From NCBI RefSeq assembly GCF_002786295.1, contig NZ_PGTC01000009.1, positions 1 through 64,000 on the forward strand: 64,000 nt of DNA, in the 5' to 3' direction. This DNA comes from Pseudooceanicola marinus (GTDB lineage: Bacteria > Pseudomonadota > Alphaproteobacteria > Rhodobacterales > Rhodobacteraceae). A program made the translations under genes and the position numbers. The notes below the pieces were generated by a model that had not been told where the DNA came from, did not search any database, and saw only the letters and a list, made by a program, of their open reading frames with translations. Below, one piece after another: positions 1 to 64,000 of the stretch. The stretch's first letter is position 1. Each line of letters starts with the position of its first letter.

Positions 1-1
1 G

Positions 2-502
2 CTAGATCTTCAAGCTGATATGTTCAGCGATGGAGATCAGGTCCTGAACGGCCTGGCTCTTGGGCATATGTGTCATCGTGAGCGCGCCCATGGGTATGGG
101 CTCGGGTAGTTCCGGCAGGCCGACACGGTAGATTCCCGCCGGGGCCAGCCGAGCATAGTATAGCGGTTCCGGACAGACAGCGATCACGTCCAGCTCCTCG
201 ACAAGAGAAGAAAGCATCTGCGCCGAGCGGCAGAGGATGGTCTTGTTTCGCAATTTGACACCCTTGCGAGACATCCAGCTGTGGAAGTAGGCATCCGTGG
301 TCGCAGGTGAGGGGTTTAGCACCCACTGCTCGTGGGTGAGCGCCTCCCAGGATTGCGGCTTGGCGAGGTCCTTCTTGCGGGTCACGGCAACCATGTTCAC
401 CGTGCGGAACTGCTGAAATGTCAGCTCGTTTGGCAACTCCGTCGGCTCGACGATACAGAACGAGACGTCCACGTGACGGAGCCAGAAGGCCAGGGCGCAG
501 GC
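2..502 (-). pseudogene. LysR-type regulator remnant (C-terminal part only)
   Basis: The open frame encodes the effector-binding half of a LysR-type regulator and ends at a TAG at the window edge. The first possible start is a GTG at 472. However, the same frame continues upstream with regulator-like residues (ALAFWLRHVDVSF) to about 502-508, where it runs into the 3' end of the kinase gene. The N-terminal helix-turn-helix and linker, roughly 110 residues, are absent. Without a DNA-binding domain it cannot act as a normal LysR regulator. The break point abuts the kinase stop codon, so a deletion or rearrangement probably joined the two genes. An expressed orphan effector domain is possible but unlikely. 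Confidence 0.65.
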
Positions 503-510
503 CTCGACTT

Positions 511-2361
511 TCAGTCGCCCAGCTCCACAGCGCTGGCAGCAAGGGCCAAGGCCCTGTGAAGGTCGCTCTGGCTGAGCGGCTTGCTCAGGAAATCATTCAT
601 TCCCGCGGCCATGCAGGCGTCCCGATCCGAGGAGAAGGCGTTTGCTGTCAGGGCAATGATGTAGGGTTGCCGGCTATCCAGGCCCCTGATTTCACGCGTG
701 GCGTCCAGCCCGTCCAGCTCTGGCATGGACAGGTCCATCAGGATGACATCGGGCCGTCGGGAGCGCGTGGTCTCAACGGCCTGTCGGCCGTCTTCGGCCG
801 TGATCACGGTCACCGGGCTCGTCTTCAGGAACTGCTCTACGAGAACGCGGTTGATCGCGTTGTCATCCGCGATCAGCACGGTCATCGCGGGCAAGGGGGT
901 CGACGCCGCCGGCAAGGCTTCGGTCGTTTCGCCGCCGGTGAAACCCTGCTCCGCCTTCTCCAGCTGAAGCGTCAGCTCCAGCCGGGTGCCGGTCGACGGC
1001 CCCGCGGGCAGGATCTGCAGGTTCCCGCCCATGCGGCGGGCGAGGACGCGGCTGATCGACAGGCCCAGCCCGGTTCCGCCATGGCGGCGGGTCGAGGCGT
1101 TGTTGCCCTGGTAGAAGGGGTCGAAGACCTTTTCCAGACTGTCCTGCGGGATCCCGATGCCGGTGTCCGACACCAGAATACGCAGGCGCCAGCCCTCGTC
1201 GTTTTCGGTGGCGCTGGCGTGGACATTGACCTCGCCCTCTTCGGTGAACTTGATCGCATTGCTGGTCAGGTTCATGAGGATCTGCTTCAGTCGTGTTTCG
1301 TCGCTGACGGCATGGGCGGGAAGGGAGCCGTCCAAGACCAGGCTGAAACGCAGGCCTTTTTCTTCGGCGAGAGGCTGCATCAGGCGCTTGGTCGCTTCGA
1401 GGGTGTCCCGAGGCGAGAAGGGGCGGTGTTCGAGCGTGAGCTGTCCCGCGTCGAGACGGGAGAAATCCAGCACGTCGTTGACGATCCGCAGCAGCGATTT
1501 CGAGGCATCGCGGATGGTCGTGACGTATCGGCCGGCCTCGGCATCGAGATCGCGGTTCTGCAGCAGCTCCCCCATGCCGGAAATCGCGTTCAACGGCGTG
1601 CGGATCTCGTGGCTCATGGTGGCCAGGAATGCGGATTTCGCCTGGGCGGAGGCTTCGGCCTCCAGCCGTGCGGCCTCCAGCTCCCTGTTCGTGGCCTCCA
1701 GGTAGGCGGTGAATTCCATCAGCTGCCGTTCATTCAACAGGCGCTTGCGCCAGCTGCGCAGACCGAACCCGGCAAAGGTATAGGCGAGATAGCCAAGCAG
1801 CAGCACTTCGAGCATGTGCACCCAGAAGACACTGTCGAGGGGGGCCGGCGAGGACAGTACATGCGCGACGTAGATCGGGATCGCGCAGGCCAGGATCACC
1901 AGCTTGGCCCGGGAGGCCAGGGGGTGGTGGCTCATCACGAAGCCGGCGTTGATCGTCGCGGCCATCAGGAAGCACAGCGCGATCAGGACGGGCTCGCCCG
2001 TCGGCGCCCCGAACAGCAGCAGAAGGACGCAGGCGGCAATCGTGGCCGACTGCAGGGCGGCGGAGAGGGCCGTCAGTTTCAGAAGCGGCGGCAGGGGGCG
2101 ACCCTGTTTCGACCGTGCCAGGGCGAATTTGAGCGTCAGCGCGTCGATGCCTTCGCCCAACAGGGTGATCCCCACGCAGAAGGCCGCGGCGATGGCGCCG
2201 ACGAAGTACCAGACCGCCGCCGCGCCGATCGCTGTCGCGATCTGCCTCAGAAGCAGCTGGCGCAGACGGGCGTGGGCGTATCGCTCGAACAGCGGACGTG
2301 GGCCATATTTCTCCTCGAAGGAGGGTTGGTCCGCGGTAGAGGCCGTCAAACGCTGGGTCAT
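511..2361 (-). CDS. Hybrid sensor histidine kinase / response regulator
   Basis: This 616-residue membrane sensor kinase carries its own receiver. The N-terminal ~200 residues hold several hydrophobic segments and no recognisable sensor fold. A short coiled linker follows, then a HisKA domain with the phospho-acceptor His near residue 251 (motif MSHEIRTPLN). The HATPase domain has N, G1 (DTGIGIP) and G2 (GGTGLGLSIS) boxes. The C-terminal receiver has an acidic pair (IADDN) and a phospho-acceptor Asp near 543 (LMDLSMPE). I chose the ATG at 2361 because AAGG lies 7 bases upstream; the longer reading starts with TTG at 2400 and has no ribosome site. No output domain or partner is encoded nearby, so the target is unknown. 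Confidence 0.88.
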   Translation of the reverse strand: MTQRLTASTADQPSFEEKYGPRPLFERYAHARLRQLLLRQIATAIGAAAVWYFVGAIAAAFCVGITLLGEGIDALTLKFALARSKQGRPLPPLLKLTALSAALQSATIAACVLLLLFGAPTGEPVLIALCFLMAATINAGFVMSHHPLASRAKLVILACAIPIYVAHVLSSPAPLDSVFWVHMLEVLLLGYLAYTFAGFGLRSWRKRLLNERQLMEFTAYLEATNRELEAARLEAEASAQAKSAFLATMSHEIRTPLNAISGMGELLQNRDLDAEAGRYVTTIRDASKSLLRIVNDVLDFSRLDAGQLTLEHRPFSPRDTLEATKRLMQPLAEEKGLRFSLVLDGSLPAHAVSDETRLKQILMNLTSNAIKFTEEGEVNVHASATENDEGWRLRILVSDTGIGIPQDSLEKVFDPFYQGNNASTRRHGGTGLGLSISRVLARRMGGNLQILPAGPSTGTRLELTLQLEKAEQGFTGGETTEALPAASTPLPAMTVLIADDNAINRVLVEQFLKTSPVTVITAEDGRQAVETTRSRRPDVILMDLSMPELDGLDATREIRGLDSRQPYIIALTANAFSSDRDACMAAGMNDFLSKPLSQSDLHRALALAASAVELGD

Positions 2362-2696
2362 GTCTTTGCCTTGGCTGACTACTGCTGGAAAACGTAGCAA
2401 CTGCTGAGGTGCTGTCCAAGGACCCTGTATTTGGTTGGCGAAGGCGTGGAAAGAAGCGTGATCCGGAAGCGCGTCGAAACCTGCTGGTCAGAGAGGGGAG
2501 GAAAGCGCGCTTCGAGCCACTTGGCCTTCGCACGCTGCCTGCCTGCCGCTTCCTTTGGGCCAGATCAGGCCGCTCTGTTCGGTTCCCCGGCGGTCCCCTC
2601 ACCGGTCAGGAGCAATCTGCCCGGTGAGGGGGGCGCCGTATCCGCGCGCGGCCAATCGGAGAAAAAGCCCAGCTTCCTGCCAGACCTGGAAGGGCG
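2362..2696. other. Intergenic stretch without a gene
   Basis: About 335 bases separate the kinase start from the end of the ferredoxin reductase gene. Short open frames are present on both strands, but none has a ribosome site or recognisable protein. The only clear structure is the 11-bp inverted repeat listed separately. The kinase promoter should lie here, but I see no convincing -35/-10 pair. Confidence 0.5.
2595..2631 (-). terminator. Hairpin downstream of the P450 operon
   Basis: CCCCTCACCGG (2595-2605) and CCGGTGAGGGG (2621-2631) are perfect 11-base arms around a 15-base loop, about 65 bases past the ferredoxin reductase stop on the minus strand. No T-run follows. It could be a Rho-assisted end point or an RNA 3'-end stabiliser rather than a classical intrinsic terminator. 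Confidence 0.45.
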
Positions 2697-3875
2697 CTAT
2701 TGCCCCCTACCGCTGGTTTCCATCGCTTCGCTGAGCGTCTTGCGAGCCTGCATGTGCACGCGCGCCTGATTGACGGTTTCAACCGCGGTGAGGGATCCAT
2801 CACGGTAGCGGCGAATGGTGAGAGTGGCGGTGTCGGAGATGTCCTGCAGATCACCCTCGACCTCCGTTGCGTCGTCCGGCCGGGCCAGCCCCGCGATCTG
2901 CAGTCGCGCGTTCCCCTGGTTGGACCAGAACCAGGGCGGGCCCTGCGGCGGTGGGGTCTTTCCGGTGAGGATTGCGGCGACGCGGCGTGCCTGTTCAGAA
3001 GCGCAGGCCACCGATTCCAGCCGGACCGGGGCGGGGGAGAAGGGGTTGGGCGCCTCGGCACAGTCGCCGATGGCGAAGATGGCCGGGTCGCTTGTGGCGT
3101 GGGTGGCATCGGTGCAGATGCCATTGCCGATCTCAAGGCCCGCGTCGGCCGCCAGTTCCACGTTGGGCATCACGCCTGCGGCCAGCAGCAGGGCGTCATG
3201 GGCCTGGATCTCTCCATCCGACAGACGCAGCTGGCCCGGAAGCACCTCCTCGATCCGCGCCTCCGTCCGGATGATCGTGCCCCGGGCCTCGTGAAAGCGG
3301 CGGAACCAGTCCGACAGTTCGGGCGAGACGGAGCGCGACATGAGGCGGGGCGCGGCCTCATACAGGGTGACCTCGGTGCTGCTGCCGTGCAGCGCCGCCG
3401 CGGTTTCCAGACCGATGAAGCCGCCGCCGATGATCGCCAGGCGGTCCATGTCGGGCAGGGCGGCGATCAGGCGGCGGGTGTCGGCGGCATTGCGCAGGGC
3501 CATCGGTGTGGCCTCGGCCAGGCCGGGCAGCGGAGGCAGGCGATTGCGCGCGCCCGTCGCCAGGATCAGTTGGTCGTAGGGCAGGGTGCTGCCGTCCTCC
3601 AGGATCACCTGACGGTCCGCACGCCGGATCTCCCGCACCTGCTGGCCAAGCTGCAGGGAGATGTCCTGCTTGGTGTAGAGCGCTTCGCCGCGCAGGGGCA
3701 GCCAGCCTGCTTCGCCGCGCGATTTCAGCACGTCCTTGGACAGGGGTGGGCGCTGGTAGGGCAGCTCCGGATCGTCGCCGACTAGGGTGATCTGCCCTGC
3801 GTGCCCCTGTTGGCGCAGACCGAAGGCGCAGTCCACGCCGGCCTGGCCGCTTCCGATGATGACGACCTGGTTCAT
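2697..3875 (-). CDS. FAD/NAD-dependent ferredoxin reductase (P450 redox partner)
   Basis: This 392-residue flavoprotein resembles putidaredoxin/rhodocoxin reductases, which pass electrons from NADH to a [2Fe-2S] ferredoxin. It has an N-terminal FAD dinucleotide fold (VVIIGSGQAGVDCA), a second NAD-binding fold near residues 145-165 (LAIIGGGFIGLET) and the C-terminal FAD motif (IFAIGDCAE). The start ATG at 3875 overlaps the TRAP large-subunit stop (ATGA), so the two are translationally coupled. It is the last gene of the minus-strand operon P450-TRAP(P,Q,M)-reductase. The matching ferredoxin is encoded at 10548-10871 as a separate transcript with the same upstream motif. The family is certain; pairing with this P450 is inferred from context. 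Confidence 0.9.
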   Translation of the reverse strand: MNQVVIIGSGQAGVDCAFGLRQQGHAGQITLVGDDPELPYQRPPLSKDVLKSRGEAGWLPLRGEALYTKQDISLQLGQQVREIRRADRQVILEDGSTLPYDQLILATGARNRLPPLPGLAEATPMALRNAADTRRLIAALPDMDRLAIIGGGFIGLETAAALHGSSTEVTLYEAAPRLMSRSVSPELSDWFRRFHEARGTIIRTEARIEEVLPGQLRLSDGEIQAHDALLLAAGVMPNVELAADAGLEIGNGICTDATHATSDPAIFAIGDCAEAPNPFSPAPVRLESVACASEQARRVAAILTGKTPPPQGPPWFWSNQGNARLQIAGLARPDDATEVEGDLQDISDTATLTIRRYRDGSLTAVETVNQARVHMQARKTLSEAMETSGRGQ

Positions 3876-5188
3876 TGCATCAACTCCGGCAGGAAGAGGG
3901 TAATTGAAGGGAAGGCGATGAGCAGGGTCATCACCACGACCTCGCACATCAGGAACCAACCCACGCCGCGGAAGATCGTCCACATGGGAACCTCGTCTCC
4001 GACCACGGATTTCACCACGAAGACGTTCATCCCCATGGGCGGGGTGATCATCCCGATTTCGATATACTTCACCACGATGATGCCGAACCAGATCAGGTCC
4101 AGGTCCAGCGCCTTCATCATCGGCAGGAAGACCGGCATGGTGATCAGCATGATGCCCAGCGGGTCGAGGAACATCCCAAGGATCAGGAAGACGATCGACA
4201 GGGCGATCACCACCATTAGCGGATCGCCGGCCCAGCCCCCGACCATGTCGACCAGCATCGAGCTGACCCCGGTCAGCGACAGCAAGCGGGTGTACATGAC
4301 CGCGCCCATGCCGACGAAGAAGATCTGCGCGGTGACCGACATCGTCTCCTTCAGAGCCTCGATGAAGCGGCGGGTGGTCATGCGGCGTTGGACCAGGGCG
4401 ATGGCCAGGGCGAGGGCGGCGCCCACGGCCCCGGCTTCGGTGGGCGTGACGATGCCGCCGTAGAGGCCGCCGATGATGCCGAGGATCAGCACGCCAAGCG
4501 GCCAGGTTTCCTTCAGCGAGGACATGCGGTCGCGTTTCAGCGTGGCCAGATCCGCGTCGTCCAGCTTCGGCGCCAGGGTCGGGTTCAGACGGCACCGGAC
4601 CAGGATCATCACCACATAGGCGGCGCCGGTCAGCAGGCCGGGGATGACACCGGCGATCAGCAGCCGCGAGATCGAGACCTCGGCGAAGACGCCGTAGAGC
4701 ACCAGCAGGATCGAGGGCGGGATCAGCGCCGAGAGCGTGCCGGCCGAGGCGATTACCCCGGTGGCCAGCCCCTTGTCATAGCCGGTGCGCAGCATCTCCG
4801 GAATGGCCAGCCGGCCCATGGCCGCGGCCGAAGCCAGTGACGAGCCGCAGGCGGCGGCGAAGCCCGCGCTGGCCATGTTGGCGGCCACGGCCAGCCCGCC
4901 GGGCAGGGCCGAGAACCAAAGCCGGGCGGCGCGGAACAGGGCGCTGGAAATGCCGGTCTGGTTGGCGATGGCCCCCATGAGAAGGAACATCGGGATGGCC
5001 GTCAGATCCCAGCTGGCGGCGAAGGCAAAGGGCGTCTCGCGCAGGATCGACAGGGCGATGGGCCAGTTGCGCACATATGCCAGGCCGCAGACCGAGACGA
5101 CGCCCAGGGCGACACCGATGGGCGTGCGCAACCCGATGAGGGTCAGGAGGATGGCCAGGGTGACCAGGCCGAAGATCAGGCTGTCCAT
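3872..5188 (-). CDS. dctM: TRAP transporter large permease subunit
   Basis: This 438-residue, strongly hydrophobic DctM-family protein with about 12 membrane segments is the ion-coupled channel of a tripartite ATP-independent periplasmic transporter. Conserved features include the glycine-rich SAGTLSALIPPSILLVLYG segment and the C-terminal ITPPMGMNVFVV motif. It starts one base after the small permease gene and overlaps the ferredoxin reductase start by four bases, so the set is co-translated. The co-transcribed P450 suggests the cargo is an organic acid, probably an aromatic carboxylate; that is inference. Confidence 0.92.
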   Translation of the reverse strand: MDSLIFGLVTLAILLTLIGLRTPIGVALGVVSVCGLAYVRNWPIALSILRETPFAFAASWDLTAIPMFLLMGAIANQTGISSALFRAARLWFSALPGGLAVAANMASAGFAAACGSSLASAAAMGRLAIPEMLRTGYDKGLATGVIASAGTLSALIPPSILLVLYGVFAEVSISRLLIAGVIPGLLTGAAYVVMILVRCRLNPTLAPKLDDADLATLKRDRMSSLKETWPLGVLILGIIGGLYGGIVTPTEAGAVGAALALAIALVQRRMTTRRFIEALKETMSVTAQIFFVGMGAVMYTRLLSLTGVSSMLVDMVGGWAGDPLMVVIALSIVFLILGMFLDPLGIMLITMPVFLPMMKALDLDLIWFGIIVVKYIEIGMITPPMGMNVFVVKSVVGDEVPMWTIFRGVGWFLMCEVVVMTLLIAFPSITLFLPELMQ

Positions 5189-5189
5189 G

Positions 5190-5705
5190 TCACTCGGTCT
5201 CCGTCTTCGAGGTTGGGGTCGGCGTGGTCAGCCGTTCGGCCAGGCGCAGCAGCAGCACCAGCACCATGGCAGCGCCCGCCACGGGCAGCAGCCAGCGGGT
5301 GGGCCAGATCGGGAGGTAGCCGCCGAAGATTTCCCAGACCTCGGCGCGGCGGGTCTTGGACATGGCGGAAACCCAGGTCTGCCAGACGAAGGCGCCGACA
5401 TAGGCGATGGTCAGCAGCTCGACGAAGATCTCGGAGCCCTTGCGCATCCCGTCGGGCATGAGCGAGGTGAAGAGGTCGGCGCTGACATGCTGGTCGCGCA
5501 GGGTGACCCAGGCCAGCGGCAGGAAGGCCACGGCGATCATGTAGTAAGTGGCGGTGATCTCGCCGGTGCCGGGCAGCGGGTGGTGGAAGACGGTGCGCGA
5601 GACGACGTCGACGGTGACATGGGCCATCATCAGCGCACCGGCCAGCATCGCGACGTAGAAGAGGGCATCGGCCAGGCGCGACAGCATTCGGTTCAGGCGG
5701 GTCAT
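5190..5705 (-). CDS. dctQ: TRAP transporter small permease subunit
   Basis: This 171-residue protein has four predicted membrane segments and DctQ family features, including the membrane motif VDVVSRTVFHHPLPGTGEI near residues 30-48. It forms the membrane complex with the large subunit directly downstream. The solute receptor gene lies about 100 bases upstream on the same strand. The whole module sits between the P450 and ferredoxin reductase genes and is probably read from the P450 promoter. Confidence 0.9.
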   Translation of the reverse strand: MTRLNRMLSRLADALFYVAMLAGALMMAHVTVDVVSRTVFHHPLPGTGEITATYYMIAVAFLPLAWVTLRDQHVSADLFTSLMPDGMRKGSEIFVELLTIAYVGAFVWQTWVSAMSKTRRAEVWEIFGGYLPIWPTRWLLPVAGAAMVLVLLLRLAERLTTPTPTSKTETE

Positions 5706-5806
5706 GACGCCTCCGGTTGCAGGGGAATTGGGAGCGGGGAGAGGAAAACGGGGGAAGGCAGGGAGGCCGGGACGCCGAAGCGCCCCGGCCGGCCAGGCTC
5801 AGGGGA

Positions 5807-6916
5807 TCACAGGGATCCGGGGTCGACCTTGGAGAAGACCTCGTCCCAGAGCTTGGCGGAGAAAGCCTCGACATCGGTGCCGATCTCGGCGGAGTAGCCG
5901 CGCCAGGTTTCGACGTTGGCCAGGTAGGTGTCGAGCAGGGCCGCGGGATCGCTGACCCCGAGCTGCTTGCCGTTCTCGATCAGCCGCGCGCGGTCGGCCT
6001 CGACGAAACCGTCGACCATGGCGGTGATATCCTCGCCCGCGGCAACCAGCTCAACGCCCATTTCGGCCTGCTGGGCCTCGAAGCTTTGCTGGTCGCGCAG
6101 GACGTAGTTCCCGATCGTGTGCTTGGCGGTGACCAGGGCGGAGGCGCGCAGATGGGCGGCCTGCGCCTCGGGGGTCATGTCGAGGAAGGTTTCGCGGTTC
6201 ATCACGAAGCCCACGGCCGGTGCGGACACACCGAGCGGCAGATCGGTGACGTATTTGGCATATTCACCGTAGCCGTAGGTCTGCAGCCATTCCCGTGCCG
6301 CCATCAGGCAGTCCAGGCCACCGCGCTGCAGCAGGCTGACCGCCTCGGTCAGGGTGACGGACATCGGGGTCGCCCCGCCCATGGCCGCCATCTCGCCGTA
6401 GCCACCGGTGGAGCGCACGCGCATCCCCTTCAGGTCGGCCATGGTCGCGACGGGTTTGGTGCACATCAGGCGGTAGGAGGCCGAGGCGAAGCCGCCGAAG
6501 GGCAGGACGTTGTTGTCCTTCGCCTCTTCCAGGCACTCGGGGCAGTCGAGGAAAAGGGTTTGCACCGCCGCACCGGCCACGGCCACCGGATCATCGCCGG
6601 GGACCACGGTGGAATAGAGCAGCGTCAGCGAGGGCATGGCCTCGGGCGTGTAGACCGGGATCGCAAGGCCCGCCTGCATCAGGTTGTCGTCCACCGCCGC
6701 AAGCGTGCCGCGTCCGTCGGACAGCTGACCACCGGCGATCAGTTCCCACTGGATCTCGCCGCCGGTCTCCTCTTCGATCTGGGCGAAGGCCTTGGGCAGG
6801 GTGTCGGTGTTGAGGTAGTCCGACGCCGGCGGCCAGGAGCCGTAGATCGGCGTGTCGGCCAGGGCCGTGCCGGCGAAAAGGGCCGCCGTGGCGGCGAGGG
6901 TCATGGTGATTTTCAT
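5807..6916 (-). CDS. dctP: TRAP transporter solute-binding receptor
   Basis: This 369-residue periplasmic protein has a cleavable signal peptide (hydrophobic core at about residues 4-18, cleavage after ALA). It follows the DctP fold: a binding cleft and the conserved GMRVRSTGG segment, whose Arg normally holds the ligand carboxylate. It supplies substrate to the membrane subunits encoded downstream. A GGGAGGACCCAAG ribosome site precedes the ATG. It lies 77 bases after the P450 gene on the same strand. The ligand is not readable from sequence; a carboxylate fits both the receptor family and the CYP199-like P450. Confidence 0.9.
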   Translation of the reverse strand: MKITMTLAATAALFAGTALADTPIYGSWPPASDYLNTDTLPKAFAQIEEETGGEIQWELIAGGQLSDGRGTLAAVDDNLMQAGLAIPVYTPEAMPSLTLLYSTVVPGDDPVAVAGAAVQTLFLDCPECLEEAKDNNVLPFGGFASASYRLMCTKPVATMADLKGMRVRSTGGYGEMAAMGGATPMSVTLTEAVSLLQRGGLDCLMAAREWLQTYGYGEYAKYVTDLPLGVSAPAVGFVMNRETFLDMTPEAQAAHLRASALVTAKHTIGNYVLRDQQSFEAQQAEMGVELVAAGEDITAMVDGFVEADRARLIENGKQLGVSDPAALLDTYLANVETWRGYSAEIGTDVEAFSAKLWDEVFSKVDPGSL

Positions 6917-6993
6917 CTTGGGTCCTCCCTTGAATTGGTCCCTTGCTGGACCGCCACGCCCCCCTCCGGCGCGGCGAGATTTGTGGTGACGTC

Positions 6994-8196
6994 TCAGGCG
7001 GGCTCCACCTCGACCGGGATCGAGTGATAGCCGCGCAGCCAGTTGATGTGGATGCGTTCGGGCGTGCCGGTCAGGTGAATGCGGCGCACCTTGCGGGCCA
7101 AGGCCTTCAGCACGCTTTCAGCCTCCAGCCGGGCCATCATCTGGCCGACGCAGCCGTGGATCCCGGTGCCGAAGGCCAGGTGGCCGACGGGACGGCGGGT
7201 GATGTCGAAGCTGTCGGGGTTGTCCCACTTGGCGGGGTCTCGGTTCGCGGCCGACAGCCACATCAGAACCTTCTCCTCGGCCCCCATATGGACGCCGGCG
7301 AACTCGGTCGCGGCACGGGTGGTCCGCCCGATCACCGGGCTGGGCGCCCGGAACCGCAGGCCTTCCTCGAAGGCCGGGCGGGCCAGCGTCGGGTCGGCGC
7401 GCAGCATGTCCCATTGCTCTGGCCGTTCGATCAGCGACAGCAGGGTCAGGCCGATGCCGAAGACGGTGGTGTCGATCCCCGCCGAGATGAAGGCGCGCAC
7501 CAGCATGCCCGCGTCCTCGTGGCTGATCTCTCCGGCATGGGCCGCGGCGTAGATCTCGGCGCCGAAACTGTCGGGCAGGATGTTCTCTTCGCGCATCTGT
7601 TCGGTCACATAGGCGAAGGTGCCGTTCTCCTCGACGATGCGGCGGGCCTCCTGGTAGAGCTCGTTCTTCGGTCCCATCGCGTTGAAATTCAACGTGGAAT
7701 AGGGCATCAGATGCGACCGCCCCTCGGGCTTCAGCCCGGCGGCGTCGGGCAGTACCTTGAAGGGGAAGGCAAAGGCCAGGTCGGCGGCGATGTCGAAGCG
7801 GCGGCGCGCCACCAGGTCGTCGACCATGCGGTCGGCCTCGGCGGCCAGCCTGTCGCCCAGGGCGCGCAGGGCGCGTGGCGACAGCACCTTGGCCAGAACC
7901 TGTCGGTTGGGGGTGTGCACCGGCGGGTCCGCTTCGAGGATGATCGAGGGTTTGCGCCAGGGTTCATCACGGACGACATTGGTCATCCCGGTGCCGAAGG
8001 CGGACGAGAACCGGTTCCAGTCGTCGAAGATCTCGCGGATCTCGGCATCGCGCCCCGTGGCCCAGAACCCGTATTTCGGGATCCAGACCACCGGTCCGGC
8101 CTCACGGATCGCACGGTCCAGCGCGTCGGGGTCGTTACGGGCCTCGGCGCAGAACGGATCGACGTCGAGCACGGGCCGCGTGTCGGTCAGTGTCAT
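6994..8196 (-). CDS. Cytochrome P450, CYP199-like (aromatic carboxylate monooxygenase)
   Basis: This 400-residue soluble class I P450 has heme-ligand Cys349 (AFGTGIHGC), the E278xxR281 pair, and the acid-alcohol pair D242-T243 in the I-helix (SAGIDTT). The order of motifs closely matches CYP199A enzymes, which O-demethylate para-substituted benzoates: EPWRKPS then ILEADPP, FNAMGPKNEL, and VRAFISAGIDTT. Aligned from memory to CYP199A4, carboxylate contacts Arg92, Ser95, Arg243 and Ser247 correspond to R81, S84, R234 and S238. Ser244 is Ala235, and active-site Phe185 is Met174. The binding mode is therefore probably kept while the preferred ring substitution may differ. It heads an operon with a TRAP transporter and ferredoxin reductase. 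A shared motif lies 38-54 bases upstream of the start. Confidence 0.88.
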   Translation of the reverse strand: MTLTDTRPVLDVDPFCAEARNDPDALDRAIREAGPVVWIPKYGFWATGRDAEIREIFDDWNRFSSAFGTGMTNVVRDEPWRKPSIILEADPPVHTPNRQVLAKVLSPRALRALGDRLAAEADRMVDDLVARRRFDIAADLAFAFPFKVLPDAAGLKPEGRSHLMPYSTLNFNAMGPKNELYQEARRIVEENGTFAYVTEQMREENILPDSFGAEIYAAAHAGEISHEDAGMLVRAFISAGIDTTVFGIGLTLLSLIERPEQWDMLRADPTLARPAFEEGLRFRAPSPVIGRTTRAATEFAGVHMGAEEKVLMWLSAANRDPAKWDNPDSFDITRRPVGHLAFGTGIHGCVGQMMARLEAESVLKALARKVRRIHLTGTPERIHINWLRGYHSIPVEVEPA

Positions 8197-8233
8197 GATC
8201 TGGGGTCTCCTCCTCAGAATAGTTTAATGAGCA

Positions 8234-8250
8234 ACAAATTTACTTTGCAA
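8234..8250 (+). promoter_or_regulatory. Candidate MarR operator upstream of the P450 operon
   Basis: ACAAATTTACTTTGCAA is almost the same as sequences before the kinase gene (9991-10006) and the ferredoxin gene (10903-10919). Here it lies inside an imperfect inverted repeat, GAGCAACAAA (8230s) facing TTTGCAACTC (ends 8253). The surrounding ~60 bases are AT-rich against a GC-rich background, as expected for a promoter. Binding by the MarR protein at 10044 is inference. Confidence 0.55.
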
Positions 8251-8294
8251 CTCAAATTTTGTGCTGCGGCCAAATTCTCCGCATTGGGATCGTT

Positions 8295-9971
8295 TCAGAG
8301 GGTGCGCGCGGCGGCGTCGAGCCAGAGGGCGACGGCTTCGGCCCCCGGATCCACGTGTCCCAGCACGCGATCGCCGACATAGCTCGACCGGCCTCGGCGG
8401 GGGCGCATGTCCTTCGTGGCCTCTGCCCCGTCGCGGGCGGCCTGCGCGGCGCGGCGCAGGGCCTCCGCCGGATCCTCGGTGCCCTCCATCGCGCGGGCGG
8501 CGGGCCGCAGCGCGTCGACCATGGTCCGGTCCCCCGGTTCCGCCCCGCCAAGTGCCTGCAGGGCCTCGACCCCGGCGGCGAAGGCGCGGGCCAGTTGCGC
8601 GCCCGCGGCCCCTTCGGCCTGGTCCAGAGCATTGCCCGCGGCGGTGGCCAGGATCGCGTAGAGCGGGCCGGAGGTGCCGCCGGTGCTGCGCCGCACGATG
8701 GCGCCGACCTCGCGCCAGAAAGGCGCGCCGGACAGGGTGGCAAGACGCGGCTTGGCGGCCAGGATGGCCTCTGCCCCGGAGGCGAGAGAGCGGCCGATGT
8801 CGCCGTCGCCCACGATCTGATCCATGCGGGTCAACTCGGGCTCGGCGGCGATGATCGCGTCGCAACAGGCCAGGGTGACGCGCAGCAGGGTGGGATCCCC
8901 TTCGCCGGTGGACGTCTCCCCGGTCGGCTGTGCAGGGGCCGGCACCACCGAGGTGGCGGCGGGGCAGGTGGCCGGCACCCAGGCGGGCGCCGCAGTGGAG
9001 GCGTCCAGCGCCGTGCGGCTGTCCTCATCAAGCCGCATCAGCGACAGCGAGACACCGGCCATGTCGATGGCGGTCAGCAGCGTGCCGGCGACCACCCGTT
9101 CGACCCGCAGACCCTGGCGGGCGCAGGCGGTCAGGGCGTCGCCGGTGACGATGGCCAGCTCCATGGGCGGGGTGGCACCCAGGTTGTTGACCAGCAGACA
9201 GACGGGAGTGTCGGCGGCCAGGTCCCGGTCGGCCACGATCTTCTCCACCATCAGGGCGGTCAGTTCCCGGGACGAGGACAGGGCGACACGGTCCAGCCCG
9301 GCCTCGCCGTGGATCCCCAGGCCCAGCTCGATCTCCTCGGGGCCCAGCTCGAAATTCGGACGCCCGGCGGCGGGGACGGTGCAGGGCGAGAGGGCCACAC
9401 CCATGGAGCCCACGGCGGCGATGGCCGCCTCGGCGCGGGCCTTGACCTCGGCCAGGGGCAGCCCGGCCTCGGCGGCCGCGCCTGCGATCTTGTGCACCAG
9501 CGCGGTGCCCGCAATGCCGCGACGCCCGGCGGTTTCCTCGGCGCTGCCCAGGGCGCAGTCATCATCGACCACCACCAGCTCGGTCTCGATCCCTTCGCCG
9601 CGGGCGATCTGTGCCGCCAGGCCGAAGTTCAGCCGGTCGCCGGTGTAGTTCTTCACGATCAACAGGACGCCGCCCGGTCCGGCCACGGCGCGGATCCCGT
9701 CTAGAACCTCGTCCGTCGACGGCGAGGCGAAAACATCGCCCGCCACGGCGGCGGTCAGCATGCCCTTGCCCACGAAGCCCGCATGGGCGGGCTCATGACC
9801 CGAGCCGCCCCCGGACAGCAGGGCCACCTTGCCCGCGCCAGTCACCGCCTCCAGGTCGGCACGCAGGACGATGGTGCGACCCTCGATCAGGCGCAGGCCC
9901 GGCTGGCTGCGCACATAGCCCGACAGGGCGTCCGGCACGACCGAGGCTACCTCGTTGATCAGCTTTTTCAT
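8295..9971 (-). CDS. Dihydroxyacetone-kinase-type protein, fused DhaK-DhaL
   Basis: This 558-residue protein has the layout of single-chain ATP-dependent dihydroxyacetone kinases. The N-terminal DhaK domain (about 1-330) has GGGSGHEPAHAGFVGKGML near 53-71 and His221 (GLGIHGEAG), the residue that covalently binds the hydroxyketone. A Pro/Ala-rich linker follows. The C-terminal DhaL domain has the nucleotide/Mg motif VGDGDIG. A strong GGGAGGAACC site precedes the ATG at 9971. It is divergent from the MarR gene and shares its intergenic operator. Substrates in this family include dihydroxyacetone, erythrulose and related ketoses. Its placement in a P450 regulon is unusual, and its role there is unknown. 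Confidence 0.85.
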   Translation of the reverse strand: MKKLINEVASVVPDALSGYVRSQPGLRLIEGRTIVLRADLEAVTGAGKVALLSGGGSGHEPAHAGFVGKGMLTAAVAGDVFASPSTDEVLDGIRAVAGPGGVLLIVKNYTGDRLNFGLAAQIARGEGIETELVVVDDDCALGSAEETAGRRGIAGTALVHKIAGAAAEAGLPLAEVKARAEAAIAAVGSMGVALSPCTVPAAGRPNFELGPEEIELGLGIHGEAGLDRVALSSSRELTALMVEKIVADRDLAADTPVCLLVNNLGATPPMELAIVTGDALTACARQGLRVERVVAGTLLTAIDMAGVSLSLMRLDEDSRTALDASTAAPAWVPATCPAATSVVPAPAQPTGETSTGEGDPTLLRVTLACCDAIIAAEPELTRMDQIVGDGDIGRSLASGAEAILAAKPRLATLSGAPFWREVGAIVRRSTGGTSGPLYAILATAAGNALDQAEGAAGAQLARAFAAGVEALQALGGAEPGDRTMVDALRPAARAMEGTEDPAEALRRAAQAARDGAEATKDMRPRRGRSSYVGDRVLGHVDPGAEAVALWLDAAARTL

Positions 9972-9990
9972 TGGTTCCTCCCATTGCAGT

Positions 9991-10006
9991 TTGCAATTAA
10001 ACTTGT
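9991..10006 (-). promoter_or_regulatory. Candidate MarR operator between kinase and marR genes
   Basis: On the minus strand this reads ACAAGTTTAATTGCAA, the second copy of the motif shared with 8234-8250 and 10903-10919 but one base shorter in the spacer. It sits in the 72-base gap between the divergent kinase and MarR genes. Occupancy there could control both, including autoregulation. Confidence 0.55.
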
Positions 10007-10043
10007 TTCCGTAGCATCTTGCGACATCAAGAGGAGAGCGCCG

Positions 10044-10535
10044 ATGGCCGATGACCAGATTGTCACCGATGGGGACCTCTCCGTTCGCGCCGACAGTTAT
10101 GCCCCCTACTTCCTGTCGTTGATCAACAACCGCCTCTCCTGGGGGGCGTCGCAGCTTTACCTGACCCTTTTCGACCTGGGTCTGAACGAATGGCGCATCC
10201 TGTCCGCCCTGCGCAACGAACCCGGGGTGCAGGCCCTGCGCGTCTCCGAGATGGTCGCGATGAACAAGTCCGTGGTCAGCCGCTCGACCCGCCGGCTGGA
10301 AGAGCTGGGCCTGGCCGTGGCGCGGCTGGAACTGGGCAAGCGACGCCTGTTCCTGACACAGAAGGGCGCCGAGATGCACGACCGGATCATCGAGATCGCC
10401 CTGCGCCGTGAGGCGGCGCTGTTGGACGGAATCGAGGGCGAGGAGCGCGAGGTGCTCTTCGGCCTGCTGCGCCGGATGACCGAGAACCTGTCGAAGGTCG
10501 AGGCCGTGGATCGCGAACTGACCGGCAAGAGCTGA
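10044..10535 (+). CDS. MarR-family transcriptional regulator of the P450 regulon
   Basis: This 163-residue winged-helix protein has a helix-turn-helix around residues 60-90 (VSEMVAMNKSVVSRSTRRLEE) and a wing with the GKRRLFLTQKG segment. The MarR family usually represses nearby genes until an aromatic or phenolic ligand binds. A GAGGAGAGCGCC ribosome site precedes the ATG. It is divergent from the kinase gene and convergent with the ferredoxin gene. The common motif before three neighbouring transcripts makes it the obvious candidate regulator of P450, transporter, kinase and ferredoxin. The effector is probably the P450 substrate, by inference. Confidence 0.88.
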   Translation: MADDQIVTDGDLSVRADSYAPYFLSLINNRLSWGASQLYLTLFDLGLNEWRILSALRNEPGVQALRVSEMVAMNKSVVSRSTRRLEELGLAVARLELGKRRLFLTQKGAEMHDRIIEIALRREAALLDGIEGEEREVLFGLLRRMTENLSKVEAVDRELTGKS

Positions 10536-10547
10536 GGTCGCATTGGC

Positions 10548-10871
10548 CTAGTACTGACAGGACGGCATCTGCACGACCATGCCGTCCATCTCCGGGGTGA
10601 CCGGGATCTGGCAGCCCAGACGGCTGCGCGCGGTCACCTCGTCGGCGGCGCTTTCCAGCATGTCATCCTCGATCGGGGCCCGTGGCGGGACACGGCTGTC
10701 GTCCTCCTCGGCGATATAGACGTGGCAGGTGGCGCACATGGCGGAGCCGCCGCATTCGCCCACGATGCCGTCGAGGCCGTTGCTGATGGCGGCCAGCATC
10801 AGGCTGGTGCCGGGTTCCACCTCGACCGGGTGGTCGTCGCCTTCGGATGTCCGGAATACGATTCGGGTCAT
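10548..10871 (-). CDS. [2Fe-2S] ferredoxin (adrenodoxin/putidaredoxin type)
   Basis: This 107-residue protein has the cluster ligands CGGSAMCATC (three of the four cysteines, spaced Cx5Cx2C) and a fourth Cys in RLGCQIP, the pattern of P450-type ferredoxins. Acidic stretches (EEDD, EDDMLE) are typical of the reductase- and P450-docking face. AAGGAGGACCAAC gives a strong ribosome site at 10871. It is encoded apart from the P450 operon but preceded by the same motif. With the reductase at 2697 it completes a class I electron-transfer chain. Confidence 0.93.
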   Translation of the reverse strand: MTRIVFRTSEGDDHPVEVEPGTSLMLAAISNGLDGIVGECGGSAMCATCHVYIAEEDDSRVPPRAPIEDDMLESAADEVTARSRLGCQIPVTPEMDGMVVQMPSCQY

Positions 10872-10902
10872 GTTGGTCCTCCTTATGGAGGTTTATATAT
10901 CA

Positions 10903-10919
10903 ACAAGTTTATCATGCAA
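10903..10919 (+). promoter_or_regulatory. Candidate MarR operator upstream of the ferredoxin
   Basis: ACAAGTTTATCATGCAA is the third copy of the motif, 32-48 bases before the ferredoxin start and in the same orientation relative to its gene as the copy before the P450. The AT-rich run TTTATATATCAAC overlaps it and is a likely -10 region. Confidence 0.55.
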
Positions 10920-11296
10920 CATGCCTGCGGCCTGTTGGCGCGTCTGCCTCGCGGTTCGGCGAGCAGACGCTGTCAGTCCTGCCTTGGATGCCGCCGGGCC
11001 AGCCGGGAACCCCACGTCCGCTGCCGGACCTATGACACATGCGCGCGTCGTGATGCCGGGCATTGGTCTTTCGTGAGAAACAGATCCACCCGCATCCTGC
11101 CCAAAGCCGGGCCCCACTGTTGAGGGCCGCCTGATTGCCCATGCTGATTGTGCAAAGTGGCCGCTCATCCAGGAGGCGGCGAATGACCGCTTTCCGACCG
11201 TCCTGTCGGTGACTGGCGTCATGCTGCGTCGGGCACGAACGTCGCGGAAGGGCTGGACGTGGACGTTCTTAACGGCTCCAGAGGGCGGCCTTGCCC
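10920..11296. other. Intergenic stretch without a recognisable gene
   Basis: About 380 bases lie between the ferredoxin promoter and the end of the glycosyltransferase gene. Open frames on both strands lack ribosome sites and family resemblance. A block around 11180-11205 (GGCGAATGACCGCTTTCCG) resembles short intergenic repeats I associate with Rhodobacterales genomes, but there is only one copy here, so the repeat status is unproven. Confidence 0.3.
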
Positions 11297-13501
11297 CTAG
11301 CGCGCGCGGCTGGCGGCGATGGCGGCCTGGTAGATCGACACGACCCGTTCCGAGAAAGCCTCGATCGAATATTTCGCCGCCGCCTCACCGGCGGCAGCGC
11401 CCATACTCTCGCGCTCGGTGCGCGCCACCATCAAGCCGTGCAGCGTGTCGGTCCAGATCGCGAGGTTCTCCGGCGTGGCATAGCCGGTGCAGCGGGTCTT
11501 GACGAAAGCGTCGATGCCGCTCGAATTGACGGCGACGACGGGCAACCCTGCGGCCATCGCCTCCAGCACGACCATGCCCTGCGTCTCGGCGGCCGAGGCG
11601 AAGACGAAGATGTCCGCGATCGCGAGATGCGAGGGCACCTCGTCGGAAGGAACGTCTCCCAACATCGACACGTCGCCGCCAATCCCGAGAGTGTCGATCT
11701 GGGTCTCCAGCGCGGTGCGCTCCTCTCCATCGCCCAGCACCAGCAGGCGGAAGGACGGGGCCCCCTCCGTCTTCAGTCGGGCCATGGCGCTGAGGATGAA
11801 GCCAAGGTTCTTCTCGGGCGACAGGCGCGAGACAGTGACCAGCAGCAGGCGCCCGTCCGGATTGAGCTGCTGACGAAGCGCGTCCAGGCGCGCCGCCGGC
11901 TGGTTGCCGTAGAGCTGTATTTCGACACCGGTCGGCTGCACGTCGACGGGCACATCGACACCGATCAGGCGGATGTAGTCGCGCGTCACCGGCGTCGGCA
12001 CGATGACCCGGTCGCAGCGGTTGGCGAACCGGCTGATGATCCAGTGCGCGACCACGTTGCGGAACACCGCGCCGGGCAGCGGTACCATATGCGCGAAATG
12101 TTCGAGCCGGGTGTGATATGTGAAGACGGTCGGCACCTTCAGCGCCCGCGCCATCCGCAGACCCAGCGAGCCCAGCCAGAACGGGTGGTGCAGGTGGACG
12201 ACATCCGGCGCGAAGTCACGCACGGTCCGCCAGGTGCGCGGATGCAGCGGGTTGGCGAGGCGGATCATCGCACCGGAGCGGAAGATCGTGGGCACCCTCA
12301 GCACGCCTGGTTCGTCCTGCGTCGGCCCGTAGGCCGGACAGACCAGCAGGACCTCATGCCCCTGAGCTTCCAGCCCGCGCTTCAGGCGCTCGACCGAGAC
12401 CGGTACCCCGCCGGTGAACGGCAGGTAGGTGTTCGTGAACATGGCGATCCGCATCGGCCGTCCGAGGTCCACCGGCTCGGGCATCTCGTAGCTCGGGTAA
12501 TAGTGGCGGTCGCGGAAAAGCCGATTGTAGAGGTAGACCCCCAGCAAGACGAGGCCGGTGAAGATCAGCAGGAAGTTCCAGATGCCGACGTAGAACAGAG
12601 AATACACGTAGAACCAGAGACCCTCGATCCGGCGGGCCATCGTCGTCGGCGCGGTGTCGAGGGGGACGAGGGTCACGTTGGTGCCGTCCGGCCCCACGGT
12701 CAGTTCGAGGTAGTGATAGAAGCTCGTCTCGTCGTTCAGGACGAACCCGCCGGCCCCGCCGGTGATGATGTGCCGGACACCGTCGACCACCTGGTCGGAA
12801 TATGTCGATGCGCCTGCGGACACCACCACGTCCGCGCCCAGCGTTTCCAGCAGCTCCAACAGCCGTTCCCGGTCTTCGGGTTCGGACCATGCGCCGGAAT
12901 CCGGCTGGAACAGCGTTTCGGCCACCGGATCGACCAAGGGGGTGCCAAGGAAGACGAGCACCGGCCGGTCGCCCTGGTCCCGCAGAATGTCGCGCAGCCA
13001 GCTTTCCTGCCAGTCGGTCGGGGTCCGGCCGGTCGCATCCAGAAACACCAGCCGCACCGGGGGCAGGTCGACCGAGTAGAAATACGGCCCGAACCGCTGG
13101 TAGAAACGGGTGCCGCCGAATTCCTCGAACTCGTTCTTCGCGAAGGTGAGCAGGTAGGGTTTGTGCAGGTGCGACAGGGTGCCGAGGATCGCACGGTACT
13201 TGTCTTCGCCCCCGCTGCTGACGATGTTCCCGGCCGAAACGACGAAATCGACGCCCGAGGCATTGATCCGCGGCACGATCTCGTTCTCGAAGACACCGAT
13301 GGAGTTGTTGGCATCACCGATCACGGCGATCGACAGGTCTCCCTTGTCCCGGGTCGTCTCCTCGATCCTGTCGATCTGCGACACCAGAAGCGCGCTTGAG
13401 GCAGGGGCGTTCAGATAGAGATATGTCTTGTAGCCGAGCACTGACACGAGCACTGCCACGTTCAGGATCAGAAGGATCGACAGGAGCCGACGGCGCGTCA
13501 T
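11297..13501 (-). CDS. GT4 glycosyltransferase fused to a degenerate calcineurin-like phosphoesterase domain
   Basis: This 734-residue protein has an N-terminal membrane anchor (about 6-30) and then a phosphoesterase-like fold (about 55-285). A membrane pair follows (about 295-330), then a GT4 glycosyltransferase from residue 350, with a glycine-rich loop (TGGVPVS), LVTVSRLSPEKN and the EX7E motif (ETQGMVVLE). Every metal-binding histidine position of the phosphoesterase appears lost: the DxH, GD, GNHE, HxPL and GHxH motifs read DAN, GN, AKNE, GTPL and GAST. The first half is therefore probably a non-catalytic scaffold or sensor. It overlaps the upstream flippase-like gene by four bases. A glycolipid or envelope-glycan role is likely; donor and acceptor are unknown. 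Confidence 0.8.
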   Translation of the reverse strand: MTRRRLLSILLILNVAVLVSVLGYKTYLYLNAPASSALLVSQIDRIEETTRDKGDLSIAVIGDANNSIGVFENEIVPRINASGVDFVVSAGNIVSSGGEDKYRAILGTLSHLHKPYLLTFAKNEFEEFGGTRFYQRFGPYFYSVDLPPVRLVFLDATGRTPTDWQESWLRDILRDQGDRPVLVFLGTPLVDPVAETLFQPDSGAWSEPEDRERLLELLETLGADVVVSAGASTYSDQVVDGVRHIITGGAGGFVLNDETSFYHYLELTVGPDGTNVTLVPLDTAPTTMARRIEGLWFYVYSLFYVGIWNFLLIFTGLVLLGVYLYNRLFRDRHYYPSYEMPEPVDLGRPMRIAMFTNTYLPFTGGVPVSVERLKRGLEAQGHEVLLVCPAYGPTQDEPGVLRVPTIFRSGAMIRLANPLHPRTWRTVRDFAPDVVHLHHPFWLGSLGLRMARALKVPTVFTYHTRLEHFAHMVPLPGAVFRNVVAHWIISRFANRCDRVIVPTPVTRDYIRLIGVDVPVDVQPTGVEIQLYGNQPAARLDALRQQLNPDGRLLLVTVSRLSPEKNLGFILSAMARLKTEGAPSFRLLVLGDGEERTALETQIDTLGIGGDVSMLGDVPSDEVPSHLAIADIFVFASAAETQGMVVLEAMAAGLPVVAVNSSGIDAFVKTRCTGYATPENLAIWTDTLHGLMVARTERESMGAAAGEAAAKYSIEAFSERVVSIYQAAIAASRAR

Positions 13502-14559
13502 GCCCGCGCCGCCCGTGGCCGCAGCGCGCTGATCGAGACGACCGCCCCGATGGCCATCCCGAGATAGATCGTCAGGAAGCGCCAGGTGAAGATCACCAGA
13601 ACCAGTTGAGAGGGGGCGATTTGCCCGGCCATGAGGCCGGCAAAGGCCAGCTCGGAAAAGCCGGCGCCGCCTGGCGACGGCGCGAAATACATCAGGAAGG
13701 TCACGACCGAGAGCGTGCCGATGACCGTCAGCCAGTCCGGTTCCTGCCCGAGCAGGGCCATCAGCAGGGCAGGGAAGGCGAAGAGCGTGAGCAGAAACAG
13801 AAGCGTCGACAGAAGAGCAGCGACGGCGTGCCGACGCGGCCCGGACTGGAACCGTCGGAAACCCTCCGCGAAGGTGGCGAACTCGCGACGCAGGGCATCG
13901 GTCCAGCGGCTCTTGCGATCCGGCTTCAGAAGATGCGCATGCACCAGCAGGGCCAAGGCGCCGTCCAGAACCCGCAGCAGCCAGTCGGGCCGCAGCAGAA
14001 GCACCAGGAAACCGACCAGATACAGGGCGATCACCACTGCGATGGAGCTGACCAGTGCGCCAGATCCGCCCGCGATCTCAACGGCCGGCGCGCCGATCAG
14101 GAACAGCGGGGCCGCGATGAAGATCGCCAGCATGGCGAGAATGGTGCGTATCGTGCTCGCTGCGGCGGCTAGGCCCAGCGGAACACCGCGCCTTTGCAGA
14201 TAGTAGATCTGGGCAAAGCCGCCACCTGTCGCCATCGGCGTGACGTTGGAAAAGAAGATGTTCACGAACACCAGCGGCATCACCTGACCGAAGGACACCT
14301 GGGCGTCGAGCGTTCGCAGCACGAAGTGCAGGCGCATCCCGTCGGCCAAGAAGTAGATCCCCAGGAAGAGGCCGATCAGTGCGAGCGACTGGGGTTCGAT
14401 CAGCCGAGGATCGATCCGCGGGATGCCTTCGCCGAGGAACCTGGCGAGGCCCCAGAAAACGGCACAGCTGAATAGAAGGAAGAGGCCCGCGCCCAGCCAG
14501 AGACCGGCCCTGCCGCCCAAACCTGTCCCGTCGTTCCTGGTCACGATGACCCCATTCAA
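13498..14559 (-). CDS. Flippase-like integral membrane protein (LPG-synthase TM / UPF0104 family)
   Basis: This ~353-residue protein has about eight membrane segments and the family segment VNIFFSNVTPMATGGGFAQIYYLQRRGVPLG near 127-158, plus SPGGAGFSELAF near 295. The family includes AglD-type and MprF N-terminal-like proteins, which work on lipid-linked sugars or lipid translocation. The open frame begins at a TTG (14559), and a GTG in frame at about 14544 is equally possible. Its stop overlaps the glycosyltransferase start (ATGA), so the pair probably makes and moves one glycolipid; that role is inferred. Confidence 0.82.
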   Translation of the reverse strand: MNGVIVTRNDGTGLGGRAGLWLGAGLFLLFSCAVFWGLARFLGEGIPRIDPRLIEPQSLALIGLFLGIYFLADGMRLHFVLRTLDAQVSFGQVMPLVFVNIFFSNVTPMATGGGFAQIYYLQRRGVPLGLAAAASTIRTILAMLAIFIAAPLFLIGAPAVEIAGGSGALVSSIAVVIALYLVGFLVLLLRPDWLLRVLDGALALLVHAHLLKPDRKSRWTDALRREFATFAEGFRRFQSGPRRHAVAALLSTLLFLLTLFAFPALLMALLGQEPDWLTVIGTLSVVTFLMYFAPSPGGAGFSELAFAGLMAGQIAPSQLVLVIFTWRFLTIYLGMAIGAVVSISALRPRAARA

Positions 14560-15016
14560 TTCACATGGCCCTTATAGGGAGAGTTCTCCCCGGGACAAGA
14601 CTAGTCTTAGATGGGCTCAGGGCCAGAGAATGGTAATATGGTCGGCAAACCCTGCCGGATACCCTGGGTGTCGTGCAACGTGGCCCTGGTCTGGGTCGCG
14701 GTGCAGCAGAAGGCCTGGAACGAGGTGTCCGAGGCGGGCCTGGCGGTCTGGATCTCCGGCACGCTCTGGCAGGAACGGCTGGAGCGGATGTTCCCCGCCC
14801 CCTGATCTCTCCTCCCGTCCGATCCCTCCCTGTCTCGGGGGCGCTCCTCCGGCCCCTGCAGCCGACCCCGACACGGGGCCGCCTTTGGGTCTTCCCTGCG
14901 GGGGAAGCTCTTTTCGCATCGCGGGGGCGTGACGGGGCCGGGCCTTGAACTTCGCGCGCGTATCGGCAGGTTGACGGGGACAGGCCCGCCCAAGGGCCCC
15001 CAGTGAAGGAGCTTTC
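14560..15016. other. Intergenic stretch without a convincing gene
   Basis: This 457-base gap separates the divergent flippase-like and peptidase genes and must hold both promoters. An open frame at 14611-14805 (+, 64 residues, ending ...LERMFPAP) has no ribosome site and matches no family I know. It could be the tail of a lost gene. AGTGAAGGAGCTTTC just before 15017 is the peptidase ribosome site. Confidence 0.4.
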
Positions 15017-16258
15017 ATGACCGACCCCGTCATCGACCCCGCCCGCCTTGCCCGTCTCGCCGATGTCGCGGTGAACGTCGGGCTGAACCTGCAGCCCGGG
15101 CAGGACCTGGTGCTGACCGCCCCCGCCGAGGCCCTGCCGCTGGTGCGGGCCGTGGCCGCCAGCGCCTATCGCGCGGGGGCCGGCGTGGTCACCCCGCTCT
15201 TGTCGGACGACGAGGTGGCCCGTGCGCGGTTCCGCAACGCGCATGATGACAGCTTCGACCGTGCCGCCGACTGGCTCTACAAGGGCATGGCCAATGCCTT
15301 CGATCAGGGCGCCGCGCGCATGGCGATCGCCGGGGCCGATCCGATGGCCCTGGCGGCGGAGGATCCCGACAAGGTGGCCCGCGCCAACAAGGCCAATTCC
15401 ATGGCCTCGAAGCCCGCGCTGGAACGGGTGTCGACCTTCACCATCAACTGGTCCATTGCTGCCTTCCCCACGGTGGGCTGGGCGCGCCAGGTCTTCCCCG
15501 ACCTGCCCGAGGATCAGGCGGTGGCCAAGCTGGCGGATGCGATCTTCGCCGCCTCCCGCGTCGATGGTGACGACCCGGTGGCGGCCTGGGCCGCGCATAA
15601 CGCCGCGCTGAAGACCCGGTCCTCTTGGCTAAACGAGGAACGCTTCGACGCGCTGCATTTCACCGGACCGGGCACCGACCTGATGGTGGGCTTGGCCGAA
15701 GGGCACGAATGGCACGGCGGTGCCTCCACCGCGCAGAACGGTGTGGTCTGCAACCCCAACATCCCCACCGAGGAGGTCTTCACCACGCCCCACGCCCAGC
15801 GGGTCGATGGCACGGTGCGCGCGACCAAGCCGCTGGCGCACAACGGCAACCTGATCGAGGAGATCGAGATGCGCTTCGAGGGCGGTCGCGCGGTCGAGGC
15901 GCGGTCGAGCTCGGGCGAGCGGGTGCTACAGCAGATGCTGGACAGCGACGAGGGCGCCCGGCGCCTGGGCGAGGTGGCCCTGGTGCCCTACAGCTCGCCG
16001 ATCTCCCAGACGGGGATGCTGTTCTACAACACGCTCTTCGATGAAAACGCCGCCTGCCACATCGCCATGGGCCAGTGCTATTCCAAGTGCTTCCTCGATG
16101 GCGCCAACCTCACGGCCGAACAGATCGAGGCGCAGGGCGGCAACAGCTCGATGATCCACGTCGACTGGATGATCGGCGGGCCGGAGACCGACATCGACGG
16201 CGTCCGCGCCGACGGCAGCCGCGTGCCGGTCTTCCGCAAGGGCGAGTGGGCGAAGTGA
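15017..16258 (+). CDS. M29-family metallo-aminopeptidase
   Basis: This 413-residue cytoplasmic aminopeptidase belongs to the thermophilic/leucyl peptidase family M29 (AmpS/AmpT-like), which removes N-terminal residues using two metal ions. Family features visible include FTGPGTDLMVGLAEGHEWHGG, NIPTEEVFTTPH with its metal-binding Glu, LIEEIEMRFEGG and the C-terminal SMIHVDWMIGG stretch with its His and Asp. Length matches the family. AAGGAGCTTTC precedes the ATG. It is a stand-alone gene, probably for general peptide turnover. Confidence 0.9.
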   Translation: MTDPVIDPARLARLADVAVNVGLNLQPGQDLVLTAPAEALPLVRAVAASAYRAGAGVVTPLLSDDEVARARFRNAHDDSFDRAADWLYKGMANAFDQGAARMAIAGADPMALAAEDPDKVARANKANSMASKPALERVSTFTINWSIAAFPTVGWARQVFPDLPEDQAVAKLADAIFAASRVDGDDPVAAWAAHNAALKTRSSWLNEERFDALHFTGPGTDLMVGLAEGHEWHGGASTAQNGVVCNPNIPTEEVFTTPHAQRVDGTVRATKPLAHNGNLIEEIEMRFEGGRAVEARSSSGERVLQQMLDSDEGARRLGEVALVPYSSPISQTGMLFYNTLFDENAACHIAMGQCYSKCFLDGANLTAEQIEAQGGNSSMIHVDWMIGGPETDIDGVRADGSRVPVFRKGEWAK

Positions 16259-16265
16259 TGGCCGG

Positions 16266-16291
16266 GGCCCCGGGCCGGCGCGCCCGGGGCC
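16266..16291 (+). terminator. GC-rich hairpin after the M29 peptidase
   Basis: GGCCCCGGGC (16266-16275) and GCCCGGGGCC (16282-16291) are perfect 10-base arms with a six-base loop, eight bases after the stop codon. No T-run follows, so termination without a factor is uncertain. Confidence 0.45.
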
Positions 16292-16361
16292 GCCTCTGCT
16301 GTGGCGGTTGATTTGCCGCAAGGCGGCGTGGGCTTCTACGCTTCAATATCGGCGGGATTCG

Positions 16362-17489
16362 ATGCTGGGATATGCCAGGCTGCGACGACTTCTGATCCTG
16401 GCTGCCTGCCTGGCGGCCCTACCTGCGCTGGCGTGGGATGACGCGCCGGAGGCCTTCGCCATCGGCGGCGACAGCTTCCGCGCTGGGCGGGCGGTGACGC
16501 TGGACGCGCCCGGAACGGACGATCTTTTCATGGCGGGCGAGCGGGTGACCATCTCGGCCCCGATCACTGGAAGCGCCCATCTGGCGGGCCGCGCGGTGAG
16601 GGCACAGGCGGAGGTCGGCGGCGATGTCTATGCCGTGGGCGATCAGGTCACCCTGCGGGGGCCGGTCGCGGGGGATGCCACCGTCACGGGGCGGCATCTG
16701 AGCGTCGGCGATGTGGGCGGTGACCTGCGCATCGCCTGTGCGACCGTGGAGCTACGCGGCACCGTTTCGGGCTACGCCCTGGTGGCTGGGGAGGAGATCA
16801 CCTTCGATGGGGTCGTCGAGGGCGACCTGGGCCTGGCCGCCGGGCAGGTCGCCTGGGGCGAGGGCGCCCGGGTGGGTGGCACGCTGACCCTCTACGAGGA
16901 AACGCCTGGCACCCTGGAGGTGCCCGAAGCGGTGGCGCCCGAGGCCCGGATCGAACGACGCCAGGCCGAGGAATGGGAGGGGCCGACGCCCCCGGGCTGG
17001 GGCTACCTGGTGTTGCAGTTCCTCAAGGGCGTCGTCGTGGTCGCGGCCCTGGGCGCGCTGATCGCCGCCGTGGTGCCCGACCGTCTGGCCGAGATGCGCC
17101 GCGAGGTGCTGGCGCGGCCCTTCCACACGCTTTTGCTGGGCTTCCTGACCCAGTCGGCGGTGATCGGCGCCGGGGTGCTCTTCGCGCTGACGATCATCGG
17201 GCTGTTGCTGACCCCGGCGATGGTGGTGCTGGCGCTTGCGGGTGGGGTCGCGGGCTACGTGGTGGCCACCTATGCCTTCGGCGTGGGCCTTTTCCTGGCC
17301 GCGAGCCGGGAGGAGCCGCAAAGCATCGGTGCCCGGGCGGCGGCGGCCGGGTTGGGGGCGCTGGTCGCGGGGTTGATCGGGCTGATCCCGCTGCTGGGCT
17401 GGCTGTTCATCCTGGCGCTGGTGCTGGCGGGCGTGGGCGCGATCACCCTGCGGGTGCTGCGCCCCGCCTTCTTCGTGGCGCCACGCTAG
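16362..17489 (+). CDS. Exported polymer-forming (bactofilin-like repeat) membrane protein
   Basis: This 375-residue protein has a signal peptide (about 8-25). A beta-repeat region follows (about 35-185), rich in G-D-V/A-x-G spacing such as VGGDVYAVGDQVTL and VGGDLRIACATVEL, like polymer-forming cytoskeletal domains. The C-terminal half carries about five membrane segments. The ATG at 16362 puts the signal peptide directly at the N-terminus; an upstream reading would add 18 unrelated residues. The repeats would face the periplasm. Function is unknown; a structural or assembly role in the envelope is possible. No operon partner is evident. Confidence 0.72.
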   Translation: MLGYARLRRLLILAACLAALPALAWDDAPEAFAIGGDSFRAGRAVTLDAPGTDDLFMAGERVTISAPITGSAHLAGRAVRAQAEVGGDVYAVGDQVTLRGPVAGDATVTGRHLSVGDVGGDLRIACATVELRGTVSGYALVAGEEITFDGVVEGDLGLAAGQVAWGEGARVGGTLTLYEETPGTLEVPEAVAPEARIERRQAEEWEGPTPPGWGYLVLQFLKGVVVVAALGALIAAVVPDRLAEMRREVLARPFHTLLLGFLTQSAVIGAGVLFALTIIGLLLTPAMVVLALAGGVAGYVVATYAFGVGLFLAASREEPQSIGARAAAAGLGALVAGLIGLIPLLGWLFILALVLAGVGAITLRVLRPAFFVAPR

Positions 17490-17499
17490 GGCGGCGCCG

Positions 17500-18681
17500 T
17501 CAGGCTAGCGAGACCAGCAGCCGGGCCACTTCGCCCGCGTCGTACTTGCCCGGCTCTGACCCGGCCAGGGGCAGGCGGTGGCAGGGGATGCCGTGGTGGG
17601 CCGTGACCTTTTCGCACTCCGTCACAGCCGTATCCCGGTCGCAGATCACATGGGTCATCAGGTCCCGCGGCGTCGCCTCCGGTCCGGCGTCGGCCAGCAG
17701 CGGTGTCAGCAGCGCCGCGACCCGGTCCGACAGGTCATGGCCCAGGGCCTCCGGATCCGTGCCCAGGGAGGGCAGGTAGACCTTGGGCACCCGCCGCGCG
17801 GCCAGGGCGCGGCCCACGCCCTGCGGCAAGAGGTTGGCGACGACGCTGGAATAGAGGCTGCCGGGGGGATAGCAGATCACCTCCGCCTCCTCGATCAGGC
17901 GGCGGTTGCGGGCGGGCAGGCGAACGGCCTTGGGGGCCATCTCCTGCGTGCCGTCGCTGAGGAAACAGCGCCGGATCGGCGCGCTCAGCGGCGCGACTTC
18001 CTTGCCGCTGATCTCCCGCTGGCCGATGACCCGGCGCCCGTCCGACAACTCTGCGTCCAGGTGCAGCGTCTCGTCGACCACCGCGCGCAGGGTGCCGCGC
18101 ACGTCGACCATCTTCGACATCAGGAACAGCACCGGCTCCAGCGCGCGGTCATTGGCCAGGTAGCCGCCCGCCAGGATCAGGTTGCCGATGCTGGCGTTGC
18201 GATAATCGAAGGCCGGGGGCGCGGCGTCGAGGAACTGGCCCAGGTGCCCCTGGATCAGCCGCCGCATGGGTTCGGCGATGGCGGTCATCAGCGGGTGGTT
18301 CCCGGCGCGCATCGCCACGACCTCGGCCCGCAGCGCGGGCTGCGCCCCCTGCCGGTCCAGCCGGTGGGAGAAAAGCGCGTAAATGTCGGGCTGGCCCAGC
18401 ACGGTTTCGTCCGCCAGCGCCATCAGGCGCGACCGCAGGTCGCCCACGGCGGGCATGTCGAAGGCACGGCGCAGCTCTTGCGAACTGCCGCCGCTGTCGA
18501 AGGGAGTAATGAGGTGCAGGGAATTGAAGGTGTAGCGTTTCAGCTGCCTCGAGATCCCGTTCAGAGCGCTGCCGCCGCTGAAGACCAGCACGCGCGGCCC
18601 GAGGTGCGGGCTGTTCTCCGCACGGGCGACGCGCAGGGGATCGGGCAGGGCCAGGTCACGGGTGACGGTGATCGGTGTCAT
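17500..18681 (-). CDS. CofD/YvcK-superfamily protein
   Basis: This 393-residue protein has a Rossmann-like start (RVLVFSGGSALNGISRQLKRYT, about 30-51) and a phosphate-contacting segment (TPFDSGGSSQELRRAFDMPAVGDLR). Later it has ASIGNLILAGGYL and YPPGSLYSSVVANLLPQGVG. These are hallmarks of CofD (2-phospho-lactate transferase in F420 synthesis) and YvcK-like proteins (UDP-sugar-binding regulators). It is longer than YvcK and has an added C-terminal domain. No other F420 gene is nearby, so F420 synthesis is not indicated. It is convergent with the preceding gene with only 10 bases between, and its cellular role remains open. Confidence 0.75.
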   Translation of the reverse strand: MTPITVTRDLALPDPLRVARAENSPHLGPRVLVFSGGSALNGISRQLKRYTFNSLHLITPFDSGGSSQELRRAFDMPAVGDLRSRLMALADETVLGQPDIYALFSHRLDRQGAQPALRAEVVAMRAGNHPLMTAIAEPMRRLIQGHLGQFLDAAPPAFDYRNASIGNLILAGGYLANDRALEPVLFLMSKMVDVRGTLRAVVDETLHLDAELSDGRRVIGQREISGKEVAPLSAPIRRCFLSDGTQEMAPKAVRLPARNRRLIEEAEVICYPPGSLYSSVVANLLPQGVGRALAARRVPKVYLPSLGTDPEALGHDLSDRVAALLTPLLADAGPEATPRDLMTHVICDRDTAVTECEKVTAHHGIPCHRLPLAGSEPGKYDAGEVARLLVSLA

Positions 18682-18837
18682 GCGGTCCTGCGCCTTTCGC
18701 CTCGGTCATGGCCCGTCATACGACGCGGGCGGCGGGCTGTCATCCGCAGGCGCCACCTGGCGATGCGCACGGGGCGCCGGGTCAAGGGATGTGACCGGAC
18801 CGCAGGCGCCAGGGCGCCGCGGTCCGGGGCAGGGGAC

Positions 18838-19338
18838 CTACGATTGCAGGTCCGCAATCGCGGTGTGCCGGATGTCGCCCCACAGGGTGTCGGACTTGGC
18901 CAGGATGCCTTCGGGGTCTTCCAGGTACTTGCGCATCGCGCCTTCGCTGACGAAGAGATACAGCTTGCCATCGCGGATGTCGGCATAGTGCGGGTCGCCG
19001 TCCAGCTTCAGGCCCAGGCCGATGGCGAAGGCGCAGAACCCGCCGTACTGCGGCAGGAAGGCCTCGGGGTCGGCCTTGAACGTCTCCGCCGAGATCGAGG
19101 ATGCGAAGTAGTAGCTGACGCCGTCATGAGTGACCGCTTGGCCCGGATCCCCGGCGGTGACGGCGCCCAGTGTGGTCAGGGCGACCGGGTCCATGGCGTG
19201 CATGCCGATCGGGTTGCCCTCGGTGCCCAGGCCGTTGATGACGTTATATTCATCGGCGGCGAAGGCCGGTGCGGCGGCCAGGGCGGCCAGGGTGACAGCG
19301 GCGCTCAGCAGCGGGGTGATCGTGGATTTCAGGGTCAT
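18838..19338 (-). CDS. Secreted YHS-domain protein
   Basis: This 166-residue protein has a signal peptide (cleavage near AFA-ADEYN at 25-28). A YHS-type domain follows, with DPVALTTLGAV, TFKADPEAFLPQYGGFCAFAIGLG and ISAETF. YHS domains often bind or pass metal ions, and the single Cys in GGFCAF fits this family. The likely location is periplasmic. It stands alone between the CofD-like and small membrane protein genes, and no specific substrate can be deduced. Confidence 0.8.
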   Translation of the reverse strand: MTLKSTITPLLSAAVTLAALAAAPAFAADEYNVINGLGTEGNPIGMHAMDPVALTTLGAVTAGDPGQAVTHDGVSYYFASSISAETFKADPEAFLPQYGGFCAFAIGLGLKLDGDPHYADIRDGKLYLFVSEGAMRKYLEDPEGILAKSDTLWGDIRHTAIADLQS

Positions 19339-19682
19339 GGTCTTTCCTTCAATTGGGCCATTTCTGGTGGTTTGCGGGCCGAAGGCCGCGCGCGGATCTC
19401 CTACGTCGAGACGTCAGAGCGGGTGGGGGCCCGGGGACACGAGACACGCAGAGGCGCATCCCGGGGCTCTGGAGGGCCCGGGTGCAGGCAACACCGCGGG
19501 CCGGGACGCCCGGGCCGCTTGGGGACAAGCCGGGGCGTTTGGGTGTTTCGGCTGTCCGGCCCCGCCCCCTCGCGAGGCAGCAACGGGGAGGGGGACCGGA
19601 CAGGGGATGACGCACCACCGGGGAGCGGGTGCGGGCGCCAGCCGAGGCGGTGCTCACCCCCGGATGAGAAGGCCGGGCACCG
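19339..19682. other. Intergenic stretch without a gene
   Basis: This 344-base, GC-rich region lies upstream of the YHS protein gene. Apart from the YHS ribosome site and promoter zone near 19339-19370, I see no gene, repeat or clear hairpin. Confidence 0.4.
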
Positions 19683-19940
19683 TCATGGAGCCGCCGCCGG
19701 GCGCAGGAGATCCGCGGGCGCGTCGGGCGCCCCGATGTCGAGGGCGCAGGCCGCGACCGTGCCCGGGGCGCCTCCCGGCGCGGGTGGCAGGGCGCCGGCG
19801 GCCAGCGTCAACCCGGCCCCCAGGCTCGCCAGCCCGAGGCAGAGCGCGAGACGCAGGCCCCAAGACAGGGCCCGGTTGCGGGCCCAGCGGGGGGCTAGGG
19901 GGCGAGGGGGCAGCATGATGAGCGGCGCGGGGGCGCACAT
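19683..19940 (-). CDS. Small membrane protein, unknown function
   Basis: This 85-residue protein has one strong hydrophobic segment (about 30-50, LCLGLASLGAGLTLAAGAL) after a basic stretch, and a Pro/Ala-rich tail. I recognise no family. The ATG at 19940 is supported by AAGGAGACCCGCC directly upstream, much better than the ATG at 19976. It may be an anchored or signal-anchored peptide. It has no clear functional partner. Confidence 0.45.
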   Translation of the reverse strand: MCAPAPLIMLPPRPLAPRWARNRALSWGLRLALCLGLASLGAGLTLAAGALPPAPGGAPGTVAACALDIGAPDAPADLLRPAAAP

Positions 19941-20072
19941 GGCGGGTCTCCTTACGGACAGGCGGGTGTTCGGCACAGGGCGTTCGGGCGGGCGGACAGG
20001 CGTCCGGCCGGTGGCAGCGGGGAGGCGTCCCCGGAACTGGTTCTTCGGTCTTAGTTTCCGGGCGATCCGGGC

Positions 20073-20696
20073 CTAGCGGCCCGGTTCGATGTCCCGGCCC
20101 ATACGGGCGGCGGCCAGTTCGGCTTCAAGCGCGGCGATGCGCGCGTCCCGTTCGGCCAGCAGCGTGGCGATGCGCCCCATGCCGAAGCGGCGCGGGATAT
20201 GCTGCGGACAGTTCAGGTCCCAGGCCTCGATGTCGAAGACGATGGCCCGGTCGGCCCCGGCGGGCTGGCCTTCGGCGGCAAGCTGCGTCAGCAGGGCGGG
20301 ATCATCCTCGACCACCCGGGCGCGCCCCCAGATCTTTACCCGGCGCGGCACCTCGTAGTCGATCAGGAAGAGCACGGCGCGCGGGTTCTCGTGGAGGTTG
20401 CCCAAGGTAATGTACTGGCGGTTCCCTTCGAGGTCGGCGAAGCCCAGGGTGCTGTCGTCCAGCGCCTTGAGGAACCCGGCGGGGCCGCCACGGTGCTGGA
20501 TGTAGGGCTGGCCGGCGGCATTGGCGGTGCCCAGGAAGACCGAGGTCTGGCGGGCGACGAATCCGGCGATGTCGGGCGTCAGCCGCGTCGGCCAGGGATG
20601 CCGGTCCTCCATCCGCTGATAGGCCTCGCGCGATCCCCGGGCGCGCTGCATCGCGCGCACGGCGGGGCTGAAGGCCACGTCCATCCTGCCGGTCAT
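20073..20696 (-). CDS. Pyridoxamine 5'-phosphate oxidase-family flavin-binding protein
   Basis: This 207-residue protein has a split-barrel FMN-binding fold: FLGTANAAGQPYIQHRGGPAGFL (about 53-75), YITLGNLHENPRAVLFLIDY and RVKIWGRARVVEDDP. A C-terminal coiled stretch (ERDARIAALEAELAAAR) follows a CPQHIPRRF segment. It lacks the complete B6-biosynthesis signature, so it is more likely a general flavin reductase or oxidase. It begins two bases after the preceding NTF2-like gene, forming an operon with it and the broken AhpD-like gene. Confidence 0.85.
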   Translation of the reverse strand: MTGRMDVAFSPAVRAMQRARGSREAYQRMEDRHPWPTRLTPDIAGFVARQTSVFLGTANAAGQPYIQHRGGPAGFLKALDDSTLGFADLEGNRQYITLGNLHENPRAVLFLIDYEVPRRVKIWGRARVVEDDPALLTQLAAEGQPAGADRAIVFDIEAWDLNCPQHIPRRFGMGRIATLLAERDARIAALEAELAAARMGRDIEPGR

Positions 20697-20698
20697 GG

Positions 20699-21163
20699 TC
20701 ACAGCCCCATCTCGCTGAGCGAGGGGTGATCGTCGGGGCGGCGCCCTTGCGGCCAGTAGAACAGCCGGTCGAGCGAGGCGATCTTCTCGTCGTTGATCGA
20801 GGCGTGGCGTTCGGCCATCAGTCCGGTGGCGTCGAACGCCCAGTTCTCGTTCCCGTGGGAGCGGTACCATTGCCCGCCCGCGTCGCGCCATTCGTAGGCG
20901 AAGCGCACGGCGATGCGGGTCTCGGTGAAGGCCCAGAGCTCTTTCACCAGGCGATAGGCGGTTTCGCGGCGCCATTTCTCGGTCAGGAAGGCGACGATCT
21001 CGGCCTGGCCGGTCATGAAGGTGTCGCGGTTCCGCCAGCGGCTCTCCGGCGTATAGGCCAGCGAGACCGACTGCGGGTCGCGGCTGTTCCAGGCGTCCTC
21101 GGCCAGGCGCACCTTCTGCGCGGCGGTCTCGGCGGTGAAGGGGGGCAGCGGGGGACGGGACAT
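20699..21163 (-). CDS. NTF2-like (DUF1348) protein
   Basis: This 154-residue SnoaL/NTF2-like protein has the DUF1348 hallmarks [57 protein letters not shown] and [13 protein letters not shown]. Family members have a cone-shaped pocket and are mostly uncharacterised. It is the middle gene of the AhpD-like / NTF2-like / PNPOx-like set that lies divergent from a LysR regulator, a common arrangement in Proteobacteria that suggests handling of one reactive small molecule. Confidence 0.85.
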
Positions 21164-21252
21164 GACGGGGCTCCTGCGGGCGGTGTCTTGAGAGGGACGG
21201 GGGCTTGGGAAACGGGGGGCGGCCGCAGAACGGGCGCGGCCGCCCGCGGGCC

Positions 21253-21801
21253 TCAGGCGGTGACGCCCTCGGCCAGGGGGAAGTCGATGTCGGTCTGCGC
21301 CACCTCGTTGAGGTAGTTGGTCCAGACGCTGAGGGCGACGTTCAGCACGATCTCGATGATCTGCGCCTCGGCGTAGCCCGCATCGCGCACGGCGGTCAGG
21401 TCGGCGCCGGACACATGGCCCCGGGTTTCGGCCACCTTCAGGGCGAAGGCCACGGCGGCATCGGCGCGGGCATCGGTGGATCGGCCCTTGCGGTTCTCGG
21501 CGATCTCCTCCGGCGAGAGCTTCGCCAGGTTGGCGCCGAGATAGCTGTGCGCCGAAAGGCATTAGCCGCATCTGTTGTACTGGGCGACGGCCAGGGCGAT
21601 GCGTTCGCGGGTGGCCAGGCCCAGGCTGTCCTTGCCGACGGCGGCGTAGAGGCCGAGGTAGCCTTCCAGCGCCGAGGGGCTCTGCGCGGCCAGGCGGAAG
21701 AGGTTTGGCGTGCTGCCGAGCTGTCTCTTCACATGCTCCAGCAGCGGGCGGGAGGCTTCGGGGGCGGCCTCGATCGAGGCGGGGATGGAGAGGCGCGACA
21801 T
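21253..21801 (-). pseudogene. AhpD/carboxymuconolactone decarboxylase-like gene with internal stop in its CxxC motif
   Basis: Two halves in the same frame, 79 and 102 residues, together make a normal-length (about 180) AhpD-like peroxidase. They are separated by one TAA at 21562-21564. The flanking residues read YNRCG[13 protein letters not shown], where relatives have a CxxC pair followed by LSAHSYLG. The stop replaces the residue between the two redox cysteines, most simply a Tyr codon changed by one base. There is no frameshift, and both halves keep family residues ([30 protein letters not shown]). The start ATG has AAGGAACACAGG upstream. A recent nonsense mutation or a sequencing error are the main options. 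Confidence 0.8.
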
Positions 21802-21902
21802 CCTGTGTTCCTTGGTCTGTGCTGATGTCAGAGGGATATACGGCTTCCAGAATCCGGCAGTAGGCGGCAATATCGGGAAGTAGCCTCTCGGAAAGTGGAA
21901 GC

Positions 21903-22805
21903 ATGTCTGATCGCCTCGCGGCCATGTCCCTGCTCGTCGCCGCCGTGGACGCCGGCAGTCTCTCCGCCGCGGCCCGTCGGGTGAGCATGCCGTTGGCCAC
22001 CGTCAGCCGCCGGGTGGCCGAGCTGGAGGAGGAGCTGGGCACCCAGATCGTGCAGCGCTCGCCGCGCGGGCTGAGCCTGACCGAACCGGGAGAGGCCTAC
22101 CTGGCCGCCTGCCGCAGCATCCTGGAACAGGTCGGCGAGGCGGAGCGGATGGTGGCGGGGGAGTTCCGTGAACCCAAGGGCCTGCTGAACATCACCGCGC
22201 CGATCTGTTTCGGTCGGATCCACGTCTTGGGGGTGGTGACCGATTTCCTGCGCGATCACCCGGCGGTCGACGTGCGGCTGGAACAGACGGACCGGCCGAT
22301 CAACCTGGGCGAGGAACACATCGACGCGGCGGTGCGCATCGGCAACCTGACCGACAGTTCCCTGCGCGCGCGTCGCCTGGGGGAGGTGCGCAAGGTGGTC
22401 GTCGCCAGCCCTGGCTACCTGGAGGCGCGCGGCGTGCCTGAAACGCCCGAGGACCTGGCCGGGCATGATTGCCTGTCGTTTGAAACGATCATGCGGTCCG
22501 GTCGCTGGACCTTCACCGACGGGGCGGCCGAACGCCACGTGCGCGTCCGCTCGCGCCTGTCGATGAACGCCGCCGACACCGCGATCCTGGCCGCCGAGGC
22601 CGGGCTGGGGATCACGCGGGTCCTGTCCTACCAGGTGGCGCCGCTGGTGAAGGCCGGCGCCCTGCGCATCCTGCTGGAGGACTTCGAGCCGCCGCGCTGG
22701 CCGGTGCATCTGCTCTATCGCGGTGGCGTGGTTCCGCAGAAGCTGCGCGCCTTCGTCGACTATGCCGCGCCACGGCTGCGCGACAGCATGGCCGGGACCT
22801 GGTGA
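21903..22805 (+). CDS. LysR-family transcriptional regulator
   Basis: This 300-residue regulator has an N-terminal winged helix-turn-helix ([22 protein letters not shown], then [21 protein letters not shown]) and a full effector domain. It is divergent from the AhpD-like/NTF2-like/PNPOx-like operon across a 101-base gap, which makes it that operon's likely regulator. The gap contains related segments GGCAGTAGGC and GGGAAGTAGCC near 21854-21887 that could be binding sites. The effector is unknown. Confidence 0.9.
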
Positions 22806-22915
22806 TGGGTAATGTGCAACAGCTGTTTGAATTTTGCCGTGAGAAGGGCCGACTTCACCGCCGCAAGTATTGCACCAGTTCGTAATTTCAGTATTTCCCG
22901 ACATCAGGCAATGCG

Positions 22916-23803
22916 ATGACGTGGGGGCAGATAGACGTGAATGCGAACTCCGGTGGGGCACGGCTGTACCCGCCCCTCGACGTGGAGGATCCCTCCGACA
23001 TGCTGGGCGACATTCCCCCGGAAAAGGCCGCGGAGGTCTTTCGCCTCTGGGATGAGCTGTCGGGTTTCGACGCCGGCCAGGCGAGGGAGTCGAAGCTGCA
23101 CCTGTTGCAGCGGCTCTGCGCGCTGACCGGGGCGAAGAATGCCGACTGGGTCGGCTGCGTGCGCCTGCCCGACGGGCCCGCCGATGATCCACTCTTCGGC
23201 TGGCGCCCCTACAGCCTGACGGTGCTGAACCCCGACAAGGAGATCAAGCGCCGGATCGCGGAGGCCTTCGAGCGCATGGACGTGGGCCACCCGGATGTCA
23301 CCACCACCCGCAATGCGGAGCTGGCAGGCAGCTACCGCGTGCTGCTGCTCAGCGACCTGGCGCCCGACGGCTGGTTCAACGGCCCGGCCTACCGGGAATG
23401 GTATGCGGCGATCGACCGGCGCGATTCCATCTGGGCGGCGATTCCTGTCAATGCCGAGGCGGAGCTGATGCTGGGGCTGCACCGCGGGTTCGACCAGGAG
23501 CCCTTCACCCGGGCCGATCTGCGGCTGGCCAGTTTCTGTCTGCGTGGCCTGGCCTGGTTCTATCGCCAGCAAATGGTCAGCGACGGGATCGGCATCGCCT
23601 CGGCCCGGCTGACGCCGACCGAGCACCGCGTGCTGGCGGGCCTGCTGCAGGGGATCAGCGAGGCCAACATCGCCCATGCGAACGGGCAAAGTCCGCATAC
23701 CACTCATGACCATGTGAAGCGGATCTTCCGCAAGTACGGTGTCTCCAGCCGGTCCGAGCTGATGGCGCTGTGGCTGGGGCGCCAGCCGCGTCCGCGCGGC
23801 TGA
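22916..23803 (+). CDS. LuxR-type HTH regulator
   Basis: This 295-residue protein has a C-terminal LuxR/GerE helix-turn-helix (about 232-285: LTPTEHRVLAGLLQGISEANIA ... HTTHDHVKRIFRKYGVSSRSEL). The N-terminal ~220 residues are rich in Trp and may form a sensory domain. It is not a clear match to acyl-homoserine-lactone receptors: the typical autoinducer motif is not evident and no synthase gene is near. The recognition helix is somewhat unusual (HANGQSPHTTHDHVKR). Targets are unknown; it is unlinked to the preceding LysR gene. Confidence 0.82.
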   Translation: MTWGQIDVNANSGGARLYPPLDVEDPSDMLGDIPPEKAAEVFRLWDELSGFDAGQARESKLHLLQRLCALTGAKNADWVGCVRLPDGPADDPLFGWRPYSLTVLNPDKEIKRRIAEAFERMDVGHPDVTTTRNAELAGSYRVLLLSDLAPDGWFNGPAYREWYAAIDRRDSIWAAIPVNAEAELMLGLHRGFDQEPFTRADLRLASFCLRGLAWFYRQQMVSDGIGIASARLTPTEHRVLAGLLQGISEANIAHANGQSPHTTHDHVKRIFRKYGVSSRSELMALWLGRQPRPRG

Positions 23804-24160
23804 GCCGACCCGGCGACGGCCCGGGGGTGGCCGCGCGCGGCCTTCCGCATTCCACCTGATCCGGGGGATGGTCATGGGCCGCAGGCCCGGGCAGAACCAG
23901 CGGCATGCACGGACAGGGCTGTGGGCGGACCTCTATCGTCCCCGGTGCGTTTCGCAGTCCCCTGGGGGCCGTGCCGCCGGGTGGCGCATCGGCTCGTCTG
24001 CAGGGCCCGCGCTGCCCGGTGTGACTGCCCGACCGAACGCTTCCCTGCGCTCCTCACATCTCATGCGAATTGGCTTAGTGCCGCCCCGGCTTTCAGTCGC
24101 GGGCGGTTCTTCCATTCTGGCGGCGGCCAATCTGCCGCGATGCTGGGCGCGCGGGGTGCG
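23804..24160. other. Intergenic stretch without a gene
   Basis: These 357 GC-rich bases after the LuxR gene hold the self-complementary GGCCGCGCGCGGCC near 23827-23840, which may mark the transcript end. No reading frame with a ribosome site or family resemblance was found on either strand. Confidence 0.4.
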
Positions 24161-24196
24161 ATATTTTATATAAAAACCATATTTTATAAAAAATGG
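24161..24196. promoter_or_regulatory. AT-rich double palindrome upstream of the opine dehydrogenase gene
   Basis: TTTTATATAAAA (24164-24175) is a perfect 12-base palindrome. It is followed by CCATATTTTATAAAAAATGG (24177-24196), palindromic at 18 of 20 positions. ATATTTTATA occurs twice, 18 bases apart, in both. The block is AT-only against strongly GC-rich surroundings and lies about 95 bases before the gene start. It looks like a two-site operator or promoter core; the binding protein is not evident. Confidence 0.55.
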
Positions 24197-24288
24197 TTGA
24201 CGGAGGCGCGGCTCCCGGGGCTTGTTGGCGAGGACAGAGACAAGAGGGCGGTCGCAACAGGCCGCCCCGGAACGACAGCGGGGACAAG

Positions 24289-25380
24289 ATGAAGATCGCA
24301 ATTCTGGGTGGAGGCAACGGCTCGCTCGCCGGGGCAGGGGATTTCGCACTGGCAGGGCACGACGTGCGTCTGTGGCGGCGCAACCCCGAGGATGTGGCCG
24401 AACACGCCAAGCGCGGCGACACCATCACCGTGCGCGACGGCAAGGGCACCCATGAGGGCAAGCTGGCGCTGGTCACCAGCGACATCGCCGAGGCGCTGGA
24501 GGGGGCGGAGCTGATCCTCTGCCCGATCCCGGCTCCGGCCCATGCCGACCTGGCCAGCGTCATCGCCCCGCACCTGAAGCCGGGCATGGTGATCTACCTG
24601 CCGCCGGGCACGCTGGGCACGATGATCCTGGCCAATGCCGCGCGCGAGGCCGGCACGCTGGAGGGCGTGGCCTTCGCCGAGACGGGCACGCTGCCCTGGC
24701 TGGTGCGCAAGCATGACTTCTCCGAGGTCGTCATCTCCACCCGCGCCGTGCGTCTGCCCACGGGCGTCTACCCGGTGGCCGACACCGATCGCGCGCTGAA
24801 GGTGATCGACACGGCCTTCCCCGGTGTGATCGAACGCTGCGAGGACGTGCTGTCTGCCGCGCTGATGAACGCCGGCGCCATCATCCATGCGCCGCTGATC
24901 ATGATGAACGCCGCGCCCTTGGAGCATTTCGAGGCCTGGGACATCCACAACGAGGGCACCCAACCCTGCGTGCGCACCGTCACCGACCAGCTGGACGCGG
25001 AACGCATCGCCGTGCGCGAGGCCTTCGGCTACGGCGCGCCGCACTTCCCGCTGGCGGATTACTACCGCGACGACAGCGAGATGTGGATGTACGACCGCGA
25101 GGCCCGCGCCAACCTGACCGACAGTGGCGACTGGCGCGAGAAGATCGACCTGCACGCGCATCGCTACATGATGGAAGACACCCGCCTGGGCCTGTCGCTG
25201 ATCTGCTCCATGGCCGAGGTGGCGGGCATCGACGTGCCCGTGGCCCGCGCCCTGATGACGCTGGGCGGTACCATCAACCACCAGGACTTCATGCAGACCG
25301 GTCGGCCCCTGTCCGCCGTGGGCCTGGGCGGCCTGTCGATGGACGAGCTTAAGGCCAAGGCGGAAGGACCCTCGGCATGA
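24289..25380 (+). CDS. Opine (octopine/nopaline) dehydrogenase-family protein
   Basis: This 363-residue NAD(P)-dependent enzyme has a Rossmann start (KIAILGGGNGSLAGAGDFALAGHDVRLW) and a C-terminal helical domain (from about 180: SAALMNAGAIIHAPLIMMNAAPLEHF). Family members oxidise or form N-carboxyalkyl amino acids. The ATG at 24289 starts exactly at the nucleotide-binding strand, after GCGGGGACAAG. Its stop overlaps the next dehydrogenase by four bases (ATGA). With a second dehydrogenase and a TRAP transporter behind it, uptake and oxidation of an opine-like or related acid is plausible. The substrate is unproven. Confidence 0.82.
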   Translation: MKIAILGGGNGSLAGAGDFALAGHDVRLWRRNPEDVAEHAKRGDTITVRDGKGTHEGKLALVTSDIAEALEGAELILCPIPAPAHADLASVIAPHLKPGMVIYLPPGTLGTMILANAAREAGTLEGVAFAETGTLPWLVRKHDFSEVVISTRAVRLPTGVYPVADTDRALKVIDTAFPGVIERCEDVLSAALMNAGAIIHAPLIMMNAAPLEHFEAWDIHNEGTQPCVRTVTDQLDAERIAVREAFGYGAPHFPLADYYRDDSEMWMYDREARANLTDSGDWREKIDLHAHRYMMEDTRLGLSLICSMAEVAGIDVPVARALMTLGGTINHQDFMQTGRPLSAVGLGGLSMDELKAKAEGPSA

Positions 25381-26354
25381 CGCAGACCATCGCCTGTCTT
25401 GGCGCCGGCCGGATGGGGCGGGGGATCGCCCTGGTCTTCGCCTATGCCGGTCACCCGGTCGCCCTGGTCGATTTCAAACCGCGCGAGGCGGCTGATTTCG
25501 ACCGGCTGCAGGCCGAGGCCCGGACGGAGATCACCGAGACCCTGACCATGATGGCGCGCTTCGGCATGTTCGAGGCGGCCCTGGTGCCGACCATTGCCAC
25601 CCGGGTGACCGTGGTGCCCGAGGTTGGGGCGCCCGAGGCGCTGGGCGCGGCCGATGTGGTCTTCGAAGGCTTCCCCGAGGTGCCCGAGCTGAAGCGTGAG
25701 GCCCTGGCCCGCGCCGAGGCGCTGATGAAGCCCGATGCGATCCTGGCCTCGACCACCTCCACCATCCTGGTGGATGACCTGTCGCCCGCCCTGGCGCGGC
25801 CCGAACAGTTCCTCAATGCCCACTGGCTGAACCCGGCCTTCCTGGTGCCGCTGGTGGAACTGTCGCCGGGCAAGGCCACCGCGCCCGAGGTCACTGCGCA
25901 GCTGTCGGCGCTGTTGGAGGCGACCGGCAAGGTGCCCGTCACCTGCGCCGCGGCGCCGGGCTACATGATCCCGCGCATCCAGCAGGTCGCCATGAACGAG
26001 GCCGCCCGCATGGTCGAGGAAGGAGTCGCCAGCGCCGAGGATCTGGAAAAGGCGATCCGCTACGGCTTCTCCTTCCGCTTCTCCGTGCTGGGGCTACTGG
26101 AGTTCATCGACTGGGGCGGGGGCGACATCCTCTACTACGCCTCCGAGTACCTGTCGAAGGCGCTGGACAACCCCCGCTACGAGGCGCCGCAGGTCATCCG
26201 CGACAACATGGATGCGGGCCATATCGGCCTGAAGACCCGGCAGGGCTTCCTCAACTACGAGGGGATGGACGTGGCCGCCTACCGCGAGGCGAAGCTGCGG
26301 GCCCTGGCCGAACGGCTGAAGGCCGAGGACCTGATGCGCCCGCCCGTCGCCTGA
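25377..26354 (+). CDS. 3-hydroxyacyl-CoA dehydrogenase-family NAD-dependent dehydrogenase
   Basis: This 325-residue protein has an N-terminal NAD-binding fold (CLGAGRMGRGIALVFAYAGH). It also has the catalytic region NAHWLNPAFLVPLVEL, where the His of the family's His-Glu dyad lies, and a C-terminal helical domain (GYMIPRIQQVAMNEAARMVEEGVAS). Relatives act on 3-hydroxyacyl-CoA, L-gulonate or carnitine. It is translationally coupled to the opine-dehydrogenase-like gene, so both probably serve one pathway for a hydroxy or amino acid. Confidence 0.85.
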   Translation: MTQTIACLGAGRMGRGIALVFAYAGHPVALVDFKPREAADFDRLQAEARTEITETLTMMARFGMFEAALVPTIATRVTVVPEVGAPEALGAADVVFEGFPEVPELKREALARAEALMKPDAILASTTSTILVDDLSPALARPEQFLNAHWLNPAFLVPLVELSPGKATAPEVTAQLSALLEATGKVPVTCAAAPGYMIPRIQQVAMNEAARMVEEGVASAEDLEKAIRYGFSFRFSVLGLLEFIDWGGGDILYYASEYLSKALDNPRYEAPQVIRDNMDAGHIGLKTRQGFLNYEGMDVAAYREAKLRALAERLKAEDLMRPPVA

Positions 26355-26413
26355 CGGTTGAATCCCCTCTGCGCGCGGGCTGAGAAATTGGGCCGCGTGC
26401 GACAGCACTAGAT

Positions 26414-26434
26414 GGGATTTTCGAAAGAAATCCC
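26414..26434. promoter_or_regulatory. Inverted repeat upstream of the TRAP operon (candidate GntR operator)
   Basis: GGGATTT (26414-26420) and AAATCCC (26428-26434) form a perfect 7-base inverted repeat. It encloses GATTTTCGAAA (26416-26426), an 11-base sequence repeated at 30367-30377 before the GntR gene. The site is 139 bases before the solute receptor start. The nearby TTGTGCAAAATATGTTTTGAC is AT-rich and promoter-like. Control by the GntR protein is inference from the shared sequence. Confidence 0.5.
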
Positions 26435-26572
26435 TATTGTGCAAAATATGTTTTGACTCCCCCGCCCGGGCGGCAAAATCATCGACCTATCCCAAGGCCC
26501 CGTCCCGCCTGTGCGAGGCAGGGGCAACAAGCCGGACAACCGGCGTCTTACCCCAACAGGAAAGAGAGACCC

Positions 26573-27589
26573 ATGACCCACGAAAGCCGTTCCAGACGTC
26601 CGGCCCGCCCCGCAGGCCGTTTCGCCCTGGCCGCCCTCGCGGCGCTCGGCCTGCAGGCCGGCGCTGCCCAGGCCCAGGAAGTGCTGAAAGCCGTCAGCGC
26701 TTTCCCCGTGCCGATGTTTTGGACCCAGGATTTCCTGCACTTCGTCGACGAGGTGAACGAGACCGGCGAAGGTGTCGTCCAGATCCAGATGATGGGCGGC
26801 CCCGAGGTCTTCCCGCCGACCCAGCAGGTCGATGCGTTGGAACGTGGCATCGTCGACATCCAGTACGGCCCCTCGACCTATCACCTGGGCTCGGCGCCCG
26901 AGATCGACGCGCTGGTCGGCTCCAACGTGACGCCCGAAGTGGCGCGCGAAGGCGGCGGCTTCGATCTGATGCAGGACATCCTGCTGGAGCGTCTGGGCGT
27001 GCGGCTGATGGCGCTTGGCCAGTCCGGCCTGCAGTTCCACATCTGGTCGGTGGACGAACCCACCGTGGGCGAGGATGGCAGCGTCGACATGAACGGTGCA
27101 CGCCTGCGCTCGCAGCCGATCTACCAGGGCTTCTTCGAGAGCCTCGGCGCCGTGCCCGTCTCTGCCCCCGTGCCGGAGGTCTATACCGGGCTGGAACGTG
27201 GTACCTTCGACGGCATCGGCTGGCCGATCGCCGGCGTGACCGATATGTCCTGGGATAAGTACCTGAAATATCGCATTGATCCGGGCTTCTTCAACACCGA
27301 CCTGGTGATCTTCATGAACCCCGAAAGCTACGAGGGCCTCAGCGATGAGGCGCGCGAGATCATCGACGCCGCTGCCCTGAACTATGAGCTGACCTCGCGC
27401 GATCGCCTGGCCAGCGTGACGGCGGAGACCGACGCGGCGGTGCGGGAGGGCGGCATCGAGGTCATCACCCTGGAGGGCGAGGCGGCCCAGGCCTACCTCG
27501 ACGGCGCCTACGGCTCCGCCTGGGCACGGCTGGAGGCCTCGGACAGCGCCCATTACGACGCACTGCGCGATGCCTTCTACCAGGAATGA
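26573..27589 (+). CDS. dctP: TRAP transporter solute-binding receptor
   Basis: This 338-residue periplasmic receptor of the DctP family begins with an Arg-rich signal peptide (RPARPAGRFALAALAALGLQAGAAQAQ). It retains the NGARLRSQPIYQGFF segment, whose Arg usually binds a carboxylate, and an aromatic-rich cleft (QFHIWS, GIGWPIAGVTDMSW). GGAAAGAGAGACCC is its ribosome site. It starts a P-Q-M transporter operon downstream of two dehydrogenase genes. The ligand is probably the acid those enzymes use. Confidence 0.9.
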   Translation: MTHESRSRRPARPAGRFALAALAALGLQAGAAQAQEVLKAVSAFPVPMFWTQDFLHFVDEVNETGEGVVQIQMMGGPEVFPPTQQVDALERGIVDIQYGPSTYHLGSAPEIDALVGSNVTPEVAREGGGFDLMQDILLERLGVRLMALGQSGLQFHIWSVDEPTVGEDGSVDMNGARLRSQPIYQGFFESLGAVPVSAPVPEVYTGLERGTFDGIGWPIAGVTDMSWDKYLKYRIDPGFFNTDLVIFMNPESYEGLSDEAREIIDAAALNYELTSRDRLASVTAETDAAVREGGIEVITLEGEAAQAYLDGAYGSAWARLEASDSAHYDALRDAFYQE

Positions 27590-27672
27590 GCGTCGGCCCC
27601 TGAGCTGACCCTGGCGGGGTGCGCCCAGGCCGCGCCCCCGTTCTCTTTCAAGACAACAGGACATCCAGACCC

Positions 27673-28164
27673 ATGGCCAGGCTCTATGACCGTGCCATCA
27701 CGCTGCTGGCCGCGACCGGGGCGCTCAGTCTCCTCGGGATCACGCTGATGATCGTGGTGGACGTGGTGCTGCGCAACACCGGCTTTCGTCCCTTGCAGTC
27801 GACCAGCGCGCTTTCGGAATATGCCATGCTCTACTCGACCCTCTGCGCCGCCCCCTGGCTGGTGCGCGAGAACGGGCATGTGGCGATCACCGCCTTCGCC
27901 TCGATGATGCCGACGCGGCTGTGTTTCGCCGTATCGATGGCCGTGCAGATCCTGTCGGTGCTGGTGCTGGCCGTGCTGGCCTGGCGCGCGGGCGCCGTGG
28001 GCTGGGACCGCTACGCCGCCGGCAACATGGACATGCGGTCCGTCACCCTGCCGGGCTGGCTGCTTTACGCCTGGCTGTCGATGGGGCTGGCGCTGACGGC
28101 GGTGGAGTTCGCGCGCCTTGCCCTGCGCGGCCGGGTCTACACCGGCTCTGCGGGGGGCGCGTGA
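27673..28164 (+). CDS. dctQ: TRAP transporter small permease subunit
   Basis: This 163-residue DctQ-type protein has four membrane segments. The family region is LIGITLMIVVDVVLRNTGFRPLQSTSALSEY-like, near residues 18-50. The ATG at 27673 follows a weak ribosome site. Its stop shares a base with the large-subunit start (TGATG), indicating coupled translation. Confidence 0.88.
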   Translation: MARLYDRAITLLAATGALSLLGITLMIVVDVVLRNTGFRPLQSTSALSEYAMLYSTLCAAPWLVRENGHVAITAFASMMPTRLCFAVSMAVQILSVLVLAVLAWRAGAVGWDRYAAGNMDMRSVTLPGWLLYAWLSMGLALTAVEFARLALRGRVYTGSAGGA

Positions 28165-29477
28165 TGGAGTGGTATGCCGCCACCGCCCTCCTGCTGGGCG
28201 GTCTTTTGTTGCTGATGTTCCTCGGGATGCCCGTGGCCGTGGCCTTCCTGGCAATCAACACCCTGGGCGTGCTGGTCTTCATGGGCGGCCTCGGGGGCAT
28301 CGACCAGCTGGTGTCGAATGCCACCGACTCGATCACCACCTTCTCGCTGGTGCCGGTGCCGCTGTTCACCATCATGGGGGAGCTTCTGTTCCACACCGGC
28401 CTGGCGGTGCGGGTCTTCGACGCGCTGGATATGTGTTTCGGCCGCCTGCGCGGGCGGCTCAGCTACATGACCGTGGGGGGCGGAACGCTCTTCGCGACGC
28501 TCTCGGGCTCGTCCATGGCGAACACGGCGATGCTGGGCTCGACCCTGATGCCCGACATGCTGCGCCGGGGCTACAAGCCGCATCTGATCATGGGGCCGAT
28601 CATCGCCACGGGGGGCGTCGCGATGATCATCCCGCCGTCCTCGCTGGCGGTCCTGCTGGGCTCGCTGGCCCGCATCGACGTGGGCGGCCTGCTGATCGCC
28701 GGGCTGATCCCGGGGCTGATCTTGATGGCGCTTTACGTGGCGGTGATCCGCATTTCCATCGCGCTGGACCCCGACGCCGCGCCCTCCTACGACGTCGATC
28801 GCCCGCCGCTGACAACCATCCTGCGCACCCTGGTGGTCAACGTCCTGCCGATGAGCCTCGTGGTCTTCTCGGTCATCGGGCTGATCCTGCTGGGCTGGGC
28901 GACGCCCACGGAATCCGCGGCCTTCGGCGCGGTGTCGGTGGGCGTGCTGGCGCTGTGCTACGGGAAGCTGTCGGTCGAGGTGCTGATGAAGGCGTTGATG
29001 GGCACGCTGAAGGTGTCGGGCATGATGCTGATGATCATCATCGGCTCCACCACCTTCTCGCAGCTGCTGGCCTTTTCGGGGGCCTCCTCGGGCATGATCT
29101 CCTTCGCTACGGGGTTCGATCTGGGCCACTACGGGATGCTGGCGGCGATGCTGGCGGTGCTGATCGTGCTGGGCATGTTCATGGATCAGCTGTCGATCAT
29201 GATGCTGACCCTGCCGATCTTCATCCCGCTGACCCAGATGTACGGGATCGACCCGGTGTGGTTCGGCGTCGCCATGCTGCTGGCGCTGGAGATGAGCCTG
29301 GCGACGCCGCCCTTCGGCCTGCTGCTGTTTGTCATGGCGGGGGTGGCGCCCAAGGGCACGACGCTGGGCCAGATCGCGCGCGCCGTGCTGCCCTACCTGG
29401 CCTGTTCGATCCTGCTGATCCTGGCCCTTGTGATCTGGCCCGGGCTGGCCACCTGGCTGCCCGGCATGATCCGCTAG
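28164..29477 (+). CDS. dctM: TRAP transporter large permease subunit
   Basis: This 437-residue DctM-family channel has about 12 membrane segments, with signature stretches FATLSGSSMANTAMLGSTLMPDML, GGVAMIIPPSSLAVLLGSLA and the C-terminal ATPPFGLLLFVM. It completes the second TRAP transporter in the window. It ends 40 bases before a strong bidirectional terminator shared with the convergent GntR gene. Confidence 0.92.
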   Translation: MEWYAATALLLGGLLLLMFLGMPVAVAFLAINTLGVLVFMGGLGGIDQLVSNATDSITTFSLVPVPLFTIMGELLFHTGLAVRVFDALDMCFGRLRGRLSYMTVGGGTLFATLSGSSMANTAMLGSTLMPDMLRRGYKPHLIMGPIIATGGVAMIIPPSSLAVLLGSLARIDVGGLLIAGLIPGLILMALYVAVIRISIALDPDAAPSYDVDRPPLTTILRTLVVNVLPMSLVVFSVIGLILLGWATPTESAAFGAVSVGVLALCYGKLSVEVLMKALMGTLKVSGMMLMIIIGSTTFSQLLAFSGASSGMISFATGFDLGHYGMLAAMLAVLIVLGMFMDQLSIMMLTLPIFIPLTQMYGIDPVWFGVAMLLALEMSLATPPFGLLLFVMAGVAPKGTTLGQIARAVLPYLACSILLILALVIWPGLATWLPGMIR

Positions 29478-29516
29478 CGCGACAGCCGACCGGATCGGCC
29501 CGCCGGAAACGACAAG

Positions 29517-29543
29517 GGCCCGCGCTGTTGGCGCGGGCCTTTT
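29517..29543. terminator. Bidirectional intrinsic terminator between TRAP and GntR genes
   Basis: GGCCCGCGC (29517-29525) pairs perfectly with GCGCGGGCC (29531-29539) around a five-base loop and is followed by TTTT. On the other strand the arm is followed by CTTGTCG. It separates two convergent genes. Confidence 0.8.
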
Positions 29544-29565
29544 GCATGGGGAGACTCGCGGCCGG

Positions 29566-30300
29566 TCAGGTGCCCCGGTCGGTTTCATCCTCGCCCTTCA
29601 GCAGGCTCTCGATGATCTCGCCGGTGCGGCGGAACCCCTTGGCCATCAGCGCCACGGCGGCCTCTTCGTCCCGGGCCACGGCCCGTTCGGCGATCTCGCG
29701 ATGCTCGGCCAGGTAGGATTTCTTCAGGAAGACATTGCCGCCCCGGGTGCTGAAATAGGGCCAGCGGTAGCGTTGCGTCTGGTTGTAAAGCTGTGTGGAA
29801 AAGACCTTCATCCAGTTCGACCCGCTTTCGCTGACCAGCGCATGGTGGAAGGCGCGGTGGCGGTCCTCCAGCTGGTGCACCTGCTCCTCGGTCACCTCGG
29901 CGCCCAGCTCCAGGTTGCGTTCAAAGGCCCGCGACAGGGCATGGAAGGTGCCCATCACGCGGCCTTCCCAGTCGTCGTCGCCGCGGCGGATCGAGCGGCG
30001 GAAGGCCTCGCAGTCGATCAGGATGCGGGTGTCGATCGCGTCCCACATCTCCTCCGTCGAGATCTCCGTCACGCGGAAGCCGCGCGCGGCGTAGGACACC
30101 ACAAGCTGTTCGCTCTGCAGCCGGTTCAGCGCCTCCCGCAGGGGCGAGAAACTGAACCCGTAGCGTTCCTTCAGCGCCTGCAGGCGCAGCGGGCTGCCGG
30201 GCGCGAAATGGCCCTTCAGGATGTCCGCGCGGATGCTGTCATAGGCGAGCTGCCCCAGGGTCTGGTCAGGCTGGCGTTCGGTCAGGTTTTCAGACGCCAT
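29566..30300 (-). CDS. GntR-family (FCD domain) regulator
   Basis: This 244-residue protein has an N-terminal GntR winged helix (AYDSIRADILKGHFAPGSPLRLQALKERYGFSFSPLREALNRL). The all-helical FCD ligand domain has metal-type residues D (ID CEAFRRS region) and histidines in RHRAFHHALV and LAEHREI. FCD regulators usually sense carboxylates. It is convergent with the TRAP operon. A GATTTTCGAAA sequence occurs before both its own gene and the TRAP operon, pointing to joint control. Confidence 0.9.
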   Translation of the reverse strand: MASENLTERQPDQTLGQLAYDSIRADILKGHFAPGSPLRLQALKERYGFSFSPLREALNRLQSEQLVVSYAARGFRVTEISTEEMWDAIDTRILIDCEAFRRSIRRGDDDWEGRVMGTFHALSRAFERNLELGAEVTEEQVHQLEDRHRAFHHALVSESGSNWMKVFSTQLYNQTQRYRWPYFSTRGGNVFLKKSYLAEHREIAERAVARDEEAAVALMAKGFRRTGEIIESLLKGEDETDRGT

Positions 30301-30366
30301 CGCGGGCCTCCCTTGCTGTCCGGGCAGAGTAACCGCCTGCCGCGACGGGCGAAATGCGAAAGCGCA

Positions 30367-30377
30367 GATTTTCGAAA
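30367..30377. promoter_or_regulatory. Second copy of the candidate GntR operator
   Basis: GATTTTCGAAA matches all 11 bases of 26416-26426 before the TRAP operon, with the inner palindrome TTTCGAAA. It lies 67 bases upstream of the GntR start and is consistent with autoregulation. Confidence 0.45.
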
Positions 30378-30436
30378 TAATGGGCGAAGCGAACCGTCCG
30401 GGGCTTGCTCCGGCGGCACTTCGTCAGGGGGGCGCG

Positions 30437-30820
30437 TCAGGCGCGCTGCGGCACCGGCAGGACGGCGCGGATCATCTCGTCGCTGAAGGGGCGCAGCAGC
30501 ATGAACCAGCCAAGGTCCAGCACCGCGTCCATGTCCGCCTCACCGGCGGTCAGGATCATGCGCGCACCGCGCGCGTGAAGGGTTTCGGCCAGCCCGATGT
30601 CCTGCAACTGGGCCAGGCGCATCTCCAGGAAGGCGGCCGCCAGCGCGGGTTCGGCCTCGATCGTCGCAGCGATCTCTTCGGGAGAGGTGACGTGCAGGAC
30701 ACGGCAGGGCCCATGAGCGCTCAGCGCATCGGCAATGTCCGTCGCGATCAGCAGATCGCCCTCCAACACGAGGTAGACCGGAAGGTCGGCAGCGCCGGCC
30801 CGGTCGGGGGAATAGGTCAT
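30437..30820 (-). CDS. Stand-alone receiver-like protein with altered active site
   Basis: This 127-residue protein has a response-regulator receiver fold: YLVLEGDLLIATDIADAL, a central strand ending FLEMRL, MILTAG, and LLRPFSDEMI. The phospho-acceptor Asp position reads Glu (FLEMRL where relatives have LLDVRL). The conserved Lys before Pro-Phe reads Arg. The Thr in ILTAG is kept. Glu can mimic a phosphorylated Asp, so it may be locked in one state and not a kinase target. AAAGGAGAATC precedes the ATG at 30820. It is divergent from the Crp/Fnr gene across about 56 bases. Confidence 0.7.
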   Translation of the reverse strand: MTYSPDRAGAADLPVYLVLEGDLLIATDIADALSAHGPCRVLHVTSPEEIAATIEAEPALAAAFLEMRLAQLQDIGLAETLHARGARMILTAGEADMDAVLDLGWFMLLRPFSDEMIRAVLPVPQRA

Positions 30821-30876
30821 GATTCTCCTTTCGTTATCCCCCGTCTGGAACAACTTGGCTTCCGGCGCATTAAACT

Positions 30877-31635
30877 GTGACAAGTCTGAAGAGGATTAAT
30901 GCCTTGGCGACCGATTGCCGTAACTGCCCGCTGCGCCCCCGCCCGCTGTTCGATGACATGTCCGAGTCCGAACTGGCTTTCATGCGCAACTTCAAGACCG
31001 GAGAGCTGGAGGTCGAGGCCGGCGCGCAGCTGATGATGGAGGGCGCGAACGCCCCGCACCTGTATACCGCGCTGGAGGGTCAGGGCCTTCGTTACAAGAC
31101 CCTTGAGACCGGGGAGCGGCAGGTCATCAACTTCGTCCTGCCCGGCGATTTTATCGGGCTTCAGGCCGGGGTGATGAACGTGATGTACCACACGGTGGAG
31201 GCCACCACGCGCATGCGGCTGTGCGTCTTCAACCGGGCCGCGCTGTGGTCGCTCTTCGAGGAACAGCCCGAACGGGCCTATGACCTGACCTGGCTTTCGG
31301 CTGTCGAGGAACGCTTCCTGGGTGAAAGCCTGGCCATGCTGGGACATATGAGCGCCGAACAGCGGATCGCCCGCGCCTTCCTGCGCCTGCAGGATCGCGG
31401 CACCGCCCTGGGCATGGTGAAGAACCGCGAGATGCCGCTGCCCTACCGACAGCAGGACCTGGCGGATGCCCTGGGCCTGTCGCTGGTGCACACCAACAAG
31501 ACGCTGAAATCCATGCGCGAACGCGGTCTGGCAGATTGGCGCGGCGGGAGCATGAAGATCCTCGACTATTCCGGCCTCTGCGAACTGGCCGAGATGGAGG
31601 AGGACCGCTCCCTCACCCCCCGACCGCTGATCTGA
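30877..31635 (+). CDS. Crp/Fnr-family transcriptional regulator
   Basis: This ~252-residue protein has an N-terminal cyclic-nucleotide-binding-type barrel and a C-terminal winged helix (MPLPYRQQDLADALGLSLVHTNKTLKSMRERGLADW). The N-terminus has CRNCPLRPRPLF with only two cysteines, so an Fnr-type iron-sulfur cluster is unlikely. The start is unsettled: GTG at 30877 lacks a ribosome site, while TTG at 30904 has AAGAGGATTAATGCC in front. It is divergent from the receiver-like gene; the two may share control or act together. Confidence 0.85.
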   Translation: MTSLKRINALATDCRNCPLRPRPLFDDMSESELAFMRNFKTGELEVEAGAQLMMEGANAPHLYTALEGQGLRYKTLETGERQVINFVLPGDFIGLQAGVMNVMYHTVEATTRMRLCVFNRAALWSLFEEQPERAYDLTWLSAVEERFLGESLAMLGHMSAEQRIARAFLRLQDRGTALGMVKNREMPLPYRQQDLADALGLSLVHTNKTLKSMRERGLADWRGGSMKILDYSGLCELAEMEEDRSLTPRPLI

Positions 31636-31821
31636 TCGCCCCCGGTCCGACAGGGCCAGAGTTGTCCCACGGCCCTTGGGCCCCCTTACGTCAGGGGGCA
31701 GTCTGGCCGACGTTGCGTCCCGGTGGCGGCCCTGTCCCATACGGTTGTCGACGGATGGCGCGCCGTGCGCCACTATCGCTCGCAGAGGCGCCCGGGGAGG
31801 GGGCCGCTGTGGGAGGCACAG

Positions 31822-33480
31822 ATGGAATTCGACTACGTCATCGTCGGCGGGGGCTCCGCCGGGGCGACCCTGGCCGCACGCCTGTCGGAGGACCCGGGGC
31901 TGAGCGTCTGTCTGATCGAGGCGGGCGGGCGCGGCGACGGGATCCTGGTGCGGATCCCCGCCGGGGCGGTGGCCATGCTGCCGGGCTATGGCAAGATCAA
32001 CAACTGGGCCTTTCACACCGTGCCGCAACCCGGACTGAACGGGCGGCGCGGCTACCAGCCGCGCGGGCGCGCCCTGGGCGGGTCTTCGGCGATCAATGCC
32101 ATGCTTTACGTGCGTGGCCAGCGGCAGGATTACGATGGCTGGGCTGATCTGGGCTGCGAGGGCTGGGATTGGGACAGCGTGCTGCCCTGGTTTCGCCGCG
32201 CCGAGGGACATGAGGACGGGGCCGATGCTTTTCACGGTGGCGACGGGCCCTTGCAGGTGTCGCACCAGAAGGCGCCGCGCCCGATCACCCGGGCCTTCAT
32301 CGCGGCGGGGCAGGAATTGCAGCTGCGCGAGCGGGAAGACTTCAACACCGGCGACAATGAGGGGATCGGCCTCTTTCAGGTGACCCAGTTCCACGACCCG
32401 GCCCGCAATGGCGAGCGCTGCTCGGCCGCCGCCGCCTATCTGCATCCGGTGATGGGGCAGCGCGCCAATCTGACGGTGCTGACCGGCGCCCGGGCCCAGC
32501 GGATCCTGCTGGAGGGGCGCCGGGCGACAGGGGTCGAGATCCGGCGCGGGCGGCGGGTGCAGCAGATCCGCGCCCGGCGCGAGGTGATCCTGGCGTGCGG
32601 CGCCTTCGGCTCGCCCCAGCTTCTGCAGCTGTCGGGCATCGGGCGGCCCGAAGACATCACGCCGCACGGCATCGAGATGCGGCACGAGCTGTCCGGCGTG
32701 GGCCGCAACCTTCAGGACCACCTGGATTTCATCCTGGCCTGGAAAACCCGCGACACCGACAATTTCGGCATCGGCCTGCGCGGCACCGGACAACTGCTGC
32801 GCCACCTGGCGCGCTGGCGTCGCGACGGGCGGTCGATGGCCGCCACGCCCTTTGCCGAGGGGGCGGCCTTCTTCCGCTCCACTCCGCAGGTGGACCGGCC
32901 CGACCTGCAACTGCATCTCGTCATCGCCATGGTAGACGATCACGCCCGGCGCCTGCACCTGGGCCATGGCTATTCCTGCCACGTCTGCGTGCTACGCCCC
33001 CATTCGCGCGGGCAGGTCAGCCTGGCCTCGGGCGATCCGCTGGCCGATCCACTGATCGACCCGGCCTATCTGTCGGACCGCCGCGACCTCGACCTGCTGA
33101 TCGCGGGCGCCCGCCAGGCGCGGCGGCTGATGCTGGGCGCGCCCCTGGCGCCCTATCGCGACCGCGAGCTGCACGGGATGCACGACGACATGACCGATGC
33201 CGAGTGGGAGCGGCACATTCGCGCCCGGGCTGACACGATCTATCATCCCGTGGGTACCTGCCGCATGGGCGTGGACGAGGGCGCGGTGGTCGACCCGCAA
33301 CTGCGGGTGCATGGGCTGCAGGGGCTGCGGGTGGTGGATGCCAGCGTCATGCCGACGCTCATTTCAGGCAATACCAACGCCCCCACGATCATGATCGCCG
33401 AACGCGCCGCCGCAATGATCCTGGCCGCCGCCCGGGGCGAGGACGAGTGCGCCGGGCATCAGGCCGCCCGCGCCTCCTGA
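31822..33480 (+). CDS. GMC-family oxidoreductase (alcohol/choline dehydrogenase-like), cytoplasmic
   Basis: This 552-residue FAD enzyme oxidises an alcohol. It has the N-terminal FAD fold ([21 protein letters not shown]), GMC signature 1 ([19 protein letters not shown]), signature 2 ([15 protein letters not shown]) and the C-terminal catalytic region (HPVGTCRMG, then [16 protein letters not shown] with the active-site Asn). There is no signal peptide, unlike the second GMC gene in this window. GGGAGGCACAG is the ribosome site at 31822. It stands alone after the Crp/Fnr gene; the substrate is unknown. Confidence 0.9.
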
Positions 33481-33502
33481 ACCGGGCTGGGGAGGTCCGG
33501 GC

Positions 33503-33545
33503 AAACGAAGGGGCCGGGCCGCATCCCGCGCCCGGCCCCTCGTTT
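33503..33545. terminator. Bidirectional terminator between the two GMC genes
   Basis: The segment AAACGAAGGGGCCGGG (33503-33518) faces CCCGGCCCCTCGTTT (33531-33545), giving a long stem with A-rich and T-rich flanks on both sides. It separates two convergent genes. Confidence 0.75.
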
Positions 33546-33561
33546 CGGTCAAGGCGGCGCC

Positions 33562-35214
33562 TCAGGCGCCCTTGATCATGTCGGCGGCCTTTTCGGCGAT
33601 CATGATGACCGGGGCATTGGTGTTGCCGGTGGTGACGAAGGGCATGATCGAGGCATCGACCACGCGCAGCCCCTGCACCCCGTGCACCTTCAGCTCCGCA
33701 TCGACCACGGCCATGTCGTCGCTGCCCATTTTGCAGGTGCCGCACTGGTGGTGATAGCTCATCACCGCCGAGCGGGCATAGTCGGCCAGCTCTGCGTCCG
33801 TCTGGGCCTCGGGGCCGGGGTAGATCTCGCGCTTGATCCATTTCGACAGGGCGGGCTGTTCGGCGATCTCGCGGATCATCTTCACACAGGCGATCAGGGT
33901 GTCGACGTCATACTGGGTGGCCAGCACGTTGGGATCCAGCAGCACGCGATCTTCGGGATCGGCCGAGGACAGGCGCACCTCGCCGCGCGAGGTGGGTTTC
34001 ACGCCGCCCGCGTTGAAGGTGAAGGCATTGGCCACGCTGGCGTCCTGCTCAGGGGCGTAATAGGGGCCGAAGAGGCCCAGGGGCTGCATGTCGGGCTCCG
34101 GCAGCTCCGGCGAGGACTTGGCGAAAAGATGCGTGTGTAGAGGCGTCATGCCCATATGCGGGGGCGGGGGCACCTGGCCCTCGGCCTCCCAGGTGACGGG
34201 CAGCAGGGTGTGATCGTGCAGGTTCTGACCGACGCCGGGCAGGGGGTGTTTCACCTCGATCCCCATCTCGCCCAGGTGATCGGCCGGGCCCACGCCCGAC
34301 AGCATCAGGATGCGCGGGCTTTCGATCGCGCCGCCGCAGACGATCACCTCGGATGCGGCCGACACGGTGTGCATCTCGCCCGCCTGCATGTAGGTCACGC
34401 CGGTGGCGTGACTGTCCTCGATCTCCACCCGATGCACGCGGGCATTGGTCATCAGCGTCAGGTTCGGCCGCTCCAGCGCCGGTTGCAGGAAGGCCACGGC
34501 GGTCGACTGACGCTTGCCGTCGCGGGTGTTCAGATCGCAGAAGCCGACGCCCATCTGGTCGCCCGAGTTGCAGTCGGGGTTGTAGGCATGGCCCGCCTGC
34601 ACGGCGGCCTCGACCATGGCCTTGTTGATCACATGCGGCTGGATTTCCGCCGTGACATGCAGCAGCCCGCCCTTGGCGTGCATGGGCGACGGGTCGCCCG
34701 AATAGTCCTCGGATTTCAGGAAGTAGGGCAGAACCTCGTCCCAGCTCCAGCCGTCGTTGCCCTGGGCTGCCCAGCCGTCGTAGTCGGTGGCCGCGCCGCG
34801 CACGTAGATCATGCCGTTCAGCGAAGAGGACCCGCCCAGGGTCTTGCCACGCGGCCAGAACAGCTCGCGGTCCTGGGCATGGGCCTGGGGCACGGTCCAA
34901 TAGGCCCAGTCATAGGGCGAATTCCACAGCTCGATCACCCGCATCGGCGTCCAGATCATGTCGGTGTCATCCGGCCCGCCGGCCTCCAGCAGCAGCACCG
35001 TCTTGCCTTCCTCGGTCAGCCGGTTGGCCAGCACGCAACCCGCGCTGCCCGCACCGACGATCACGTAATCGAAGGTGCCGTCCTGCGCATGGGCCGGGTT
35101 CAGCGAGGCGCCGAGCGTGCCGGCGGCGGTGGTGATGACGCCCGTGGCCACGGCCATGTGGCCGATGAAGCTGCGCCGGGTCATGCCGTTCTGGGTCTTG
35201 TCCATCTTGGTCAT
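33562..35214 (-). CDS. Tat-exported GMC-family alcohol dehydrogenase
   Basis: This 550-residue flavoenzyme carries a twin-arginine signal ([22 protein letters not shown], about 11-32), so it is folded with FAD and exported to the periplasm. It has the FAD fold ([19 protein letters not shown]), [33 protein letters not shown], and the catalytic [10 protein letters not shown] plus [16 protein letters not shown]. It lies directly downstream of an aldehyde dehydrogenase and an AraC regulator on the same strand. This resembles operons in which a periplasmic alcohol dehydrogenase feeds a cytoplasmic aldehyde dehydrogenase (for example polyethylene-glycol or primary-alcohol use). The substrate is inferred only by analogy. 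Confidence 0.88.
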
Positions 35215-35290
35215 TTTCAGTTCCTGTTGGTCTGCCGGCCCGCGACGTGTCGGGCCGGTCTGTAAATGGGCCGGTCTGTTGGGGAAGGCG

Positions 35291-36718
35291 TCAGGCGATG
35301 ATCGTCTGGATGTCGGTGTAGGCGTTCAGGCCCTCCTGTCCGAACTCCACCCCCACGCCCGACATCTTGCGCCCACCGAAGGGGGCATCGGGGCGGATCA
35401 TGCCATGCTGGTTGATCCAGACGGTGCCGCAGTCCAGACGCTTGGCGATCTCCCTGGCCTTCTCGACATCTGCCGACCAGACAGAGCCGCCCAGCCCCGT
35501 GGGCCCGGCGTTGGCCTTGGCGATCACCTCGTCCAGATCGCGGTACTTGATGATCGGCAGGGCGGGGCCGAACTGTTCCTCGTCGACCAGCGCATCGCCG
35601 TTGTCGAGGCCGGAGATCAGCGTCAGCGGGAAGAACAGCCCCTCGCCCGGGGCGCCGCCCGTCAGCACGGTGCCCTTCCGCGCGGCATCGGCCACCAGCC
35701 GGGCGACCTTGTCGAACTGCATCTGGTTGGCGATGGGACCCATGACAGACCCCTCGTCCAACCCGTCGCCCATGGGGATATTTTTCACGTAGGCGGCGAA
35801 GGCCTCGCAGACCGCGTCATGCACGTCTTCATGGACGTAAAGGCGTTTCAGCGCGGCGCAGGTCTGGCCCATGTTGATGAAGGCCGACCAGAACAGCCCT
35901 TCGGCGATTGCCGCAGGGTCCACGTCGGGCAGGACGATGCCCGCATCGTTGCCGCCCAGCTCCAGCGTCATCCGCGTCATGTTGGGCGCGGCCGAGGCCG
36001 CCACCTTGCAGCCCGTGGCGGTAGAGCCGGTGAAGACGATCTTGTCGATACCCCTATGGCCCGAAATCAGAGCGCCCAGGTTGTCGGTGGTCTCATCCGA
36101 GCAGACGACGTTGACCACGCCCGCAGGCAGGACCTCGTTCATCAGGGCGACAAATCGCAGCGTCGACAGCGGCGTGTAGGGCGAGGGTTTCGCGACCACC
36201 GTGTTGCCGGTGCGGATGGCGGGCAGGATGTGCCAGGTGGCGATCAGCACGGGCCAGTTCCAGGGCGTGATCGAGGCCACGACGCCGAGCGGCGGGCGCT
36301 GCATCTCGACCCTTTCCTTGTCGCTGTCCACCAGCACCTGCATCGGTGCCGACAGGGTGCCGGTGTAGTGGCTCCAGGCGCTGACGCCGCCCATCTCGAA
36401 CCGCGATCCGACACCGCCCAGGGGCTTGCCCTGTTCGAGGGTGATCAGGCGCGCCAGCTCCTCGGCGTGTTCTTCCATCTTGGCGGCGATGGCATGGCAG
36501 GCGGCGGCACGGTCCGCGTCAGGCGTCGAAGCCCAGGCGGGGAAGGCGGCGCGGGCGGCGGCCACGGCATCCTCCAGGTGCGCGGCGGTGCCCTGGGGCG
36601 CGTGGCCGACCACGGCCCCAGTGGCGGGGTTGGTCACCGCGAAGGTGTCCTCGGTCGTGACGGGCTTGCCGCCGATGATCATCGGGTAGGGGCCGGGGGC
36701 GTCCTGATCCAGTGCCAT
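35291..36718 (-). CDS. NAD(P)-dependent aldehyde dehydrogenase
   Basis: This 475-residue aldehyde dehydrogenase has the catalytic Cys in NMGQTCAALKRLYVHE, the general-base Glu in TLELGGNDAG, the oxyanion Asn in SITPWNWPV and the cofactor segment VFTGSTATG. Length is standard. It sits 76 bases before the Tat-exported GMC gene on the same strand and about 95 bases after the AraC gene. It probably oxidises the aldehyde product of that dehydrogenase to a carboxylic acid. Confidence 0.9.
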   Translation of the reverse strand: MALDQDAPGPYPMIIGGKPVTTEDTFAVTNPATGAVVGHAPQGTAAHLEDAVAAARAAFPAWASTPDADRAAACHAIAAKMEEHAEELARLITLEQGKPLGGVGSRFEMGGVSAWSHYTGTLSAPMQVLVDSDKERVEMQRPPLGVVASITPWNWPVLIATWHILPAIRTGNTVVAKPSPYTPLSTLRFVALMNEVLPAGVVNVVCSDETTDNLGALISGHRGIDKIVFTGSTATGCKVAASAAPNMTRMTLELGGNDAGIVLPDVDPAAIAEGLFWSAFINMGQTCAALKRLYVHEDVHDAVCEAFAAYVKNIPMGDGLDEGSVMGPIANQMQFDKVARLVADAARKGTVLTGGAPGEGLFFPLTLISGLDNGDALVDEEQFGPALPIIKYRDLDEVIAKANAGPTGLGGSVWSADVEKAREIAKRLDCGTVWINQHGMIRPDAPFGGRKMSGVGVEFGQEGLNAYTDIQTIIA

Positions 36719-36813
36719 TGTTGTTGTCCTCTGTCCTGCGGGGCGTCGTTGAACAGCAGGCTAGGGGCTCCGCGGGGCAGGGGTCTTGGGCGCAGGCGTC
36801 GCGGGGCTTGGCC

Positions 36814-37731
36814 CTATGCGTCACCCGTCGCGGCGGTGGCGCCCGGCGCATGGCCGAAACGGGCGCGGAAGACATGGTAGAAATGCGACAGGTCGCCAAA
36901 GCCCATGTCCCAGGCCACGTCAGAGATATTGCGCCCGCCCCGGTGTTCCAGCTGATGGCGCGCCTGGTCCAGCCGGGTGGCCAGGATGCGGTCGCGCGGC
37001 GTCTCGCCCAAGGGGGCGAAGGCGCGCTGCAACCGGCGCGGGGCCACGTTCAGCAGCTCGGCCAGGGCGCCGGGGCCGAAATCGGGGTCACGGTAGTGCA
37101 GGTTGATCAGCGTCAGTGCCTGGCCCAGCAACCCGTCAGCGCGGGCATCGCGCCGGGTCTCGCCACGCGCGGTATCCTGCAGCCAGGCGCCCACGAGCGA
37201 CAGGAAGGCCTCGTCGATCTGCGGCGGGGTTTCCTCCTGCGCGCGCTGCAGCAGGGCCGTCATCGCCACTGCCAGGCTGTCCTCGCGTCGGATCGACAGC
37301 CCGCCGCGGGCAAGCGCGCCGAAGCGGCTGGTCATCTCGGCCCGCGGCAGATGCACCGAGAGCTGTTCCGCCGCCGTGCCTCCGAAATCGAACAGCGACG
37401 GCAGAGCGGCGTCGGACAGGAACATGTCGCCCGCCCGCAGCGTGGTCTGGCGCTCCCCTTGCAGCATCTGCGCCTCGCCCCGGCGCTGCAGGGTCAGGAC
37501 GAAATGATCGGCCTCGTCGCGGCGGATGGCGCGGGCGTCGCGGCGCACCTCGCGGGCGGTCAGGGCGACGCGGGCGATCTCCAGCCCGCCGACGCGGGCG
37601 AGGCCGGCGCGGGCCGCAAAGCCCGAGCCCCTGGGGCAGGGTTCAACGTGGTAGGCGCCGCAGATCGACTTGATCCCGGCACGAAAGGCCTCGACATGGG
37701 CGAATTCCTGGGCAGCGATGGCATCGCGCAT
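36814..37731 (-). CDS. AraC-family regulator of the ALDH/GMC genes
   Basis: This 305-residue regulator has an N-terminal AraC-binding-like domain (about 20-190) and a C-terminal double helix-turn-helix (FGPGALAELLNVAPRRLQRAFAPLG, then ISDVAWDMGFGDLSHFYHVFRARFG). It is first in the minus-strand series AraC-ALDH-GMC. The ATG at 37731 precedes the natural N-terminus; a longer reading would run through the promoter region. Activation of the downstream dehydrogenases by their substrate is the likely role. Confidence 0.87.
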   Translation of the reverse strand: MRDAIAAQEFAHVEAFRAGIKSICGAYHVEPCPRGSGFAARAGLARVGGLEIARVALTAREVRRDARAIRRDEADHFVLTLQRRGEAQMLQGERQTTLRAGDMFLSDAALPSLFDFGGTAAEQLSVHLPRAEMTSRFGALARGGLSIRREDSLAVAMTALLQRAQEETPPQIDEAFLSLVGAWLQDTARGETRRDARADGLLGQALTLINLHYRDPDFGPGALAELLNVAPRRLQRAFAPLGETPRDRILATRLDQARHQLEHRGGRNISDVAWDMGFGDLSHFYHVFRARFGHAPGATAATGDA

Positions 37732-37928
37732 GGGCTCACTCCGGCTTGATCCGATGATCCTAGGCGCGGGAGCGAGCGACGGATAGCGCCCTTCTTGGTG
37801 AAAAGTCACATATTTTGCCGCGCTGCCGCTTGTTTGATCGACGCATCGCCATTTGCCGCGCTTCTGCGCGTCAGGTGGGGGCCTGGACTCTGCGCGGCGG
37901 CGCCTTGCGCCCGGGGCAAGGGTCATAT

Positions 37929-37967
37929 GCGCCACAAATGATTTGCACTTCAAATCATTTGTGGCGC
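37929..37967. promoter_or_regulatory. Perfect 17-bp inverted repeat upstream of the MarR/FUSC operon
   Basis: GCGCCACAAATGATTTG (37929-37945) and CAAATCATTTGTGGCGC (37951-37967) are exact reverse complements around the five-base spacer CACTT. Each arm itself contains a near-palindrome, CAAATGATTTG, as expected if two MarR dimers bind side by side. The repeat ends 12 bases before the MarR ATG, so binding would block translation start or promoter clearance. Autoregulation by the adjacent MarR is inference. Confidence 0.8.
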
Positions 37968-37979
37968 AAAGAGTGCGGC

Positions 37980-38504
37980 ATGAGCACAGAACCCTCGTCT
38001 CCTGACGCGCCCCGCCCCGACCCGCCCCGGCCCGATCCCCGCTCCGTGCGGGATCGCTTCGGCTTTCGCTTCGTCACCCTGGCCCGCGCCTGGCGGCGCG
38101 CCGTCGAACAGAAATTGGCCGAGGCCGGGCTGACCGATGCCACCTGGACGCCGCTGATCCACCTTGCAGAAAGCGGCGACGGCATCAGCCAGGTCGACCT
38201 GGCCCGCCGCGTGGGGCTGGACGCCTCCACCCTGGTGCGGCTGATCGACATCCTCGAAGGGCGCGGACTGGTGGAACGCGCGCCCGATCCCCGGGACCGC
38301 CGCGCCCGCCGCCTGTTGCTGACCACCGCAGGCCGGGCCGAGGTCGCCCGCATCCGCGCCCGGGTGGGCGAGCTGGAGGAGGTCCTTCTGGCTGATCTCG
38401 ACGATGCCGCGCTGGAGCGGATGTGTGGCGACATGGAGCGGATCGAGACCCGCCTCTCAGCCGTTCTCGCCGCGCCCGGCTCCGCCTCCTCCGCAACCGA
38501 CTGA
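37980..38504 (+). CDS. MarR-family regulator of a FUSC efflux gene
   Basis: This 174-residue protein begins with a Pro/Asp-rich tail (about 1-22), followed by a MarR winged helix (ISQVDLARRVGLDASTLVRLIDILEGRGLVERAPDPRDRRARRLLLTTAGR). MarR genes paired with exporters usually repress efflux until a phenolic or aromatic acid is sensed. It lies 10 bases before the FUSC gene on the same strand and directly after the perfect 39-base inverted repeat. No clear ribosome site is visible because the repeat occupies that position. Confidence 0.88.
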   Translation: MSTEPSSPDAPRPDPPRPDPRSVRDRFGFRFVTLARAWRRAVEQKLAEAGLTDATWTPLIHLAESGDGISQVDLARRVGLDASTLVRLIDILEGRGLVERAPDPRDRRARRLLLTTAGRAEVARIRARVGELEEVLLADLDDAALERMCGDMERIETRLSAVLAAPGSASSATD

Positions 38505-38514
38505 CCGCCGCCCC

Positions 38515-40419
38515 ATGCATGACCTCCTGACCCGCCTGGGCTTCGACGCCCCCCGTACGCTGTTCTCCGCCCGGACCGCCGTGGCGGTCTGCATCGCCTT
38601 CCTGCTGGCCTGGGGGCTGGGGCTGGAACATCCGCAATGGGCCGGCATGACCGTCTGGGCCGCCGCCCAGCCCCTGCGCGGCCAACTGCTGGAGAAGAGC
38701 CTGTTTCGCCTGCTGGGCACGATCAGCGGCACCGCCGTGGGCATTCTTCTGGTGCTGGGGATGCAGGTCCATCCGGCGATCCTGGTGGCCGGCCTGGCGG
38801 CCTGGGTGGGCGCCTGCACGGCCATCGGCAACTTGCAACGCGGTTTCGTGGCCTATGCCACGGTGCTGGCTGGCTACACCGCCGCCATGGTGGCGCTTCT
38901 GGACACCGGGCACCCCGACCAGGTGCTGGCGCTTGGCGCCGACCGCCTGGCCACTGTGCTGACCGGGGTGCTCACCGCCTCCCTCGTCGGCCTGCTGTGG
39001 ACGCCGGCGGCCAACGGCGCCGACCTGCGCGCCACCATAGCTGAACTGCTGGCCGACCTGCTGGAACATGTGGCCCAGGGACGGCGCGCGGCCCATGGCG
39101 CGAGTGAGGCCGATGCGGCGCTGCTGGCGCGGATCGCGGCTCTGGATGACGCGCTGGAGCCTCACGGCGCGGGTCATCCCCGCGCTCGGGCCCGGATCCG
39201 CGCGGCGCGCTCGCTGCTGCTGTCGGCGATGTCGCTGCTGTTTACCGGGCCGGCCGTGCCGCGCCCGGCAACGGCGGCTGCCTTGGCGAAGGCGGCGGAG
39301 GCCCTGCGCCATGGCGATGCGGGCCGGGCGGCAAAGGCCCTGACCCCGGGGCTGCAGGCCCTGCCGCCCGAGGCGGAGGCCCATGCCAACCTCACCGCGC
39401 TTCAGGCCGCCCTGACCGGCTGGGCCAGGGCGCCCGATGCCGCAACACCCGATGGCGATGCCGCCGCCGGCTACCCGGTGATCCCGCATCGCGACCGCCC
39501 CGGCGCGACCCAGGCGGGCCTGCGCGCGGGCGGCACGCTGCTGGTCTTCGGCCTGTTGTGGATGCTGACGGGCTGGGCCGCCCTTGGCTACATGCTGCTG
39601 GGTCTGTCGGTGATGACCTCGCTTTTCTCCACCTTCGAGAACCCGGCGGGGATGATGCGCTTCGTCTTCCTGGGCCAATGCCTGGGGGTGGCCGGGGCAC
39701 TGGTGATCCGCTGGCTTGTCTGGCCCTTGGCCGGGACAGAGCTGCAGCAGGTGCTGATGGTGTTGCCTTTCATCCTGCTGGGCCCGCTTCTGGTGGGGCA
39801 CCGGCGCACGGTCGCGGTGGCCTTCGACTACAACATGGTGATGTTGCTGCTGCTGCACCCCGGGCTGCCGCTGACGGGCAGCTTCGGCGCCTCGCTGGCC
39901 TCTGGCGCGGCGGTGGTGGCGGCGCCGCTGGCGGCCTTCGGCGCCTATAGCTGGATCTTCCCGGCCTCCGCCCGCCGGCGCAGCGCCGCCCTGATCCGCG
40001 CCATGCTGGAGGATATCGCGGCCATCGCCGCCGCCCCTGGCGCCGTCGCCCGGCCGCTGCACTGGCGGGCGCGGATGTACCACCGCCTGCTGCGGCTGCT
40101 GCGCCTGACCCAGCATTCCGCCTCCCTGCGGGCGGAGGCGCTGGCCAGCGCCGAGGCGCTGATGGAACTGGGTCGGGCCGTTACCCGATGCCACCGCATG
40201 ATGGCGGACGAGGGGCTGGACCCCGGCACCCGCCGCGCGGTCTCGCTGGCGCTGGCGCGCAGCCGGGCGCTGGTCCAGCGGCGCGAGCGGGTGGCCGGGG
40301 CCTATGACCGGCTGGCCCGCCGTCTGGGCGGTGAAACCGGCGCGCTGATGGCCCGCACGGCGCGGGCGCTTCAGGCGCTGCCGCCCCCCGATGGCGGGCC
40401 GGACCGACGCGCCGCCTGA
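38515..40419 (+). CDS. FUSC-family transporter (aromatic acid exporter-like)
   Basis: This 634-residue membrane protein has two hydrophobic bundles (about 20-165 and 345-490), each followed by a soluble helical part. This is the layout of FUSC proteins such as AaeB and YccS. LFSARTAVAVCIAFLLAWGLGLEHPQWAGMTVWAAAQPLRGQLLEKSLFR marks the family start (residues 14-63). AaeB relatives export hydroxybenzoates and other aromatic acids. Co-transcription with a MarR regulator fits efflux of a toxic aromatic acid. Its 3' end overlaps the convergent AraC gene by about 49 bases. Confidence 0.85.
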   Translation: MHDLLTRLGFDAPRTLFSARTAVAVCIAFLLAWGLGLEHPQWAGMTVWAAAQPLRGQLLEKSLFRLLGTISGTAVGILLVLGMQVHPAILVAGLAAWVGACTAIGNLQRGFVAYATVLAGYTAAMVALLDTGHPDQVLALGADRLATVLTGVLTASLVGLLWTPAANGADLRATIAELLADLLEHVAQGRRAAHGASEADAALLARIAALDDALEPHGAGHPRARARIRAARSLLLSAMSLLFTGPAVPRPATAAALAKAAEALRHGDAGRAAKALTPGLQALPPEAEAHANLTALQAALTGWARAPDAATPDGDAAAGYPVIPHRDRPGATQAGLRAGGTLLVFGLLWMLTGWAALGYMLLGLSVMTSLFSTFENPAGMMRFVFLGQCLGVAGALVIRWLVWPLAGTELQQVLMVLPFILLGPLLVGHRRTVAVAFDYNMVMLLLLHPGLPLTGSFGASLASGAAVVAAPLAAFGAYSWIFPASARRRSAALIRAMLEDIAAIAAAPGAVARPLHWRARMYHRLLRLLRLTQHSASLRAEALASAEALMELGRAVTRCHRMMADEGLDPGTRRAVSLALARSRALVQRRERVAGAYDRLARRLGGETGALMARTARALQALPPPDGGPDRRAA

Positions 40420-41237
40420 CCTGCGCGGGTCATCCGGCGCCGCGCCTGTTGCGGTGGTGTGCCCAGGGTCCGGCGGAAGGCGGCGATGAAGGCCGAGGCC
40501 GAGCCATAACCCAGCGTTGTCGCAACCTCGGCGCTGCTCTGCCCCTGGTCCAGCGCCTGCATGGCCACCAGCATCCGCTGTCGCGTGCGCCATTGCCGGT
40601 AGCTCAGCCCGGTCTCCTCGCGGAAGAGCCGCGCCAGGCTGCGTTCGCTGCTGCCGGCCACCGCCCGGGCCAGCTCGCCCAGGCCGCGCGGTTCCGCAGG
40701 GGTACGGTTCAGGTGCCGGGTCAGCCGGACCAGCCGTGGATCGCGGCCGCCCGGCAGGCCCAGATCACTGACCTCCAGCCGGGCGATCTCGTCGATCAGC
40801 GCCAGGCCCAGCCGTTGCCATTCCGGCGCGGCGGAGCCGTTGCGCCCGGCCTCCGACAGCCGCGCCGCCATCTCGCGCAGCAGGGGCGTCAGGCGCAGGA
40901 CGCGGCAGGCCGTTTCAGCCCGCGCGACCCCGGCATGGGCCGGGTCGATGAAGGCATTGCAGGTTTCCATGTCGGTCTCACTGCTCAGCGCATGCTCCAG
41001 CCCGCCGGGCACCCAGGCGCAATGGCCCGAGGGGACGATCCAGGTGTCGCTGCCCGCCTCCAGCCGCATGACGCCCGACAGGATCATGATCAGCTGGGCG
41101 CGGGGGTGGGCATGGGGCATCACGCGGCGCCCGGCCTCGATCGGCCGGCCATGGGCGGTGACAGGGCGCGCCGGATCCACCAGCGCCCCGGGGCTGTCAC
41201 TGCGCAAGAGTGGCCGAAACTCTACATCCTTGGACAT
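40371..41237 (-). CDS. AraC-family regulator with cupin domain
   Basis: This ~288-residue regulator has an N-terminal cupin sensor (HAHPRAQLIMILSGVMRLEAG, WIVPSGHCAWVPGGLEH). The C-terminal AraC DNA-binding domain (LGELARAVAGSSERSLARLFREETGLSYRQWRTRQRM, then VATTLGYGSASAFIAAFRR) follows. It is divergent from the DASS transporter, its likely target. The ATG at 41237 (MSKD) is preferred because the alternative ATG at 41255 would place the intergenic palindrome inside the coding region. The ribosome site is weak for both. Confidence 0.86.
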   Translation of the reverse strand: MSKDVEFRPLLRSDSPGALVDPARPVTAHGRPIEAGRRVMPHAHPRAQLIMILSGVMRLEAGSDTWIVPSGHCAWVPGGLEHALSSETDMETCNAFIDPAHAGVARAETACRVLRLTPLLREMAARLSEAGRNGSAAPEWQRLGLALIDEIARLEVSDLGLPGGRDPRLVRLTRHLNRTPAEPRGLGELARAVAGSSERSLARLFREETGLSYRQWRTRQRMLVAMQALDQGQSSAEVATTLGYGSASAFIAAFRRTLGTPPQQARRRMTRAGQAARRSGPPSGGGSA

Positions 41238-41245
41238 GATGTATT

Positions 41246-41260
41246 GATAGATCATCTATC
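41246..41260. promoter_or_regulatory. Perfect palindrome between the AraC and DASS transporter genes
   Basis: GATAGATCATCTATC is a perfect 7-base inverted repeat around one central base in the 76-base gap between divergent genes. The position suits an operator controlling both; the likely ligand protein is the AraC regulator. Confidence 0.55.
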
Positions 41261-41313
41261 CAGACGGGTCTAGAACCGGGGGGCTGCCGATCCCGACACG
41301 AGGTGCCACCCCG

Positions 41314-42693
41314 ATGACGCTGTTCAAGAATGCCCTGGTGGCGCTGATCGCCCTCCTCGCCCTGACCCTGGCGCTGGCCAACCCGATGGGCCTGCCGGCG
41401 GTACAGGCCCGCACCCTGGGCCTGGTGCTGTTCACCCTGTCTCTCTGGGGCACGGGGGTGGTGCCAGGCTACCTGGCCAGCCTGACCTTCCTGACCGGCG
41501 TAGTCATCCTGGAGCTGGCTCCGCCAGAGGCGGCCTTCTCCGGTTTCACCTCGCAGGCCATGTGGCTGATCGTGTCGGGCTTCGTCATCGGCGAGGCGAT
41601 CCGCAGTTCGGGTCTTGGCCACCGGCTGGCCTTCGCCATCGGCCCGCACCTCAGCCGCAGCTACGGCGCGCTTTTGCTGGGGTTGATGGGGCTGGCGATG
41701 GTGCTGGGCTTCCTCATGCCCTCGTCGCTGGGCCGCGCGGTGGTGCTGATGCCTGTGGGCATGGCGCTGGCCGAACGGCTGGGCTTCGACAAGGGATCGA
41801 ACGGGCGGATCGGCATCGCGCTGATCATCGCCTTCGGCTCTCACATGGCGGGCTACGGGGTGCTGCCGTCGAACATTCCCAACGTGGTGCTGGCGGGGTC
41901 TGTCGAACGGATCTACGGGCTGCGCCTGGGCTATGCGGAGTGGCTGTCGCTGCATTACCCTGTGCTGGGGCTGCTGAAAGGACTGGTCATCACCTGGCTG
42001 GTGGCGCGGCTCTACCCCGCGCAGGTGGCCGACCTGGGAGAGGCCTCCGACGAGACCAAGCCCGAGGAGAGCACCGCGCGTCAGCTCTGGCTGATGGCGG
42101 TGCTGCTGGCGACGCTGGGCTTCTGGATGACCGACACGCTGCACGGCATCAGCCCGGCCTGGATCGGCATGGCGGCCTCGATCGTGCTGCTGCTGCCGCG
42201 GGTCGGTTTCCTCGCGCCGCCGGACTTCCGCCGCTCCAGCGACTTCGCAACGCTGCTCTTCGTCTCGGGCGCCCTCGGTCTGGGCGCGGTGGTGAAGGAC
42301 AGCGGGCTGGGCGAGGTGATCGCCCATGCCGCCGTGCGCCTGCTGCCGCTGGCCGAAGGGCAGGACTTCCTGAACTACCTGTCGCTGTCGGGGCTTTCGA
42401 TGATCACCGGCGTCTTCACCACGATCCCCGGCGTGCCGGCGGTGCTGACCTCCCTGGCGGGCGAACTGTCGGAGGCGACGGGCCTGACGCTGGACGCGGT
42501 GGTGATGACCCAGGTGGTGGGATTCTCCACGGTGATCTTCCCCTACCAGGCGGGGCCGCTGATCGTGGCCATGGGGCTGGCGGGGGAAAGCCTGTCGCAC
42601 CTGCTGCGCATGACCCTGGCACTGACGCTGGTCACGGTGGTGGCGCTGATCCCGCTGAACTACCTGTGGTGGCAGGTGATGGGGATGTTCTGA
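41314..42693 (+). CDS. DASS/SLC13-type anion (dicarboxylate) transporter
   Basis: This 459-residue membrane protein has about 11-12 segments and DASS/ArsB-type features. These include the repeated re-entrant regions FLMPSSLGRAVVLMPVGMALAERLG and TTIPGVPAVLTSLAG, and VFLIFPYQAGP-like text near 405-415 (STVIFPYQAGPLIVAMG). Family members take up di- and tricarboxylates, sulfate or related anions with sodium. It is divergent from an AraC/cupin regulator. The exact substrate cannot be read from the sequence. Confidence 0.85.
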   Translation: MTLFKNALVALIALLALTLALANPMGLPAVQARTLGLVLFTLSLWGTGVVPGYLASLTFLTGVVILELAPPEAAFSGFTSQAMWLIVSGFVIGEAIRSSGLGHRLAFAIGPHLSRSYGALLLGLMGLAMVLGFLMPSSLGRAVVLMPVGMALAERLGFDKGSNGRIGIALIIAFGSHMAGYGVLPSNIPNVVLAGSVERIYGLRLGYAEWLSLHYPVLGLLKGLVITWLVARLYPAQVADLGEASDETKPEESTARQLWLMAVLLATLGFWMTDTLHGISPAWIGMAASIVLLLPRVGFLAPPDFRRSSDFATLLFVSGALGLGAVVKDSGLGEVIAHAAVRLLPLAEGQDFLNYLSLSGLSMITGVFTTIPGVPAVLTSLAGELSEATGLTLDAVVMTQVVGFSTVIFPYQAGPLIVAMGLAGESLSHLLRMTLALTLVTVVALIPLNYLWWQVMGMF

Positions 42694-42713
42694 TCCCGCT
42701 GGTTCTGGCGCAT

Positions 42714-42738
42714 GAAAAAGGGGCCGCGCGGGCCCCTT
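42714..42738. terminator. Bidirectional terminator between the DASS transporter and nrdF
   Basis: AAAAAGGGGCC (42715-42725), a GCGC loop and GGGCCCCTTCTT (from 42730) form a compact stem with A- and T-rich flanks, 21 bases after the transporter stop and before the nrdF stop on the other strand. Confidence 0.75.
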
Positions 42739-42763
42739 CTTGCTGTCTGTCTGGCGGCTGGGA

Positions 42764-43783
<1,020 letters not shown>

Positions 43784-43814
43784 CTAAGGCCGGCGCCTGG
43801 CGCCGGGTTGGGGA

Positions 43815-43945
43815 GGGGGCGCTGCCCCCGTCTCCGTGCCGGAGACTCCCCCGAAGTATTTTCAGCCCAAGTATGGGGAAAGAGCGTGGCGCCCCTGGTT
43901 ATACGTTGGCCATAAATACTCCGGGGTGCGGGGCAGAGCCCCGCG
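43815..43945. repeat. Intergenic hairpin-rich repeat between nrdE and nrdF
   Basis: Two related units face each other. The first contains GGGGGCgctGCCCCC (43815-43829), TCTCCGtgcCGGAGA (43831-43845) and CCCCCGAAGTATTTT (about 43848-43862). The second, on the opposite strand, reads CCCCGGAGTATTT next to CGGGGCagaGCCCCG (43929-43943). The arrangement resembles short repeats I associate with Rhodobacteraceae intergenic regions. It may stabilise or attenuate the nrdE-nrdF message. Confidence 0.5.
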
Positions 43946-43947
43946 GC

Positions 43948-46080
43948 TTAAAGCGTGCAGCTCACGCAGCCCTCGACCTCGGTGCCTTCCAGCGCGGCCT
44001 GGCGCAGGCGGACGTAGTAGATCGTCTTGATGCCCTTTTTCCAGGCGTAGATCTGGGCCTTGTTGATGTCGCGCGTCGTGGCCTCGGCGGGGAAGAACAG
44101 CGTCAGCGACAGGCCCTGATCCACGTGTTCGGTCGCGGCCGCATAGGTGTCGATCAGCTTTTCCGGGCCGATCTCGTAGGCGTCGCGATAATACTCCAGG
44201 TTCTCGTTGTTCATGAAGGCGGCCGGGTAATAGACGCGGCCGATCTTGCCTTCCTTGCGGATCTCGATCTTGGACACGATCGGATGGATCGAGGAGGTCG
44301 AGTTGTTGATGTAGGAAATCGAGCCCGTCGGCGGCACCGCCTGCAGGTTCCGGTTGTAGAGCCCGTCCTTCATCACCGCGTCGCGCAGCTCGACCCAGTC
44401 GGCCCGGGTGGGCAACTCATGGCCGAAGCGTTTGAACAGCTCCCGCACGGTTTCGCTTTCGGGCAGCCAGTCGCGGGTGACGTATTTCTCGAAGAACGAG
44501 CCGTCAGCGTAATCGGACTGCGCGAAGCCCTTAAAGCTTTCGCCCTTCTCGCGGGCCAGCGCGTTGGAGGCGCGGATGGCGTGATAGGCGACGGCGGCGA
44601 AATAGGCCGAGGTGAACTCGATCCCTTCCGGGCTGCCGTAGTGGATGTGTTCACGCGCCAGGAAGCCGTGCAGGTTCATCTGGCCCAGGCCGATGGCGTG
44701 GCTTTCGTCATTGCCGCGGCGGATCGAGGGGACGCTGTCGATGGCGGACATTTCCGACACCGCCGTCAGCGCCCGGATCGCCGTGCCGACGCTGCGGCCC
44801 AGGTCGCCGCCGTCCATCGTCTTGGCGATGTTCAGCGAGCCGAGGTTGCAGGAGATGTCGGTGCCCAGGTGCTCGTAGCCCAGGTCCTCGCGGAAGGTCG
44901 AGGCCTCGGCCACCTGCAGGATTTCCGAGCAGAGGTTCGACATGGTGATGCGCCCCTCGATCGGGTTCGCCTTGTTCACCGTGTCCTCGAACATGATGTA
45001 GGGATAGCCGCTCTCGAACTGGATCTCCGCAAGCGTCTGGAAGAAGTCGCGGGCGTTGATCTTCTTCTTGCGGATGCGCTTGTCCTCGACCATCTCCTCG
45101 TATTTCTCGGTGACCGAGATTTCCGAGTAGGGGACGCCGTAGACCTTTTCGACGTCATGGGGCGAGAAGAGGTACATCGGCTCGTTGCGCTTCGCCAGTT
45201 CGAAGGTGATGTCGGGGATCACCACGCCCAGGGACAGCGTCTTGATGCGGATCTTCTCGTCCGCGTTCTCCCGCTTGGTGTCGAGGAACCGCAGGATGTC
45301 GGGGTGGTGCGCGTTCAGGTAGACGGCACCGGCCCCCTGACGGGCGCCCAGCTGGTTGGCGTAGGAGAAGGAGTCCTCCAGCAGCTTCATGATCGGGATG
45401 ACGCCCGAGGACTGGTTCTCGATCCCTTTGATCGGCGCACCATGCTCGCGGATGTTGGTCAGCATCAGGGCCACGCCGCCGCCGCGTTTCGACAGTTGAA
45501 GGGCCGAGTTGATGCCGCGGCCGATGCTTTCCATGTTGTCTTCCAGCCGCAGCAGGAAGCAGGAGATCAGCTCACCCCGGCTCTTCTTGCCGGCGTTGAG
45601 GAAGGTGGGCGTGGCAGGCTGGAAGCGGCCCGACAGGATCTCGTCCATGAAGGACATGGCCAGCGCCTCGTCGCCGCGCGCCAGCGCCAGGGCGCACATC
45701 ACCACGCGGTCCTCGTAGCGTTCGAGGTAGCGTTTCCCGTCGCGGGTCTTCAGCGTGTAGCTGGTGTAGTACTTGAAGGCGCCGAGGAAGGTGGGGAAGC
45801 GGAACTTCTTCTTGTAGGCCGCGTCCCAGATCTTCGCCAGGAACTCGGCCGGGTAGGCCTCCAGCACTTCACGCTCGTAATAGCCTTCATCGACCAGGTA
45901 GCCCAGCTTCTCGTCCAGCGAGTGGAAGAAGACGGTGTTCTGGTTGACGTGCTGCAGGAAGTACTGCCGCGCGGCCTTGCGGTCGGCGTCGAAGCGGATG
46001 TTGCCCTCTGCGTCGTAGAGGTTCAGCATCGCGTTCAGCGCATGGTAGTCGAGCGTTTCGCTCACGCGGTCATCAAGCAT
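43948..46080 (-). CDS. nrdE: Class Ib ribonucleotide reductase alpha subunit
   Basis: This 710-residue catalytic subunit lacks the N-terminal ATP-cone of class Ia enzymes, as NrdE proteins do. Landmarks are the redox Cys in [28 protein letters not shown], the active-site motif region [13 protein letters not shown], and the C-terminal CVSCTL pair, which accepts electrons from NrdH. Its start overlaps the nrdI stop by 19 bases, so translation is coupled. The operon lies behind a cobalamin riboswitch. Confidence 0.95.
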
Positions 46081-46478
46081 TCGGTCCCCCAGAACTTGCT
46101 CAGCCCCTCACGTACCCGGGCCAGGTCGGCCGTGGTCCCGGCCAGTTCGAACTTGTACATCAGCGGCACGGCGCATTTCGCCGCGATCACGTCGCCGGCC
46201 ATCCCGTAGAAACGGCCGAAATTGCGGTTGCCGGTGGCGATGACACCGCGCAGGCGGGCGCGGTGTTCCGGCGCGTTGAGGAAGCGGATCACCTGTTTCG
46301 GCACCGCCCCCCGGCCTTCGCCATCGGCATAGGTGGGGCAGATCAGCACGTAGTCGTCCGGCAGCTCTGGCAGCGCCTCCTTGGGCGACACGGGGATGCG
46401 GGCGGCGGCCAGGCCGAGCTGGCTGATGAAACGCGCCGTGTTGCCGGAAGCAGAGCTGAAATAGACGAGACCGGGCAT
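46062..46478 (-). CDS. nrdI: NrdI flavodoxin-like protein
   Basis: This 138-residue flavodoxin-like protein binds FMN and supplies the oxidant for loading the manganese cofactor of NrdF. Family motifs are [15 protein letters not shown] (phosphate loop), [18 protein letters not shown], and [19 protein letters not shown]. The presence of NrdI supports a class Ib, Mn-tyrosyl-radical enzyme. It sits between nrdH and nrdE. Confidence 0.95.
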
Positions 46479-46511
46479 GATCCGCCCCTCCTGGATGTCA
46501 GCGGGTGGCGA

Positions 46512-46733
46512 TCAGACCAGACGGCCGATCAGATCGGGGCGGAAGCCGGACCAGTGGTCGTCACCAGCGATGACGACGGGCGCCTGGCGGTAGCCCAGTT
46601 CGGTCACGCGGGTCATCGCCTCGGCGTCCTCGGTCAGGTCGACCAGAGCATAGTCGATGCCCTTGGCCTCCAGGGCGCGGGTGGTGGCGGTGCATTGCAC
46701 GCAGGCGGGCTTCGAGTAGACGGTGACGGTCAT
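46512..46733 (-). CDS. nrdH: Glutaredoxin-like NrdH redoxin
   Basis: This 73-residue redoxin delivers electrons to NrdE. It has the CVQC active site (SKPACVQCTATTRALE), the cis-Pro region APVVIAGDDHWSGF and the family WSGFRPD motif. The ATG at 46733 has AGG nine bases upstream; another ATG six bases earlier is possible. It is the first gene of nrdHIEF, and its leader contains the riboswitch at 46847-47017. Confidence 0.95.
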   Translation of the reverse strand: MTVTVYSKPACVQCTATTRALEAKGIDYALVDLTEDAEAMTRVTELGYRQAPVVIAGDDHWSGFRPDLIGRLV

Positions 46734-46846
46734 CTGCATCCTCAATCTCTTGTCGCGAAGGGCAGAAGACGCCGGGCCACGCGGACCGTTGGCCTGCGCC
46801 GCAAAGACGTTTTCCGAACCCTCCGTTCGGCTCATCCAAAGTCGCT

Positions 46847-47017
46847 ATCGGCAGGTCTCCTGGCTCGCGGATGGACGCTTGGCCGACCTTCCCGGGGGTG
46901 TTCCCCAGTGGCGCGTCCGGCCGTGCTGTCCGCTTACAGTTGCGGGGGCAGCCCCGGATTTGCACCGGGTTCCCTCTTCATGTCCGACAGGGCCGGACAA
47001 CCGAATAGCTACCCGAT
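46847..47017 (-). promoter_or_regulatory. Cobalamin riboswitch controlling nrdHIEF
   Basis: On the minus strand the leader contains the conserved core: AGGGAACCCGGTGCAAATCC, then GGGCTGCCCCCGCAACTGTA (the B12 box region), and near the 3' end CGAGCCAGGAGACCTGCCGA. The outer stem pairs ATCGG (47017-47013) with CCGAT (46851-46847). The position, about 115 bases before nrdH, suits translational or transcriptional repression when cobalamin is abundant. B12 switches on B12-independent isozymes are known in other bacteria, which explains the placement before a class Ib reductase. Confidence 0.92.
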
Positions 47018-47056
47018 CTTGTGTGCGTTTCGGCAAAAACTGTCAATATATGGTTT
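47018..47056 (-). promoter_or_regulatory. nrdH promoter with candidate NrdR box
   Basis: On the minus strand TTGACA (47046-47041) is a perfect -35 box, 17 bases before CACAAG (47023-47018). This puts the transcript start at the beginning of the riboswitch. AAACCATATATTGACA (47056-47041) overlaps the -35 and matches the core of the NrdR repressor box (CwATATaTwG) at all but one position. A second, weaker candidate, CACAAGATCG, overlaps the -10 at the expected ~30-base spacing. Confidence 0.55.
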
Positions 47057-47425
47057 CCGCAAATCCGCCCTTCGGGAGATACGACAGGGGATGGTGCCCG
47101 GCGGAAGCGCCCGTTTTTCAGGGGCTTCGCCGGCCTGCGGCCACTGAGTTTTTTTTCGGCAGTCATTTGGCGCCTAGAAGTGGGCGGGTCTGCTCTTCGT
47201 CACGCGGCTGTGGATGCTGACCGGGCACGGGCCGGCCCGGCGTGTGCAGAGTCTCTCAGGTCAGTGCGAAGGCCCGGTGGAAAGGCCCGGCAAAGGCGCC
47301 CGGGGACGATCATGCCGCCGGTGCGCGGTGAGGCGCCGGTGCCCCGGCGTCAGGTCGCCGCGCCGGAACCGGGGCGCGGCAGGGGGCGTTGATCGGGAAA
47401 CACCCCTTGGAGAAAGGACGAGCCC
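47057..47425. other. Intergenic stretch between nrd promoter and aldehyde dehydrogenase
   Basis: About 370 bases without a supported gene. A run of eight T at 47149-47156 follows GGCCTGCGGCC and CTGAG, which looks like a plus-strand terminator, although no plus-strand gene precedes it. GGAGAAAGGACGAGCCC just before 47426 is the ribosome site of the aldehyde dehydrogenase. Confidence 0.4.
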
Positions 47426-48802
47426 ATGTCCAACCAGATCCAGACCGTGAACCCTGTCGATGAAAGCCCGATCAGCTCCTACGAGCTGATGGACCGCACC
47501 CAGGCCTTCGAGGCCGTCGAGGCCTGCCATGAGGCCTTCGATGCCTGGCGGCTGAAGGCCCCCGAGGAGCGCGCCAAGGTGATCCGCGCCATCGGTGAGG
47601 AGCTGCGCAAGAGCAAGGAGGAGTTCGCCCAGCTGATGACCCGCGAGGTCGGCAAGCTGATCGGCGACAGCCGGGATGAGATCGACCTCTGCGCGTCGAT
47701 CTGCGATTTCACCGCCGAGAACGGCCCGTCCGAACTGGCGGATGAGGAGCGCAAGATCCCCGGTGGGACCGGCGTGGTCAGCTATGCCCCCGTCGGCGTG
47801 ATCTACGGCATCCAGCCCTGGAACTTCCCCTGCTACCAGGCCGTTCGCTATGCCGTCGCCAACCTGATGGCCGGCAACGGCGTTCTGCTGAAACATGCCG
47901 CCAACTGCACCGGCAGCGGCCTGATGCTGCGCGACGTGATGGAGCGCGCGGGCCTGCCGAAGAACCTGTTTACGGTGCTGGTGATCGACCACGACACCTC
48001 GGATGAGATCATCGCCCACAAGCTGGTGCGCGGCGTGACCATGACCGGCAGCGACAAGGGCGGTCGGGTGATCGCGGCCAAGGCAGGCGAGCAGCTGAAG
48101 AAAACGGTGCTGGAATTGGGGTCCAACGACGCCTACGTGGTGCTGGACGATGCCGATCTGGACGTTGCCGTGGAGGCCTGCGTTGCGGGCCGTATCTACA
48201 ACAACGGCCAGACCTGCGTGAACGCCAAGCGGTTCGTGGTGACCGAGAAGAACTACGACACCTTCGTCGAGCGCTACGTCGAGAAGGTGAAGGCGATCCA
48301 GACCGGTGATCCCACCGACGAGACCACCAAGCTGGGCCCGATGTCCCGCGTCGAGCTGCGTGATGAGCTGCACGAGCAGGTGCAGGAAAGCGTCAAGAAA
48401 GGCGCCCGCGCCCTGGTGGGCGGCGAGATCCCCGAAGGCAAGGGCGCGTGGTATCCCGCGACTGTGCTGGTCGACGTGGCCCCCGGTCAGCCCGCCTATG
48501 ACGATGAGCTGTTCGGCCCCGTCGCCTCGATCATCAAGGCCAAGGATGAGGATGACGCCATGCGCATCGCCAACGACAGCCGCTATGGCCTCGGCGGCGG
48601 CCTGTTCTCCAAGGACGAAAAGCGGGCGCGCGAACTGGCGACGAAGCATTTCGACACCGGCATGATCTCGGTCAACGGGTTCAACGTCGCCATCCCCAAC
48701 ATGCCCTTCGGCGGCGTGAAGGACTCGGGCTATGGCCGCGAACACGGCGGCTTTGGCATGAAGGAGTTCGTGAACATCAAGTCGGTCTACCTCGCGGCCT
48801 GA
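47426..48802 (+). CDS. Aldehyde dehydrogenase (succinate-semialdehyde/sulfoacetaldehyde type)
   Basis: This 458-residue aldehyde dehydrogenase has the catalytic Cys in NNGQTCVNAKRF, Glu in VLELGSNDAYVV, the oxyanion Asn in GIQPWNFPC and a cofactor loop GVTMTGSDKGG. Length and sequence fit the short succinate-semialdehyde-type group. It is convergent with a tau-type ABC transporter, and a taurine aminotransferase remnant lies beyond it, so sulfoacetaldehyde is a possible substrate. That link is by context only. Confidence 0.88.
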   Translation: MSNQIQTVNPVDESPISSYELMDRTQAFEAVEACHEAFDAWRLKAPEERAKVIRAIGEELRKSKEEFAQLMTREVGKLIGDSRDEIDLCASICDFTAENGPSELADEERKIPGGTGVVSYAPVGVIYGIQPWNFPCYQAVRYAVANLMAGNGVLLKHAANCTGSGLMLRDVMERAGLPKNLFTVLVIDHDTSDEIIAHKLVRGVTMTGSDKGGRVIAAKAGEQLKKTVLELGSNDAYVVLDDADLDVAVEACVAGRIYNNGQTCVNAKRFVVTEKNYDTFVERYVEKVKAIQTGDPTDETTKLGPMSRVELRDELHEQVQESVKKGARALVGGEIPEGKGAWYPATVLVDVAPGQPAYDDELFGPVASIIKAKDEDDAMRIANDSRYGLGGGLFSKDEKRARELATKHFDTGMISVNGFNVAIPNMPFGGVKDSGYGREHGGFGMKEFVNIKSVYLAA

Positions 48803-48822
48803 GCCGCGCGTGACCTGAACGG

Positions 48823-48852
48823 AAAAGGGCCCGGCGTTGACCGGGCCCTTTT
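48823..48852. terminator. Bidirectional terminator after the aldehyde dehydrogenase
   Basis: AAAAGGGCCCGG (48823-48834) and CCGGGCCCTTTT (48841-48852) are perfect 12-base arms around a six-base loop, giving T-runs on both strands between convergent genes. Confidence 0.9.
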
Positions 48853-48875
48853 GTTGTCTGCCTGCGCGCCCTGCG

Positions 48876-50141
48876 TCAGACCTTGCCCTTCCAGGGCACC
48901 AGCACCCGCTCGGCGAAGCGCATGGCGATGTCGATGCCATAGCCGATGATGCCGATCAGGATGATCCCCATCAGAACGATGTCGGTCAGCTGGAATTTCG
49001 ACGCGGCAATGATCATCATGCCCGCGCCCTTCTGCGCCGCCACCAGCTCGGCGGCGACCACGGTGCCCCAGCAGACGCCCATGGCAACCCGCGCGCCGGT
49101 GAATATCTCCGGCAGGGAGTTGGGCAGGATCACGTGCATCAGCACCTGCCGCTTCGAGGCGCCCAGCGAATAGGCCGCGTGCACCTTCGAGATGGCGACG
49201 CCCGACACGCCGGCGCGCGCCGCGATGGTCATGACCCAGAGCGCGGCCAGGAACAGCAGGACGATCTTGCCCGTCTCCCAGATGCCGAACCAGATGATGA
49301 CCAGCGGGATCAGCGCCAGGGGCGGCACCGGGCGCATGAATTCGACGATCGGGTCGAACCAGCCGCGGAACCAGCCCGACAGCCCCATGGCATAGCCCAG
49401 GGGGATCCCGACAAGGGAGCCGAGGAAGAAGCCCGCCAGCACCCGCATCAACGACGATCCCAGGTGCTGCCAGAGGGTGAAGTTCTGGTAGCCCTCGGTT
49501 GCGATCTCGATGAAGCGATGCAGCACGTCCTCGGGCGGGGGCATCCAGATCGGCTCCATCTGCAGCCCCTTGGCGGGCTGGAAGTTCAGCGAGCCCTTGG
49601 GCGTCATCGTCACCTCGCCGTCGGCCACCTTCACCGTCTCGCCCGGCGCGATCGACTGGCCGTCCACGGCCGTCACGGTCAGGTCCTCGCCCTCGTCGTT
49701 CGAGGTGGGACGGATCAGGGTGGAGCGCCAGGCGCCCACGGTGTCCACATCGTTGAGCGCGAAGCCCGTGCCGGGATCGACCTGCGGGTCCTCGGCATCC
49801 TCGCCCACCGGATGGACCCGCACGGTGACGGTGCCGTCATCGGTGTCACCGGCGGCGTTTTCGGCGGTGTAGGTGAATTGCGCGTCGCCCACGAAGGGGC
49901 CGGGCACGTGGAAGGGCGCCCAGTTCGAGCCGGTGAAGGCGCCCCAGATCAGGAAGACCACCAGCACCGACAGGAAGGACGCCGCCCGGTCGGGCCGGAT
50001 CGCGCTTTCGTCGCCGAAAGTGACGGTCTTCAGCGAGGTGAAGTCCCGGTTCGGGCGGCCCAGCCACCTGGCCAGGCGCACGAGGAAATACCCGGCGGTG
50101 AACAGCGCGATATAGGCCAGAAGAACGATCCAACCGGTCAT
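48876..50141 (-). CDS. tauC: Tau/Ssu-type ABC transporter permease with a periplasmic Ig/cadherin-like insert
   Basis: This 421-residue permease is about 150 residues longer than normal TauC/SsuC proteins. The usual permease core occupies about 200-421 and includes the ATPase-docking loop AAYSLGASKRQVLMHVILPNSLPE. In front are two extra membrane segments (about 3-24 and 54-70) and an exported segment (about 75-195) rich in beta strands. That segment has FTYTAENAAGDTDDGTVTVRV and DLTVTAVDGQSIAPGETVKV-type text, which resembles bacterial cadherin/Ig-like adhesion repeats. Its stop-start arrangement with the ATPase gene (ATGA) shows coupling. The insert may help dock the substrate-binding protein. 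Confidence 0.85.
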   Translation of the reverse strand: MTGWIVLLAYIALFTAGYFLVRLARWLGRPNRDFTSLKTVTFGDESAIRPDRAASFLSVLVVFLIWGAFTGSNWAPFHVPGPFVGDAQFTYTAENAAGDTDDGTVTVRVHPVGEDAEDPQVDPGTGFALNDVDTVGAWRSTLIRPTSNDEGEDLTVTAVDGQSIAPGETVKVADGEVTMTPKGSLNFQPAKGLQMEPIWMPPPEDVLHRFIEIATEGYQNFTLWQHLGSSLMRVLAGFFLGSLVGIPLGYAMGLSGWFRGWFDPIVEFMRPVPPLALIPLVIIWFGIWETGKIVLLFLAALWVMTIAARAGVSGVAISKVHAAYSLGASKRQVLMHVILPNSLPEIFTGARVAMGVCWGTVVAAELVAAQKGAGMMIIAASKFQLTDIVLMGIILIGIIGYGIDIAMRFAERVLVPWKGKV

Positions 50142-50947
50142 GCCGCGCTCTCCGACCGGCCCATGATTTCCTCTTCCATCTCCCAGATCATCGACAGGAT
50201 CTCGTCCCGCGTCTCGGCAAAGCCCTCGCTTTTCTTCACCTGCCGCAGGTCGGCATTCACGCCGCGTTCGGCGAAGGGCAGGCGGTATTCCTTGTGGATG
50301 CGCCCGGGGCGCGGGGCCATGACGATCAGCCGCTCGCCCAGCAGAAGCGCCTCCTCGACCGAGTGGGTGATCAGGATCACGGTCTTGCCGGTTTCCTTCC
50401 ACAGCTTCAGCACCAGCCCCTGCATCTTCTCGCGGGTCAGCGCATCCAGCGCGCCCAGCGGTTCATCCATCAGGATCACGTCCGGCTCGTTGGCCAGGCA
50501 GCGGGCCAGGGCAACGCGCTGCTGCATCCCGCCCGACAGCTCGTAGACGGCCTTTTCCTTGAAATCCTGCAGGCCGACGATTTCCAGCAGATGATCGGTG
50601 ATGGCGTCGCGTTCCGCCTTGGGCATACCCTTCATCCGGGGGCCGAACTCGACGTTCTTGCGCACCGACATCCATTCGAACAGGGCGCCCTTCTGGAACA
50701 CCATGCCGCGTTCCGCGCCGGGGCCGGCGACCTCGTGGCCGTTCATCCGCACCTTGCCCTCGGTCTGCGCCAGAAAGCCTGCGCAGATGTTCAGCAGGGT
50801 GGTCTTCCCGCAGCCCGACGGGCCCAGCACCGTCACCATCTCCCCCGCCTTGACATCAAGCGATACGTTCTTCAGCGCCTGCACGCTGGACCCGTTCGGC
50901 AGGTCGAACCGCATCGACAGCTTTTCTATGTGTAGCCCATCTCCCAT
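50138..50947 (-). CDS. tauB: Tau/Ssu-type ABC transporter ATP-binding protein
   Basis: This 269-residue ATPase has Walker A (VLGPSGCGKTTLLN), the signature LSGGMQQRVALARCLA, Walker B (VILMDEPLGALD) and the switch His (ILITHSVEEA). It belongs to the nitrate/taurine/sulfonate subgroup. A C-terminal extension of about 35 residues contains DLRQVKKSEGFAETRDEIL, common in this group. It overlaps the permease by four bases. Confidence 0.92.
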   Translation of the reverse strand: MGDGLHIEKLSMRFDLPNGSSVQALKNVSLDVKAGEMVTVLGPSGCGKTTLLNICAGFLAQTEGKVRMNGHEVAGPGAERGMVFQKGALFEWMSVRKNVEFGPRMKGMPKAERDAITDHLLEIVGLQDFKEKAVYELSGGMQQRVALARCLANEPDVILMDEPLGALDALTREKMQGLVLKLWKETGKTVILITHSVEEALLLGERLIVMAPRPGRIHKEYRLPFAERGVNADLRQVKKSEGFAETRDEILSMIWEMEEEIMGRSESAA

Positions 50948-51039
50948 GGCCGGCGCCGTCCCCTATGCGTTTGTTATGATTATCTGAAAGCCGGGGACGC
51001 GGCTCTGGCGCCCCCGGTCCGGTCCTGCGGGACCGCCGC

Positions 51040-52038
51040 CTACATCTCGCTGGCGGCTTCGAGGAAGCTGGTGTCGACATTGTCCTCGTAACTGTCCAGC
51101 GAGCTGGGGATGGAACCGGCATCCTTGAACACCTGGGCCACGCCCAGCATGAACTCCTGAATGCCGCCGCCCAGCCATTTCTCGGTCAGCTGGTCTTCCA
51201 CGGTGGGGAACTCGAAGGTGGCCAGCGTCTCGGCGGTGGCCTCCTCGTCCATGCCGGCGTCCTTGGCGATCACGGGCAGCATCTCGTCGGTATGCTCGCC
51301 CGAGGCCCACATGGCGTTGGCTTCGGCGGTGACGGCCAGGAACTTGGTCAGCACGTCACCGGATTCGGCGGCGAAATCGGCGGTGGTCGAGGTTACGTCG
51401 AAGACCAGGATGCCCAGCTCCTCCTTCTCGGCGCCGGTCAGCAGGACGTTGCCGTGTTCCTTCATGCGGCGCAGGGCACCGCCCCAGCCACAGACCATGT
51501 CCAGCGAGCCTTGCGCGAAGGCCGCCGCACCATCGGCGGGGGCCATGTCGACGATGTCCATCGTGGTGATGTCGACGCCGAAGTGGTCCATCTGCTTGAG
51601 GAAGCCGTAGTGCGCCGCGGTGCCGATCGGCACGCCGACCTTCTTGCCCTCCAGCTCCATCGCGCTGTCCTTGTCGATCTCCAGCATCTCGGCCACGACG
51701 CAGTTGTCGTTCTCGGCGTAGGAGACGGCCACGTCTGCGGCGACCAGATTCTGCCCGGCGGAGGCGGCGACGACGAAGGGCGGCACGCCCTGGCTGACCG
51801 AGATCTGCACGTCACCCGAGGCCATGGCGGCCGACATGGCGGTGCCGGCGTCGAAGGACACCCAGTTGACGGTCATACCGAGCGCCTCGTCGTACATGCC
51901 GGTGGCCTTGGCATACTCGAAGGGCATCGGCCATTCGAGGAAGTAGCCCACGGTGATCTCTTCCTGCGCGAAGGCCGCGTTGGCCGACATCAGCGCGCCA
52001 AGGACCGCGGCCCCCGACAGAAGTTTGGTTCGTTTCAT
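51040..52038 (-). CDS. tauA: Tau/Ssu-type ABC transporter substrate-binding protein
   Basis: This 332-residue periplasmic binding protein has a signal peptide (KLLSGAAVLGALMSANAAFA). The NMT1/TauA-like core includes ITVGYFLEWPMPFEYAKATG, ISVSQGVPPFVVAASAGQNL, KKVGVPIGTAAHYGFLKQM and DMVCGWGGALRRMKEHG. The ATG at 52038 (MKRTK) has GGAG nine bases upstream; further ATGs occur at 52047 and 52053. Taurine or another small sulfonate is the probable ligand, strengthened by the divergent taurine aminotransferase remnant. Confidence 0.88.
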   Translation of the reverse strand: MKRTKLLSGAAVLGALMSANAAFAQEEITVGYFLEWPMPFEYAKATGMYDEALGMTVNWVSFDAGTAMSAAMASGDVQISVSQGVPPFVVAASAGQNLVAADVAVSYAENDNCVVAEMLEIDKDSAMELEGKKVGVPIGTAAHYGFLKQMDHFGVDITTMDIVDMAPADGAAAFAQGSLDMVCGWGGALRRMKEHGNVLLTGAEKEELGILVFDVTSTTADFAAESGDVLTKFLAVTAEANAMWASGEHTDEMLPVIAKDAGMDEEATAETLATFEFPTVEDQLTEKWLGGGIQEFMLGVAQVFKDAGSIPSSLDSYEDNVDTSFLEAASEM

Positions 52039-52275
52039 CTGGTCCATCTCCATGTTGCAGCGATCTCCGGCCTTGTCTGGGCCCGTTGCGGGCGGTCGGC
52101 CGGTCAATCGGGGAGAGCGTTCCGAACGTGCCTCCCGCCGATAATCTTCGACCTCAGCTGACGTCATTGCAACCGCGCATCTGGCTCTGACGGGCGGTGG
52201 TTTTCGGTGCATTTCCTTTGGGCACCGGCCCCGCCGCGCCGCAGAAGTCTCCCCTCCCGGCAAAAGGAAACCGCC

Positions 52276-52845
52276 ATGACCCTCGGCCAGCCCCGGACCC
52301 GCTTGAGGCATGCCTTGTGCGCCGACCGGGCCCGTGTCTGGCATCACCTGACCCAGCACAAACCCTTTGAAACAAGAGACCCGGGCCTTCTGATGCAGGG
52401 GCGCGGGACGCGCGTCCGGGATGCTGACGGGGCGGCGTTTCTGGACGCGGAGTCGGACGGGGTCTGGATGGGGAACCTGGGCTACAGGCGGCTCTCGATT
52501 GCCGTGGCGGTGGAGGAGGCTTTGGTCGAGATGAACGTCTTCGCCCAGACCATCGGATCGGTCCCGGGGGCACGTTCTGCCGAAAAACTGATCGAGAAGA
52601 TGCGGGGACTGTCCCGGGACGACCACGGTTCCTCGGTCACCGCCCTGGAGGCCTGCGGACCGGGTGCGCGACTACGGCCCCTTCAACCCCGGCGTCGTCG
52701 AGGTCCCCATTTCCTGACCTACCGCCGCCAGTATCCGGACGCGCAGGACTTTGGCCTGACCACCGCCGATGCCATCGAGGCGGTGATCCTGCGCGAAGGT
52801 CCCGACACCGTGGAGGCCCTGTGTCTGGAACCTACCACGGCGGGG
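52276..52845 (+). pseudogene. Taurine:pyruvate aminotransferase-like remnant
   Basis: An intact start (AAAAGGAAACCGCC before ATG) leads into a class III aminotransferase N-terminus: VWHHLTQHKPFETRDPG, then VWMGNLGYRR and NVFAQTIGSVPGARSAEKLIEKM. After about residue 112 roughly 60 residues are missing, including the phosphate-binding GSEAN loop. A frame shift then occurs: YGPFNPGVVEVP is in one frame, HFLTYRRQYPDAQDFG in another. A final piece, ILREGPDTVEALCLEPTTAGG, ends the match. The C-terminal half with the catalytic Lys is absent. It is divergent from the tau-type transporter, as expected for a former taurine-degradation gene. Confidence 0.75.
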
Positions 52846-52849
52846 GGCA

Positions 52850-53040
52850 ATGCGGCTGGTGCAGCTGAAGCTGCCCGCGCCGGAGCCGCTGCTCTACCAT
52901 GCCGAGCCGCTGTTGCGGGACGGGTAGGCGGTATCGCATCTGACCTCGGGCGCCTATGGCCATCATCTGGGCTTGGCCATAGGCGGCAGAGGTCAGCCTG
53001 CGGCCCTTCTACGATCCGAAATAGGAGCGGGAGAAGCTGT
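52850..53040 (+). pseudogene. GcvT/dimethylglycine-dehydrogenase C-terminal remnant
   Basis: Right after the aminotransferase remnant, a frame reads LVQLKLPAPEPLLYHAEPLLRDG, a TAG at 52925-52927, then HLTSGAYGHHLGLAIGG. A second frame shift leads to VSLRPFYDPK followed by another TAG and EREKL. These pieces match the C-terminal end of aminomethyltransferase (GcvT)-fold enzymes such as dimethylglycine or sarcosine dehydrogenases. Two stops and a shift show it is dead. Confidence 0.65.
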
Positions 53041-53061
53041 GGCTGGCGCCGGCGCGGCGGC

Positions 53062-53721
53062 TCAGAAGAAGCCGCGCCCATGCGCCTGCCAGTAGGTCTG
53101 CCATTCCGTGGCGCCCGCCAGCACGGCGTCATAGGTGGCGCGGCCCACGGCCTCGCCGATTTCCGTATGCAGCCCGGCATAGGCGTTCTCACCGGCCCGG
53201 GCGGCCACCGCCACGCAGTCGGTGCCGGTGCCCGTGGCAATTCCGGTGGGCAGCTGCGCGCCGTGATCCATCACGGCGGCGGTGCGGGCCTGGGTGGCGA
53301 TGGACATGGCCTCCAGCAGGGCAATGTCGGAAAAGGCGCCGCCCAGCCGGACGGCCACGTTGATCGTACCCCAGTCGGTGCCGCTGCGGTCCAGCCGGGT
53401 GCCCACCCGTTCGGCGTTCGACAGGCCCACGGTGGCCACCACCTCGGCCTCCGCGCTGCTGACCCGGATGCGCCGGTGATGATGGGCGCGGATGTCGCGC
53501 GAGGTCAGGAAGCAGACGGCCTCGGGCCCCTTCAGCCCGGCCACCTCGCCGGACAGCCAGGCGTGGGCATCCAGATCCTCGGGCAGGTCGGCATTGCGCA
53601 CCTCGCGCCACAGGATCTGCTCGGCGCGGACGAAACCGGGGCGGTAGGGCGCCCAGCTGAGGACGCGATGCGGCGCGCCCAGGTCGAAACACAGCCAGGG
53701 CGGGGAGAGGGTCAGGCTCAT
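53062..53721 (-). CDS. cbiZ: Adenosylcobinamide amidohydrolase
   Basis: This 219-residue CbiZ-family enzyme cleaves the aminopropanol side chain of adenosylcobinamide to give adenosylcobyric acid, for salvage of B12 precursors. Family segments are CFLTSRDIRAHHH, VGLSNAERVG, GGAFSDIALLEAMSIATQARTAAV, TGTGTDCVAVAA and YAGLHTEIGEAVGRA. The start overlaps the btuD stop by four bases, placing it last in btuBFCD-cbiZ. This pairing is common where imported cobinamide or pseudocobalamin is remodelled. Confidence 0.93.
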   Translation of the reverse strand: MSLTLSPPWLCFDLGAPHRVLSWAPYRPGFVRAEQILWREVRNADLPEDLDAHAWLSGEVAGLKGPEAVCFLTSRDIRAHHHRRIRVSSAEAEVVATVGLSNAERVGTRLDRSGTDWGTINVAVRLGGAFSDIALLEAMSIATQARTAAVMDHGAQLPTGIATGTGTDCVAVAARAGENAYAGLHTEIGEAVGRATYDAVLAGATEWQTYWQAHGRGFF

Positions 53722-54464
53722 CGGATCACGCTCAGCGGTTGGAAGACCGGGCCGTCGGGCGTCTGCGCGTGATGGGCGGTGATGTGGAAGGCGCGGGCCA
53801 GCAGGTCGGGCGTCAGAACCGCCTCGGGTGGGCCATCGGCCAGCAGGCGCCCCTCGGCCAGGAGCAGCAGGCGGGTGCAGTGGCGCGCGGCGAGGCCCAG
53901 ATCATGCAGCGACAGCAGCACCCCCTGACCGGCGGCGGCCAGATCGGCGAAGACCTCCATCGTCGAGATCTGGTGCGCGGGATCGAGGCCGGCGGTCGGT
54001 TCATCCGCCATCAGCAGCGGCGTTTCCTGCGCCAGGGCGCGGGCGATCAGGGCGCGGGCCTGTTCGCCGCCCGACAGCCGCGTGGCGGTGCGCTGTTGCA
54101 ACTCGGCCAGGGCCATGCGCTCGATCGCGGCCACGATGGCAGCGTGATCGGCAGGCCGGCCGCCGCCATGGGGCAGACGGCCCAGGGCCACCAGTGCCTC
54201 CACCGTCACCGGCCAGGCGATTTCGCGCGCCTGCGGCATCCAGGCGGCCTGGCGGGCGCGGTCGGAGGCCGAAAGCGCGGCAAGGGAGCTTTGTCCCGCA
54301 GCGCCGATCAGGCCCAGGGCGGCGCGCATCAGCGTGGTCTTGCCGGCGCCATTGGGGCCGATCAGGCCGACGAATTCCCCGGGGGCAATGTCGAAGCTGA
54401 CATCGCGGAAGATCTCGCGTCCGCGCAGGGACACCGACAGGTTGTCGACGCTCAGAAGGGTCAT
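53718..54464 (-). CDS. btuD: Cobalamin/corrinoid ABC transporter ATP-binding protein
   Basis: This 248-residue FecE/BtuD-type ATPase has Walker A (LIGPNGAGKTTLMRAALG), the signature LSGGEQARALIARALAQ, Walker B (LLMADEPTAGLDP) and the switch His in LLSLHDLGLAARH. It overlaps btuC and cbiZ by four bases each. With BtuC and BtuF it drives corrinoid import under riboswitch control. Confidence 0.92.
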   Translation of the reverse strand: MTLLSVDNLSVSLRGREIFRDVSFDIAPGEFVGLIGPNGAGKTTLMRAALGLIGAAGQSSLAALSASDRARQAAWMPQAREIAWPVTVEALVALGRLPHGGGRPADHAAIVAAIERMALAELQQRTATRLSGGEQARALIARALAQETPLLMADEPTAGLDPAHQISTMEVFADLAAAGQGVLLSLHDLGLAARHCTRLLLLAEGRLLADGPPEAVLTPDLLARAFHITAHHAQTPDGPVFQPLSVIR

Positions 54465-55444
54465 GCGCGGGCCCTCCGGTTGCGCCAGATCAGGTGCAGG
54501 AAGAACGGCGCCCCGACCAGCGCGGTCAGCACGCCCAGTTTCAGGTCGCGGTCGGGCAGGGTGACGCGCACCGCCACGTCGGCGGCCAGCAGCATGGCGG
54601 CGCCGCCAAGCGCCGAGGCCCAGAGCAGCGGGCCGGGCCGGTGCCCGGTGAAGGGGCGCAGCAGGTGCGGCACCACCAGCCCGATGAAGCCGATGGCGCC
54701 CGCCACGGCGGTGCCCGCGCCCACCACGCAGGCGGTGCCGATCACCACCCGCAGGCGCAGCCTGGTCAGGTTCACGCCCATGGATTCGGCGGCGTCCTCC
54801 CCCAGGGTCAGCGCGTCCAGCGACCGGCCAAGGCCCGCCATCAGCAGGAAGCCGAGGCCCATGAAGGGCGCGGCCAGGGCCACGTGGGTCATCGAGCGGT
54901 CGGCCAGCGACCCCATCAGCCAGAAAACGATTTCCGAAGTGGCGAAGGGGTTGGGCGAGAGGTTCAGCACCAGTTGCGTCAGCGCGCCCGAGGTGGCCGA
55001 GATGGCGATCCCCGCCAGGATCAGGGTCAGCGTGTCGCCCCGCCGCGTGCCCGACAGCGCCAGCAGGATCACCACCGCCAGCAGCGCGAAGGCCAGCGCC
55101 ATCAGCGGCAGCGCCAGGGCAAAGGCCGCGGCCAGCCCGGTCTGGATGGCGATCACCGCGCCCAGGGCAGCTGAGGAGGAGATGCCGATCAGCCCCGGTT
55201 CAGCCAGCGGGTTGCGCAGATAGCCCTGCAGCGCGGCGCCCGACAGGCCCAGCGAGGCGCCGATCATCAGGCCCAGCATCATCCGGGGCAGGCGGATCTC
55301 CTGCATGACCAGCACCAGCGGACCGCCTTCGCCCAGCAGGGCACGCAGCGAGGCGGCGAGGCCGGCATCGGCGGGCCCCACCATCAGCGCGGCCAGCGCC
55401 AGCAGGATCACCAGGGTCGCGAGGACCGCGAAGAGACGGGTCAT
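54461..55444 (-). CDS. btuC: Cobalamin/corrinoid ABC transporter permease
   Basis: This 327-residue FecCD/BtuC-family permease has about ten membrane segments. Family stretches are RLPRMMLGLMIGASLGLSGAALQGYLRNPLAEPGLIGISSSAALG (about 51-95) and the coupling helix GEDAAESMGVNLTR. IGFIGLVVPHLLRPFTGHRP lies near the end. It is the fourth gene after the riboswitch by length of leader: btuB, btuF, then this gene, with four-base overlaps on both sides. Confidence 0.93.
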   Translation of the reverse strand: MTRLFAVLATLVILLALAALMVGPADAGLAASLRALLGEGGPLVLVMQEIRLPRMMLGLMIGASLGLSGAALQGYLRNPLAEPGLIGISSSAALGAVIAIQTGLAAAFALALPLMALAFALLAVVILLALSGTRRGDTLTLILAGIAISATSGALTQLVLNLSPNPFATSEIVFWLMGSLADRSMTHVALAAPFMGLGFLLMAGLGRSLDALTLGEDAAESMGVNLTRLRLRVVIGTACVVGAGTAVAGAIGFIGLVVPHLLRPFTGHRPGPLLWASALGGAAMLLAADVAVRVTLPDRDLKLGVLTALVGAPFFLHLIWRNRRARA

Positions 55445-56256
55445 TCCAGTCCTTTCCGGAAGGCGGCGAGATCGTCGATCGCCTTCAGAACATAGGGGGT
55501 GCCGCAGATCCAGTCACTGTCACTGACGGCGCGCGAGGCCGCGCGGTCGCGGATCGCCTCGACCACCGGATGCTCCAGGATTTCCTCCGAGCGCGAGGCG
55601 CCGGGGTAGGGCGTGCCGGTGATGATGGCGTCGGGATCGGCCATGGCGAGCGTTTCCAGCGGCAGGTGGCCGCCCATGGTGTCGCCGGCGATATTGTCGA
55701 AGCCGGCGGTGATCAGGATCTCCCCGGCCAGGGTCCGGTCGCCGGTGGTATAGCCGTTGGCATAGTAGATGGCGGCCGAGGGGCGGTCATCGACCTGGGC
55801 GCGCAGGGTGGCCAGGCGCCCCTCGAAGGTGGCGATCATCTCCTCCGCCTGCGCCTCACGCCCCAGGGCGGTACCGATGCTGCGGATGCGGTCGGGGATA
55901 TCGTCCAGGCTGTAGGCCGGGGCGACCTCCACCACGGGGGTGCCCAGCCGTTTCAGCATCTCGACCGCGGCGCGGGAGGTGAAGGAGCCAGCCAGCACCA
56001 GGTCCGGCTTCATCAGCCAGATCTCCTCGGCGCGGCCATGGTTGGCGGGATAGGCCTGCGCCTCTTGCGCCATGGCGGAACTGCGCGGATCGCGCGCGAT
56101 CCAGGAGACGGAGTGCAACTGGCCGGGGGCGGCCAGCTGCATGGCGATCTGATCGGTGCACAGGTTGATCGACACGACGCGCCGCGGCCCCTCCTCCGCC
56201 GCGACGGGCAGGCCCGCCGCGCAGAGGGCCAGCGCAAGTGCGGCGCGTCGCAGCAT
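55441..56256 (-). CDS. btuF: Periplasmic corrinoid-binding protein
   Basis: This 271-residue class III binding protein has a signal peptide (about 1-20, cleavage after VAA). The BtuF-like core has RVVSINLCTDQIAMQLAAPGQLHSVSW, PDLVLAGSFTSRAAVEMLKRLG and DAIITGTPYPGASR. A long backbone helix joins the two lobes, as in BtuF/FhuD proteins. Its start overlaps the last base of btuB, and its stop overlaps btuC. Confidence 0.9.
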   Translation of the reverse strand: MLRRAALALALCAAGLPVAAEEGPRRVVSINLCTDQIAMQLAAPGQLHSVSWIARDPRSSAMAQEAQAYPANHGRAEEIWLMKPDLVLAGSFTSRAAVEMLKRLGTPVVEVAPAYSLDDIPDRIRSIGTALGREAQAEEMIATFEGRLATLRAQVDDRPSAAIYYANGYTTGDRTLAGEILITAGFDNIAGDTMGGHLPLETLAMADPDAIITGTPYPGASRSEEILEHPVVEAIRDRAASRAVSDSDWICGTPYVLKAIDDLAAFRKGLE

Positions 56257-58103
56257 CAGAAGCGCCCGCGCAGGCCGAAGTAGACGGCGCGGTCCGAGGT
56301 GCCGTAGCCGTAGACGGTCTGGTATTCCTCATCCAGCACGTTCTCGATTCGCATGTAGGCCTCCGCGCTGTCGTTCAGGCGATAGCCTAGGCTGAGGTCG
56401 ACCAGCGTGTAATCCTCCAGCGCGACGATGCCGGAGCCGGGCCAGGGGACATTGTCCAGCGTGTCGTAGACCTGGCGCAGGGTCAGGCTGCCGTTCAGCG
56501 CCTCGGTCAGCTCGGCGTCCAGGCTGACGTTGAACTCATGCTCGGGCACGCGCACCAGGCGGTCGCCGTCGGCATCCTCGGTGTCGGTGTAGGTATAGGC
56601 GGCCGAAAGATGCAGCGTCTCGCTCAGGGGGACGCCGCCCGACAGTTCCAGCCCCTGCATGGTGCTGGTGCCCGGCACCTGGTTGTAGCCGCTGCCGGCG
56701 AAATCGATCAGGTCGGTGATTTCCATCCGGAACAGCGTAGCGCGCAGGAAGGCGTCAGGGCCGAAGCGTTTCTCGACGCCCATCTCGTAGCTGACCGAGG
56801 TCTCTGGATCGAGGTTCGGGTTGCCGAAGTTGGAGTAGAGTTCATAGAGCGAAGGCGCGCGGAAGCCGGTGCCGACAGCGGCGCGCAGGATCAGGTCGTC
56901 CAGCGGCCGATAGGCGACGGAGACGCGACCGGTCGTGGCGCCGCCGAACTCGGAATGGTCGTCCTGGCGCAGGGTCAGCACGACGTCCAGCGCCTCGGAC
57001 GGGGCCCAGGCGCCTTCGACGAAGACGCCGGCGGTCTTGTAGGTGCCGTCATTTGCGGTGCCGAAGGCGTCGCTCTTGAACTCTTCGCGGGTGTAGTCAC
57101 CGCCGAAGGACAGGTCGAAGGTCGGGGCGAGCTGGACCGAACCGCTGTAGGACAGGCCATAGCGTTCCCCCAGGTAGCGCGAGGCGCTGCCTTCCTGGTA
57201 GCGGCGGTCGATGGCGTAATATTGCAGGGCGACCTCGTTCTCGACCGCGCCGGTCTCGAAGCGGGCGAAGGCGCGCAGCCCGTATTCCTCGGTGTCGCTG
57301 GTGTTGTCGGCATCCCCCGCGCTGGTGTCGTATTCGCCCTCGCTCGTCTGGTAGAAGCCCGCGCCGCCGATGGTCATCGTTTCGCTGACATCATATTCGC
57401 CGGCAAAGGACAGGCGGGTCGCCTCGAACCCGTCGGCCTCGGTGTTGCCCAGGTTCTCATCCGCGGAAGAGAAGCCGTCGGTGCGGATGTGGGTCAGCGA
57501 GGCGGAGACGCTGCCGTTGTCGGTCACGTAGCTGGAGTTGAAGCCCAGCTTTACGGTGTCGTAGCTGCCCAGCTCGACGGCGTAGCGGTTGCTCAGCCCC
57601 GGTTCGGTCGCGCGGTTGGTGGTGATGTTGATGACACCGGCCACCGCTTCGGATCCGTAGAGCGCGGATTGCGCGCCCTTCAGCACTTCGACCCGGCAGA
57701 TGTCCGAGGTCATCATGTTGGCCCAGTTGAAGGCCATCTGGGTGCTGGCGGTGTCGCTGACGTTGATGCCGTCGACGAAGACGCCGATGTAGGCGCCGCC
57801 CGCGCCGCGGATACGCAGGGTGGATGTAGTACCAGCCGGGCCGTTGTTGGAGACCGAAACGCCCGGCAGGCGGTTCAGGAACTCCGACAGGCGGACCTCG
57901 CCGGCGGCGCGGATCTCTTCTTCCTCGACCACCTCGACGGTGGAGCCGGAGCGCTCGACCGCGGTGGCCTCGGCATTGGCGGTGACGGTGATCGCGTCGA
58001 GGTCGAAGGCCTCCTGCGCCTGGCCGGGGGTGGCGACGGCCACCAGTAGGGCGGCGGAGGTGAGGGCGGTCGTGCGCGAAAGCGCGGCCTGGGTTCGTGT
58101 CAT
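56256..58103 (-). CDS. btuB: TonB-dependent cobalamin outer-membrane receptor
   Basis: This 615-residue receptor has a signal peptide (about 1-30, ending GQAQ), a TonB-box-like DAITVTANA and a plug domain (GEVRLSEFLNRLPGVSVSN to YGSEAVAGVINITTNRATEP). A beta-barrel follows, ending in the outer-membrane signature VYFGLRGRF with terminal Phe. The length matches BtuB. The ATG at 58103 follows GGGACAGCAG; a longer reading would run into the riboswitch and is not used. Expression falls when cobalamin binds the leader. Confidence 0.93.
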   Translation of the reverse strand: MTRTQAALSRTTALTSAALLVAVATPGQAQEAFDLDAITVTANAEATAVERSGSTVEVVEEEEIRAAGEVRLSEFLNRLPGVSVSNNGPAGTTSTLRIRGAGGAYIGVFVDGINVSDTASTQMAFNWANMMTSDICRVEVLKGAQSALYGSEAVAGVINITTNRATEPGLSNRYAVELGSYDTVKLGFNSSYVTDNGSVSASLTHIRTDGFSSADENLGNTEADGFEATRLSFAGEYDVSETMTIGGAGFYQTSEGEYDTSAGDADNTSDTEEYGLRAFARFETGAVENEVALQYYAIDRRYQEGSASRYLGERYGLSYSGSVQLAPTFDLSFGGDYTREEFKSDAFGTANDGTYKTAGVFVEGAWAPSEALDVVLTLRQDDHSEFGGATTGRVSVAYRPLDDLILRAAVGTGFRAPSLYELYSNFGNPNLDPETSVSYEMGVEKRFGPDAFLRATLFRMEITDLIDFAGSGYNQVPGTSTMQGLELSGGVPLSETLHLSAAYTYTDTEDADGDRLVRVPEHEFNVSLDAELTEALNGSLTLRQVYDTLDNVPWPGSGIVALEDYTLVDLSLGYRLNDSAEAYMRIENVLDEEYQTVYGYGTSDRAVYFGLRGRF

Positions 58104-58255
58104 CTGCTGTCCCTTCGGACCCGGGACGTGATCCCGGGCTGAGCCTGTGGAGAAGCCTTGGAAGGGAAAGACCCTGCCGCGGCGGTTGCTTGCATGCCAC
58201 CACGACGGAAAGGTCCGTTGCCTCGTGCGCGCCCCGCGCCCGGACAGGGTGATCG

Positions 58256-58440
58256 GCCTCGGCAGGTCTCCTGACTCGCGGGTCACGGCTTCACCGGGTC
58301 TTCCCACGGCACGGGTGCGCCGCAGTGACATGGTCCGGTGTCGCTCTCCGCCTACAGTTGCGGGGGCAGTCGCGGTCTGGGAGGGGATCCTCCGCACCGC
58401 ATTCCCTATTCACCGGCCCCCGGAAGGGCCGGACCGAAGC
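58256..58440 (-). promoter_or_regulatory. Cobalamin riboswitch controlling btuB-F-C-D-cbiZ
   Basis: The minus strand reads AATAGGGAATGCGGTG, then GACTGCCCCCGCAACTGTAG (the B12 box), and closes with CGCGAGTCAGGAGACCTGCC. The outer stem pairs GCTTCGG (58440-58434) with CCGAGGC (58262-58256). It lies about 150 bases before btuB. The core is almost the same as that before nrdH. Confidence 0.93.
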
Positions 58441-58446
58441 AGGATC

Positions 58447-58475
58447 TTGCTAGTGCAGGGGCCCGGTTTCAGCAA
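58447..58475 (-). promoter_or_regulatory. Candidate promoter of the btu operon
   Basis: On the minus strand TTGCTG (58475-58470) and TAGCAA (58452-58447) are separated by 17 bases, placing the start of transcription at the 5' stem of the riboswitch. Both boxes are imperfect. Confidence 0.4.
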
Positions 58476-58545
58476 GGGGCGCAATGTGTCAGCCGCCGGG
58501 AGAGGGGCTTTCACGCCACAGGGGGAAGTCCGCGCCGAGACCAAA

Positions 58546-58575
58546 GCAAAAAGGGGCGCCCGGTGGACGCCCCCT
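58546..58575 (-). terminator. Intrinsic terminator after the SCO gene
   Basis: On the minus strand AAGGGGGCGTCCACCGGGCG folds with its GGGGGCG/CGCCCC arms and is followed by TTTTT at 58552-58548. It lies 30 bases after the SCO stop and insulates the btu leader. Confidence 0.8.
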
Positions 58576-58604
58576 TGCAACTGTCGTGTCCCGCTGACGT
58601 CGGA

Positions 58605-59198
58605 TCAGCTGTCCAGCAACCGCCGGATCTTGGCCACCGCGCGGTCGTAGTCCTCCTGGTAGCCGATCGGCTCGAAGAAGCGGCCACGGTCATCGAAGAG
58701 CAGGACCGAGGCGGAATGGTCCATGGTGTAGTCGCCATCCTCCAGGTCGACCTTGCGGGCGTAGATGCGGAAGGCCTTGATCGCCTTCTCGATCTCCTCC
58801 GGGTCGCCCGACACGCCTTCGACCCCCGGCACCCAGGACACGTAGTCGCGCAGCTGGTCCACCTGGTCCCGCTCCGGGTCGACGGTGACGAAATAGCTGC
58901 GGATCGACTGGTCGGTCGTCGCCAGTTCCTCCTGCCAGGTGGCGATGTCGCCCAGGGTGGTCGGGCAGACCTCGGGGCAATGGGTGAAGCCGAAGAAGAC
59001 CGCCGTCGGCGCGCCGCGCAGGCTGTCCTCGGTGAAGGTCTCCCCGGTGGTGGTGGTCAGCACGTAGTCGCCCCGGCCCAGCTCATCGGCCAGGGTGCGG
59101 TTCAGCATCGGCTGCAGGATGCGGAAGGCGGCGAAGAGGATCACGGCGACGCCGGCGATCACCCAGAGGCCGATGATGGCCGCTTTCTTGGAGGTCAT
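58605..59198 (-). CDS. SCO1/SenC-family copper chaperone
   Basis: This 197-residue, membrane-anchored thioredoxin-fold protein has an N-terminal membrane segment (about 7-27). It has the copper-binding C74-P-E-V-C78 (FTHCPEVCP) and a distal His in TMDHSASVL. SCO proteins deliver copper to the CuA centre of cytochrome oxidase. The ATG at 59198 follows AAAGGAACCCGCC. It sits after the PCuAC gene, a classic pairing. Confidence 0.93.
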   Translation of the reverse strand: MTSKKAAIIGLWVIAGVAVILFAAFRILQPMLNRTLADELGRGDYVLTTTTGETFTEDSLRGAPTAVFFGFTHCPEVCPTTLGDIATWQEELATTDQSIRSYFVTVDPERDQVDQLRDYVSWVPGVEGVSGDPEEIEKAIKAFRIYARKVDLEDGDYTMDHSASVLLFDDRGRFFEPIGYQEDYDRAVAKIRRLLDS

Positions 59199-59266
59199 GG
59201 CGGGTTCCTTTCTGTCTGTCGGCCCGGCCGCCACGCGCAGGGCGCGGCGGCGCATGGCGGGAGGGG

Positions 59267-59869
59267 TCAGTGCGACATGCCGTGGCCGGCGGGACCGCGT
59301 GCATTGGGCGCGCCGATCGCCAGCGGGACCTCGACGCGGCCGGCGTTCTCGAAGATCAGCGTGATGGTGGCGGTCTCCCCCTCGACCAGGGGCGCCTGCA
59401 GCTCCATCAGCATCAGGTGGTAGCCACCGGGCTTCAGCTCCACGGTCTCGCCGGCGGGGATGACCAGCCCGTCGGCCAGTTCGCGCATCCGCATCACGTC
59501 GCCCTCCATGGCCATCTCGTGGACTTCCATGTGACCGGCCAGCGGGCTTTCGGCGCCGATCAGGCGGTCGTCGCTGTCGCCGGTGTTGGTGATGGTCAGG
59601 AAGCCGCCGCCGACGGGGGCATTGGGCAGGGTCGCGCGGGAAAAGCCGCCCGAGAGTTTCAGCGGCCCGGCCATGACGTGGTCATGGCTGGCCACCATGT
59701 CCGAGATCGGCAGGGCGCAGGCATCGCCGGGCGCGGCGCGCTGGCTGAAGCCGGTGACGGGCGCCGTGGCACCGGGCAGGGCGACGGTGGCGGCGGCGCT
59801 GCCGGCGGTCACGGCCAGAGCCAGGGCGGCGGCAGTCAGGGTGCGGGCGGAAAGGGTGAGAGTCTTCAT
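59267..59869 (-). CDS. PCuAC periplasmic copper chaperone
   Basis: This 200-residue protein has a signal peptide (about 5-27) and a PCuAC (DUF461) domain. The copper ligands are HMEVHEMAMEGDVMRM and, about 20 residues on, YHLMLM. PCuAC hands Cu(I) to the oxidase CuA site together with SCO. An N-terminal insert of about 40 residues (GDACALPISDMVASHDHVMAG) adds extra His/Met. The ATG at 59869 begins the signal peptide. Confidence 0.9.
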   Translation of the reverse strand: MKTLTLSARTLTAAALALAVTAGSAAATVALPGATAPVTGFSQRAAPGDACALPISDMVASHDHVMAGPLKLSGGFSRATLPNAPVGGGFLTITNTGDSDDRLIGAESPLAGHMEVHEMAMEGDVMRMRELADGLVIPAGETVELKPGGYHLMLMELQAPLVEGETATITLIFENAGRVEVPLAIGAPNARGPAGHGMSH

Positions 59870-59990
59870 CTGTTGTCTCCGGTCTCGCGCGGCGGCTCTC
59901 GGCCGTCCTGCGCGTCTCCTCCGAGGCACCGCGCGGGCGGTGCCATGTCTCTTTCGATCAGGGATGCGGCGCCCGGTCGGGGCAGTCCGC

Positions 59991-60341
59991 TCAGAGGATC
60001 GGGGCCGGAGGGGCGCGGGGCGCGTGGCGCTGGTCGGGGCGGGCGCCGGGGATCAGATGGGCCGAGGGGGCCCGCGACAGGGCGAAGATCAGCCGCGCCG
60101 GGGCCTCGGGGGCCTGCGGCGCTGCGGCTTTCGGCAGGGCGTGGCAGAAGGGGCAATGATGGCCCGCGCCACCCTCTTCGGCGCAGAGGGAGTCATATCC
60201 CGCCTCCAGCACCAGCACGCTGCGTTCGCGGGCGATATCATCGGCCGTGGGCGTCATGTGGGCGGCGGACAGCACAGACCCCCACGCCAGCAACAGCGTG
60301 AGCCACAGCGCCAGGAAAATGCGTCCGATCGCGGGTCTCAT
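59991..60341 (-). CDS. DUF2946-like secreted/membrane protein with CPFCH motif
   Basis: This 116-residue protein has an N-terminal hydrophobic segment (about 8-27) and CAEEGGAGHHCPFCHAL near 53-69, then a Pro/Ala-rich tail. The Cys/His cluster resembles DUF2946 proteins, which occur beside copper genes. It is directly upstream of PCuAC and SCO on the same strand. A copper-related role is inferred. Confidence 0.65.
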   Translation of the reverse strand: MRPAIGRIFLALWLTLLLAWGSVLSAAHMTPTADDIARERSVLVLEAGYDSLCAEEGGAGHHCPFCHALPKAAAPQAPEAPARLIFALSRAPSAHLIPGARPDQRHAPRAPPAPIL

Positions 60342-60381
60342 GCCCTGTTCCTAGCCGGTTGCGGGCGGTCGGGGAAGCCCC

Positions 60382-60873
60382 TCACCCCGCGTCGCCACCT
60401 TGTGACGCAGGGGCGGGTGCCGCGTCGGGCGCGTCGAGGCGCGCCAGCACCTTTCCGGCCAGGGCGTGGAACTGCGCGCTTTCCTCCGCCGTCAGCCCGG
60501 CCAGGATCTCCGCCTGCAGATCCGCCACCACGGGCAGGGCGCGGGCCAGAAGCTCCGCGCCATCTGCCGTCAGGTAGACGGCCCGGGCGCGGCGGTCGGT
60601 GGCGCTGACCTCGCGCCGCAGGTGGCCCTTTTGCACCAGACGTTCGATCACCCCGCCGATGGTGGCGCGGTCATAGGCGATCCGCCCGGCGACACCCGCC
60701 TGGTCGATGCCGGGATTGTCGCGCACGGCCCCCATGGCGGCGAATTGCACCGGGGTCAGATCCAGCCCGGCCGCCTTCGTCCGCTGCTGGAAGACATGGG
60801 TCGAATGCTGGTTCAGCCGCCGGATCAGATGCCCGGCCATGCCCGTGATCTCCAATGCTCTCTCCTTCGCCAT
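60382..60873 (-). CDS. mobR: MarR-family regulator, probable MobR
   Basis: This 163-residue winged-helix protein has IDQAGVAGRIAYDRATIGGVIERLVQKGHLRREVSATDRRARAVYLTADGA as its DNA-binding core (residues 55-105). It is divergent from the mobA-like gene across 126 bases. In Comamonas testosteroni a MarR-family MobR represses mobA until 3-hydroxybenzoate binds, and the arrangement here is the same. Several palindromic candidate sites occupy the gap. Confidence 0.8.
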   Translation of the reverse strand: MAKERALEITGMAGHLIRRLNQHSTHVFQQRTKAAGLDLTPVQFAAMGAVRDNPGIDQAGVAGRIAYDRATIGGVIERLVQKGHLRREVSATDRRARAVYLTADGAELLARALPVVADLQAEILAGLTAEESAQFHALAGKVLARLDAPDAAPAPASQGGDAG

Positions 60874-60935
60874 CCGCGGTGTCGCGGGCCAGTCTAGCGC
60901 AGTTGATAAGTGGGCACATCAATTTCTTGACCGGA

Positions 60936-60959
60936 GATAAGATGCATGCTTATCATAAG
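60936..60959. promoter_or_regulatory. Candidate MobR operator
   Basis: GATAAGATGCATGCTTATC (60936-60954) has GATAAG/CTTATC arms. It overlaps CTTATCATAAG (60949-60959), a perfect 5-base inverted repeat. Another GATAAG half-site lies at 60905-60910. All lie within the 126-base gap between divergent mobR and mobA. Confidence 0.6.
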
Positions 60960-60999
60960 TTGACTTACTAAAATTTGAGAGATCGCTCTGGGAGGAGAC

Positions 61000-62907
61000 A
61001 TGCAGTTTCATCTGAACGGGTTCCGGCCCGGCAATCCGGCCATCGCCCATCCGCTGAAAGAGACCCCGCCGTACCGCCCACTGCCCGACCAGGTCGATGT
61101 GCTGATTGTCGGCGCCGGGCCCACGGGGCTGGTGGTGGCCGCGCAGCTGGCGGCCTTCGAGGGGATCACCACGCGGATCATCGAACAGAAACCGGGCCGC
61201 CTCTTGGTAGGCCAGGCCGACGGGATCGCCTGCCGCTCGATGGAGATGTTCGAGGCCTTCGGTTTCGCCCGCCGGATCGAGGAAGAGGCCTATTGGGTGA
61301 ACGAAACCGCCTTCTGGAAACCGGACCCGGCGGAGCCGTCGCGCATCGCCCGCTCGGGCCGGATCCAGGACACCGAGGACGGGCTGTCGGAGTTTCCCCA
61401 TGTGATCCTCAACCAGGCCCGGGTGCATGACCATTTCCTCGACCTGATGCGCGACGGCCCGGCGGGGATCCTGCCCGACTACAACCGCCGCCTGGTCGAG
61501 CTGATCCGCGATGACGACGCGGAGCATCCGCTGCTGGTGCGCGTCGAAAGCACCGACCCCGACCGCGCCGGCGAGGTCGAGGAGGTGCGCGCGCGCTACG
61601 TGGTGGGCTGCGACGGCGCCCGCAGCCGGGTGCGCGCCAGCATCGGGCGAGAGCTGAAGGGGGATGCTGCGAACCAGGCCTGGGGCGTGATGGACGTGCT
61701 GGCGGTCACCGATTTCCCCGACATCCGCCTGAAGGCGACGGTGCATTCGCGGGACCAGGGCAGCCTCCTGGTGATCCCGCGGGAGGGCGGCTACATGGTC
61801 CGGCTCTATATCGAGCTGGACAAGCTCTCGCCCGAGGAACGCATCCGCGACAAGAACCTGAAGGTCGATCACCTGATCGCGGCGGCGCAGCGGATCCTGC
61901 ATCCCTACAGCCTGGACGTGAAGGAGGTCGCCTGGTGGTCCGTCTACGAGATCGGCCAGCGCCTGTGCGATCGATACGACGACGGGGCGGAGGGACGCGC
62001 GCCGCATGTCTTCATCGCGGGCGACGCCTGCCATACCCACAGCCCAAAGGCCGGGCAGGGGATGAACGTGTCGATGCGCGACGGTTTCAACCTGGGCTGG
62101 AAACTGGCCGCCGTGCTGCGGGGGCGCAGCGACCCCGATCTGCTGGACAGCTACAGCGCGGAACGCCAGGGCGTGGCGCAGATGCTGATCGACTTCGACC
62201 GGGAATTCGCCGCCATGTTCAGCGCCCGCCCCAAGAGTGGTGAGGGCAACGACGATGGCGTCGATCCGGCGGTCTTCCAGGACTACTTCCAGCAGCATGG
62301 CCGTTTCACCGCCGGCACCGCGATCCGCTATGCGCCCTCGCGGCTGATCGGGCAGAAGACGCACCAGGGCCTGGCGCGCGGCTTCGACATCGGCATGCGG
62401 TTCCATTCTGCTCCGGTGATCCGGTTGGCGGATGCGAAACCCCTGCAGCTGGGCCACGTGGTGCGGGCCGACGGGCGCTGGCGGCTCTTTGCCTTTGCCG
62501 ACGCCAGCGATCCGACCACGCCCGACAGCGCCCTTTGGCGGCTGTGCGAGGCGCTTGGCACCGATCCGACCTCGCCCCTGCGGCGGATCACGCCGGAGGG
62601 CAACGACATCGACTCGGTCCTCGACCTGCGGGCGGTCGTCCAGCAGGGCCACCGCGACCTGTCCCTGCCGCAGATGCACCCGATTCTGCGTCCGGCGAAG
62701 GGCCGCTACGGGTTGATCGACCAGGAGAAGGTCTTCTGCCCGGACCTTAAGGACGGCCCCGACATCTTCGACGCGCGCGGCATCGACCGGGGGCAGGGCG
62801 CCATGGTGCTGGTGCGGCCCGATCAGCACGTTTCCCACGTGCTGCCGCTGACGGACGTGGCGGCCCTGTCGGAGGTCCTGGCGGGCGTCTTCCGCCCTGC
62901 CCGCTGA
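61000..62907 (+). CDS. mobA: 3-hydroxybenzoate 4-monooxygenase (MobA-like)
   Basis: This 635-residue FAD monooxygenase converts 3-hydroxybenzoate to protocatechuate. It follows the C. testosteroni MobA sequence closely from its first residues (MQFHLNGFRPGNP). FAD and NAD(P)H motifs are VLIVGAGPTGLVVAAQLAA, ARYVVGCDGARSRVR and FIAGDACHTHSPKAGQGMN. The C-terminal thioredoxin-like domain (about 470-635) includes LPQMHPILRPAKGRYGLIDQEKV-type text and RPDQHVSHVLP. GGAGGAGAC precedes the ATG. It is controlled most likely by the divergent MarR protein. Confidence 0.9.
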   Translation: MQFHLNGFRPGNPAIAHPLKETPPYRPLPDQVDVLIVGAGPTGLVVAAQLAAFEGITTRIIEQKPGRLLVGQADGIACRSMEMFEAFGFARRIEEEAYWVNETAFWKPDPAEPSRIARSGRIQDTEDGLSEFPHVILNQARVHDHFLDLMRDGPAGILPDYNRRLVELIRDDDAEHPLLVRVESTDPDRAGEVEEVRARYVVGCDGARSRVRASIGRELKGDAANQAWGVMDVLAVTDFPDIRLKATVHSRDQGSLLVIPREGGYMVRLYIELDKLSPEERIRDKNLKVDHLIAAAQRILHPYSLDVKEVAWWSVYEIGQRLCDRYDDGAEGRAPHVFIAGDACHTHSPKAGQGMNVSMRDGFNLGWKLAAVLRGRSDPDLLDSYSAERQGVAQMLIDFDREFAAMFSARPKSGEGNDDGVDPAVFQDYFQQHGRFTAGTAIRYAPSRLIGQKTHQGLARGFDIGMRFHSAPVIRLADAKPLQLGHVVRADGRWRLFAFADASDPTTPDSALWRLCEALGTDPTSPLRRITPEGNDIDSVLDLRAVVQQGHRDLSLPQMHPILRPAKGRYGLIDQEKVFCPDLKDGPDIFDARGIDRGQGAMVLVRPDQHVSHVLPLTDVAALSEVLAGVFRPAR

Positions 62908-62911
62908 CGGA

Positions 62912-62946
62912 GGGCGCCCCTGCCAGGCGGCATCGGGGCGCCCTTA
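62912..62946 (+). terminator. Terminator after mobA
   Basis: GGGCGCCCC (62912-62920) and GGGGCGCCC (62935-62943) are perfect arms around a 14-base loop, followed by TTATAT, five bases after the mobA stop. Confidence 0.75.
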
Positions 62947-63450
62947 TATCGGTCGGGCTTGCAGGTCGCGACAGGCCGCGCGCCGCGCCTATCCGTTCGG
63001 ATAATCCGGCTATCCCTCGGCGCGCCATGTGACACGATTGAGCAACTGAAATTCCTGCAGAATTCAGGCATGTATATAGGTGCGGTACCACCTGGCGGTA
63101 GACACCCGGCACGACAGGCCGGGGCGAGGTCGGGACCGCGGCAAGAGGGCTCTGCGCCGGCGGCCTCCGGACACCGGACAGGCGGTGGCGCGACACACAC
63201 ACGCACGCCCCTCCTGCCAATGATAGCGAGTCAGGTCGGCCCAGCTGACACACACACCAAATGGTCTGACCTGACTCACAAGCTTCCCGGGCGTGTATCC
63301 CGCGCGCCCACAGCGCTGCCCGGGAGCCGGACCGGCGGAAGTCCCACCGCCGGTCCGGACAGCTTGTGCCCGCCTCCGACCTCCACTGACTTTTCAACTG
63401 CCCGCACATCCTCTAGCCTGACGCGACAGGAACGACAGGAGGCGCGCCCC
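62947..63450. other. Intergenic stretch upstream of coxG
   Basis: These 500 bases contain no supported gene. Visible structures are TATCCGTTCGGATA (62990-63003, perfect 6-base arms) and an imperfect repeat around CTGCAG at 63045-63066 (TGAAATTCCTGCAGAATTCA). The sequence near 63185-63260 is rich in ACAC. The coxG promoter should be in the last 100 bases. Confidence 0.4.
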
Positions 63451-63978
63451 ATGGAAATGAGCGACAGCCGCGTGATCCGCGCGGACAAGGAAAAGGTTTT
63501 CGCGGCGCTGCTTTCGCCAGAGGTGCTGCAGGAATGCGTCCCCGGCGCCAAGGAGGTGACCGGCACGCCGGAAGAGGGCTTCCACGCCGTCGTCGCGCAG
63601 AAGGTCGGGCCGGTGAAGGCGACCTTCAAGGGCGAGGTCACGGTGTCGGACATTGTCGAGAACGAGGCCCTGACCCTGACCGGCGAAGGCAAGGGCGGCG
63701 CGGCCGGTTTCGCCAAGGGCGGCGCCCGCGTTCGCCTGGCGGAGGTCGAGGAGGGCACCGAGCTGTCCTACGATGTCGACGCCAAGGTGGGCGGCAAGCT
63801 GGCGCAGCTCGGCTCGCGCGTGGTCGATGGTTTCGCCAAGAAAATGGCGGACCAGTTCTTCACCCGCTTCCAGGAGGTGCTGGAAGGCCCGGCAGAGGGC
63901 GAAGAGGCCGAGGGCGACGAGGCTCCGGTGTCGGAGGCCGAGAAGAAGGGCTGGCTGTCGCGCTGGCGCGGCAAATAG
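63451..63978 (+). CDS. coxG: CoxG-family (SRPBCC) protein
   Basis: This 175-residue protein has a START/Bet v1-like domain of the CoxG family: VIRADKEKVFAALLSPEVLQECVPGAKEV, VVAQKVGPVKATFKGEVTVSDI and KGGAAGFAKGGARVRL. An acidic linker follows (about 145-165), with a basic tail KKGWLSRWRGK. CoxG recruits CO dehydrogenase to the membrane, and relatives sit with many molybdenum hydroxylases. AGGAGGCGCGCCCC precedes the ATG at 63451. The catalytic cox genes, if present, would lie beyond the window. Confidence 0.85.
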   Translation: MEMSDSRVIRADKEKVFAALLSPEVLQECVPGAKEVTGTPEEGFHAVVAQKVGPVKATFKGEVTVSDIVENEALTLTGEGKGGAAGFAKGGARVRLAEVEEGTELSYDVDAKVGGKLAQLGSRVVDGFAKKMADQFFTRFQEVLEGPAEGEEAEGDEAPVSEAEKKGWLSRWRGK

Positions 63979-64000
63979 GCCCGCACGCAGGCGCAGCCGT

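Follow-up and report, generated by a model that had tools for sequence, protein, structure and literature searches.

A CYP199-like cytochrome P450 coupled to a dihydroxyacetone kinase in Pseudooceanicola marinus and distant bacteria

Gene content and layout of the cluster

The window, by which we mean the whole stretch of 64,000 nucleotides of Pseudooceanicola marinus DNA that was analysed, holds genes for a cytochrome P450, a TRAP transporter, a ferredoxin reductase (FdR), a [2Fe-2S] ferredoxin (Fdx), a MarR-family regulator and a fused dihydroxyacetone (triose) kinase (DAK) (Table 1). Profile searches recovered every gene named in the first-pass annotation where it had been placed, including the MarR and Fdx genes close to the P450 gene. 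That annotation had the P450 lead the operon and called the unit complete, but it had missed the kinase, which is the most constant partner of the P450: the first gene of the run is that for DAK, which sits between the P450 and MarR genes on the strand of the P450, preceded by a conserved palindrome and by the MarR gene, which points the other way. The start of the FdR gene overlaps the stop of dctM. A search for sigma-70-like promoters found none, and terminator-like sites were no more frequent than at chance level. Since the MarR, DAK, P450 and TRAP genes recur across three alphaproteobacterial families (50-97% protein identity), the cluster is more than a chance arrangement.

Table 1. Features of the P450-kinase cluster in the window
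Feature	Position	Strand	Evidence
NADH-type ferredoxin reductase (FdR)	2697..3875	-	Pyr_redox_2 + Reductase_C
DctM, TRAP large permease	3872..5188	-	PF06808, TIGR00786 above cut-off
DctQ, TRAP small permease	5190..5705	-	PF04290
DctP, TRAP periplasmic receptor	5807..6916	-	PF03480
CYP199-like cytochrome P450, 400 aa	6994..8196	-	PF00067; CYP199A4/A2 closest PDB
Fused dihydroxyacetone (triose) kinase DhaK-DhaL (DAK), 558 aa	8295..9971	-	PF02733 E 1e-116, PF02734 E 1e-45
Palindromic operator-like site GTTTAATTGCAAAC, MarR/kinase intergenic region	9989..10002	.	conserved in alpha loci
MarR-family regulator, divergent from kinase gene	10044..10535	+	PF12802, 27.6 vs 27 bits (barely above cut-off)
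[2Fe-2S] ferredoxin (Fdx), presumed P450 redox partner	10548..10871	-	PF00111

The adjacent dctP, dctQ and dctM genes, whose products score above the cut-offs of PF03480, PF04290 and PF06808, encode a TRAP transporter. The solved receptors nearest to the DctP profile are 4pgn, 4nap and 4p56, which we take to be indole- or mandelate-type binders; the fold model of DctP itself was poor (pLDDT 42). Uptake of aromatic acids by TRAP systems is known from TarPQM of Rhodopseudomonas palustris, which takes up lignin-derived aromatics and, unlike the window system, clusters with an ABC transporter (PMC5812351); the likeness to the window transporter is one of role.

The best NCBIfam match of FdR is HcaD, below the equivalog cut-off of that family. 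Fdx lies beyond MarR in 9 of 12 other alphaproteobacterial TRAP loci, after DctM in 2, and is missing in one (L038). All seven actinobacterial kinase-linked loci encode a reductase that shares 44-50% identity with a PDR/VanB-type enzyme of Rhodococcus opacus (L068), whose gene lies beside a CYP199-like P450 and pobA. The order P450-TRAP-reductase, which the first-pass annotation had singled out, is real in the window, but it is a local variant: it occurs in the window and in Oceanicola sp. S124, a member of the same genus whose P450 is 94% identical, and Aquamicrobium has it with an Fdx gene in between, whereas the remaining alphaproteobacterial TRAP loci have no FdR after DctM. A literature search at the level of titles and abstract openings returned nothing on a CYP199 enzyme with a TRAP transporter or on a P450-DAK pair.

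The P450 belongs to the CYP199 family and has an altered pocket

The window P450 scores 82.3 bits against PF00067 (cut-off 22.8), and its closest solved structures are CYP199A4, CYP199A2 (both of R. palustris) and PbdA (9g9q), with E-values from 7e-116 to 2e-103. Residues C349, D242 and T243 align with the heme-ligating C358 and the acid-alcohol pair D251 and T252 of CYP199A4, whose numbering is used below. CYP199A4 and CYP199A2 work with a [2Fe-2S] ferredoxin and a reductase. With 48.3% identity to CYP199A4 and 49.1% to CYP199A2, the P450 falls within the CYP199 family under the >40% rule (PMC8197338), so that the CYP199 likeness noted earlier withstood the placement test; at 48-49% to these two sequences it lies below the 55% line of subfamily CYP199A. 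The R. palustris enzymes share with it the carboxylate contacts R92, S95 and R243 and the pair D251-T252, and differ in the residues described below and in that the window P450 has a linked kinase and a TRAP importer in its run.

As annotated at first, R81, S84, R234 and S238 are kept, aligning with R92, S95, R243 and S247, and Ser244 and Phe185 are replaced by Ala235 and Met174; four further changes (V181N, V295S, F298I and T395W) had been overlooked. PbdAB of Rhodococcus jostii RHA1, with which the window P450 has the CYP199 structure and contacts in common, is a characterised para-methoxybenzoate O-demethylase with a pocket like that of CYP199A4, and the part of its description available to us mentions no kinase (PMC11530827). 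That text names R84, S87 and S237 as PbdA contacts and F173, F176, F291 and V288 as its hydrophobic pocket (PMC11530827). By our own mapping onto this account, V295, F298, F185 and S244 are pocket or carboxylate residues; the window P450 keeps R92, S95 and F182 of the PbdA-type contacts and departs at four positions, where alanine replaces S244, methionine F185, isoleucine F298 and serine V295.

The kinase-linked P450s form one clade (support 100/99). V181N, V295S, F298I and T395W are present in 22 of 22 clade members and in 0 of 16 other CYP199-like P450s, whereas R92, S95, R243, D251 and T252 are invariant, the three carboxylate contacts across both groups. The alphaproteobacterial loci were retrieved by six P450 peptides, one of which, NFNAMGPK, covers the columns of V181N and F185M, so these two changes might be favoured by retrieval; the V295S, F298I and T395W columns lie outside all six. 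We assume that residue 181 faces the substrate. One P450 with three in-frame stops (L050) was omitted from the tree and the counts, and pHaemato_2, pPyeei_2 and pBradyCB82_2 (22-24% identity) were not counted among the 16, and two of these three formed the outgroup. The earlier proposal of an uptake-and-oxidation unit has good support. As for its suggestion of changed ring specificity, hydrophobic pocket residues turn polar or smaller, and what changed is probably the group at the oxidised position, not the ring.

Linkage of the P450 to the kinase across genomes

The window kinase matches the Citrobacter freundii dihydroxyacetone kinase (1un9) with an E-value of 3e-93. It has the Dak1 and Dak2 domains, the covalent histidine in the motif GIHGE and the DhaL Asp triad, and is thus a fused dihydroxyacetone kinase. 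Scored on a copy 10 residues short at the start, it falls below the NCBIfam equivalog dak_ATP (523.3 vs. 574.95 bits) and above the broader subfamily NF011049 (595.5 vs. 492 bits). His220, Asp114 and Lys109 (C. freundii numbers) are present in 21 of 21 linked DAKs, and the Asp triad in all 20 that have DhaL. The C. freundii enzyme, likewise a DhaK-DhaL fusion sharing His220 and the other compared residues, stands in glycerol/dihydroxyacetone metabolism, whereas the window kinase is tied to a P450. The linked DAKs do not form one clean group: those of alphaproteobacteria and Ramlibacter fall together with an unlinked DAK (L100), those of actinobacteria are separate, and the deep forks are weak.

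Coupling of P450 and DAK is strong. In loci retrieved through P450 peptides and not through the kinase, a DAK lies within the cluster for 21 of 22 clade P450s, the 22 being the window, a second copy in the host genome, and 20 loci in Alphaproteobacteria, Betaproteobacteria and Actinomycetota. The exception, counted among the 22, is Aquibium (L032), which has no DAK nearby and a 44% DAK on a different contig. Gene orders differ: DAK-P450 in alphaproteobacteria, P450-Fdx-MarR-DAK in Ramlibacter, and P450-receptor-DAK, P450-DAK or DAK last in Actinomycetota. The transporter (TRAP or ABC) and the type of reductase interchange among loci, and P450, kinase and nearly always MarR are constant. Among 17 searched genomes that have a linked DAK, it is the sole DhaK in 13 (10 alphaproteobacterial, Ramlibacter and 2 actinobacterial). 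Absence of DAK was tested in 12 of the 16 other P450s, plus L138, because two loci (L010 and L011) have flanks of 1.5 kb only and two PDB sequences have none. Eight of 56 matched plasmid records were inspected.

Both Dak1 genes of the host adjoin P450s of the kinase-linked clade. The second copy has DhaK without DhaL and no adjoining MarR gene, and its run holds two sulfatases and FGE, as expected if a substrate has free hydroxyls. A third, kinase-free host P450 (L053) lies about 9.5 kb from the DhaK of the second copy, which is in another run. Ten flanking proteins, mostly of actinobacterial loci, and four more from L034, together a minority of the flanking genes, revealed no aromatic gene common to the loci, and no additional gene cluster was common to the alphaproteobacterial, betaproteobacterial and actinobacterial loci.

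A conserved palindrome at the MarR/kinase junction

The MarR cluster is represented in 20 of 25 loci. The palindrome at its junction with the kinase gene is identical in 8 of 12 aligned alphaproteobacterial loci, and the core GTTT-N6-AAAC occurs in 11 of 12; no such dyad was found at the MarR junction in the Ramlibacter, actinobacterial, L032 and L038 loci. The host genome has one exact match, at this junction; three further sites with 2 mismatches, compared to two for the reversed control, were taken as chance. A scan of the window with up to 3 mismatches found 1 site vs. 0.39 expected from shuffles, so the support for an operator comes from conservation, not from number. The MarR protein would be the putative regulator of the module.

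Proposed reaction and alternative explanations

Our leading interpretation, held tentatively at somewhat short of an even chance, is a MarR-controlled module for TRAP import, P450 O-dealkylation of an aryl ether that carries both a carboxylate and a hydroxylated, glyceryl-like C3 group, and phosphorylation of the released fragment. The TRAP transporter would bring in an aromatic acid, the putative ligand of DctP. A candidate substrate is a carboxylated aryl ether with a short hydroxylated chain on the ether carbon, such as the glyceryl ether of 4-hydroxybenzoate or vanillate. With electrons from Fdx and FdR, the P450 would hydroxylate the ether carbon to a hemiketal or hemiacetal, collapse of which would give hydroxybenzoate plus dihydroxyacetone (from a 2-aryl ether) or glyceraldehyde (from a 1-aryl ether). 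The kinase would convert the triose to DHAP or GAP for central metabolism, and the phenol product may enter ring catabolism such as that through PobA. PobA scores above cut-off in 13 of 13 genomes of proteobacteria (one of the matches contains a TAG in frame) and below it in the 6 actinobacterial genomes; with a background of 127 among 196 genomes from the order, it is too frequent to be more than a weak clue to the aromatic. LigDEFG of Sphingobium SYK-6 cleaves beta-aryl ethers, in which the aryl ether is on a C3 side chain, in a glutathione-dependent manner. The proposed module would likewise break a C3-chain aryl ether, by different chemistry and with no claim of sequence kinship. Our literature search found no documented natural carboxylated glyceryl aryl ether; in the part of PMC12423867 available to us, the structure described is a vanillin end group of the beta-O-4 type instead of a glyceryl ether of a carboxylate.

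The P450 might instead split a different bond to a heteroatom, by N- or S-dealkylation or at a C4 or amino-alcohol side chain like that of beta-blocker acids, leaving DAK to take erythrulose, hydroxyacetone or the like. DAK-family enzymes act more broadly than on dihydroxyacetone and the pocket is more polar, but the dihydroxyacetone-site residues are the same as in the C. freundii kinase and the alphaproteobacterial, betaproteobacterial and actinobacterial loci share no further gene cluster, and we consider this unlikely.

It is less likely still that the P450 is an ordinary O-demethylase whose formaldehyde is condensed to dihydroxyacetone by a transketolase-type reaction and captured by DAK, a sink resembling the dihydroxyacetone cycle. 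Dihydroxyacetone synthase with dihydroxyacetone kinase is a known formaldehyde route, and the host has two matches to Transketolase_N, a family present in 13 of 14 control genomes; PbdA demethylates para-methoxybenzoates (PMC11530827). Against this, a transketolase-like match (31%) lies near the module in L045 alone among 27 loci, and formaldehyde-oxidation genes accompany kinase-free P450s (frmA at the third host copy, frmA-fghA-gfa in Rhizobium), whereas the sole match to frmA, fghA or gfa in kinase-linked loci is a 29% frmA at the edge of L044. V295S and F298I would also be left unexplained.

Tight linkage demands only that the P450 product be the kinase substrate, so the kinase could phosphorylate the oxygenated product as a whole, trapping or activating it, and not a small fragment; DAK, however, holds its substrate covalently via a histidine in a small site, the residues of which are kept, and we regard this as improbable. 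That the kinase has no direct part in a unit oxidising an aromatic carboxylate would fit the kept CYP199 contacts and Aquibium with its unlinked kinase, but is very improbable given linkage in 21 of 22 cases, in two phyla and differing gene orders, usually of the genome's sole DhaK.

Implications

The P450-kinase pairing in distant bacteria suggests a use of aromatic ethers for which we found no description in the literature search. In a fuller form, which we consider possible but rather doubtful, members of two phyla would take up glyceryl ethers of carboxylated aryl compounds, oxidised beta-ether end groups of lignin being one example; a polar-pocket CYP199 subfamily (N181/S295/I298) would split them into hydroxybenzoate and triose, and a co-inherited kinase would salvage the C3 unit as DHAP. 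If true, this would be an oxygenase cleavage of aryl ethers whose leaving group serves as a nutrient, in place of formaldehyde, and the range of CYP199-type P450s would exceed demethylation, one clade having been redirected to ethers with an edible alkyl part. The kinase would then serve as a sequence marker, so that a kinase beside a P450 with S295/I298 would predict P450 function from the neighbourhood, and the P450, of interest for lignin conversion, would be a candidate enzyme for breaking aryl-ether bonds to C3 chains.

A triose kinase gene heads the P450 gene run

The genes named in the first-pass annotation are all present where it had placed them (table below). Its claim that the P450 gene leads the operon does not hold: a gene for a fused DhaK-DhaL dihydroxyacetone (triose) kinase (DAK), which it had overlooked, lies directly upstream of the P450 gene on the same strand, with a gap of 98 bp, and DAK therefore heads the run, divergent from the MarR gene. 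The start of every gene in the table is preceded by a purine-rich, Shine-Dalgarno-like stretch. Just downstream of the ferredoxin reductase gene, on its strand, is a hybrid histidine kinase with a receiver domain (511-2400), which had no cluster partner in other loci at the clustering thresholds used. A further TRAP set occupies 26573-29477, close to two GMC oxidoreductases and a gene resembling octopine dehydrogenase (region 24289-35214 of the window).

Features of the P450 gene run in the window
Feature	Position	Strand	Remarks
Ferredoxin reductase (FdR)	2697-3875	minus	
DctM, large TRAP permease	3872-5188	minus	
DctQ, small TRAP permease	5190-5705	minus	
DctP, TRAP receptor	5807-6916	minus	
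P450	6994-8196	minus	
DhaK-DhaL fusion (DAK)	8295-9971	minus	558 residues; PF02733 1e-116, PF02734 1e-45
Palindrome GTTTAATTGCAAAC	9989-10002		MarR/DAK gap
MarR	10044-10535	plus	
[2Fe-2S] ferredoxin (Fdx)	10548-10871	minus	

The P450 and its clade

The solved structures nearest to the window P450 are CYP199A4, CYP199A2 and PbdA (the para-methoxybenzoate O-demethylase P450 of Rhodococcus jostii RHA1). Aligned, it shares 48.3% identity with CYP199A4 and 49.1% with CYP199A2; under the thresholds given in PMC8197338 (40% for a family, 55% for a subfamily), it is a CYP199 member but does not belong to subfamily A. In CYP199A4 numbering, it keeps R92, S95, R243, S247, D251 and T252; the residues had been read correctly before, with the carboxylate contacts kept, S244 replaced by Ala and F185 by Met. 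Additional changes are V181N, V295S, F298I and T395W.

Scanning the genome collection with six P450 peptides yielded 24 loci, a lower bound as the scan was pattern-limited. The P450s of 20 of these, together with those of the window and of a second copy in the host, form a clade of 22, set apart by a branch with 100/99 support that all bootstrap trees (100%) recover. All 22 carry the changes at 181, 295, 298 and 395, vs. none of 16 other CYP199-like P450s, without exception; S244 is lost in all 22 (13 Ala, 8 Thr, 1 Val) and retained in all 16 others. Columns 295, 298 and 395 lie outside all six search peptides; one peptide, NFNAMGPK, spans columns 181 and 185, for which the alphaproteobacterial loci were possibly selected, and among the seven actinobacterial loci Asn at its next conserved column occurs only in L051. 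PMC11530827 describes a PbdA pocket lined by residues that we map to V295, F298 and F185, and a carboxylate-binding residue that we map to S244; the S237A variant of PbdA loses affinity about eightfold, with activity remaining. From the conserved contacts, the column changes and these PbdA data, the clade P450s look to have retained carboxylate recognition in a more polar and less bulky pocket, residue 181 being assumed to face the substrate.

Linkage of the kinase to the P450 across genomes

DAK is in the same gene cluster as 21 of the 22 clade P450s, the exception being an Aquibium locus. The order is DAK-P450-dctPQM in alphaproteobacterial TRAP loci, P450-Fdx-MarR-DAK in Ramlibacter and P450-receptor-DAK-permeases-ATPase-reductase in 4 of 7 actinobacterial loci (L040, L042, L044, L051); two others (L041, L043) have P450-DAK-reductase without ABC genes, and in L045 DAK comes last. 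The transporter is thus TRAP in one group and, for most of the other, an ABC system of NMT1 type; the reductase is either Fdx with FdR or a PDR-type protein sharing 44-50% identity with its counterpart from a Rhodococcus opacus locus (L068). P450, kinase and MarR are the constant parts; members of the MarR cluster occur in 20 of 25 clustered loci, with tblastn matches also in L042 and L043, and the host's second copy is without a MarR of its own. A decayed relative in Nesterenkonia pannonica (L050, 10001-13763) has a P450 frame with 3 stops, a reductase match in pieces and no DAK match.

The linked DAK is no bystander from a busy family. It is the sole DhaK in 13 genomes (10 alphaproteobacterial, Ramlibacter and 2 actinobacteria) of the 17 DAK-linked ones searched, a set without L033 and L043; additional DhaK genes, one or two each, occur in four actinobacteria. 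Both Dak1 genes of the host lie beside a clade P450, and its genome has one Dak2. A survey of the host's order (Rhodobacterales, going by named relatives) covered 390 genomes: 127 encode a DAK-like protein, but its identity reaches ≥70% in just 4, and these are the ones with the P450 at E < 1e-130. In a sample of 385 genomes from the class, the window-type P450 was confined to the host; the one other P450 match (G798, 50%) has the CYP199A pocket type, and the 19 kb retrieved there contain no DAK.

The host's second copy (L052 12668-19412 and L053 2-6814, contig C30) has a P450 74-75% identical and a 369-aa DhaK that retains the His motif without DhaL, the only DhaL of the host genome being the window's. 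Its run contains two sulfatases (64% alike), a formylglycine-generating enzyme and a PhnT/PhnU-like ABC transporter.

CYP199-like loci without the kinase

Neither the 12 further CYP199-like loci whose flanks were long enough nor the G798 locus has a DAK of its own; for one of these controls, the host's third P450, the second copy's DhaK is 9.5 kb away. Some kinase-free loci show partners expected of an O-demethylase: frmA-fghA-gfa adjoin the P450 in Rhizobium, a class III alcohol dehydrogenase lies within the run of the host's third P450, a 33% frmA-like match occurs in the Streptomyces locus, and 4-hydroxybenzoate 3-monooxygenase adjoins the P450 in Rhodococcus. Among DAK-linked loci, the sole comparable hit was to frmA (29%), at the margin of L044. 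In the host's third run (L053 7930-16891, contig C30), the P450 (43%) is accompanied by Fdx, FdR, MarR, the dehydrogenase and an ABC transporter of the branched-chain type; this resembles a standard O-demethylase unit and provides an internal control.

Kinase residues and ancestry

The functional residues His220, Asp114 and Lys109 (C. freundii DHAK numbering) are conserved in all 21 linked kinases, as are the DhaL aspartates in all 20 with a DhaL part. The linked kinases thus look active on triose, and they probably act on dihydroxyacetone, glyceraldehyde or a similar hydroxy-carbonyl of three or four carbons. The DAK tree has an alphaproteobacterial and Ramlibacter linked group, which also holds one unlinked DAK, and a separate actinobacterial linked group; since its deep forks are weak, one or two recruitments are possible. 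An unlinked DAK that branches close to the linked ones in this tree (L126, 6189-13741; 51% identical to the window's) adjoins a sugar-kinase-like gene and an ABC transporter, named by eye from sequence starts, and may be near the origin from which the linked kinase was recruited.

A putative operator

The palindrome GTTTAATTGCAAAC is exact in 8 of 12 aligned alphaproteobacterial loci (GTTT-N6-AAAC in 11 of 12) and unique in the host genome at zero mismatch; the simple reading is a putative operator of the adjoining MarR. The dyad recurs just upstream of the Fdx gene in two relatives (L035 7251, L046 7246) and, imperfectly and by eye, in the window (10872-10910), so the Fdx gene may belong to the same regulon. 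It was not seen at the junction in beta- and actinobacterial loci.

A proposed triose-releasing oxidation

A triose kinase kept beside a P450 with aromatic-carboxylate contacts suggests an oxidation that releases triose. O-dealkylation of Ar-O-CH(CH2OH)2 would give ArOH and dihydroxyacetone, and that of Ar-O-CH2-CHOH-CH2OH would give ArOH and glyceraldehyde. Free hydroxyls on the substrate would fit the polar pocket and the second copy's sulfatases and formylglycine-generating enzyme; we infer both the aromatic moiety and that a nutrient of this kind exists. Rival explanations for the kinase are a formaldehyde-to-dihydroxyacetone sink, another heteroatom dealkylation, or phosphorylation of the whole product. 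Every single part of the module has known counterparts, and aromatic acids are known to be taken up by TRAP transporters (PMC5812351); searches of an open-access library, which lacks most subscription papers, turned up no P450-triose kinase coupling. If a triose-releasing substrate is indeed the one oxidized, the module would represent a new pathway.
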